Shown here piece by piece: positions 1 through 35,552 of a DNA stretch of 35,552 bases. Source of the stretch: an uncultured Eubacteriales bacterium (GTDB taxonomy: Bacteria; Bacillota; Clostridia; Oscillospirales; Acutalibacteraceae); assembly GCA_900315815.1 (NCBI GenBank), contig ONAS01000015.1, forward strand, positions 1 through 35,552. Reading direction: 5' to 3'. The notes beneath the pieces were generated by a model, which saw only the letters and a list, made by a program, of their open reading frames with translations, was not told the origin of the DNA and did not search any database. A program made the translations under genes and the position numbers. Each line of letters begins with the position of its first letter. Positions within the stretch are counted from its first letter, which is position 1.

Positions 1-1
1 G

Positions 2-3000
2 TCCGGCAGCACGTCGATATTTGACTCGAACGCGGTCAACAATACCTTTATTTCTCTGCTGTCCAATCTGGAGCTGGGCTTATCTCCCCAGAGCGCCGCG
101 AGCCAGAGCATCTCCGATTATGCGGCTCAGCTGGCATACCTGTGCTATCCGTTTAGCCATCAGCAGTATCAGTATGTCCATGCGGTGATGGAACAGCAGA
201 TCATGACGATCCTGCTGGTCGAGATGGCATACAATGAGTTCCTCTATAACCAGGGCGAGTATCTCAAAGAAACCTACCATGATGAAGATGATCCCAACGG
301 TCATTATGCAAAATACCTCGGTTACCAGAAGGATTTCTATAATAAAATGCTCAACGGCATCGTTCCGGGGATCAAAAAGATGCTGGATCACAAGATGAAT
401 GTGAACGGCAACGGAAGCATCAGTCTCTCTTTGAGCGATTATATGAAGCCGGAGGACGCGGTCTCGACTACGCTGAAGATCAATAATTATTCTGGCAGCT
501 TCAACGCAAGATATGACTGGTGCCTGAAGATGTGCGGAGGCGATGAAGATGATGCCGACGACATGTACGACTATTACGAAGACATGGACGATAATATTTC
601 CAACGCAAAATATATCGGCCAATATGTCAAGTTTAAAAAGGTGATGACCCATACCGCTAATGGAAGAAAGGTCTACTATATCCTCGACCCCGATCAGTTC
701 AAGGGTACCGACGCACTTTACGCCAAGAATTTCGATCACAACTGCGTTTTCGGCGGCTGGGGACATGACACCCACACCATATCCTGTGACGCGCACAATC
801 TGATGAAGCAGATGACCGACAATTCCAACAATTTTATCGGCGTCACCGACAAAGACTGCACCGGCTTCAACGATCTGGTGAACTCCAATTATTTCTCTTC
901 GACAGGTTCAACGCTGCAGGGATATCTCGGAGCAAACGCGGAAAGGTATCTTCCCGACAAAACAACCAATCCCTGTTCCGAAAAAGAACCGAAAGATCCC
1001 CATAACTTTGTGCTGACTTCCGTATATCATTATGAAGAAAATGCGTTCAAGACGGAGTATGCGACTTACTCGCTGATCGACTGCAATAAAACCTTCCCTG
1101 ACGAGAAACTTCATGCGGATTACGATATGTATATGAAGAACTACCAGTCTTCAACGAACGAAACGTTCACCGTTATACTCCGCAACGAAAGCAATACCTA
1201 CAAAAGCAATGCGCACGCGGTGATTTCCAATCCTTCTTCGGGCAAAATCGAGCTTTCTGCTGACGACGTGCACTATGACACCAATATTGCTGCCGCAGCA
1301 GGGACTCAGATCACCGTCAGAATGATGGCGTATAAAGACGCGAAGTTTGCTTCGCTCAAAATGATCCGCGACGCCGATCCGTTCAATAACACTTCCGGCG
1401 ACAAGACGGAGACATTGCTTATGGATTCCGACCAGCTCAACAGCCTCACCCCCGACGGCGAAGGCTATATCACGGCGCACTTCACCATGCCGTACTCCGA
1501 TGCGACGTTCCGCCTTGAAATGTACACGACCGCCCGCATCGGTGAGACCGACCACATTTCGGGTAATCTCTACGGCTACGATCCGGTCGCGAAAAAGAAG
1601 GTCTCGGCTCCGCTGATAACCGCCGACAAGGGCACGGAGATCGAGATTCACCTGACTGCAGACGCCGGTTATGAGATCACTGACAGTCTGAGCTTCTATA
1701 ATGATGATACCAATACAAAGGTTGATATCCCTTATGACCACCTCAGCACCATTTCGGGCGGCGCCGGAAGCACAACGACCTATAAATACCGCTTCATCAT
1801 GCCGGAATACAGCGTCAGGATAGAGGCGAGAGCACAGGATAAATCCAAGGCGCAGATCGGCAATCTTGCGTACTGTACCGGTACCATGGGCACCGCCGAT
1901 CTGTATAACATCTACGGTATCGTGGAAGATACCCATGAGACGAGTATCGGCGCCTCAGCGGGAGACAGGCTCGGCGCGATCATCCGTCCTGAAGACGGCT
2001 ACGGTTTAGGGCCGAACTCCGTGACCTTCCGTGACACCGGTTCCGGCGAGGCGCTGGATATCAAATATTCGACCTCCGTCAAAACCGATACAGACGGCAC
2101 CATGCTTTTCTATGTGGTGTTCACAATGCCTCAGAACAGCGTTACCATCGACGTGACCTGCGAGCCGTGCCTCGTCATGAGCATAGACCCCTACACCTTC
2201 GCCTATGACGAAAACAACAACCCCGTTTCCTATATCCGGCTGCTCGACAGCAATTTCCGTGAAACGGACAGCACTTATGTGCAGATACCGTCCAATTCCA
2301 CCTATTACATCTTTTATCTGTACGATGTGGAAGAACATTACCTGAGTCATTTCAAGATGGTCGGTACCCAGACCGGTAAGGTTTATCTTGATCAGGATAT
2401 GTCATGGGATATGGACCGCTGTCACGAGTATCTTGCGGACAATGTCGGCGACATAGGCTTTGCCAACAATCGCGACAAACGAACCAACAAGCACATCAAC
2501 TATGAGGTCTCGATCATGTTCGGCACCAACAGCAACCAGCAGCCGATCTCTGAAAGCATGATGTTCATCCCGACCTTTGCAAATAACGAGAAACCCGAGC
2601 CGACTGAACCCCCGACAGAAGCGCCGACTGAACCGCCGACAGAAGCGCCGGCCAAGTACACTGCGACGCTCAGCAGCTTTGACGGCGGTACACCCACCTT
2701 CACCCTCGGTTCCGTCGCCGTTACCAAAAAGGCAGAGGCGAGCGAAGAGATTCCCTTCTATATCACGGCTTCTCCGGATTATGAGGTCAAAGAGCTGACG
2801 ATCACCGGCACAAGCGGTACGAGCATCACGCCGCAGAAGACTGCCGAGCCGTATCAAGACGGCGAAAATATGATCCATTCTTACAGCTTTACGATGCCGG
2901 CAGAGAATGTAGTCATCAAAGGTAAACTGGGTCCGAAAGCAGTGCCGACCGAGCCTCCCACAGAAGCGCCCCGCTACTTCGCAGTCCCCGATAATACACA

Positions 3001-4996
3001 GTTCATCCGTGACGGTCACGGTGAAGAGATCGCGTATATCGAACTCAAAGATCCTGAAACAAATGACTATACCGAGGAACGGATCTGGTTTGCATCAGAT
3101 ACGAACACGATCGAAGGCAGATTCGTGTATAACGACGAATATTGTCCGTCGCATCTGAAGGTCGTCGGCAAAGAGACCGGCACGGTATATTATGATAACG
3201 ATAAGAGCGAGGATGCAAACACCTTCGTTTGCATGACCTCCGATTTAGCACCCTACGGCGAGAACCTCACGGTGATCCCGACCTTCAAGAAAGCGAAGCA
3301 GCCGACTGAGCCTCCCACAGAAGCGCCGACAATCGCTCCCACCGAACCTTCCACAGAGCCTCCGACAGAAAAGCCGACCGATCCCGAACCTGTCGAACAC
3401 GGCATCCGCAATTATGACGAGCTGGTAGCTTTCGCTCAGAGCGTTAACAGCGGCGACAACAGCGCCGATGCGTACCTCGAGAACAACATCCTCGTTCCTG
3501 CCGATTCCGAATGGACACAGGGCATCGGTACCGAGGACAACCCCTATTCCGGCACCTTCAACGGCAACGGCTACTGCATCATCGGACTGAAGATCAACAG
3601 CGAAACATACGGCGGTCTCTTTGCGTATGTCGGAGAAAAGGGCGTCGTCAAGGATCTTATGGTCTTCGACACCCGCTTCAAGAGTGATTCTGAATATGCC
3701 GCCGGTATCGCCGTGAAGAACGAAGGCACCATCGATCACTGCATCAGCGGCATCAATGTGCTCGGCAAAACGAGGATCACCCTGCCCACCGGCAAGAAGA
3801 TCAACCCTGCCGACTATAATTCCGTGATCAGGGGCGACGTCAGCGGCGGCATCGCCGCCATCAATAAGGGCACGATCACCGGCTGCCGCAACGGTTCCGT
3901 TGTGACCGGCGTCAACTGCGGCGGTATCGCGTGTGAAAACAGCGGCAGTATCTACGGCAGCACCAACAACGGCGCGATCGGCACCGATACGGCCGATTGT
4001 CAGGGTGCGGGCGGCATCGCCTATCTGAACAGCGGCAGCATCGCCAGCTCCTACAACTCCGGCAAGATCCACTGCGGCGACGCCAAGAAGAAGGGCATGA
4101 TCACGGCGATCAGCGGCTCGGATGACGTCAACGACGTATTCTTCAGCAATGTCAACAGCATCCCGCCGATCGGCGATCAGCCGGATCAGAAGCCTCTGAA
4201 TGATTCCAACAAGCTTGTTGATAACCCCGATATGCTGACGCCCTCCTTTGTCGAGACCCTCGCCGCCGTCACGGACGAAACGGTCACATGGGTACAGACA
4301 AAATACGGCGATACCTACTTCAACCAGGGCTATCCCACCATCAGGGGCAGATTCCTTGAGCAGAATACCCAGTACCTGACCAAGGAGATCACGATCACCG
4401 GCGCGATGCATTCCTCGCTGAAGGCTTCGGCGGCGGCGCTCGATACCGAAAGCGACGAATACAAGGCGCTCAGCGCCTCCGCGGACGGAGAGATCCTCTC
4501 CGCTTACTCCGTCGCGACGACCGACGCAAACGGCAAATATGTTCCTGCCGAGCTGTGGATCTCCGGCAGTGTCCGGCTCACTGTCCCGATCGATAACGGA
4601 CCCGCATCCACGGGCGCGGACGGCGATACGCAGAGCGGCAGCGCCGGTGACGTCGTTCTGGCGGTACTTGACGATGAGGGCGAGGTCGCGATCGTCACAC
4701 CCGACAGCACCGCTGACGGCAAGGCTGTCTTTACCCTCGCGGCTCCGAAGAACTTCGCGGTAGTAATGCGTTCGGCGATCCTTTACGGCGATACCGATCT
4801 CGACGGCAGCGTCACGATCGTTGACGCGACGTTGATCCAGCGTTATCTTGCCAATCTCGACACGCTTTCCGACAGACAGAAGCTGGTCGCGGACGTTGAC
4901 GGAGACGGCGACGTCACCATCATCGACGCGTCCCTGATCCAGAGAAAGCTCGCGGGCATCATCAAGGTGTTCCCCGCTGAAGAGAGCAAGGGATGA
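2..4996 (+). CDS. Large secreted dockerin protein, 5' end outside the window
   Basis: The frame is open from base 2 with no start or signal peptide, so the N-terminus lies upstream; 1664 residues are visible. An unrecognised N-terminal third is followed by beta-rich repeats that end in 'FTMP...VxI' phrases, like divergent InlB-type B repeats. Thr/Pro linkers of the PTEPPTEAP type lie near bases 2592-2652, 2943-2970 and 3301-3390. A GLUG-like stretch (GTITGCRNGSVVTG, GGIACENSGSIYGSTNNG) spans about 3540-4100. The C-terminus carries two calcium-binding dockerin repeats, [20 protein letters not shown] and DVDGDGDVTIIDASLIQRKL, at about 4789-4965. Dockerins bind cohesins on scaffoldins, so the protein is probably anchored in a surface complex. 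No catalytic domain was recognised; adhesion or a structural role is inference. Confidence 0.85.
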   Translation, partial: SGSTSIFDSNAVNNTFISLLSNLELGLSPQSAASQSISDYAAQLAYLCYPFSHQQYQYVHAVMEQQIMTILLVEMAYNEFLYNQGEYLKETYHDEDDPNGHYAKYLGYQKDFYNKMLNGIVPGIKKMLDHKMNVNGNGSISLSLSDYMKPEDAVSTTLKINNYSGSFNARYDWCLKMCGGDEDDADDMYDYYEDMDDNISNAKYIGQYVKFKKVMTHTANGRKVYYILDPDQFKGTDALYAKNFDHNCVFGGWGHDTHTISCDAHNLMKQMTDNSNNFIGVTDKDCTGFNDLVNSNYFSSTGSTLQGYLGANAERYLPDKTTNPCSEKEPKDPHNFVLTSVYHYEENAFKTEYATYSLIDCNKTFPDEKLHADYDMYMKNYQSSTNETFTVILRNESNTYKSNAHAVISNPSSGKIELSADDVHYDTNIAAAAGTQITVRMMAYKDAKFASLKMIRDADPFNNTSGDKTETLLMDSDQLNSLTPDGEGYITAHFTMPYSDATFRLEMYTTARIGETDHISGNLYGYDPVAKKKVSAPLITADKGTEIEIHLTADAGYEITDSLSFYNDDTNTKVDIPYDHLSTISGGAGSTTTYKYRFIMPEYSVRIEARAQDKSKAQIGNLAYCTGTMGTADLYNIYGIVEDTHETSIGASAGDRLGAIIRPEDGYGLGPNSVTFRDTGSGEALDIKYSTSVKTDTDGTMLFYVVFTMPQNSVTIDVTCEPCLVMSIDPYTFAYDENNNPVSYIRLLDSNFRETDSTYVQIPSNSTYYIFYLYDVEEHYLSHFKMVGTQTGKVYLDQDMSWDMDRCHEYLADNVGDIGFANNRDKRTNKHINYEVSIMFGTNSNQQPISESMMFIPTFANNEKPEPTEPPTEAPTEPPTEAPAKYTATLSSFDGGTPTFTLGSVAVTKKAEASEEIPFYITASPDYEVKELTITGTSGTSITPQKTAEPYQDGENMIHSYSFTMPAENVVIKGKLGPKAVPTEPPTEAPRYFAVPDNTQFIRDGHGEEIAYIELKDPETNDYTEERIWFASDTNTIEGRFVYNDEYCPSHLKVVGKETGTVYYDNDKSEDANTFVCMTSDLAPYGENLTVIPTFKKAKQPTEPPTEAPTIAPTEPSTEPPTEKPTDPEPVEHGIRNYDELVAFAQSVNSGDNSADAYLENNILVPADSEWTQGIGTEDNPYSGTFNGNGYCIIGLKINSETYGGLFAYVGEKGVVKDLMVFDTRFKSDSEYAAGIAVKNEGTIDHCISGINVLGKTRITLPTGKKINPADYNSVIRGDVSGGIAAINKGTITGCRNGSVVTGVNCGGIACENSGSIYGSTNNGAIGTDTADCQGAGGIAYLNSGSIASSYNSGKIHCGDAKKKGMITAISGSDDVNDVFFSNVNSIPPIGDQPDQKPLNDSNKLVDNPDMLTPSFVETLAAVTDETVTWVQTKYGDTYFNQGYPTIRGRFLEQNTQYLTKEITITGAMHSSLKASAAALDTESDEYKALSASADGEILSAYSVATTDANGKYVPAELWISGSVRLTVPIDNGPASTGADGDTQSGSAGDVVLAVLDDEGEVAIVTPDSTADGKAVFTLAAPKNFAVVMRSAILYGDTDLDGSVTIVDATLIQRYLANLDTLSDRQKLVADVDGDGDVTIIDASLIQRKLAGIIKVFPAEESKG

Positions 4997-5161
4997 AAAA
5001 TAACGTGAAAAACAAGTCTCTTTGACAGCGCTGATAAAAGACATATATAACAAAAAACGAAAGAAAGCAAAAAATGATTCACCCTAATCCTCGCTGTTTA
5101 TCGGCGAAGATCAATGGGGAAAATATGTATAGTTGAAAAACAAATATGCTGATTTGAAAGT

Positions 5162-5194
5162 AAAAAGACAGGACACACAATGTCCTGTCTTTTT
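5162..5194. terminator. Bidirectional terminator-type hairpin, repeat copy 1
   Basis: A perfect 14-bp stem, AAAAAGACAGGACA / TGTCCTGTCTTTTT, encloses the 5-base loop CACAA. T runs end both strands, so it can terminate either way. On the plus strand it lies 166 bases after the dockerin stop and could end that transcript. The bases after it, AAATGGTGGAGATAAGC, match the 3' tail of the tRNA-like unit at 5435. Confidence 0.65.
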
Positions 5195-5291
5195 AAATGG
5201 TGGAGATAAGCTGTGTTTCATCAGGAGGAAATCGGATACCCCGTCTTGGGAGCGCCCGGCGAGCGACAGACGCTCTATCTACGCTCTCGAT

Positions 5292-5316
5292 AAAAATGCC
5301 ATGCTATGGCATTTTT
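5292..5316. repeat. Perfect 11-bp inverted repeat
   Basis: AAAAATGCCAT and ATGGCATTTTT are separated by the loop GCT. The symmetric A/T ends allow a bidirectional terminator. It sits between the two copies of the 5162/5393 hairpin unit, in sequence with no gene. Confidence 0.5.
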
Positions 5317-5392
5317 GCCTACGGATTGCGCTGACGCGCATCCTTGGCACACTCGCCTTCGAATCCGCTTATCTCTCACTACGGGTCAAATC

Positions 5393-5430
5393 AAAAAGAC
5401 AGGACATCCAGATGGATGTCCTGTCTTTTT
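5393..5430. terminator. Bidirectional terminator-type hairpin, repeat copy 2
   Basis: A perfect stem of up to 18 bp, AAAAAGACAGGACATCCA / TGGATGTCCTGTCTTTTT, is the same family as the hairpin at 5162. On the minus strand it directly follows the tRNA-Ala tail at 5435-5493 and would be its terminator. Confidence 0.65.
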
Positions 5431-5434
5431 GAAA

Positions 5435-5493
5435 TGGTGGAGATAAGCGGATTCGAACCGCTGACCTCTTGAATGCGAACCAAGCGCTCTCCC
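5435..5493 (-). pseudogene. tRNA-Ala(CGC)-like 3' portion, 5' part degenerate
   Basis: Read on the minus strand, the segment has D-loop GGGA and GAGC, an anticodon arm CTTGG-TTCGCAT-TCAAG (anticodon CGC, Ala), the variable loop AGGTC, a T arm AGCGG-TTCGAAT-CCGCT and TATCTCC-A-CCA. The CCA is encoded. A partner acceptor strand (GGAGATA) and a D-stem GCTC should lie at about 5494-5511, but the bases there do not pair. I read it as a tRNA whose 5' half was lost or replaced, or a copied tRNA tail such as an integration scar. A poorly folding functional tRNA is less likely. Confidence 0.5.
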
Positions 5494-5666
5494 GACAGGC
5501 ACGGTTACACTCTTCAAAAAGTAAAAGGGAATAATAGTTGAGTTTAATCTATCAAAATGATACTGAGAGATATATTGGTATAGCGGTATAAAAATGTCTA
5601 TCTTTTTCGGGAGCATCAAAGTATACCTGAAAATCAATGATGATAATAATATTGTGTCAACACGCA

Positions 5667-5695
5667 TTGCGTTCAAGTTATGATTCTGATATAAT
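5667..5695 (+). promoter_or_regulatory. Likely sigma-A promoter of the NRPS operon
   Basis: A -35 box TTGCGT (5667-5672), a 17-base spacer and a perfect -10 TATAAT (5690-5695) predict a start near 5702. The transcript would begin just before the ribosome site of the leader ORF at 5722. A short inverted repeat, TGACCAT (5717-5723) / ATGGTCA (5734-5740), covers the start codon of that leader ORF and could hide it. Confidence 0.6.
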
Positions 5696-5721
5696 TTTGC
5701 TAGGACCTTGGAGTTTTGACC

Positions 5722-5814
5722 ATGAAACAGAAGATGGTCACATACAATCGCACTTCATGCATATGCCGCCCTAAAAGAATTGTGAAATCAATCATCAGGA
5801 GGAAAACATCATGA
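5722..5814 (+). CDS. Possible 30-codon basic leader ORF upstream of the NRPS
   Basis: ATG at 5722 is preceded by GGAG with an 8-base gap. The 30-residue product starts MKQKMVTYN and ends RRKTS, and is rich in Lys and Arg with two Cys. Its stop TGA overlaps the NRPS start as ATGA, the arrangement used for translational coupling. The NRPS ribosome site AGGAGG lies inside its last codons. It has no recognisable family. It may be a coupling or leader peptide or a small peptide in its own right; a chance ORF is also possible at this length. Confidence 0.35.
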   Translation: MKQKMVTYNRTSCICRPKRIVKSIIRRKTS

Positions 5815-8800
5815 GCTTACTTACATCAACCCTTAAAAAGGTATTTGAAAAGCACCGCGGCAAGGTGCTGCTCACCGAGAACTATTCCGGGCGCAGTGTA
5901 ACAGGAGCGCAGCTTTTGGAGCTGAGCGGAAAAATCGCAGCCGCTTTGATACACAAGGGCGTAGAAAAGGGTTCTTTTGTTCCGATCATCCTGCCGCGCT
6001 GCATTGATTATATTGCTGCTGAGATCGGCGTACTGAGAGCGGGCTGCGGTTACGCGCCTGTTTTGCCCGAGTATCCGCAGGAGCGCGTTGATTATATCAA
6101 GAACGACTGTCAGGCTCCTGCTGTCATTGACGAAGCCTTTATCCGCTTTGCCATGACGCTTGACCCTCTGACCGAGGATGTCGAAACCGGCGAGGACGAC
6201 GTTTCTCTGCTTATCTATACATCCGGCTCCACAGGCAATCCCAAGGGCGTTATCCATACCCACCGCTCCTTTTATGAGACTCTGGACAGGGACCAGTGCA
6301 TCTTCGCCATGAATGAGGATGACAAAACGCTGGGGCTTGTCAGCTTCAGCTTTGCGTGGTCTGTCGCGGAAGTCTACGATACGCTGATCGTCGGCGCTCA
6401 GCTCATTATTCTGAACATCGAAGAGCGAAAGGACCTGAAGTACGTCAGGAATGCCATACGTGAAAACGGCGTCACCGTACTGTATATCAACCCCAATATG
6501 CTCAAGCGGCTCGATTTGTATGATTCTACCCTCAGGGCGGTAAAGACAGCGGGTGAAAGACTGGCTGATTTCTATACGGACGAATATCAGATCGTCAATA
6601 TCTACGGCACATCGGAAACCAATTGCGCTCTGTCGTTCACTCTCGACAGAGCTTATGAGAATACTCCTATCGGCAAAGCGAGCCTCAACACCCGCGTCGT
6701 TCTGCTGGATGAGAACGGCAGGGGAGTGTCTCAGGGACAGGAGGGCGAGATCTGCATATGCGGATATCTCGCAAAGGGCTATCTGAACCTCCCCGAGCAG
6801 ACGGCGAAGGTCTTTGAGAAGGATCCCTTCTCGGATGACGGGAGCAGAGTCCTCTATCATACCGGCGATATGGGAAGGATGCTCCCCGACGGCAGCGTTC
6901 TCTATATCAACCGCAAGGACTGGATGGTAAAGATCAACGGTCAGCGTGTGGAGACCGGAGAGATCGAGGTCAGGATCGTCACCGATCATTCCGATGTCGA
7001 AACAGCCGTAGTAAAGGCGTTTGAAAACGAATACGGTCTGACATATCTTGCGGCATATTATAAGGTCAATGCCGGGGCGTCCGTCACGGCGGAACAGATC
7101 GAAGCGTCCCTCAGGCAAAGGCTGCCCGACTACATGATCCCGCGTTTCTTTACGCAGGTAGAAGCCTTTCCGCTGAACCCCAACGGCAAGATCGACCGCA
7201 AGGCGATCCTTCCGCCAATGGCGGCGTCGTTCAAGGAAGAGTATGTCGCCCCCGTGACTGAGAATGAAAGACTGCTCTGCGCCGCTTTTGAGAAGCTGCT
7301 GAAATGCGGACAGGTCGGCGTCAACGATAACTTCTTCTCGCTGGGAGGCGATTCACTGTTGGCGATGAGCCTGCAGGCGGAGCCCGGCTTATCCGCGCTT
7401 TCATCAGAGATGATCTTTGCCGGAAAGACTCCCGCAAAGATCGCCGCAAGGCTGGAACAGGCAGAGACTTCCGAGGGACATGACAGATCTGCGCTGACCG
7501 AGTATCCTCTCAGCCCCTATGAAACAGGGATGTATCTTGAGCATAAGCTCGACCCGGACTCCAAGATGTATAATCTCATCGGTTATTATGAGGTCCGCGG
7601 CGCTTCTTCCGGGCAGATCAAGGCCGCCGTCGAAGAGATCTTCCGCAGTCATGAGGCTTTCCACTCGGTCTATCGCGAGAGGGACGGGGCGCTGCTGAGA
7701 GTATTGACGGATGAGATGCCTTCGGTCGCCGTTCGGCAGATAGATGATATCAGCGCTGTCCGTGAGCTGGCAGAGAAGCTCGACAAGCCCTATGATCTGT
7801 CGGGCGGTATCCCCGTGAGTGCTGTGATATATACTGACGGGCTGAGCTGTGTGCTGGCGCTGTTCTACCATCACATCATGTTCGACGGCGGCAGCGATGT
7901 GCTGTTCGGCAAAGAGCTTTTCGCGAGACTTTCGGGCAAAACGCCTGTTACCGATAACTTTGATCTGAGCGGCGCTTCACAAACGGATAAAGAGCCCGAA
8001 TACCGCAGGGGCTTTGAAAAGTATCAAGAGATGTTCGCGGACGGCGTGCCTGTCACCGAGCTCCCGCTTAAGGCGGCGCGTCCCAAGGTGCATCCCGAGT
8101 CCGACACAGACCGTCACTTTGTCATCGGCGGCGACCTGCTGCAAGGCTTGAAGCAAGCGGCCCGTCAAAGATCGGCGAGCCTGTTTGCCATGCTGTTGTC
8201 GGCATATTCCATGACGGCAGCAAAGTATACCGCCTCTGAGGATATTGTTATCAGCGTGCCTGTCAATACGCGCGACGGCCGTACCCGCAATACCATCGGT
8301 ATGTTTGTCAACACGGCTCTCCTGCGCCTGCGTCCCGTCCGCACCAAGTCGACGGACGAATATATACTCGAGGTACAGAAAGCTGTTTCAGATTACGTCA
8401 ATGAGAACAGATGTCCGTTCGACCGCCTTGTAGCGGCGTTCGCCGACGGCAGGGATGCTTCACGCAGCCTGCTGGCCGATCTGGGCGTCAACTATGTTCC
8501 CCTGCAGACCTCATATGATGAGGACGGCATTACCCTCAACACCTCATACCGCCTGCAGCCCTCCGGCAAGGATATCAACCTTGTCATGCAGGTAAAGGAT
8601 CAGCATATTGACTGCTATCTGCAGTATTCATCCGTCCTGTTCGAAGACACCGTGATCGACAACTTCATCGATCAGTTCATTACCACGGCAGAAAAACTGT
8701 GCGAGGATCAGACCGACACGGTGCGTCAGGCACTCGCTCTGCCCTTCCTGCAGCAGAGAGCGCTGAAGGCTTACTCGGCTGTCGCAAAAGCAGAGATACC

Positions 8801-11800
8801 CGTCAGGCTGCTGCATAAGCTGTTTGAGCAGAGCGTGTATGAGAACGCCGGCAAGACCGCGCTGATCGCAAAGGACAAGACGCTGTCATACAGAGAATTG
8901 AACGAATCCGCCAATATAGCCGCACACAATCTGATCGGCAGAGGCGTCGGGACGGGAGACAGCGTTGTACTTCTTCTGCCGCGTGAAAGCGTCTTTTTCA
9001 GCTGTCTGTTCGGCGTCAACAAGGCGGGCGCGGCGTTCATCCCCTGCGACCCGCAGTATCCTGCCGACCGTATCCGTTCGATCATCGAGGACAGCGGCGC
9101 AGCATATATCATCACGACAAAGGACAAGCTGTCTGAGTATCCCGCCGACAAGGCGATCGACGTCGAAGAACTCCTCAGCGGCAATGATACCGGGGATCCC
9201 GATATCGCGATGAACGGCGACGAGCTCGCCTATATGATCTACACCTCGGGCTCCACAGGCAAGCCCAAGGGCGTTATGCTTGCGCACAAGGGTATCTGCA
9301 ATTACCTTATGCCGCACCCCGCCAATACACATATCCACTATCTCAAGAATCATACAGAAACATATCTGTCGGTCACTACCGTCTCCTTTGATATGTCGTT
9401 CAAAGAGCATACGGCGGCTCTGTGCAACGGCAAGACGCTCGTTTTTGCCTCAGAGGATGAGATGAACGATCCAAGGGCGCTTGCTGAGCTGATGAAGAAG
9501 TACAGGGTCGACTGTATGAACGCCACTCCTTCACGCCTGCAGCAATATATGGAATATGAGCCGTTCAGGAACGAGCTTGCAAAATGCAGATTGGTCATGT
9601 CGGGCGGCGAGGGATATCCGATCTCACTGCGCGACGCGATCAAGGCATGCTCAGAGGATATCAGGATCATCAACACCTACGGTCCCACCGAGATCACCGT
9701 ATCCTGCAACGCCGCTGACCTCACCGACGCTCCTTACGTCACCGTCGGCAGGCCTCTGCTCAATTATTTTGAATACATCGTTGATAAATACGGCGACATC
9801 GCTCCGTTCGGTACGGTCGGTGAGCTCTATGTCGGCGGCGCAGGCGTTGCCGCGGGCTACCGCAATCTGCCCGAAAAGACCGCCGAGGCGTTTGTCGACT
9901 GCTTCGGTCAGAGGATGTACCGCACCGGTGACTATGCCAAATACGACAGGGACGGCAGCGTATTCATCCTCGGCAGGCTTGACAGTCAGGTCAAACTGCG
10001 CGGTCTGAGGATCGAGCTGAGCGAGATCGAGGGGCTCATCGAAGCGCAGCCGCATATCAAAAAAGCGGTCGTCGTCATCCGTCCGCTGGGCGGTCAGGAC
10101 AACCTTTGCGCCTATTTCACCGCAGACAGGGAAATCGATATTGACGAACTGCGCGATGAGTTGAAAAAACACCTCACGCACTATATGGTACCCGCGGCGT
10201 TCCTGCAAATGGACGCGCTGCCCGTCACAGCCAACGGCAAGACCGATACCAAGCGCCTGCCCGACCTTACCGCAGAAGCGCAGACCATCGCTGCGCCGCA
10301 AACGGAACTCCAGCAGCGCATCTATGATATCGCTGTCAAGGCGCTCGGCACCAGCGATTTCGGCGTCGATACCGAGCTGTACTCGGCAGGGCTCACCTCG
10401 CTTAACAGCGTGGGCTTCTGCATCAGGCTTAGCGATGCGTTCGGCGTGAATGTGCAGATCCGCGACCTGCGCGACAACGATACCGTAGAGAAGTTGGAAT
10501 CATTTATTCAGACCCTCGCACAGCAGGACGGGGAGGAGTTCGAAGTATTTGATGAATACGCCGTCACCAAAACACAGGAGGGCATCTTCTTTGAGACCCT
10601 GTCGCACCCGGACAGCCCTGTTTATAATGTCCCCGGTCTGTTCAAGCTGGATGAATCGATCGAGCTGCCCCGTCTCAGAAAGGCGGTCGCGGCGGCGGTC
10701 AACGCGCATCCGTATATGATGACCCGGATGTTCATCGATCAGAACGGCGGGATACGCCAGCGCAGAACGGACAGGACGTTATCTGAAAGCGAGATAGAAG
10801 AAGTCCGCTGCGGCTCTGTTGAAGAACTGATCGACGATCTGGTCGTTCCCTTTGACATACAGAAGGAAGATCTGTTCCGCTTTAAGCTGATAACGACCGA
10901 CAGCGGCAACTACCTTTTCTATGATATCCACCATATCGTATTTGACGGCGGCTCCAAGAATATCTTCCTGCGCGATATCAGCGCCGCATACAGGGGAGAG
11001 ACGCTCGAACCCGAAAGGTACAGCGGCTATGAGGCTGCCTTGGTCGAGGAGAAGCTCAGAGCGAGCGAGCATTATCAGGCCTCAAAAGAGTATTACACCC
11101 GGCTTTTGGACGGCGTTGAGAACGACTGCCTGCCGTACAACGACGTTCTCACCGGGGAGAAGCATAAGGGCTGCAATATGCTGAACCTGACCGGCAAAGA
11201 GGATATCCCCTCCGTGATAAAGGAGTATTGCGGCAGGTACCGCGTCAGCGAGAACGCCTTCTGCACCTCTGTCTTCGGGTGGCTGCTGGGCAAATACTGC
11301 GGCAGGGACGATTCTGTCTTTACCGTTGTTAACAACGGCAGGAACGATCCCCGCTTCAACGACAGCATCTCTATGTTCGTGCGCACCTATCCCGTACACT
11401 GCGATCTTGAGAATACCGACGTCGAGAGCTATATCAAAGAGATCGGCAGACAGCTCGCCGACAGCCTGCGTTATGATGTTTATTCATTTGCGGAGATCAG
11501 CCATGATCTGAACGTCAGCGCCGACGTGCTGTTCGTGTACCAGAGCACCCTGACCGACGGACGCATCTTTGATTTTTGCGGGGCAAAGGCTGAGAGCATA
11601 CCGCTGACCTTTGAGGAGGACAAGGCAAAGATCGAGATCCTCATCTATCCCACCGGCAACAGACTGTCCTACCACTGTTCTTTCGACGCCGATCTCTATA
11701 CAGAGGGCTTTATCCGCGAGATGATCATGACGTATGAGCGCGCGCTGTCTGAGTTTGCCGTCAAATCGAACACAGCCGATATCCGGCTCGTCGATGCCGA

Positions 11801-14800
11801 AACACAGGAAAGGCTCGAAGCCGTGAACCGCTTTGAGCACGAATACGAGATCACGGATATGGTCACGCCCTTCCGCCGTCAGGCGGCGAAGACCCCCGAC
11901 AATATCGCTGTGGTCTATCTTGACCGCACCTATACCTACCGCAAGGTCGACCGCATGACCGAGAATATCGCGGCATTCCTGCGGAGCAAGGGGATCGGCA
12001 AGAATCAGGCGGTATCGGTCATGATTCCCCGCTGCGAGTATATGCCCATCGCTTCTATCGGCGTTCTGAAATCCGGCGCGGGCTATCAGCCGCTCGATCC
12101 CGGCTATCCGTCAGAGCGGCTTGAGTTCATGATCAGGGACGCGGACGCTAAGTATCTGATAGCGGACAGGAGTCTGATGGACAGGCTGCCGAACTATGAC
12201 GGTCCCGTGCTCTATACGGATGAGATCCCCGACCTCCCCGACGCTGACAGGATCCCGGACGACCCCGATCCCTCAGATCTGTTCATCATGCTCTATACCT
12301 CCGGCTCGACCGGCGTTCCCAAGGGCGTCATGCTCGAGCATCACAACCTGCGCTGCTTCTGTGAATGGTATATCACGAACTACGGGATCGATGAGACCAG
12401 CCGATCGTCGGCATATGCCAGCTACGGCTTTGACTGCCATATGCTGGATATGTATCCTGTGCTGTTCTGCGGCGGACAGCTTCACATCATCGACGAGAGC
12501 ATCCGTCTTGATCTGATCGCGATCAAGGAGTATTTCCATCAGCACGGCATCACCCATACCTTCATGACCACTCAGGTCGGCAGACAGTATGCCGATCTGT
12601 TCCCCGACGCTTCTTATCCCCGCCACCTGATCGTGGCGGGCGAGAAGCTGGTGCCCGTCGATCCGCCGAGCGGCTTTACGCTGTACAACGGCTACGGGCC
12701 CACCGAATCCTTCTTTACCCATATGTTTACCGTTGACAGGCTCTACAGCCGCGTACCGATCGGCAAGCCCCTGTACAACATGAAGCAGTATATCGTCGAC
12801 AAGAACCTCAACCGACTTCCCTTCGGTATGCCGGGCGAGCTGATCGTCGCCGGCCATCAGGTCGCCAGAGGCTATCTGAACCGCCCGGAGAAGAACGCCG
12901 AGGTTTTTATCCGCAACCCGTTCACCGATGAACCCGGCTATGAGCACGCCTACCGCACGGGCGATATTGTGCGCATCATGCCCGACGGCACGGCGGACTT
13001 CATCGGCAGGAACGACGGCCAGGTCAAGGTCCGCGGCTTCCGCATCGAGCTTTCTGAGGTCGAGAGCGTAATCCGCAAGTTCCCCGGCATCAGGGACGCC
13101 ACCGTTCAGGCGTTCGACGAGGCGGGCGGCGGCAAGTTCATCGCGGCATATGTCGTCGCGGACGAGCCTGTCGACGTCGACGCGCTGGACGCGTTCATCA
13201 GGCGCGACAAGCCCGCTTACATGGTGCCTGCCGTTACCATGCAGATCGATCGTATCCCGCTCAACCAGAACCAGAAGGTCAACAAGCGCGCGCTGCCTGC
13301 GCCGGTCAGGAACACCCGGTCCGCCGAAAAAGAGCGCGAAGCCCGACCGCTGACGCTGTTTGAAGAAGAGATCGCGGCAGTCGCCAAACGGCTGTTGGGC
13401 GATATTGAGATACATCCTGCAGAACCTTTGACGAGCTGCGGTCTGACGAGTATCAGCGCGATCGGTCTTGTCGCGACCCTGGCGGACAAGTTTGACGTTG
13501 AGGTCTCAGCCGACAAGCTGCTCGACGGCGCGAGCATCATAGACATCGAGAACATGATATTCAGCGAGTGGATGCAGCGCGGCTTTGCGCAGAGATCACA
13601 GCCGCAGGATACCGGAGCCGCAGAATCTCCCAGGGCTGACAGGGCGCCGCTCTCGCCGGTACAGCTCGCCGTATACTACGACGCGATGAAGAGTGAAGCC
13701 GACGTAGTGTACAATCTCCCGATGTGTCTTCAGTTCGATCACATCGACGCTCAGCGCCTTGCAGAAGCAGTCAGGTCGGCCGTGTCCGCGCACAGCTATC
13801 TGAATACGCACATTGAGCTCAGCGACGGAGAGCTGATACAGGTCTGCGGCGATGAGGCTCAGGTCCGTGTTGAGACGCTTGCGCTGAACGCCGATGAGCT
13901 GGAGCGGTTCAAAAATACATTTATCCGTCCCTTCGATCTGCACAAGGGGCCGCTTTACCGCTTTGCTGTCGTCAGCTGTGATGACAAGACATATCTGTTC
14001 TTTGACGTCCATCATCTGATATTTGACGGTCTCTCCCGAGGCGTCCTGCTGCGCGATATCAGCAAGGCGTACACGGGCGAGGCGCTTTCGCCGGAGAGCT
14101 ACACCTATTTTGATTACGCTCAGGAGAGTGAAGCCTTCAAAGAGTCCGGGGCATATACAGAAGCCGGAAAGTATTTTGACAAGATGTTCGAACGCTTTGA
14201 GGCTCCGACCGAGATCCCCGCAGATAGATCCGGCAGTGCGGAGAACGGCGTAATAGGCGAGACGTCCTGTGCGATCTCCAAGCAGGCGGTAGATACCTTC
14301 TGCCGTCATCATAACGTACAGCCCTCTGCGTTCTTCCTCGCGGCGGTGTTTTATACGACGGCACGCTTTGCAGGGACAAAGGATGTCTATCTGTCCACCA
14401 TTTCATCGGGACGGGAGAGCGTCAAGACCCGCAATACGATAGGTATGTTCGTACACACCCTGCCGCTTGCCATGAGCTTTGATGATAAACAAAGCGTTCT
14501 GGAGCTGGTCAAAGCCTCCAACAGTGTGATACGCGGCAGCATCGGGAACGAGGATTATCCCTTTACCGAGATAGCCGCCAAGTACGGATACAAGACCGGC
14601 GTCATGTATGAATGCCAACTCGGCGTCATCACGGAAGGAGGCTCGGTGGGTGGCAGCGCCTATCAGAGCGTTCGCCTGCACTATGAAGCGCCTAAGTTCA
14701 AGGTGGTGTTCTCGGTAGTGGAGCGCGGCGGAGAATACGCGGTCCGTGTGATATATAACGACGCGCTGTATTCCGAGCCGTATATGCAGACCCTCGCAGA

Positions 14801-17800
14801 TTCGATCGGGAACCTCACAGAAAGGATGACGGCGGACAAGGACGCCGACGTCAGCACATTGTCGCTGATCACCAAAGAAGATAAGCGCTCGCTGATCGAT
14901 TTGGGAGTGACCGCAAAGCAGGAGATCGAAACCAGGCTGCTGCACCGCATCTTTGAAAACACAGCGGCGGCGAATCTGCAGAAAACAGCCTTGATCGCCT
15001 GCGACAAGACGCTGACCTATGCCGAGCTGAATCAAAACGCGAATCGCATCGCCCACAGCCTGACTCAAAAGGGCGTCTGTAAGGGGGACGGCATCGTACT
15101 GCTGCTGCCGCGCAGGAGTTTCTACTTTGAGGCGATGTTCGGCGTGCTGAAAGCGGGCGCGGCTTTTGTGCCCTGCGACCCCGAGTATCCCGCGGACAGG
15201 ATCCGTCATATCACCGAGGATTCCGGATCTCGCTTCATCATCACGACCCGGGAGCATACCTCTGATTATCCGGCTGATAAGGTTCTTCTGATCGATTCTC
15301 TCTATGATAATGAGAATACCAAGAATCCCGACGTTCCCTTGACAGGGCAGGATCTGGCTTATATGATCTACACCTCGGGCTCCACAGGCAAGCCTAAGGG
15401 CGTTATGCTGCGGCATGAGGGCATTTGCAGCTATATTACGCCTCACCCTGCCAATATTCATATCCATAATCTGAAGGAGCAGATCGAAACATTTCTTTCT
15501 GTTACGACCGTTTCCTTTGATATGTCGTTCAAAGAGCATACGGCTACGCTGTGCGTCGGCAAGACACTCGTCTTTGCCTCAGAGGATCAGATGAACGATC
15601 CGAGGGCGCTTACGCGGCTGATGAAGGAGAATAAAGTCGATTGTATCAATGCCACTCCTTCACGCCTGCAGCAATATATGGAGTATGAACCGTTCAGAAA
15701 CGAGCTTGCCAAATGCAGAATGGTCATGTCCGGCGGCGAAGCGTATCCGATCTCACTGCGAAACGCCGTGAAGGAATGCTCGGAAGTTATTATGATCATC
15801 AACACCTACGGCCCCACCGAGATTACGGTTTCCAGCAACGCCGCAGTCTTGAATGAAGCGGATCATATCCATATCGGCCGACCGCTCCTGAACTACACGG
15901 AATATATCGTTGACTCCGATCTGAATCTACTGCCGCGCGGCGTTATCGGCGAGCTGCTGATCGGCGGTCCGGGCGTAGCAAAGGGATACCGCAATCTGCC
16001 GGAGCAGACCGAAGAACGGTTCATCATGTATAACGGCGAGCGCGTTTACCGTTCGGGCGACTACGCCAAGTGGGACGAGAACGGCAACGTCATTGTGCTG
16101 GGAAGAATGGACGGTCAGATCAAGCTGCGCGGTCTGCGCATCGAACTCTCAGAGATCGAAGGCCTGATGGAACAGCAGCCGCATATCAGGCGCGCCGCTG
16201 CCGCGGTCCGCAACGTGGGCGGACGAGAGAATCTCTGCGCGTGGTTCACCGCCGACGCGACGGTCGACCTTGCCGAGCTGAGAGCTGCCCTCGCGCAAAA
16301 GCTCACGCACTACATGGTGCCTGCCGCGATGATGCAGGTGGACGCGATCCCGGTCACGCCCAACGGCAAGACAAACGTGAAAGCCCTGCCCGATCCCGAG
16401 TTGACCGAGAGCGGCGAATACGAGGCGCCCGTCAATGAAGCCGAGGGATTCTTCTGCAAGCTGTTCGCTGAGATCCTCGGATTGGATAAGGTCGGCGCGA
16501 CCGATGACTTCTTCTCGATCGGCGGTACGAGCCTTGCCGTTACGAGCGTGATGATCAAGGCGACCGAAAACGGTTATGAGCTGACCTACGGCGACGTTTT
16601 CAAATATACGACCCCGCGTCAGCTCGCGGCAAAGTTTACGGGAGAGGGCGATACCAAATCGCTTTCCGCCGCGCGGTTCGACCAATATGATTACAGCAGG
16701 ATCCATGAACTGCTGTCAAAGAATACCGAAGCCGCCTTCCTGAACGGAGAAAAACGCCCGATCGGCAATATCCTGCTGACAGGCGCGACCGGATTTATGG
16801 GGATCCATGTCCTCGCTCAATTCCTGAAAACACAGAGCGGAACGGCTTACTGTATGCTGCGTAAGGGACGGTTCCCGACCGCTGTTGATCGCGTCAAAAG
16901 CATGTTGGTATACTATTTTGACGAAACGGTGGAAAAAGAATTTGACCGCGTACAGGTGTTTGACGGTGATGTAACAAATTACGACAGCTTCAAGGCTCTG
17001 CTTGAAATGCCGATCGATACGGTGTTCAACTGTGCCGCGAGCGTCAAGCATTTCTCCAGCGGCACGGACATCGAGGATATCAACGTAGGCGGTGTGAAGA
17101 ACTGTATCCGTTTCTGCCTTGAAAAGGGAGCGAGGCTGATCCACTTCTCCACCACCTCTGTGTCCGGTGCGATAAAGAATCAGCCGGGCGCTAAGTCCAG
17201 ATATCTCGATGAGCATGTGCTGTACTTCGGACAGATACTGGAAAACCAGTACACTTCCTCCAAGCTTTTGGCGGAGCGCGTGCTGTTTGAAGCGGCAGTC
17301 AGGAACGGTTTGGACGCCAAGGTGATCCGCGTGGGCACGCTCGCTCCGCGTGAATCCGACGGCGAATTCCAGATCAACTTCCTCAGCAACAGCTTTATGG
17401 GTCGTTTGAGAAGCTTTGTGATGCTCAAGGCGTTTCCGCACAGCATGATCAACAATCCGCTGCGAATGGGACCGATTGACACGAGCGTCAAAGCGTTCCT
17501 GCTGCTTGCGCAGACCCCGGCGGACTGCCGCCTGTTTAACGCGGTCAATACCCATACCGTTCCGCTGATCGATGTCATCCGCATCTTGAACGAATTGGGA
17601 CTGGGCATTAAGGTCGTAGAAAACGAGCTGTTTGACAGCGTGCTTGAGCAGGCGGAGCAGGATCCTGCCAAAGCGGCTATTCTGGCGAGTATGCTGGCAT
17701 ACAAGAATATGAACGGTAATAATGTGCTTCCTGTAGAAACGAAGTTTGATTATACTTCCAAGATCCTGTCGCGGATGGGTTTCTACTGGAACAATACAGA

Positions 17801-17876
17801 CAAGGACTATATTCGCCGTTTCATTGAAGCGTTGATGGGACTGGGCTTCTTTGATGAAAACAACCTCAGCAGATAA
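5811..17876 (+). CDS. Four-module nonribosomal peptide synthetase with terminal thioester reductase
   Basis: This 4021-residue megasynthetase has the order A1-T1-C1-A2-T2-C2-A3-T3-C3-A4-T4-R. A-domain P-loops YTSGSTG lie near residues 134, 1142, 2161 and 3185. Carrier serines lie near 513 (LGGDSL), 1530 (GLTSLNS), 2547 (GLTSISA) and 3574 (IGGTSL). Condensation motifs HHxxxDG are intact near 687, 1707 and 2733. The R domain has the NAD(P)H motif TGATGFMG near 3657 and YTSSK near 3814, so the thioester should be released by reduction as an aldehyde (or alcohol). By alignment to GrsA, the codes read A1 AWAYKAICA-K, A2 DMKNVSTVS-K, A3 DCLFIAGFT-K and A4 DMKNVSTVS-K. A1 lacks Asp235. There is no epimerase or thioesterase. 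The start follows AGGAGGAAAACATC. Gut Clostridia are known to make NRPS-derived peptide aldehydes; the exact product here is inference. Confidence 0.95.
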   Translation: MSLLTSTLKKVFEKHRGKVLLTENYSGRSVTGAQLLELSGKIAAALIHKGVEKGSFVPIILPRCIDYIAAEIGVLRAGCGYAPVLPEYPQERVDYIKNDCQAPAVIDEAFIRFAMTLDPLTEDVETGEDDVSLLIYTSGSTGNPKGVIHTHRSFYETLDRDQCIFAMNEDDKTLGLVSFSFAWSVAEVYDTLIVGAQLIILNIEERKDLKYVRNAIRENGVTVLYINPNMLKRLDLYDSTLRAVKTAGERLADFYTDEYQIVNIYGTSETNCALSFTLDRAYENTPIGKASLNTRVVLLDENGRGVSQGQEGEICICGYLAKGYLNLPEQTAKVFEKDPFSDDGSRVLYHTGDMGRMLPDGSVLYINRKDWMVKINGQRVETGEIEVRIVTDHSDVETAVVKAFENEYGLTYLAAYYKVNAGASVTAEQIEASLRQRLPDYMIPRFFTQVEAFPLNPNGKIDRKAILPPMAASFKEEYVAPVTENERLLCAAFEKLLKCGQVGVNDNFFSLGGDSLLAMSLQAEPGLSALSSEMIFAGKTPAKIAARLEQAETSEGHDRSALTEYPLSPYETGMYLEHKLDPDSKMYNLIGYYEVRGASSGQIKAAVEEIFRSHEAFHSVYRERDGALLRVLTDEMPSVAVRQIDDISAVRELAEKLDKPYDLSGGIPVSAVIYTDGLSCVLALFYHHIMFDGGSDVLFGKELFARLSGKTPVTDNFDLSGASQTDKEPEYRRGFEKYQEMFADGVPVTELPLKAARPKVHPESDTDRHFVIGGDLLQGLKQAARQRSASLFAMLLSAYSMTAAKYTASEDIVISVPVNTRDGRTRNTIGMFVNTALLRLRPVRTKSTDEYILEVQKAVSDYVNENRCPFDRLVAAFADGRDASRSLLADLGVNYVPLQTSYDEDGITLNTSYRLQPSGKDINLVMQVKDQHIDCYLQYSSVLFEDTVIDNFIDQFITTAEKLCEDQTDTVRQALALPFLQQRALKAYSAVAKAEIPVRLLHKLFEQSVYENAGKTALIAKDKTLSYRELNESANIAAHNLIGRGVGTGDSVVLLLPRESVFFSCLFGVNKAGAAFIPCDPQYPADRIRSIIEDSGAAYIITTKDKLSEYPADKAIDVEELLSGNDTGDPDIAMNGDELAYMIYTSGSTGKPKGVMLAHKGICNYLMPHPANTHIHYLKNHTETYLSVTTVSFDMSFKEHTAALCNGKTLVFASEDEMNDPRALAELMKKYRVDCMNATPSRLQQYMEYEPFRNELAKCRLVMSGGEGYPISLRDAIKACSEDIRIINTYGPTEITVSCNAADLTDAPYVTVGRPLLNYFEYIVDKYGDIAPFGTVGELYVGGAGVAAGYRNLPEKTAEAFVDCFGQRMYRTGDYAKYDRDGSVFILGRLDSQVKLRGLRIELSEIEGLIEAQPHIKKAVVVIRPLGGQDNLCAYFTADREIDIDELRDELKKHLTHYMVPAAFLQMDALPVTANGKTDTKRLPDLTAEAQTIAAPQTELQQRIYDIAVKALGTSDFGVDTELYSAGLTSLNSVGFCIRLSDAFGVNVQIRDLRDNDTVEKLESFIQTLAQQDGEEFEVFDEYAVTKTQEGIFFETLSHPDSPVYNVPGLFKLDESIELPRLRKAVAAAVNAHPYMMTRMFIDQNGGIRQRRTDRTLSESEIEEVRCGSVEELIDDLVVPFDIQKEDLFRFKLITTDSGNYLFYDIHHIVFDGGSKNIFLRDISAAYRGETLEPERYSGYEAALVEEKLRASEHYQASKEYYTRLLDGVENDCLPYNDVLTGEKHKGCNMLNLTGKEDIPSVIKEYCGRYRVSENAFCTSVFGWLLGKYCGRDDSVFTVVNNGRNDPRFNDSISMFVRTYPVHCDLENTDVESYIKEIGRQLADSLRYDVYSFAEISHDLNVSADVLFVYQSTLTDGRIFDFCGAKAESIPLTFEEDKAKIEILIYPTGNRLSYHCSFDADLYTEGFIREMIMTYERALSEFAVKSNTADIRLVDAETQERLEAVNRFEHEYEITDMVTPFRRQAAKTPDNIAVVYLDRTYTYRKVDRMTENIAAFLRSKGIGKNQAVSVMIPRCEYMPIASIGVLKSGAGYQPLDPGYPSERLEFMIRDADAKYLIADRSLMDRLPNYDGPVLYTDEIPDLPDADRIPDDPDPSDLFIMLYTSGSTGVPKGVMLEHHNLRCFCEWYITNYGIDETSRSSAYASYGFDCHMLDMYPVLFCGGQLHIIDESIRLDLIAIKEYFHQHGITHTFMTTQVGRQYADLFPDASYPRHLIVAGEKLVPVDPPSGFTLYNGYGPTESFFTHMFTVDRLYSRVPIGKPLYNMKQYIVDKNLNRLPFGMPGELIVAGHQVARGYLNRPEKNAEVFIRNPFTDEPGYEHAYRTGDIVRIMPDGTADFIGRNDGQVKVRGFRIELSEVESVIRKFPGIRDATVQAFDEAGGGKFIAAYVVADEPVDVDALDAFIRRDKPAYMVPAVTMQIDRIPLNQNQKVNKRALPAPVRNTRSAEKEREARPLTLFEEEIAAVAKRLLGDIEIHPAEPLTSCGLTSISAIGLVATLADKFDVEVSADKLLDGASIIDIENMIFSEWMQRGFAQRSQPQDTGAAESPRADRAPLSPVQLAVYYDAMKSEADVVYNLPMCLQFDHIDAQRLAEAVRSAVSAHSYLNTHIELSDGELIQVCGDEAQVRVETLALNADELERFKNTFIRPFDLHKGPLYRFAVVSCDDKTYLFFDVHHLIFDGLSRGVLLRDISKAYTGEALSPESYTYFDYAQESEAFKESGAYTEAGKYFDKMFERFEAPTEIPADRSGSAENGVIGETSCAISKQAVDTFCRHHNVQPSAFFLAAVFYTTARFAGTKDVYLSTISSGRESVKTRNTIGMFVHTLPLAMSFDDKQSVLELVKASNSVIRGSIGNEDYPFTEIAAKYGYKTGVMYECQLGVITEGGSVGGSAYQSVRLHYEAPKFKVVFSVVERGGEYAVRVIYNDALYSEPYMQTLADSIGNLTERMTADKDADVSTLSLITKEDKRSLIDLGVTAKQEIETRLLHRIFENTAAANLQKTALIACDKTLTYAELNQNANRIAHSLTQKGVCKGDGIVLLLPRRSFYFEAMFGVLKAGAAFVPCDPEYPADRIRHITEDSGSRFIITTREHTSDYPADKVLLIDSLYDNENTKNPDVPLTGQDLAYMIYTSGSTGKPKGVMLRHEGICSYITPHPANIHIHNLKEQIETFLSVTTVSFDMSFKEHTATLCVGKTLVFASEDQMNDPRALTRLMKENKVDCINATPSRLQQYMEYEPFRNELAKCRMVMSGGEAYPISLRNAVKECSEVIMIINTYGPTEITVSSNAAVLNEADHIHIGRPLLNYTEYIVDSDLNLLPRGVIGELLIGGPGVAKGYRNLPEQTEERFIMYNGERVYRSGDYAKWDENGNVIVLGRMDGQIKLRGLRIELSEIEGLMEQQPHIRRAAAAVRNVGGRENLCAWFTADATVDLAELRAALAQKLTHYMVPAAMMQVDAIPVTPNGKTNVKALPDPELTESGEYEAPVNEAEGFFCKLFAEILGLDKVGATDDFFSIGGTSLAVTSVMIKATENGYELTYGDVFKYTTPRQLAAKFTGEGDTKSLSAARFDQYDYSRIHELLSKNTEAAFLNGEKRPIGNILLTGATGFMGIHVLAQFLKTQSGTAYCMLRKGRFPTAVDRVKSMLVYYFDETVEKEFDRVQVFDGDVTNYDSFKALLEMPIDTVFNCAASVKHFSSGTDIEDINVGGVKNCIRFCLEKGARLIHFSTTSVSGAIKNQPGAKSRYLDEHVLYFGQILENQYTSSKLLAERVLFEAAVRNGLDAKVIRVGTLAPRESDGEFQINFLSNSFMGRLRSFVMLKAFPHSMINNPLRMGPIDTSVKAFLLLAQTPADCRLFNAVNTHTVPLIDVIRILNELGLGIKVVENELFDSVLEQAEQDPAKAAILASMLAYKNMNGNNVLPVETKFDYTSKILSRMGFYWNNTDKDYIRRFIEALMGLGFFDENNLSR

Positions 17877-17886
17877 GGTGGATCGT

Positions 17887-19629
17887 ATGGAGAGAAACGG
17901 AAGATTGATCAATCACAAGTATAACGAATACCTCTTCACAACGCTGGCGATGAGCGGATGCGCGTCTATCGCCACGATCGTTGACAGGATCATCGTCGGA
18001 CACCTTCTGACCGCTAATGACCTGAACGCGACCAACCTGATCGGCCCGCTGATTTATGTGCTGAATATGATCTTCGGACTTTTCATATACGGCGGAAACA
18101 CGCTGGCTGTGACCTATAAGGGAAAACGCGATCAGAAGACGGCAAATAAATGCTTTACCATTTCCATCCTTGCAGGAGCCGTATTCATGGCGATCTTTGC
18201 ATTGATTGGTTTGGCTTTTCAGACGCCGCTGTCAAATTGGCTCTGTGTCGGCAAGGAGGAACTGCTTCAGCCCGTGTCGGATTATCTGATCCCCGTGCTG
18301 TTTCTGGGCGTTCCCATGATCCTGCTCAACGGCACCTCGGCGTTTGTCAGGGTAGACGGCTTGCGCAAGCTTGCCGTTGCCATACCCATCGTGTCCAATG
18401 TGCTGAATCTGACGCTGGATTATGTCTTTATGGGTGTTTGCAAATTCGGTATCGCGGGTGCGGGATGGGCGACGAACATCGGCTTTACAGCGACCCTGCT
18501 TCTGCTGATTCCGTATTTCCGCTCGTCAAAGCGTACCGTGTTCTTTACGCGCATCGGACTCAAGGATTTTCGTTTGATGTTCAACGCCTTCCATCTGGGC
18601 TTGGCGACCGCGCTGATGTATCTGTGTATGTTCATCAAGAATAATTTCCTCAACACGATCGTCCTGAGTACACTCGGCGCGGTAGGCGGTCAGGTACTCG
18701 CGGTATGCTCGTCGGTAATGAGCGTTGCCAATATCTTCTTTACCGGAACCGCTCAGACCATGCTCCCGATCAACGGAGCGCTGTACGGAGCGCAGGACTA
18801 CAACGGGATCCGAAGGCTGTTCAAGCGGTCCATGCTTGTTATGGAGATCATCTGCGTGGTGATCATGGCTGTATTCATGATATTCCCTCTGCAGACCGGC
18901 GCGGTCTTCAACGTGACCGGAGCGGATGCGCAGGAGCTTTTGCCCGGAGCTATCTTTATGTTTTCTCTTTGTGTTCCTCCCACAGGCGTCCTGTTCATCA
19001 TCCGATCGCATTATCAGTCGACAGGTCATCGCAACGCTGCGACCGTGCTCACTGTTCTGGAGGGGACCGTATTCTTTATTCCCGTGCTTTGGGCTTTGTC
19101 ACTGATCGATTCCAACGTCATTTGGCTGTCGCACGTGATTTCGATAATATTGGCGATCGCTGTCATGCTTTCGGCGATGAGCGTCATAGCAAAACGAAAG
19201 GGCAAGACCGCATTTCTGCTGCTGCCGAAGGAACCTGACGGTGACACCTATGATTTCAGCATCGAAAACAAGGTGGATGCGGCTGTTCAGGCCTCAGCCA
19301 AGGTGGTCGAATATTGCCGTGCCAAAGGGGTCGACGATAAAACAGCGACTATGATAGGCGTTTCAGTGGAGGAGCTGTGCGTCAATACGGCAAAATACGC
19401 TTCAAGCGCAAAATCGGATATGGTCGATATCTTCCTGAAGATAACGCCCGAAGCCGTTGTTCTCAAGGTGCGCGACAATGGAAAAATCTTCAACCCGACG
19501 GAGTATATTGATCATTCGGGCGAGATGATAACAGGTCTGGAATTGATCAGAACCATCAGCACCAAGATAGAGTATAACCGTGTTATCGGCTTCAACACCA
19601 CCATCGTAACGGTCAACCGAGCCGGATAA
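17887..19629 (+). CDS. MATE-family exporter fused to a C-terminal RsbW-like ATPase domain
   Basis: The start at 17887 (580 residues) is chosen because AAGGTGG lies five bases upstream, 10 bases after the NRPS stop; a TTG start at 17851 would overlap the NRPS. Residues about 10-440 form a typical MATE antiporter with roughly 12 membrane segments, including VDRIIVGHLL and the loop GIAGAGWATNIG. Residues about 455-580 are a soluble HATPase_c domain of the RsbW/SpoIIAB type: N-box EELCVNTAKYA, G1 box VRDNGKIFNP, G2-like MITGLELIRTIS. MATE pumps use ion gradients and normally end near 450 residues, so the added domain is unusual. Position in the operon suggests it exports the NRPS product; the ATPase domain may regulate the pump or phosphorylate a partner (inference). 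Confidence 0.85.
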   Translation: MERNGRLINHKYNEYLFTTLAMSGCASIATIVDRIIVGHLLTANDLNATNLIGPLIYVLNMIFGLFIYGGNTLAVTYKGKRDQKTANKCFTISILAGAVFMAIFALIGLAFQTPLSNWLCVGKEELLQPVSDYLIPVLFLGVPMILLNGTSAFVRVDGLRKLAVAIPIVSNVLNLTLDYVFMGVCKFGIAGAGWATNIGFTATLLLLIPYFRSSKRTVFFTRIGLKDFRLMFNAFHLGLATALMYLCMFIKNNFLNTIVLSTLGAVGGQVLAVCSSVMSVANIFFTGTAQTMLPINGALYGAQDYNGIRRLFKRSMLVMEIICVVIMAVFMIFPLQTGAVFNVTGADAQELLPGAIFMFSLCVPPTGVLFIIRSHYQSTGHRNAATVLTVLEGTVFFIPVLWALSLIDSNVIWLSHVISIILAIAVMLSAMSVIAKRKGKTAFLLLPKEPDGDTYDFSIENKVDAAVQASAKVVEYCRAKGVDDKTATMIGVSVEELCVNTAKYASSAKSDMVDIFLKITPEAVVLKVRDNGKIFNPTEYIDHSGEMITGLELIRTISTKIEYNRVIGFNTTIVTVNRAG

Positions 19630-19639
19630 CGGGTCTGAT

Positions 19640-19720
19640 ATGGAAACGAAGATGAGAGATGAATTCCAAAAAGGGAAACAAGAGGAAGAACGGATAAAGA
19701 AGAAAAGCAAAAACAAATAG
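19640..19720 (+). CDS. Possible 26-residue charged small protein
   Basis: An ATG ORF 10 bases after the exporter stop encodes METKMRDEFQKGKQ and then a tail rich in Glu and Lys. It ends just before the operon's hairpin. There is no good ribosome site, only GGGTCTGAT. It could be translated by reinitiation. The composition is simple enough for chance. Confidence 0.2.
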   Translation: METKMRDEFQKGKQEEERIKKKSKNK

Positions 19721-19727
19721 ATTAAAG

Positions 19728-19767
19728 ATTATAGGCAGGGAGCCAAATAAAGCTCCCTGCCTATAAT
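19728..19767 (+). terminator. 16-bp perfect hairpin at the end of the NRPS operon
   Basis: ATTATAGGCAGGGAGC and GCTCCCTGCCTATAAT enclose an 8-base loop. The stem is strong, but the plus strand lacks a T run after it. It is the only strong candidate for the operon end and may also act as a 3' stabiliser. Confidence 0.55.
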
Positions 19768-20036
19768 GCTATGTAAAACGACAGAAAGCAAAGGATCCGA
19801 AACAGTCGCATGGGATGACGATTTCAGATATATTACATTTGCAGGACAAATCATTTTTTAAGAAGTTTCAGATGAATGACTCTCATTTCACTGATCAGAT
19901 AGCTGCATTCGTTTAAGACAACGGCGCCGCTGCGGTTCCGGGAACGGTATACACATCGTAATGGGAACGCCGTTGATCGGCAGTTCTGCTTTTTCCCGAT
20001 CGGTTCGGAGAGGTGGTTTTTGGACTAAAGGCATTA
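19768..20036. other. Intergenic spacer between convergent genes, no gene seen
   Basis: Together with the flanking hairpins about 430 bases are free of genes. The 12-base word GCGGTTCCGGGA occurs at 19932 and again at 20114. A loose inverted repeat GATCGG...CCGATC lies near 19976-20001. I see no ORF with a ribosome site and no RNA gene. Confidence 0.6.
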
Positions 20037-20071
20037 CGAAAAACGCCGCCGTGAATACTCACAGCGGCGTT
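20037..20071 (-). terminator. Rho-independent terminator of the 2385-residue protein gene
   Basis: AACGCCGC (20042-20049) pairs with GCGGCGTT (20064-20071), with an inner GTGA/TCAC extension. On the minus strand the stem runs into GTTTTTCG. It lies about 80 bases beyond the stop at 20151. Confidence 0.75.
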
Positions 20072-20150
20072 GATCATAATAATACGTTATCGGTTTTCCG
20101 ATGTTTTTGGTCAGCGGTTCCGGGAGCCGCTGCCGAACAGCGGTCTTCTG

Positions 20151-23100
20151 TTACAGATGCGCGATGATGCCGACCAGATAACGCTGGATATACGTTGCGT
20201 CGAGGATCGTCACGTCGCCGTCGCCGTCGGCGTCTGCCTGCTTCAACGCCTCATCGCCGAGTTTTTCCAGATCGACAAGGAAACGCTGGATCATCGTAGC
20301 GTCGATGATGGTGACGTCGCCGTCAAGGTCGGCGTCGCCTTTTTCCGGCTTTCCGACAGTGATCTCAACGGTTTTTCTGATTTCTCCGCACGTGACGGTG
20401 ACCGTTGCTTTTCCGGTCTTGACGCCGATCATCATACCGTTCTCATCGATTTTCAGGATACCGGTATCGGAAGACGCGTAGCTGAATTCGGCGGTTGCGG
20501 ATGCGGTTTCGGGCATGACGCGCGGCATGATGAAGCGTGTGGATCCCAGCGGGACTTCAACTTCCTCCAGGGTGATATCCTTTACTTCGTCGGGAACGGG
20601 CTTGACCATCTGACCGATGCCCAGCTCATCAAGGAAACGATAGCGGTCCTCACCCTTGATCTCTTTCCAGCCGACGCCGTCCTTCGGTGTGATCGCCACC
20701 TTCAGGTTTGCGGAGGATGTTCCGTATTTGTCATAAATCGCGGCGGGAATATCATCGCTGACAAAGCTGAGTGTCACGCTCTCACCGACACCGATCGCGG
20801 GGATAGCGACGCCGCCGAAGTTGCGGTAGAACGGATCATCATGCGCGACCTTGTCATTCATGACGTCCGCCTGTGCGGCGATATCATTGTGGACAAAGTT
20901 CAGTTCGCCGCCGCCCGGATACAGCTTGTTTCCGTAGTTGTATATCGTTGCACAAACATGATAGTTAGTGGTATCGTCGTCCTCTGTCAGGTGCTGTACG
21001 GGCTTGGCATGGGCGACACGGATCACCAGATCGGGATCGCTTTTGAAAGAGAGAGATTCGGACTTGAACATGGACTTGCCGTCCTCAAAGATCTCATACC
21101 ACAGCGAGATCTTGTTCGCTTCAACGCCTTCGGGTACGGTGAATTTGAACGATGCTGTCTTTTCATCCTCGGCGCACCAGATCGGATAATCAACAGAACC
21201 GATCTCGCCGATCGCACCCGAGCCGAACAGCTTGAGCGAAACGTCACGGCCGGTGCTGAATCCGTCGTTGGTCGCTTTTGCGGTCACATCAACAACATCG
21301 CCGGGGTTGGGCGTCAGATCGCTGACCTCAAGCGCATTGGAAAAATCGTCCACCGAATAGCTCGAGCCGATATTGAATTCGCTGACAACAAAGCGGTTGT
21401 TGACGGCGGTAATGGTATCGCCGTACTCTTCGGTACCGTAATCAAGGTCGTAGGAGTTGTAGGCGGAGATCAGCCGATCCGGACCGAAGATCAGTGCGTC
21501 GAAGTTGCTCTTGTAAAGACCGGTCGACGGATCATTCATCGAACCTCCGCTGGTCAGCTGAGCCTTATTGCCCCAAGTACCGTGCAGGATGGATATCTTA
21601 CCGGGCAGTGCAGACATAACAGGCTGATCACCGTCATATCTGACCTGACCGTTCTCATCTACGACAGCGGTCTCATCGAAATATTCGATGCTGTTCTCGT
21701 CAAAGATCAGCTGGCGTCCCCAGATCTGCTGCTGATTGCCCTGTGAGAGCGTCCACAGCGCGAAGATGGTTCCGTCGCCGGGATAAACCTTGAAGTCGCT
21801 GCCGGTGGTATGATCGTTATCGTTGGTGATGAACTGAGGATTCATCTGATCGCCGGAGAGCTGATTGCCGTTGTGTTGATACTGGATGTAGAGGTTTTCG
21901 ATATTCTGATAGCCGTATCTGCCGTTGCACTTGAAGAACAGCAGAGTGTTCGTCACGCCGCCGTAGTTGACCTGTGCAAACTGAGGATTGGCGGTGACGC
22001 GGTCTTCGTCGGCGATCATGATCGAGGAGGCTTGTACCGGCTTTTCCCCTTCGTCGGAATAACGGTTGAGGTACATCAGGTTCTGTGTGCCGTAATCGGC
22101 ATTGTTGTACTCTGTGTCGGTGAGAGGGGTCTCAAGGATCAGCGAGTTCTCTTCGGCACAGATATAGGAGAGCAGGAACCCGCCGTCATATGCAGAAACA
22201 TCAAAGCCGGTCACGGTATTTCCGTTGGTATCGACTCTTTCGGGAGGGGTGAACGCGCGATTGTCTGCACTCATATCCAGCGTGCAGGAGTACAGACTGA
22301 CGGGACAGTCGTTCCACTCGGCGAGGGTAGACTGATCCGTCATGCCGGTGCTGTCAAGACCCTCAAATACGATGTGAGCCTTTTTGGAATCGGCATTATA
22401 CACGCCCTTGACTTGATTGGGAACGGTATGCTGCGGCAGATCGAGGACATGATAGTCTTCAAACTGCTCGGTCTCTTTGTCAAAGGTCATAGCGGCGAGT
22501 TTCATGGAGTTGAGCGCGTCGTCGGTGTTTTCACCCAGATAGTCGTCCGCGGTGCTTGCCACCCATACCATCAAGAGTTTATCGCCGCAGTCGATGAGGT
22601 CGACGTTGGTAACAAGGTCGGAGCAGTCCGCCAGCTTCTGTGATTCTTCTGCATTTGCCGAGAAACGGTTTGCCATAGCGTTGACGGGACTGCCGTTATT
22701 CGTGATGGTCTTGTTTTTCTCGTCATAGGTGTAGGTATGGAGGACAAACTTGTTGTCATTGTCGCTCATCATGGTTGCGATCAGGTATCTGGTATCGGAG
22801 ATGCGGGCGATGACCGGCTGCGACTGGGCGGAGTTTTCCTCTGCGTACAGCTCGTTGATCGCCTGAGCGGCGCCTGTTTCGGCGATATCAACGCCGTTGT
22901 TGATGTTCGTATCACGCTGCTCCGATGCTTCGGCGAGCTTCATATCGCACAGCTTGGTATCCATCAGACTTTTGCTCTTTTCGTTCAAAAGGTTCTGCGC
23001 GACGGAAGCGACGTCTTTTGATGAATCCAGCAGCGTCCAATCGTGGATATTCCACGTCTGATCGACCTTAAAGAATATCAGCTGGGCAAAGATGCCGCCG

Positions 23101-26100
23101 GAGAGCGAAAGCGTCATCTTGCCGTCGCTCAGTCCGTCGAGTTCGCTGATCAGATCGACATCCATATGACCGCCGATCGCCGCCAGTCCGTCGAAGCCGA
23201 CGCCCAGACCTACTTCGATTTTAAAGTCCTGTGTAAAGCGTCCGTGCGTATCGGAATTGTTGCTGTTGCTCACCGTATCGCTCGTCCAATAGCCGGGGGT
23301 ATCGCTGCTCGGCGTATTGACGATATAGCCGACGTTATCGGCAGAGATCTCAAAGTAGGCAAAGCACGGGATACCGACAATGGAGAACGGGATAGACACT
23401 TTGACGCCCAGCTTGCCGCCGATGACAAATACGCTTTCGGTATAGTGGCGGTCGCCGTTATCGGCTTTATAGTATTCGAGCTGATAGGTAAAGGAGATGG
23501 TGACGGATATCGAGACGCTGGTATGCATGTTCTGGATCATCTCGCCGGGGGATTTTGTCAGCGTATCGGACAGCGATTTCCACTGCTCCTTCAAGCTGGC
23601 GATATCCCATTTGGAGGTGCCGTCAGTCGACATGGTGCGTCCGATCTCCAGCTGAATGCCGATCTCCAGCGTATACAGATCCTTGCCGGTATCCTTATCT
23701 TTCTGACCGGTCGCGGAGTCGCTGTAGCTCGGCAGGAAGCCGAAGAGCGAGACCATCGGGCTGAGCGGTCCGATGCCGGGCGCTTCGGGGACCTTTCCGT
23801 ATTTTGCGCCGGTAGCGGCGAGATCGCCGTCATTGTCGGGATCCTCGTCGTAGTAGCCGATGTCGGGCATATAGCTGACTGACGTCTCGATATTGGCATT
23901 CTGGAATTGATAGCCGACCTCAAATTTTCCGTAGTATGTCAGCACCTCGTCGGCAGAGCTGCTATAGCTGCGGTTGTAGAATTCGACAAACAGCCGGTCG
24001 CCCTGTTTTGCATCCTCTGCGACGACGCTGTTGAGCACCGCGTAGGAATTTCCGTCGTCGACGCTGACGTCCGTTGTTTTGCGGAGCATACCGTTCTCGC
24101 CGACAAAGCTCCACTTGGTGAGGTTGACTTTTTTATCCACGTTGCGGGCGTCAAAGTCCACTTTAAAAGTGACCGTGCGCGCGTTGACCAGCGTGATCGT
24201 ATCGCCGTAGGTACCGGTATCCTTGCTGGTCGCGACGACGCGGGTGGGGATGACGCCGAGGTTCGACGAGGAGTCGATCGTGATGTCGACGCCGATCGAA
24301 TCACCTGTCACGATTGTCTGCAAAAGTACGTCGGCGATATAGAAGTTGCCGTTGTACAGCACCAGCGCGCGGTGGGTCTCGTCGATACTGTGAACTACCA
24401 TGGCGGCGTTATCGGAGAGCATCGTTATCTTGGCGTCGGCGGGATTATCATCGGTGGTGTTTTCCTTGAAGGTGAAGTTGCCGCCGTCGTCTGCTTTTGC
24501 GACATAGCCGTCCATATAGATGATCGCGCCTGCGGCGGGAACCGTGATGGTCGTATTCGCGGTAGCGGGATGCAGGATAGAGCCCTGCGGCATACTGATG
24601 CTGCCGTGTACCGGAATACTGACAAGACTGTAGTCGAGCGTCCTTTGCCTGAAGGTCAGCGAGATCGTATTATCCAGCACCGAGAAGGGGTTCTGAACAA
24701 TATAGTAGAAGCTGTTGCCCCGATAGGTGACCTCCTGATGGGTGGCGGCGTCGGTATAGGTCCACTCGGCGTAGTAGCCGTTAGCGGGCGTCGCGGTAAA
24801 GTCGAGGCGTTCGCCCGCGGCGTATTGGTCAAAGCTCTTGTCAAGGGTAGACGCAGCGTCTTTGCCCTCGATGTAATAGCCGGTGACGATGGTCTTGCTC
24901 CCGTCCGAAGAGGCGTACTTCGTCCCCTTGCCCGTAAAGTCGCCGCAGTCGGGATTGGTGACCATCAGGCGGGTCTCGACCGTCTGATCGATGATATAGG
25001 GTGAAACAGAGAAGTACCGATCCGACAATGTGACCGGGATCGTATTCGTTCCGGTGGAAGTCTTGTACCACTGAGCGGATGCCAGATCGGATTCCACATC
25101 GGCAAAGCGGTATTCATACGCGACGGAATTATTCACGCCCGCTTCGCCGGGAGTATAGGTGAAACGGATCGTATCGCCGCTGCAGTAATAGGGGCGGGAG
25201 CTGTCATAGTCCCATGTCACGGTGCCGTAATCTCTGCCGCCCACGGTAAAGGTGCCCCTGTGGTTATCGTTATCGGCGACGAACTTCACGCCGGTTTTTG
25301 TGTCCTCATAGCTCTGGACGGTCAGGTTCACCTGATCATAGGTGTATTCCGGCTTGATGGTCAGATTGTTGTTCTTATCGAGATAATTGCCATAGGTGCT
25401 GAGGAAGGAGGGATCGAAGCAGACGTTGCCGCCGCTGATGGGGATCACGTCGGAATAATTTCCGTCTCCGCCCTTCAGCCGGATGCCGACAAGCGTGGCA
25501 GAGCCGTACTTCTGGTCGATGCTTCCCTTGATGGTGACGGTATCGTAGCGGTAGAAGTCCGCGCTCGTCGTATAGTTGGCGCTTGCGCTGTTGGGGTCGG
25601 TGAACTGAACGTTCGTGACGACATGCTCGTCCGCGAGCGATCCGTTCTCAAATATCTTGATCGGATCGGGGTCGACGATATTCAGGTGGTATTTGACCAG
25701 ATCCAGACGCATTGCGCAGTCCTTGTTGCCTGCGTAGTTATGGAATCTCACGGTCGCGGTACCGCCGCAGCGGCCTTTGCGCAGGACCAGATACACATAA
25801 CAGCTCTTGGATGTATCCGGTGTAAAATCATATGTTTTATGATCTTTCGTATAGTCGCCGAGATCCCATACTTTTCCTCTGTTAGAGGGGAGGGTATCCA
25901 TCCAATCGCAGTTGCGGTCGCCGTCGTCAAGGGGATTGGTATTGTTAAAGACAACCGCGCCGTAATCCCATACGCAGGAGCCAAACATGGAATCTTCGCA
26001 GACATGGACATTTTTGATACCGGTCATATCGAGCTTTGCGTACGACATAGCATCGATAGCGGAGCAGGTCGCCTTACCCTGCGACCATGCGAGCGTGAGC

Positions 26101-27308
26101 TTATTATCTTTGTAAGAATAGGTAGCGTATTCTTTCCATGAGCCGTTGATTGACGATTCTTTGTGGAATTTGCTCAGATCGACGAATTCACAGTCGCGGT
26201 AGCTGCTGGATTTGAAGGTCCCGTCGGAAACGGCAAAGGTGCTTTCGCCGCCGGTGGGGGCGAGGTCGGTATCCTTATTAAAGGTGACGGTAGCGGTATC
26301 CTTTTTGATGCTGATATTGCCGGAGGGATCGCTCAGCTCTACGCTGAACCGCTCGCCGTCGGAGGCGCCGTCAAGCAGGGTGACCGGTACCTTGAGCTGG
26401 CTGACGTTCGGCATGAAGCGCAGATCCTCGGCGACGGCGATGTAATCCTCGTCCGCTTTGGCGGTATCGGATTTTGTGGTCAGTCTGAAGGAATCATAGC
26501 CGCCGAGATTGCCCTTACGGGTCACGGTCACATACGCCTCGGCGTCATCGGGATTGACGGAGGTCGACGCGATCTCAACGGTCGCCTTTGGTTTTTCTCT
26601 GGTTTCCTTGATGGTATAGATGCCGGAGGTCGCCGGTGTGATAGCGCAGTTCTCGGGCTGTGAGAGCGTCAGCATGAATTCAAGATCGTCGGTAACCTCG
26701 TCTGTTTGATAGGTTTCGATATAGACGGTCTTTCTGTTCTCGCCGTCCGCAAAGCTGAGGACGGTCTCGCTGGACTTCGGCATACTTTCGCTGGAGAGAT
26801 CGTTGATCTCGGACGCATCTTTCAGCGCCTCAGCCTCGTCGTCCTGCGTCATCAGGACGGTTCTCTGCGTTTCCTGACGGGCGATATACGGAAGTCCGGT
26901 GTTGTAGTAGTATAGCTTTTTGCTGCCCTCGACGCCCTCGTCCGACAGCTTATTGCTGAGATACATCCGATACGCCTCACCGTAGCCGGCGGTCATATCG
27001 ATGGTGCTAAGCTTGATGCTCGCCTTGCCCTTTGTACCGCCTATACGGAAGATATCGATGGCATAAATCATGCCCATACTCAGCTCGCCGGATGTTTCGG
27101 CAAGCATCATCCCGCCGTTCGGATACTGAACGGAACGCTCCTTGCTGTAAGACAGATAGGTCTTTTCCAATTCTCTGAGATCCGCAAAGCGGGTGTATTC
27201 CCTGACGCCGGACGCTGTCGTCTGGACAGCGCGTGCGCTCACGACGATACCGGTCAGCATTGTCAGACACAGAATCAGAGAAAGCGTGGTTTTGAATATC
27301 TTCTTCAT
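20151..27308 (-). CDS. Giant secreted dockerin protein with Calx-beta-like, CARDB-like and Ig-like domains
   Basis: The 2385-residue product starts after a strong AGGAGG site. Residues 1-27 are a signal peptide (MKKIFKTTLSLILCL..., cleavage after ARA). Calx-beta-like segments lie at about 180-345 (KATVEIAST...DEDY). A long beta-rich middle has no recognised domain, and about 1480-1980 reads like a blade-forming repeat region. CARDB-like Ig domains at about 1993-2200 (DLTPNPGDVVDVTAKATNDG) are followed by a Big_2-type Ig domain at about 2241-2320 (SYASSDTGILKIDENG). Two dockerin repeats at 2324-2385 (DADLDGDVTIIDATMIQRFL, DADGDGDVTILDATYIQRYL) end the protein. It is likely a cell-surface or cellulosome-like component for adhesion or carbohydrate contact. 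No enzyme active site was recognised. Its promoter spacer carries an inverted repeat. Confidence 0.9.
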   Translation of the reverse strand: MKKIFKTTLSLILCLTMLTGIVVSARAVQTTASGVREYTRFADLRELEKTYLSYSKERSVQYPNGGMMLAETSGELSMGMIYAIDIFRIGGTKGKASIKLSTIDMTAGYGEAYRMYLSNKLSDEGVEGSKKLYYYNTGLPYIARQETQRTVLMTQDDEAEALKDASEINDLSSESMPKSSETVLSFADGENRKTVYIETYQTDEVTDDLEFMLTLSQPENCAITPATSGIYTIKETREKPKATVEIASTSVNPDDAEAYVTVTRKGNLGGYDSFRLTTKSDTAKADEDYIAVAEDLRFMPNVSQLKVPVTLLDGASDGERFSVELSDPSGNISIKKDTATVTFNKDTDLAPTGGESTFAVSDGTFKSSSYRDCEFVDLSKFHKESSINGSWKEYATYSYKDNKLTLAWSQGKATCSAIDAMSYAKLDMTGIKNVHVCEDSMFGSCVWDYGAVVFNNTNPLDDGDRNCDWMDTLPSNRGKVWDLGDYTKDHKTYDFTPDTSKSCYVYLVLRKGRCGGTATVRFHNYAGNKDCAMRLDLVKYHLNIVDPDPIKIFENGSLADEHVVTNVQFTDPNSASANYTTSADFYRYDTVTIKGSIDQKYGSATLVGIRLKGGDGNYSDVIPISGGNVCFDPSFLSTYGNYLDKNNNLTIKPEYTYDQVNLTVQSYEDTKTGVKFVADNDNHRGTFTVGGRDYGTVTWDYDSSRPYYCSGDTIRFTYTPGEAGVNNSVAYEYRFADVESDLASAQWYKTSTGTNTIPVTLSDRYFSVSPYIIDQTVETRLMVTNPDCGDFTGKGTKYASSDGSKTIVTGYYIEGKDAASTLDKSFDQYAAGERLDFTATPANGYYAEWTYTDAATHQEVTYRGNSFYYIVQNPFSVLDNTISLTFRQRTLDYSLVSIPVHGSISMPQGSILHPATANTTITVPAAGAIIYMDGYVAKADDGGNFTFKENTTDDNPADAKITMLSDNAAMVVHSIDETHRALVLYNGNFYIADVLLQTIVTGDSIGVDITIDSSSNLGVIPTRVVATSKDTGTYGDTITLVNARTVTFKVDFDARNVDKKVNLTKWSFVGENGMLRKTTDVSVDDGNSYAVLNSVVAEDAKQGDRLFVEFYNRSYSSSADEVLTYYGKFEVGYQFQNANIETSVSYMPDIGYYDEDPDNDGDLAATGAKYGKVPEAPGIGPLSPMVSLFGFLPSYSDSATGQKDKDTGKDLYTLEIGIQLEIGRTMSTDGTSKWDIASLKEQWKSLSDTLTKSPGEMIQNMHTSVSISVTISFTYQLEYYKADNGDRHYTESVFVIGGKLGVKVSIPFSIVGIPCFAYFEISADNVGYIVNTPSSDTPGYWTSDTVSNSNNSDTHGRFTQDFKIEVGLGVGFDGLAAIGGHMDVDLISELDGLSDGKMTLSLSGGIFAQLIFFKVDQTWNIHDWTLLDSSKDVASVAQNLLNEKSKSLMDTKLCDMKLAEASEQRDTNINNGVDIAETGAAQAINELYAEENSAQSQPVIARISDTRYLIATMMSDNDNKFVLHTYTYDEKNKTITNNGSPVNAMANRFSANAEESQKLADCSDLVTNVDLIDCGDKLLMVWVASTADDYLGENTDDALNSMKLAAMTFDKETEQFEDYHVLDLPQHTVPNQVKGVYNADSKKAHIVFEGLDSTGMTDQSTLAEWNDCPVSLYSCTLDMSADNRAFTPPERVDTNGNTVTGFDVSAYDGGFLLSYICAEENSLILETPLTDTEYNNADYGTQNLMYLNRYSDEGEKPVQASSIMIADEDRVTANPQFAQVNYGGVTNTLLFFKCNGRYGYQNIENLYIQYQHNGNQLSGDQMNPQFITNDNDHTTGSDFKVYPGDGTIFALWTLSQGNQQQIWGRQLIFDENSIEYFDETAVVDENGQVRYDGDQPVMSALPGKISILHGTWGNKAQLTSGGSMNDPSTGLYKSNFDALIFGPDRLISAYNSYDLDYGTEEYGDTITAVNNRFVVSEFNIGSSYSVDDFSNALEVSDLTPNPGDVVDVTAKATNDGFSTGRDVSLKLFGSGAIGEIGSVDYPIWCAEDEKTASFKFTVPEGVEANKISLWYEIFEDGKSMFKSESLSFKSDPDLVIRVAHAKPVQHLTEDDDTTNYHVCATIYNYGNKLYPGGGELNFVHNDIAAQADVMNDKVAHDDPFYRNFGGVAIPAIGVGESVTLSFVSDDIPAAIYDKYGTSSANLKVAITPKDGVGWKEIKGEDRYRFLDELGIGQMVKPVPDEVKDITLEEVEVPLGSTRFIMPRVMPETASATAEFSYASSDTGILKIDENGMMIGVKTGKATVTVTCGEIRKTVEITVGKPEKGDADLDGDVTIIDATMIQRFLVDLEKLGDEALKQADADGDGDVTILDATYIQRYLVGIIAHL

Positions 27309-27349
27309 GTTCTGTTCCTCCTTGAAAGATTTTGTGTATATGCACTAAT

Positions 27350-27378
27350 ATTTTATACTATTACTGTATAATAGTCAA
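27350..27378 (-). promoter_or_regulatory. Promoter of the giant dockerin gene with operator-like inverted repeat
   Basis: On the minus strand, TTGACT (27373-27378), 17 bases and TAAAAT (27350-27355) form a good promoter. The spacer holds the inverted repeat ACTATTA-CTGTA-TAATAGT (plus-strand reading, 27357-27375), which overlaps both boxes. Placement is right for a repressor. The core TACTGTA loosely resembles BlaI/MecI half sites (TACA/TGTA), and a BlaI-like gene lies 430 bases away. Control by that protein is inference. Confidence 0.5.
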
Positions 27379-27624
27379 TAAAAATGTCAAAAAATCGCAA
27401 TCGTATGTTGAGATAGAGGGTATCACGGAAGAAACCTCCAATAACACGTTTTTCATTCTTTTGATCGTTTTACTCAGTACGCTGTGCGGGCAGGCGAAGT
27501 TCAGGCGCATGAAGCCCTCGCCGCTCTTGCCGAAGGCGGAGCCTTTATGCAGGCGCACGTGCGCTTTTTTCAAGTGCAGATCATACAGCTCGTTGTCACA
27601 GTGTCCGAGCCTGCGGCAAGTGTT
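27361..27624 (-). pseudogene. C-terminal remnant of a MalY/PatB-type C-S lyase
   Basis: On the minus strand, bases 27624 to about 27430 read CRRLGHCDNELYDLHLKKAH, then VRLHKGSAFGKSGEGFMRLN and FACPHSVLSKTIKRMKN. This is the characteristic end of PatB/MalY pyridoxal-phosphate cystathionine beta-lyases (GxMFGxxGxGFMRLNxACPRSxLxxAxxR). Only the last 60-70 residues exist; the large domain with the catalytic Lys is absent. Upstream it runs directly into a remnant on the opposite strand. Confidence 0.7.
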
Positions 27625-27626
27625 TT

Positions 27627-27806
27627 TTAATATGTCATTGCGAAGCTCTCAAAAGAGCCGCTGTCAAAGCCCGCAGCTGCTGGATGATCGACAACAGTGA
27701 CGTCGTGATCGCTTACACCATACGGGATCATGGCGGCGCGTATGAAGCACAGCGATATGCCGAGAAGATGGAAAAAATGGTTTTATCTATCAACGGGAGG
27801 AAATAA
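27627..27806 (+). pseudogene. C-terminal remnant of a SLOG/DUF1273-like protein
   Basis: The frame ending at TAA 27804-27806 reads KARSCWMIDNSDVVIAYTIR, then DHGGAYEAQRYAEKMEK. It matches the end of DUF1273/SLOG Rossmann proteins (typically 'YMVDxSDxVIAYxxxxxGGAxxTLxYA'). The first two thirds are missing and it abuts the PatB-like remnant. It ends three bases before the BlaI-like start and supplies that gene's ribosome site, GGGAGG, so the two were once one operon. Confidence 0.6.
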
Positions 27807-27808
27807 AG

Positions 27809-28207
27809 ATGCTGCCGGAAATGACGAAGAGCGAAAGAGAAGTCATGCGTTTGCTGTGGAACAGCAGCGAACCTTTGTCGTGTACAGAGATCATCAATGC
27901 CTCGCCCGATAAGCATTGGAAGGACAGTTATATCCATCACATCGTCAACGATCTTATCAAAAAAGGATATATCAAAATCGTCGCATTTGAACAGGTATCG
28001 CGCGTATATACGCGGAAGTTTGCTCCCACGATGGATTGGGGTACATTCGTACTTCATCAAGTATTCACTCCCGAGCAGCTCGCCGACCGGGACTATATGT
28101 TCGAGATATGGCGCAAGCTCATTATGGCGGTGGAGGATGTTCATATCATCAATGAAATAGAACGCATTATTAAGGATTATAAAAGAAGAATAGAACATAA
28201 TTTCTAA
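27809..28207 (+). CDS. BlaI/MecI/CopY-family transcriptional repressor
   Basis: The 132-residue product has the length and plan of the family. A winged helix occupies about residues 1-80 (MTKSEREVMRLLWNSSEPLS, EIINASPDKHWKDSYIHHIV, LIKKGYIKI, SRVYTRKF). A C-terminal helical dimerisation tail covers about 90-132. Family members bind palindromes with TACA/TGTA half sites and are usually inactivated by a partner such as the BlaR1 sensor protease; no such partner is visible here. The ribosome site GGGAGG lies nine bases upstream. A perfect palindrome with an ACATATGT core, inside a promoter, starts 11 bases after its stop. It is the only intact gene between 27361 and 28662. Confidence 0.85.
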   Translation: MLPEMTKSEREVMRLLWNSSEPLSCTEIINASPDKHWKDSYIHHIVNDLIKKGYIKIVAFEQVSRVYTRKFAPTMDWGTFVLHQVFTPEQLADRDYMFEIWRKLIMAVEDVHIINEIERIIKDYKRRIEHNF

Positions 28208-28208
28208 T

Positions 28209-28454
28209 TTATATCGACAAACATATGTTTGATATGCTATAATGTTCCGGCAAGTGAAAAGCGGTGAATTTTAGTATATCGATGTCGAGAAGGATCACGT
28301 CATAATGATTGTAGATGTTCTTTTCCAGCAACGACAGCGGCTTGTCTGTCGCGGTGATCGTCGCATTGATATGGTTTGCTTCGCACATCTGCGTGACCGT
28401 ATCCCGTAGATCGTCCAGATAAATCCTGTCGTCATCAACTAATACGATGTTCAT
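28209..28454 (-). pseudogene. Truncated response-regulator receiver domain
   Basis: The start MNIVLVDDDRIYLDDLRDTV has a good site (GAGGACGAGCT). The acidic pocket (DDD) and the phosphorylation strand DVILLDID are present, as in AgrA/LytTR-type regulators. Similarity stops right after DIDI, at about residue 61; the rest of the receiver and the whole DNA-binding domain are replaced by an unrelated 20-residue tail. It cannot work as a regulator. Confidence 0.7.
28214..28243 (+). promoter_or_regulatory. Promoter with embedded palindromic operator, no intact target gene
   Basis: TCGACA (28214-28219), 18 bases and TATAAT (28238-28243) form a promoter reading rightward. The 14-base perfect palindrome CAAACATATGTTTG (28218-28231) overlaps the -35 and spacer. 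Its core ACATATGT matches the BlaI/MecI operator core. Transcription would run antisense into a truncated response regulator, so the original target seems lost. Confidence 0.55.
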
Positions 28455-28520
28455 AGCTCGTCCTCTCTGTTCTGAGAATTGTTAGGGTGATTTCTGTACC
28501 AATTATACGGTGTGAGTCAA
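28435..28520 (-). pseudogene. Probable C-terminal tail of a sensor histidine kinase
   Basis: The frame GTEITLTILRTERTSYEHRI ends in TGA at 28435-28437, inside the response-regulator start. Overlap of a kinase tail with its regulator is normal for two-component operons, and GTEITLTIL resembles the last strand of a GHKL ATPase domain. The frame breaks into the TnpV remnant near 28520. Confidence 0.35.
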
Positions 28521-28657
28521 AGAATTCTGTGATGCTCTTTCAGATATCGCCTATGGCGTTGCCCCCAGATTCCAATCTCCCGATTGTCCTGCTCTGGTAA
28601 GGTCAGGTTTGGTAGATTGTAGTCGCCTTGTCTGGTGTAAGTAATCTTCGTGCTCAT
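28517..28657 (-). pseudogene. N-terminal remnant of a TnpV transposon protein
   Basis: ATG at 28657 follows AAAGGAGGCATTACC. The product MSTKITYTRQGDYNLPNLTL, then EIGIWGQRHRRYLKEHHRIL, matches the start of TnpV proteins (GDYxxPNLTLP...IGIWGQRHxRYLKEH). These are cargo genes of conjugative elements in Clostridia. It stops at 46 residues, less than half the usual length. It marks the edge of a decayed mobile element. Confidence 0.7.
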
Positions 28658-28662
28658 GGTAA

Positions 28663-29634
28663 TGCCTCCTTTACGCGCACTTTCTTGATTTTGGATTTCT
28701 CGAAGTACGAAAAGCAAAGAAAAGCCTGTTCCTGCAATATAAGGCGATTATTGGCGACAGTGCAGAGCGGAAGTGGTATCAGCCGACTACAGCAAAGCGG
28801 ATAGAAGAGTTTATCAACAAAACGGAGTGGAGCACAGTCAGCTCGAATCTCGAAAAGCTTCCGTTTTACGCCTATGCATTGGGAGAATCTACTGTGATTC
28901 ACAAAGCACAGCCCGCGCCGGATAAAGATTTGTTCTCCTTTGCACAGAGAAAGGGTTGGGAGAATAATCTTGATCCGCACATCCTTGAAAGGACAAGGTC
29001 GATCACAACAGCATACCGCGAGGCGCTGAGTCGCCTGCGGTATAACCGTCACATTCCGAAAGAAAGGAAACGACAAAGCGATATCGAGCGAATCTTGTTC
29101 GCACGCGGACTGGAAAACCGCTTTTCAGTTGATGAACTGTACCATGCCTTTGACAATATGCTCGCGCAGGATATTCATCAGGCGCGGATCATGCTTTCAG
29201 AAAAGAACTGGCACCTGACGCCGCCGTCGGAGAGACTTACCACAACTTACACTATCATACGGGGCGCTATCGATCTGCAATACCGTGAGCTGTTCTGTGA
29301 TTTCCGTTACGGAGGATATCGTATTCTCGGCGATATCATCTGCGACCTCGACGATATGTACCGCGCACAAGGTATATCAAAGAGCCTGATTCGCAAAGAT
29401 GACAGCGAAGATCTGAAAAGCTTACTAAATGGCATAAAGGGTAAAGACGATTATAAACAGCAGGTCATCAAGAATTGTCAGAAGCTATTGAAGCCGAACA
29501 TAAAAGGAAAAGAAAGCTATGATTGGAACGAAGTACTGAAATGTGCGGTCGCTCTCGGTGAGCGGCAGTTTGCGCTTGAGGTCATGCCGATGACGGTGTT
29601 GGAGAATTGCAGGAGGATAAGCCATGACAAATGA
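28663..29634 (+). CDS. Unknown protein, 5' end lost
   Basis: The frame is open from 28663 but has no ATG or GTG near its start; the first usable codon is TTG at 28879 (251 residues), without a ribosome site. Coding character clearly continues upstream of it (KKSLFLQYKAIIGDSAERKW). The 5' end meets the TnpV remnant at about 28660-28715, which suggests a recombination cut. The product is helical and charged, with no signal peptide or membrane segment; noticeable stretches are RTRSITTAYREALSRLRYNR and RELFCDFRYGGYRILGDIIC. I recognise no family. It overlaps the next gene by 11 bases, so the two form one unit. Confidence 0.55.
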   Translation, partial: CLLYAHFLDFGFLEVRKAKKSLFLQYKAIIGDSAERKWYQPTTAKRIEEFINKTEWSTVSSNLEKLPFYAYALGESTVIHKAQPAPDKDLFSFAQRKGWENNLDPHILERTRSITTAYREALSRLRYNRHIPKERKRQSDIERILFARGLENRFSVDELYHAFDNMLAQDIHQARIMLSEKNWHLTPPSERLTTTYTIIRGAIDLQYRELFCDFRYGGYRILGDIICDLDDMYRAQGISKSLIRKDDSEDLKSLLNGIKGKDDYKQQVIKNCQKLLKPNIKGKESYDWNEVLKCAVALGERQFALEVMPMTVLENCRRISHDK

Positions 29635-30472
29635 ATGGGCTGAGTTCAAAGTATATACCGAACAGCCGGTTTATACAGCGGCTCGCAAAACCGACACGTC
29701 ATATCTCGGTCGGTTTACCTTCGATATGATATCCGACTTTACGGGTTTCGGGCGAATCCTGACGATAGTTGCACGGGGATATTTGTTTCATGATAAAGAC
29801 GGGGCACTGTTCAAAGGCGATCCGTATGACAGAATCGAATATGTACGCAAAGCGCTGTGTGCATGGTGCAGTGTACCGGATAGAAAGAAAAGCTCCGAAC
29901 CGCCGGTGGACTTTCGAGAGCTGTCCGCCGACTTTCCGGAGCTGGTAGATGAGGACGGTAAGGGTTGGTTTTACCGCCATATAAAAAGTGTGATTCGGTT
30001 TGTAAAAGATCATCCCGATTTGGTGAGTAAATCCGCACAGAAAAAGTGCGAGGGCATCGCAAAAGGTTTTACGGCACAATGGAAGAAGAGAGTACGTCAA
30101 CTCCAAGTGCCGATCTTTGCGCTTAACACAAAGGGCGCGTGGACGCTGCGCTTTGACGACATCCTCGCCGATGTGCTCGAAGCAGGCTCATTGAGAATGG
30201 AAGAATACTTACTCTCCGAAACAGTAATGGAACACTTGGAGCAATCCGACACCAACGGCGTACCGAAAGAGATCATCGCTGAGTTGTTCCGCTACTACTA
30301 TACCAATAAGCAGGAAGACACCGATTGGATCGTCCTGCCCGTCACCAGCTTCGACGCCTATTACGGCAACAATACCGTCAGCAAAAAGTGGTTGGCGAAG
30401 ATTCCGAACACACTCATCGTGAGAGAAAACAATCATGGGATTTGCAGGTATAAGGTCATTCTGACGAACTAA
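29624..30472 (+). CDS. Unknown 282-residue protein, coupled to the upstream gene
   Basis: ATG at 29624 lies inside the end of the upstream frame and is preceded by AGGAGGATAAGCC, so the two are translated together. The product is soluble, with blocks such as TSYLGRFTFDMISDFTGFGR, SKSAQKKCEGIAKGFTAQWK and WIVLPVTSFDAYYGNNTVSK. I do not recognise a family, motif or fold. The neighbourhood (TnpV remnant on one side, MNT/HEPN pair on the other) resembles an accessory or defence-type island, but no function follows from that. A strong hairpin follows its stop. Confidence 0.7.
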   Translation: MTNEWAEFKVYTEQPVYTAARKTDTSYLGRFTFDMISDFTGFGRILTIVARGYLFHDKDGALFKGDPYDRIEYVRKALCAWCSVPDRKKSSEPPVDFRELSADFPELVDEDGKGWFYRHIKSVIRFVKDHPDLVSKSAQKKCEGIAKGFTAQWKKRVRQLQVPIFALNTKGAWTLRFDDILADVLEAGSLRMEEYLLSETVMEHLEQSDTNGVPKEIIAELFRYYYTNKQEDTDWIVLPVTSFDAYYGNNTVSKKWLAKIPNTLIVRENNHGICRYKVILTN

Positions 30473-30474
30473 AA

Positions 30475-30508
30475 AACGCCGCAGAAACGATACTGTTTCT
30501 GCGGCGTT
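30475..30508. terminator. 14-bp hairpin terminator between convergent genes
   Basis: AACGCCGCAGAAAC and GTTTCTGCGGCGTT enclose a 6-base loop. On the minus strand the stem runs into TTTTTTAG, ending the HEPN/MNT unit; on the plus strand it follows the stop at 30472. The outer AACGCCGC arm is shared with the terminator at 20042. Confidence 0.8.
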
Positions 30509-30523
30509 ACAAATATGCATCAG

Positions 30524-30943
30524 TTATTCTTGCTCGTTCTTTTCGGCAAGTATCGGCTCCAGATACTCCTTGACCGAGGTTATCAGCTTCTCTGCTTTGG
30601 GGAGCATTTCTTCCAGATCCTCTTTTTCGATCGGGATGTAATCGTCATAGTCGCTGTCGTGGCGCATGAGAGATACCGAAGCGATGATGCCGGACGCTTC
30701 TCTGTCAAAGATACCGGTTTTCACATACAACCTGCGGAACTCCGAGATGATACCGCTGTGGTGCTTACGGTCGATTCCATCAAGCGCTAATACCGCGCGC
30801 ATGGCGTGAAACACGGCAAAATACAATCTGCTTGCTGCGCTTCTGTATCTTTCTTGATTATACAGCGCGACCGCGTCCTCGTAGAACTCTATTGCACGCT
30901 CCAACCTGATTTTGGAGATCGCTTTCCATTCATCAGCTTGCAT
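30524..30943 (-). CDS. HEPN-domain protein, partner of an MNT nucleotidyltransferase
   Basis: The 139-residue helical protein fits the HEPN family (PF05168 type): RLERAIEFYEDAVALYNQER, SAASRLYFAVFHAMRAVLAL, RHDSDYDDYIPI, DLEEMLPKAEKLI. In HEPN/MNT modules the HEPN protein is often an RNase toxin with an R-x4-6-H motif. I do not see that motif here; the conserved position reads RHDSDY. This subgroup may not be a canonical RNase. The gene overlaps the MNT gene by 11 bases, giving a two-gene operon that ends in the hairpin at 30475. Confidence 0.85.
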   Translation of the reverse strand: MQADEWKAISKIRLERAIEFYEDAVALYNQERYRSAASRLYFAVFHAMRAVLALDGIDRKHHSGIISEFRRLYVKTGIFDREASGIIASVSLMRHDSDYDDYIPIEKEDLEEMLPKAEKLITSVKEYLEPILAEKNEQE

Positions 30944-31271
30944 ACTTGATCCCCTCTCTCACGACGTTCTGATAGAACGGCAGCACCGTGTTATATCTCT
31001 CAAACTGCTCAGCGGGCTTGACGCTGATCGATACGGTGATATCATGCTTTAAGCTGAGATCACTGGATAAGCGTGCAATATCCATGCGGTGCTTTGAGAT
31101 AATTGACTGAGGTTGTTCGACCGTCAAAAGGATATCGACGTCGGATTCCTCGTGATAATCGCCCCTCGCATAGGAACCGTAGAGATAGGCTTCTTTGATA
31201 CTTCCGAAGATGGCTTCACAGCCCTCATATACTTCACGCAATATGACGACGGCTTCATTCTGTGTACACAT
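30933..31271 (-). CDS. MNT-type minimal nucleotidyltransferase (antitoxin-like)
   Basis: The 112-residue protein has the nucleotidyltransferase signature GSYARGDYHEESDVDIL (GS...DxD), which binds NTP and metal. Its length suits MntA-like minimal nucleotidyltransferases, which can AMPylate and silence their HEPN partner. It is the first gene of a two-gene unit with the HEPN gene. It starts at the ATG after AAAGGAGGTAGCCTT. Whether the pair acts as a type VII-like toxin-antitoxin system is inference. Confidence 0.85.
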   Translation of the reverse strand: MCTQNEAVVILREVYEGCEAIFGSIKEAYLYGSYARGDYHEESDVDILLTVEQPQSIISKHRMDIARLSSDLSLKHDITVSISVKPAEQFERYNTVLPFYQNVVREGIKYAS

Positions 31272-31301
31272 AAGGCTACCTCCTTTATTATTTCTGATTC
31301 T

Positions 31302-31329
31302 ATTATAACCGATTTTAAGAGATAGTCAA
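31302..31329 (-). promoter_or_regulatory. Promoter of the MNT/HEPN operon
   Basis: On the minus strand, TTGACT (31324-31329), 16 bases and TATAAT (31302-31307) predict a start near 31295, about 25 bases before the MNT start codon. Confidence 0.7.
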
Positions 31330-31361
31330 CAGGTAAGCAAATAGGAATTTAAAACGCACGA

Positions 31362-31386
31362 AAGGCGGAGTGGTCAGCTCCGCCTT
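31362..31386 (-). terminator. Hairpin ending the pdxST/dockerin transcript
   Basis: AAGGCGGAG and CTCCGCCTT enclose a 7-base loop. On the minus strand it follows the dockerin fragment and is followed by CGTGCGTTTTAAATT, a weak T run. Confidence 0.55.
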
Positions 31387-31416
31387 CGATGTTATTGTCT
31401 GCAAATAATTCAATTG

Positions 31417-31731
31417 TCAATCTAATCCGGCAAGATTGCGCTGGATTCTTGTTGCGTCAAGAATGGTTACTTCTCCGTCTTGGTCTGCATCAGCGTATTT
31501 CATCTCTCTGTCGTTTTCATCACACAACCAGTAGACCTCTCCGATTTCTTCATCGCTTATCAATTTCGCTCTGTAACGTTGGATGAGAGTTGCATCAACA
31601 ATTGTAAGTTCACCATCGTTATCAGCATCGCCGATAGGCTTGCCGATCTTCAGATCCCACAACACATCATAGGCCACACTTTCGAATATGTCAACTAATC
31701 TATATTCCGGTTTAATTACTCTCCACTGCAC
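31417..31731 (-). CDS. Short dockerin-bearing ORF, probably a remnant
   Basis: The 104-residue frame starts with a GTG that overlaps the end of pdxST by 16 bases and has no ribosome site. Two dockerin repeats are clear: [20 protein letters not shown] and [20 protein letters not shown]. About 35 residues precede them ([20 protein letters not shown]). There is no signal peptide, which a dockerin protein needs to reach the surface. The frame is open for about ten further codons into pdxST, up to a TGA. I think it is the C-terminus of a lost secreted protein joined to pdxST by deletion; a real small cytoplasmic dockerin protein is less likely. Confidence 0.5.
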
Positions 31732-33098
31732 ATATTCGTAAAGTATCGGTGTACGGTGAGATCCTCATTCAATTCGGGATGAAAAGCTGTTACCAGCTGA
31801 TTGTCCTGCCTTGCAGCGACGATTTTGCTATTAACAGTTGCAAGGATCTCTACACTGTCCGATACATCTTTGATATACGGTGCGCGGATGAAAGTCATCG
31901 GTACCTTGTCGATGGAGCCAAAGCTCTCTTCTGTGTAAAAGCTGCCGAGCTGTCTGCCGTAGGCGTTGCGAACGGCGGTGATATCCATGGTGGCAAGGTA
32001 GGAGCGTTCGTCGTTTTCAATCCGCTTAGAAAGCAGTAATAACCCGGCACAGGTACCGAACACGGGCAAGCCATCTGAGATCAGCTGTCTGATCGGTTCC
32101 AGCAGGTCTAATTCCTTTAACAGCTTTCCCTGAACGGTGCTCTCCCCGCCCGGAATGATCAGTCCGTCAAAGGAACGCATCAGATCATTTTTCTTTCGGA
32201 TCTCAAATGACGCCACGCCAAGTTTTGAGAGCATTTCTTCGTGTTCAAACTCGATTTCCTTCTCGTTGATGCCGACCATTGCTTCTCCCAAGTCCTCCGA
32301 TAACTCCGCGAGGAGCTTCGCGTCGGTGAAGTTGGTGACTGCCTTGACGATCGCGGCGGCGCGTTTTTCAGGATTGCCGGATTTGAAGATACCCGAGCCG
32401 ACAAAGACGCCCTCTGCACCGAGCTGCATCATCAGCGCCGCGTCAGCTGGAGTTGCAACGCCCCCCGCGGCAAAGTTGACGACAGGCAGCTTTTTGTTTT
32501 CGTGTACATACTGCACGAGGCCATACGGCACCTGAAGCCCCTTTGCGATGTCGAACAGCTCGTCCTCAGCGGATGAACTAATCCTGCGGATCTCTGCCTG
32601 CATCAATCTCATATGCCGCACCGCTTGAACGACGTCGCCTGTACCCGGCTCACCCTTGGTGCGGATCATGGCGGCTCCCTCGTTGATCCTGCGCAGCGCT
32701 TCTCCTAAGTCCTTTGCGCCGCATACAAACGGCACCTTGAACTTTGTCTTGTCGATGTGGTATTTATCATCCGCGGGGGAGAGCACCTCGCTCTCGTCGA
32801 TGTAGTCGATCTCGATAGCCTCTAATATTTGTGCCTCGGCAAAGTGACCGATACGACATTTCGCCATCACGGGGATCGACACTGCGTCCTGTATGCCTTT
32901 GATCATTTTCGGGTCGCTCATGCGCGATACGCCGCCTGCCGCGCGAATATCGGCAGGGATGCGCTCGAGCGCCATCACGGCACAGGCTCCTGCCGCCTCG
33001 GCGATTCTCGCCTGTTCGGGAGTGGTGACGTCCATGATGACGCCGCCCTTGAGCATTTGGGCAAGGTTTTTGTTCAGTTCATAACGGTTTTCTGACAC
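31716..33098 (-). CDS. pdxS-pdxT: Fused pyridoxal 5'-phosphate synthase, PdxS-PdxT, with shortened junction
   Basis: The 460-residue protein starts with GTG after AAGGAGGAAATAACC. Residues 1-280 are PdxS, which builds PLP from ribose 5-phosphate, glyceraldehyde 3-phosphate and ammonia. Asp23, Lys80 (VMAKCRIGH) and Lys148 (RTKGEPGTG) match the known catalytic residues. Residues about 285-460 are PdxT, the glutaminase that feeds ammonia: PGGEST at 316-321, nucleophile Cys350 in FGTCAG, His440 and Glu442 in FHPE. The two are normally separate, about 290 and 190 residues. Here the PdxS tail and the first PdxT strand (usual GVLxLQG) are missing: [11 protein letters not shown] runs straight into [10 protein letters not shown]. 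Divergent pdxR is the likely regulator. Confidence 0.9.
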
Positions 33099-33190
33099 GG
33101 TTATTTCCTCCTTGATATTTGAATGAGGACAGTATATAATGGATTTGATAATATAAAAATAATCAAAATAGGAGAAAATAATATAACCAG
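33099..33190. promoter_or_regulatory. Divergent pdxST/pdxR control region
   Basis: This AT-rich gap holds both promoters. An imperfect palindrome at 33144-33167 (TTTGATAAT ... ATAATCAAA) is the best candidate for a PdxR site. TATATAAT at 33132-33139 is a possible -10 for one direction. Exact boxes cannot be assigned with confidence. Confidence 0.45.
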
Positions 33191-34297
33191 ATGAAGTATA
33201 CAGTAAATGTAAATCAGCATATTCCGGCTTATCTGCAGCTATATCAGCAGTTGAGGGAGGACATCGTCAGCGGTGCATTTTCCTACGGCTCCAAGCTGCC
33301 GTCAAAAAGAATTCTTGCCGAAGAAACAGGCGTCAGTGTAATTACCATAGAACACGCCTACGCGCTGTTATGTGATGAGGGCTACATCGAGTCGAGAGAG
33401 CGCAGCGGGTATTTTGTGATCTTCCGCGGTGAGGACGGCTTTGCTGTACCATCACAGGCTATCAGCAAACCACCCGTAACACATCAAAACAGCTCGGTAT
33501 CTTATCCGTTTCCTTATTCCGTACTCGCTAAGACCATGCGCGCTGTCATCACGGATATGCCGGACGCTATCCTGCAGAAATCGCCTAATAAAGGATGTGA
33601 AGAACTGCGGCATGCGATCGCGCAGTATCTTGCGCGAAGCCGAGGGATCGTCGCCGAGCCGTCGCATATCGTCATTGGCTCCGGTTCGGAATATCTGTAC
33701 AGCCTGATCGTAGAATTACTTGGATACGAAAAAACCTACGGGATTGAATCCCCGTCCTATAAAAAGATCGAGCAGGTGTACCGCGCCTGTGATGTGTCCG
33801 TTGAGAAACTGCGTCTGGGTGAGGACGGGATCGACAGCGCCGCGCTGTGGCACAGTAAGGCCGATATCCTACATATCTCGCCGTATCGAAGCTACCCCAG
33901 CGGCGTCTCAGCCAGCGCGTCGAAGCGTTTTGAATATCTGAAATGGGCGGCAAAGGGACAGCGGTATATCGTGGAGGATGACTTTGAATCGGAATTCTCG
34001 GTATCCAAAAAGCCGGAGGAATCTTTGTTTTCTCACACAACTGACGAAAATGTGATCTATATGAACACCTTTTCCAAAACGATCTCACCTGCACTGCGTG
34101 TCGGGTATATGATACTGCCGGAGCACCTTGTTACGGTTTTTGAAGATCGGCTCGGTTTTTATTCCTGCACGGTGCCGACGTTCATTCAACTGGTTCTGGC
34201 AAGACTGATCGAAAACGGGGATTTTGAACGGCAAATCAATCGCGTCAGACGACAAAAGCGAAAAGAAATCGTGTCAAATGGTCATTCACACGAATAA
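33191..34297 (+). CDS. pdxR: PdxR-like MocR-family regulator, C-terminally short
   Basis: Residues 1-75 are a GntR winged helix ([54 protein letters not shown]). The rest is a class I aminotransferase-like domain with the PLP-lysine motif [15 protein letters not shown]. PdxR proteins sense PLP and control pdxST, and this gene is divergent from pdxST as is typical. Length is 368 residues against roughly 460-480 for the family: the protein stops after [20 protein letters not shown] with a short unrelated tail, so the C-terminal small subdomain is missing. No continuation is visible in other frames downstream. The start is ATG at 33191; GGAG lies 16 bases upstream, rather far. Confidence 0.85.
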
Positions 34298-34352
34298 ACT
34301 GTACCATGCAGAAAAAATAATTGGATAGATTGCTTAATTTGCAATTAACCTA

Positions 34353-34382
34353 TTGACAAAGTAGGTAAGTAGGGTTTATAAT
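34353..34382 (+). promoter_or_regulatory. Strong sigma-A promoter of the permease operon
   Basis: Consensus TTGACA (34353-34358), 18 bases and consensus TATAAT (34377-34382) predict a start near 34390, giving a leader of about 200 bases before the first permease gene. Confidence 0.8.
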
Positions 34383-34415
34383 GCGCTTGCACTCATTCGA
34401 AAGGAGATAACGACT

Positions 34416-34505
34416 ATGACAGCATCAAAAAACACCTGTATGATGATGTGTATGTGCGGCAGCTGCGGTCGTGCTTTGGTTCGTTATGCTCTCAAATCGT
34501 GTTGA
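34416..34505 (+). CDS. Cys/Met-rich 29-residue leader peptide
   Basis: ATG at 34416 follows the strong site AAAGGAGATAACGACT. The peptide begins MTASKNTCMMMCMCGSCG and ends YALKSC. Five of 29 residues are Cys (8, 12, 14, 17, 29) and five are Met, clustered at positions 8-17. It lies between a strong promoter and a terminator in front of amino-acid permease genes, the layout of attenuation leader peptides. Ribosome stalling at Cys codons when charged tRNA-Cys is low would expose bases 34486-34493 for antitermination. A free-standing metal-binding peptide is the alternative. Confidence 0.7.
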   Translation: MTASKNTCMMMCMCGSCGRALVRYALKSC

Positions 34506-34551
34506 TTGATCAGATGCGAGGGGGGAGCGTAATGCTTCCCTTACTTTTTTT
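34486..34551 (+). promoter_or_regulatory. Candidate attenuator: terminator and competing antiterminator pairing
   Basis: Terminator: GGGGGAGC (34521-34528) pairs with GCTTCCCT (34534-34541), loop GTAAT, followed by a T7 run ending at 34551. Antiterminator: ATGCTCTC (34486-34493), in the last codons of the leader ORF, can pair with GGGAGCGT (34523-34530), eight pairs of which two are G-U, and would remove the terminator's left arm. A ribosome stalled on the Cys codons leaves that segment free; one that reaches the stop covers it. Confidence 0.6.
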
Positions 34552-34589
34552 GCCCAAACGGATAACGGGCTCAGGAAAGAAGGGTTGTT

Positions 34590-35252
34590 GTGAACTGGGA
34601 TGTGATCGTCAGCTATCTACCTTTATATAAGGACGGTCTGTTGATAACCTTATATACTGGCTGGTTCGGCATCTTGATCTCGATCGTTCTGGGGCTGGTG
34701 ACGGCTTTGATCGTTCACTTCAAGGTTCCGGTACTGAAAACGATCGCTAAAATCTATATCGAGATTCTGCGGAACACGCCCCTGCTGATCCAGCTATTTT
34801 TCATCTACTACGGCATCCCGAAGCTTTTCGGGATCGTGACAGACGAGCTGACCTGCGGCATCGTCGGCTTGGGACTGTTGGGCGGCGCCTATATGGCCGA
34901 GACCTTCCGTTCCGGCATCGAGGCGGTCGACACGATCCAGATGGAATCCGCGCTCAGCCTCGGCATGACGCGCAGGCAGGCAATGTTCCACATCATTCTG
35001 CCGCAGGCGGTGACCTACTCCGTGCCCGCCTTCGTCGCGAATTTGATCTTCCTTCTGAAAGAGACGAGCGTCTTTTCCTGTATCTCCATCTTGGAGCTGA
35101 TGTTCACGGCAAAGGACAGGATCGCCGTGAGCAGTACGACGGTCGAGAGTCTGTTTCTGGTCGTCGTCTTTTATCTGATCGTGCTCCTGCCGGTGTCGAT
35201 CATCGGCTCTGTTGTCGAAAGGAGGCTGAGATATGCAAGCTTTGGTAACTGA
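34590..35252 (+). CDS. Polar amino-acid ABC transporter permease
   Basis: The start is GTG at 34590 after AGGAAAGAAGGG; 220 residues is normal for the His/Glu/Gln/Arg/opine permease family (GlnP/TcyB-like). The protein has about five membrane segments, the N-terminal signature YIEILRNTPLLIQLFFIYYG and the EAA loop that contacts the ATPase, SALSLGMTRRQAMFHIILPQ. It overlaps the next permease by 20 bases, so the two form a heterodimeric channel. The Cys-rich leader in front suggests cystine or another sulfur amino acid as substrate, but the sequence alone does not fix this. No binding protein or ATPase gene is inside the window. Confidence 0.9.
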   Translation: MNWDVIVSYLPLYKDGLLITLYTGWFGILISIVLGLVTALIVHFKVPVLKTIAKIYIEILRNTPLLIQLFFIYYGIPKLFGIVTDELTCGIVGLGLLGGAYMAETFRSGIEAVDTIQMESALSLGMTRRQAMFHIILPQAVTYSVPAFVANLIFLLKETSVFSCISILELMFTAKDRIAVSSTTVESLFLVVVFYLIVLLPVSIIGSVVERRLRYASFGN

Positions 35253-35552
35253 TCTCGGCTTCGACGTATTATTCAAGGGCACGAATTTCACGCGATTGCT
35301 CGGCGGCATGTGGGTCACGCTGAAAATCAGCCTGATCTCCGTCGCATTATCCATCGTTCTGGGAATTTTGCTCGGCGTCGTCATGACGTTCAAAAACCCA
35401 GTGACAAAGGCGATCTGCCGCGTCTATCTGGAGATCGTGCGCATCATGCCGCAGCTAGTGTTGCTATTCATCGTCTACTACGGCTCGGCTCGGCTGATCG
35501 GACTAAAATTCGAGCCCGAATTCGCCGCGGTGATCGTGTTCACCTTCTGGGG
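35233..35552 (+). CDS. Second amino-acid ABC transporter permease, 3' end outside the window
   Basis: ATG at 35233 follows GGAGGCTGAGAT and lies inside the end of the first permease gene. The visible 106 residues (MQALVTDLGFDVLFKGTNFT...) show the same family signature, YLEIVRIMPQLVLLFIVYYG, and two membrane segments (about residues 25-50 and 70-90). The ATPase and binding-protein genes are expected downstream. Confidence 0.85.
   Translation, partial: MQALVTDLGFDVLFKGTNFTRLLGGMWVTLKISLISVALSIVLGILLGVVMTFKNPVTKAICRVYLEIVRIMPQLVLLFIVYYGSARLIGLKFEPEFAAVIVFTFW

Follow-up and report, generated by a model that had tools for sequence, protein, structure and literature searches.

Which product would be assembled by the large non-ribosomal peptide synthetase (NRPS) encoded at this locus, and with what kind of unit would its assembly line start? 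The window, i.e. the whole analyzed stretch of 35,552 nucleotides from an uncultured Eubacteriales bacterium, is known here from its sequence alone, and the product, its release and the substrates are all predicted. With a probability of roughly 0.6, the gene encodes a self-contained NRPS for an N-acyl tripeptide aldehyde, acyl-X-(aliphatic)-X-al, of which acyl-Glu-Leu-Glu-al would be the likeliest form. The source is a gut bacterium, placed with rumen Ruminococcus and related to bacteria from the gut of cattle, sheep and goats.

The NRPS is encoded by a single open reading frame (ORF) that is uninterrupted by stop codons and has an ATG start preceded by AGGAGG (Table 1). Its domain order was obtained with profiles built from its own domains and agrees with Pfam, which finds four AMP-binding (E 6e-290), three Condensation (1.5e-165) and four PP-binding domains and one NAD_binding_4 domain (1e-30). 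All four carrier serines are present, and the HHxxxDG sites of the protein (P0001) are HHIMFDG (687), HHIVFDG (1707) and HHLIFDG (2734). An intact line with these sites and with the reductase motifs had already been claimed in an earlier, sequence-only reading, and this claim is confirmed. In the window, no Rfam family matched at the gathering threshold and no tRNAs were found.

Table 1. Positions of the NRPS gene, its domains and the adjoining exporter gene in the window; substrates are predicted.
Feature	Position	Strand	Remark
NRPS gene, 4021 aa	5811..17876	+	A-T-C-A-T-C-A-T-C-A-T-R
A1, loading adenylation domain	5853..7220	+	without Asp235 and YGPTE proline; code A-W-A-Y-V-T-I-C-A
T1 carrier	7260..7445	+	LGGDS
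C1 condensation domain	7497..8708	+	74% identical to L137 C1
A2, probably Glu	8838..10271	+	code DMKNVSTVS
T2 carrier	10305..10499	+	GLTS
C2	10551..11750	+	
A3, hydrophobic, probably Leu-like	11871..13307	+	code D-C-L-F-L-V-G-F-T/F
T3 carrier	13356..13550	+	GLTS
C3	13638..14855	+	
A4, sets P1, probably Glu	14952..16400	+	code DMKNVSTVS
T4 carrier	16437..16628	+	GGTS
R, NADPH thioester reductase domain	16683..17855	+	
MATE exporter with C-terminal HATPase_c_2 domain	17854..19629	+	overlaps NRPS gene end

The release step is indicated by the C-terminal R domain, which matches NAD_binding_4. Its GxxGxxG and Y-x3-K motifs are intact (GATGFMG and Y-TSS-K) and align with those of the solved chain 6vtj over nearly the whole length of R (331 bits). 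The chain 6vtj, the nearest solved R domain, originates from Methanobrevibacter ruminantium. The AusA reductase (4f6l) is homologous as well, with a partial alignment of 160 bits over query residues 4-416. No thioesterase was found in the NRPS (Pfam, E 0.001). Release by a thioesterase or a dead R domain was ruled out from the Pfam result and the motifs aligned with 6vtj; the reductive release proposed earlier is supported, and release as an aldehyde is very likely. An R domain may carry the reduction further to an alcohol, which sequence by itself does not decide.

The sequence-only reading had counted four amino-acid units, X1-X2-X3-X2-al. This count is not supported by the loading domain A1. 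In GrsA numbering, the Asp at position 235 grips the alpha-amino group of the substrate. A2-A4 retain this residue, while A1 carries Ala, and the YGPTE motif of A1 reads YGTSE (Thr for Pro). Both substitutions had been overlooked. A1 additionally has a Lys at position 300, outside the pocket code.

The A domains were surveyed in 101 sources: the window, 20 chosen stretches and 80 loci, the latter retrieved via motifs of the last module and not via A1. All 71 distinct full loader A domains lack both Asp235 and the YGPTE proline. Residue 235 is Val in 54 of them, Ala in 8, Ile in 8 and Ser in 1, and the Pro column is occupied by Gln (57), Leu (7), Ala (3), Thr (2) or Met (2). Asp235 and the Pro are present in 121 of 121 extender A domains (91 last-module, 30 others), a count that is largely biased because the patterns used to scan the 80 loci, VTT[VI]SFDM and NTYGPTEI, favor last A domains that have Asp235, Pro and DM; the 30 non-last domains were under no requirement to match these patterns. 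A1 very probably loads a non-amino acid.

According to passages of PMC11253843, Ile replaces the Asp and Met replaces that Pro in StsA, a keto-acid domain, two hydroxy-acid A domains have Ala or Gly replacing Asp, and aryl-acid A domains of the DhbE kind have Asn235 and QQVxFMAEGL at A5. On this last motif A1 was ruled out as a DhbE-kind domain, as it shows Ala235 and NIYGTSE instead. The StsA-kind marks, no Asp235 and no Pro after YG, are found in A1, and with an alpha-keto acid as the specific substrate the product would be an alpha-ketoacyl tripeptide aldehyde, in which two carbonyls are electrophilic. This special case of acyl loading is rather improbable. The marks are not exclusive to keto acids and may also fit hydroxy, fatty or plain acids, and no ketoreductase is found within a module of the line: Pfam shows nothing but A, C and T domains ahead of the C-terminal reductase. 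StsA-kind alpha-keto-acid modules and depsipeptide synthetases carry such a ketoreductase. When the PDB was searched with the loader profile, the top matches were LgrA and further NRPS entries, and no acid was indicated; with C1 as query TycC came first, and the type of C1 was not indicated. A point against acyl loading is that several loader C domains lie apart from the window C1 group in a tree of the C domains.

The loss of Asp235 is not absolute proof of a non-amino substrate, since McyG is reported (in the same passages of PMC11253843) with L-Phe despite Val at 235. If A1 likewise took an alpha-amino acid, an uncapped tetrapeptide aldehyde X1-X2-X3-X2-al would be formed, and this could cyclize to an imine. 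AusA, the aureusimine synthetase, is indeed the top NCBIfam match of the window NRPS (1867 bits), which stays under the family cut-off of 2500. AusA starts with A-T-C, has two modules and uses an amino acid as first unit; in similar A-T-C-A-T-R lines, too, an amino acid is loaded by module 1. Such a tetrapeptide is nevertheless improbable, as both pocket marks are gone together in all 71 loaders and as a relative with the same body, L037, begins directly at a C domain.

This relative is the NRPS of RUG12253 (L037 and L042 are the same record, and L139 is the same gene as L037). It starts with C-A-T, lacks A1-T1 and shows the codes DMKNVSTVS, DCLFLAGIF and DMKNVSTVS, i.e. the outer codes of the window and a near-identical middle code. 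Domain by domain, its identity to the window from A2 to R amounts to 67-94% (85% for A4-T4-R). It is the only distinct relative in which the whole same body occurs without a loader. L137 and L138 share the first two modules of this body and end differently; the L137 ORF, too, has no A1-T1 before C1. In the upstream stretches covered (1.8 kb for L137, 4.9 kb for L138, about 14 kb for L139), no separate A-T protein was found for the loader-less C1; an A-T protein from elsewhere in the genome could still act with these C1 domains. L043 (RUG475, 78% identity in A4-T4-R) has the four-module layout of the window, but its loader code (VAQFVTAGA) and its A2 and A3 codes (DLKNVATIS and DAMFLVAIF) differ.

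The ORFs of L037 and L137 might also suggest that A1 is a dead remnant and that C1 is an ordinary starter C domain using acyl-CoA. This is very unlikely, however, considering that the A3, A8 and A10 motifs are kept in 71 of 71 distinct loaders and that 72 of 74 loader ORFs have a GGxS-type T1 site. Across 55 enzymes with two modules, A1 also matches C1 in conservation (mean pairwise identity 0.668 for A1, 0.665 for C1), while R (0.738) and A2 (0.753) are more conserved. Because A1 lacks both amino-pocket marks and the L037/L042 body lacks A1-T1, the best reading of A1-T1-C1 is a start that loads an acyl group.

The residue at P1 would be set by A4, whose code is identical to that of A2, as the sequence-only reading had correctly noted. 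Its suggestion that Lys239 hints at an acidic side chain is likewise supported. The A4 pocket contains this Lys and no acidic residues after position 235. Among the distinct last A domains, D-x-K-N occurs in 83 of 91 and Lys239 in 88 of 91, in a sample biased by the scan patterns. No DMKN-type A domain of known substrate was found, and none of four such code strings occurs in the open-licence papers searched. An acidic P1 is likely, and Glu in particular is slightly favored, with Lys239 of A4 fitting an acid. X, the residue of both A2 and A4, is probably Glu because of this Lys and because ruminopeptin from Ruminococcus is described as acyl-Leu-Glu-al. The likeness to leupeptin that had been proposed is not supported: leupeptin has a basic P1 (Arg), whereas the pocket has Lys239 and no acid after 235, and on this sequence-based prediction a leupeptin-like basic P1 was rejected as unlikely.

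Taken as an acyl-loading line, the NRPS would proceed as follows. A1 would adenylate a carboxylic acid without alpha-amino group (candidates are alpha-keto, branched short-chain, fatty or aryl acids) and load it onto T1, after which C1 would couple this group to the T2-bound amino acid. By domain logic, module 3 would add the aliphatic residue and module 4 the same residue as module 2. The NADPH-dependent R domain, its motifs observed, would finally reduce the T4 thioester to the free aldehyde. Uncapped dipeptide aldehydes close on themselves; the acyl cap would remove the free amine, and therefore the aldehyde would be unable to cyclize. The carriers may be primed by an Sfp-length transferase encoded elsewhere; a single PF01648 protein of 203 aa is encoded in the source genome, outside this contig. 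Export would be accomplished by the overlapping MATE protein, which is fused to a kinase-like ATPase domain and whose reading frame, counted from its first ATG, shares 23 bases with the end of the NRPS gene. Of 94 ORFs for reductase-ended NRPSs, 55 have a MATE-HATPase neighbor, 26 have no adjoining MATE and 8 were not judgeable.

The product is likely to belong to the peptide-aldehyde inhibitors, as proposed earlier, and would trap a serine or cysteine protease cutting after Glu; a target of the GluC kind is a tentative suggestion. A signal or other role, or further reduction of the aldehyde to an alcohol, is possible though doubtful. Partner-switch genes lie near relatives: L060 has SpoIIE-HATPase and STAS genes near its NRPS, 63 of 101 sources contain STAS-like ORFs (a count that includes five duplicate loci), and among the 53 two-module relatives whose upstream DNA is long enough, 18 have a STAS gene immediately upstream. 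Such tight control suits signaling equally. However, no STAS ORF was found in the window, also by profile search (best E 4.2), the Glu-like P1 recurs, and ruminopeptin offers a precedent. Schneider and Balskus reportedly found in 2018 that it acts against a Glu-specific protease.

The ruminopeptin synthetase has the layout C-A-T-C-A-T-R. This is not the layout of the window but that of L038 and L041 from its genus, where an aliphatic-looking domain is followed by a DMKN domain. As far as described in parts of PMC8518294 and PMC12327764, ruminopeptin (rup, Ruminococcus bromii) is an N-acyl peptide aldehyde with acidic P1, acyl-Leu-Glu-al, and gut peptide aldehydes are known protease inhibitors; those described there are dipeptides, some acylated. 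The proposed window product would share the acyl group, the aldehyde and probably the acidic P1 with ruminopeptin. The latter is reported as a dipeptide, Leu-Glu, whereas the window line starts with A-T-C for loading and has an additional amino-acid module. The gut NRPS family of Guo et al. (2017), known here via citing papers, likewise yields peptide aldehydes as protease inhibitors. Its products are described as dipeptide aldehydes, isolated as pyrazinones or acylated, in contrast to the three amino acids and the loader without Asp235 in the window. The archaeal NRPS genes mru0068 and mru0351 of M. ruminantium share the exporter neighbor with the window: parts of PMC2812497 describe both as adjoining a MatE exporter, and mru0068 as also adjoining serine phosphatases and an anti-sigma antagonist, with a thioesterase named in the text and a thioester reductase in the figure legend. 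No characterized close homolog with a different product was found in the open-licence papers searched.

If A1 loads a carboxylic acid by itself, the prediction shifts from a free-amine peptide to a capped, non-cyclizing aldehyde with a mostly Glu-like P1, and the same would apply to related lines with two modules (56 distinct loaders) and with three (9). A capped aldehyde supplies exact masses to seek in rumen samples and would point to Glu-specific proteases; the breakdown of feed protein in the rumen has economic weight. More speculatively, rumen Ruminococcus and its relatives may share a series of aldehyde synthetases that load an acyl group, end in Glu and incorporate one to three amino acids, the loader acid being a keto or another rumen carboxylic acid. 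The products would be acyl-Glu-al, acyl-X-Glu-al and acyl-Glu-Leu-Glu-al, with the one-amino-acid acyl-glutamal as the commonest. In this case, any prediction that assigns an amino acid to A1 would call all of these products peptides and overstate their length by one residue, and loading of a keto acid would give products with two electrophiles. In many of these systems, synthesis and export would then be under a SpoIIE/STAS/kinase switch that is partly built into the exporter.

Judged from its sequence, the window NRPS is best read as the producer of a capped tripeptide aldehyde with an acidic P1, the last residue of the product. Its gene is intact, begins with ATG and encodes 4021 aa. Pfam finds four A, three C and four T domains and one reductase, and profiles built from the enzyme's own domains give the order A-T-C-A-T-C-A-T-C-A-T-R. 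Every carrier serine, HHxxxDG site and reductase motif that the sequence-only reading pointed out is present. A working assembly line is likely. The peptide aldehyde class proposed for the product is likewise likely. A2 and A4 (67% identity) have the pocket D-M-K-N-V-S-T-V-S in common, and that of A3 is D-C-L-F-L-V-G-F-(T or F), the ninth position varying with the placement of a one-residue gap. The genome assembly (2.38 Mb, 142 contigs, 97% complete) holds one PF01648 protein, of Sfp length (203 aa).

The A domains were surveyed in 101 sources: the window, 20 chosen stretches and 80 loci. The stretches (2 from the same genome, 18 from 18 other genomes of the genus) were picked from A1-T1 matches; such a match at E 1e-60 occurs in 65 of 100 genomes, own included and extender domains counted too. 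The loci are the best 80 of 358 relatives (380 stretches matched), several with titles that name ruminant gut samples, rumen and omasum among them; the host is probably a Ruminococcus-like bacterium of the ruminant gut. They were fetched with peptide patterns containing SFDM and NTYGPTEI, which favours those letters in last A domains. A1 played no part in selecting their loaders (first A domains in an A-T-C start), whereas most loaders in the same-genus stretches were selected by it. The 210 A domains of at least 380 aa were aligned, 197 of them distinct.

In an alignment with linear gramicidin synthetase A, the alpha-amino-binding Asp235 position (GrsA numbering) is occupied by Ala in A1, and YGTSE replaces YGPTE. 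None of the 71 distinct loaders carries Asp235 (V 54, A 8, I 8, S 1) or the Pro of YGPTE (Q 57, L 7, A 3, T 2, M 2). Both are kept in all 121 distinct extenders, including the 30 (121 minus 91) found at positions other than the last A of reductase-ended ORFs and free of the pattern requirement. Five further domains (four single-A ORFs, one A-C) lack both marks and were excluded from the 121; one, at locus L085, looks like a split loader. A review describes Asp235 as the residue that holds the alpha-amino group; in StsA, a keto-acid domain, position 235 is Ile and the conserved Pro is replaced by Met, and activity was abolished when Pro was put at the Met site (PMC11253843). The same review lists Ala or Gly at 235 in two hydroxy-acid domains, and Asn with a different A5 motif in the aryl-acid domain DhbE; McyG has Val there yet is reported with L-Phe, a counter-example to a strict reading (PMC11253843). 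Window A1 and StsA both lack Asp235 and the conserved Pro, with different substitutes. McyG also accepts phenylpropanoid acids. The product X1-X2-X3-X2-al of the sequence-only reading, which would be a tetrapeptide with a free amine, is unlikely; that reading is otherwise sound, with one unit probably wrong.

By their motifs the loaders are not decayed, since the core motifs A3, A8 and A10 are kept in 71 of 71. Motif A7 reads T[GKNR]D in 69 and strict TGD in 61. With the same patterns, the extenders (n=121) score 118 for A3, 120 for A8, 110 for A10 and 82 for strict TGD; the third A domain of the window is among those missing the A10 pattern (NQKVN, Lys retained). Of the 74 loader ORFs, 72 carry a GGxS-type site in T1 (exceptions: L119 and the broken L063 ORF) and 73 an HHxxxDG site in C1 (exception: L063). 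Mean pairwise identity across 55 two-module enzymes is 0.668 for A1, 0.665 for C1, 0.753 for A2 and 0.738 for R.

Among the best 80 of 358 relatives, A-T-C-A-T-R was found in 56 loci, C-A-T-C-A-T-R in 5, a three-module loader form in 2, the window's four-module form in 2 (L043, and L046, truncated by a contig edge) and C-A-T-C-A-T-C-A-T-R in 1; other ORFs are incomplete or disrupted, or differ in layout. From A2 to R the window enzyme is 67-94% identical, domain by domain, to that of L037, a C-A-T-C-A-T-C-A-T-R line (codes DMKNVSTVS, DCLFLAGIF, DMKNVSTVS) with no A1-T1, and the two C1 domains are just 39% identical. A1 is closest to that of the three-module enzyme L140 (63%; code A-L-D-Y-A-T-I-C-A; C1 54%). 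The window line therefore looks like a mosaic, its A1-T1-C1 head common with L140 and its three-module body with L037 and L043, and the loader would stand in for a starter. C1 would take an acyl donor, carried by T1 where a loader is present.

The relative L137 has a first C 74% identical to window C1 with no A-T ahead of it within the ORF, and its first two modules match the window (A domains 84 and 83%); its last A has the code DVLKIIGIT, and identity between the R domains is 39%. L138 resembles L137, but its C1 is 40% identical to window C1. Both combine similar first two modules with that last code, a distant reductase (39-41%) and another P1. A FastTree tree was built from 77 of 116 distinct C domains, after the 72 from loader ORFs had been thinned by hand (midpoint root, support values left aside). 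It groups window C1 with the majority of the loader C domains displayed, and this group also takes in some first C domains whose ORF lacks a loader (L037, L045, contig-edge fragments L062 and L079). Against a simple loader-C grouping, the tree places the loader C domains of L023, L024, L025-L030, L033 (1000-aa ORF) and L119 outside it, along with further starter C domains (L022, L038, L039, L041, L113-L115, L118).

The last A domains show D-x-K-N in 83 of 91 distinct cases, with fetch patterns that favour DM, and Lys239 in 88 of 91, many of the set having been fetched with last-module patterns. Sixteen of the 18 reductase-ended enzymes of the 20 chosen stretches end on DMKN, the others being L022 and L039. 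Glu codes with Lys239 exist, e.g. DAKDLGVVDK. The A2/A4 code from which an acidic residue had been suspected was confirmed, and because Lys239 recurs in last A domains and occurs in Glu codes, Glu at P1 is given slightly better than even odds on the pocket sequence.

The second reductase-ended NRPS of the genome, on L022, has the codes DAFFLTGIF and DFMSYLGIS and STAS and MATE neighbours. The A-T-C protein on L023 is flanked by a STAS gene before and a carboxylesterase gene after; a similar A domain lies in an open frame of 996-1013 aa in about 40 of 100 genomes, A-T-C being shown for L023 and L033. Having no reductase, it is perhaps an N-acyl amide synthase, to be set beside the gut fatty-acid-amide pathway that includes OaaC (PMC13142362). 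Other contigs hold stretches partly similar to the repeats upstream of the window NRPS, and no tRNA was called in the window.

Coordinates of the features in the window and in related stretches
Feature	Position	Strand	Remark
NRPS	5811-17876	+	
MATE exporter	17854-19629	+	C-terminal HATPase_c_2 domain, SpoIIAB/RsbW-like
Possible switch neighbourhood, related locus	L060:12959-18001		MATE-HATPase, then SpoIIE-HATPase and STAS genes
Second NRPS, same genome	L022:6152-13384 (contig C72)		C-A-T-C-A-T-R, 2411 aa
A-T-C protein, same genome	L023:5173-8178 (contig C40)		1001 aa; lacks Asp235, has YAASE
PdxS + PdxT in one open frame; divergent PdxR-like MocR regulator beside	31716-33098; 33191-34297	-; +	open frame 460 aa
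Two large dockerin-domain proteins	185-4996; 20151-27308	+; -	either side of NRPS + MATE genes
Repeated pieces	5190-5211; 5427-5448		upstream of NRPS; resemble tRNA 3' end by eye
Perfect hairpin	5391-5432		upstream of NRPS; 20-base arms

Rumen NRPS clusters are well catalogued as a class, with 5,346 in 8,160 genomes (PMC8241843). Among the matches listed from open-licence literature, no title had an acyl-loading A domain in this NRPS family as its topic. The neighbourhood as such is already known from a 2010 description of similar NRPS neighbours in Methanobrevibacter ruminantium (PMC2812497). The MATE gene has its first ATG, at 17854, inside the end of the NRPS gene. MATE with HATPase adjoins 55 of 94 reductase-ended NRPS ORFs (95 sources, six duplicate loci dropped); 5 have MATE without a detected HATPase, 26 no MATE, and 8 are not decidable. 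Of the 101 sources, 63 hold STAS-like ORFs, a count that includes five duplicate loci; none was found in the window. In L060, the single such neighbourhood annotated, the NRPS is followed in turn by MATE-HATPase, SpoIIE-HATPase, PGA_cap-like and STAS. Because the exporter carries a SpoIIAB/RsbW-like HATPase and is followed in L060 by SpoIIE-HATPase and STAS genes, export or synthesis of the product may be under a partner switch.
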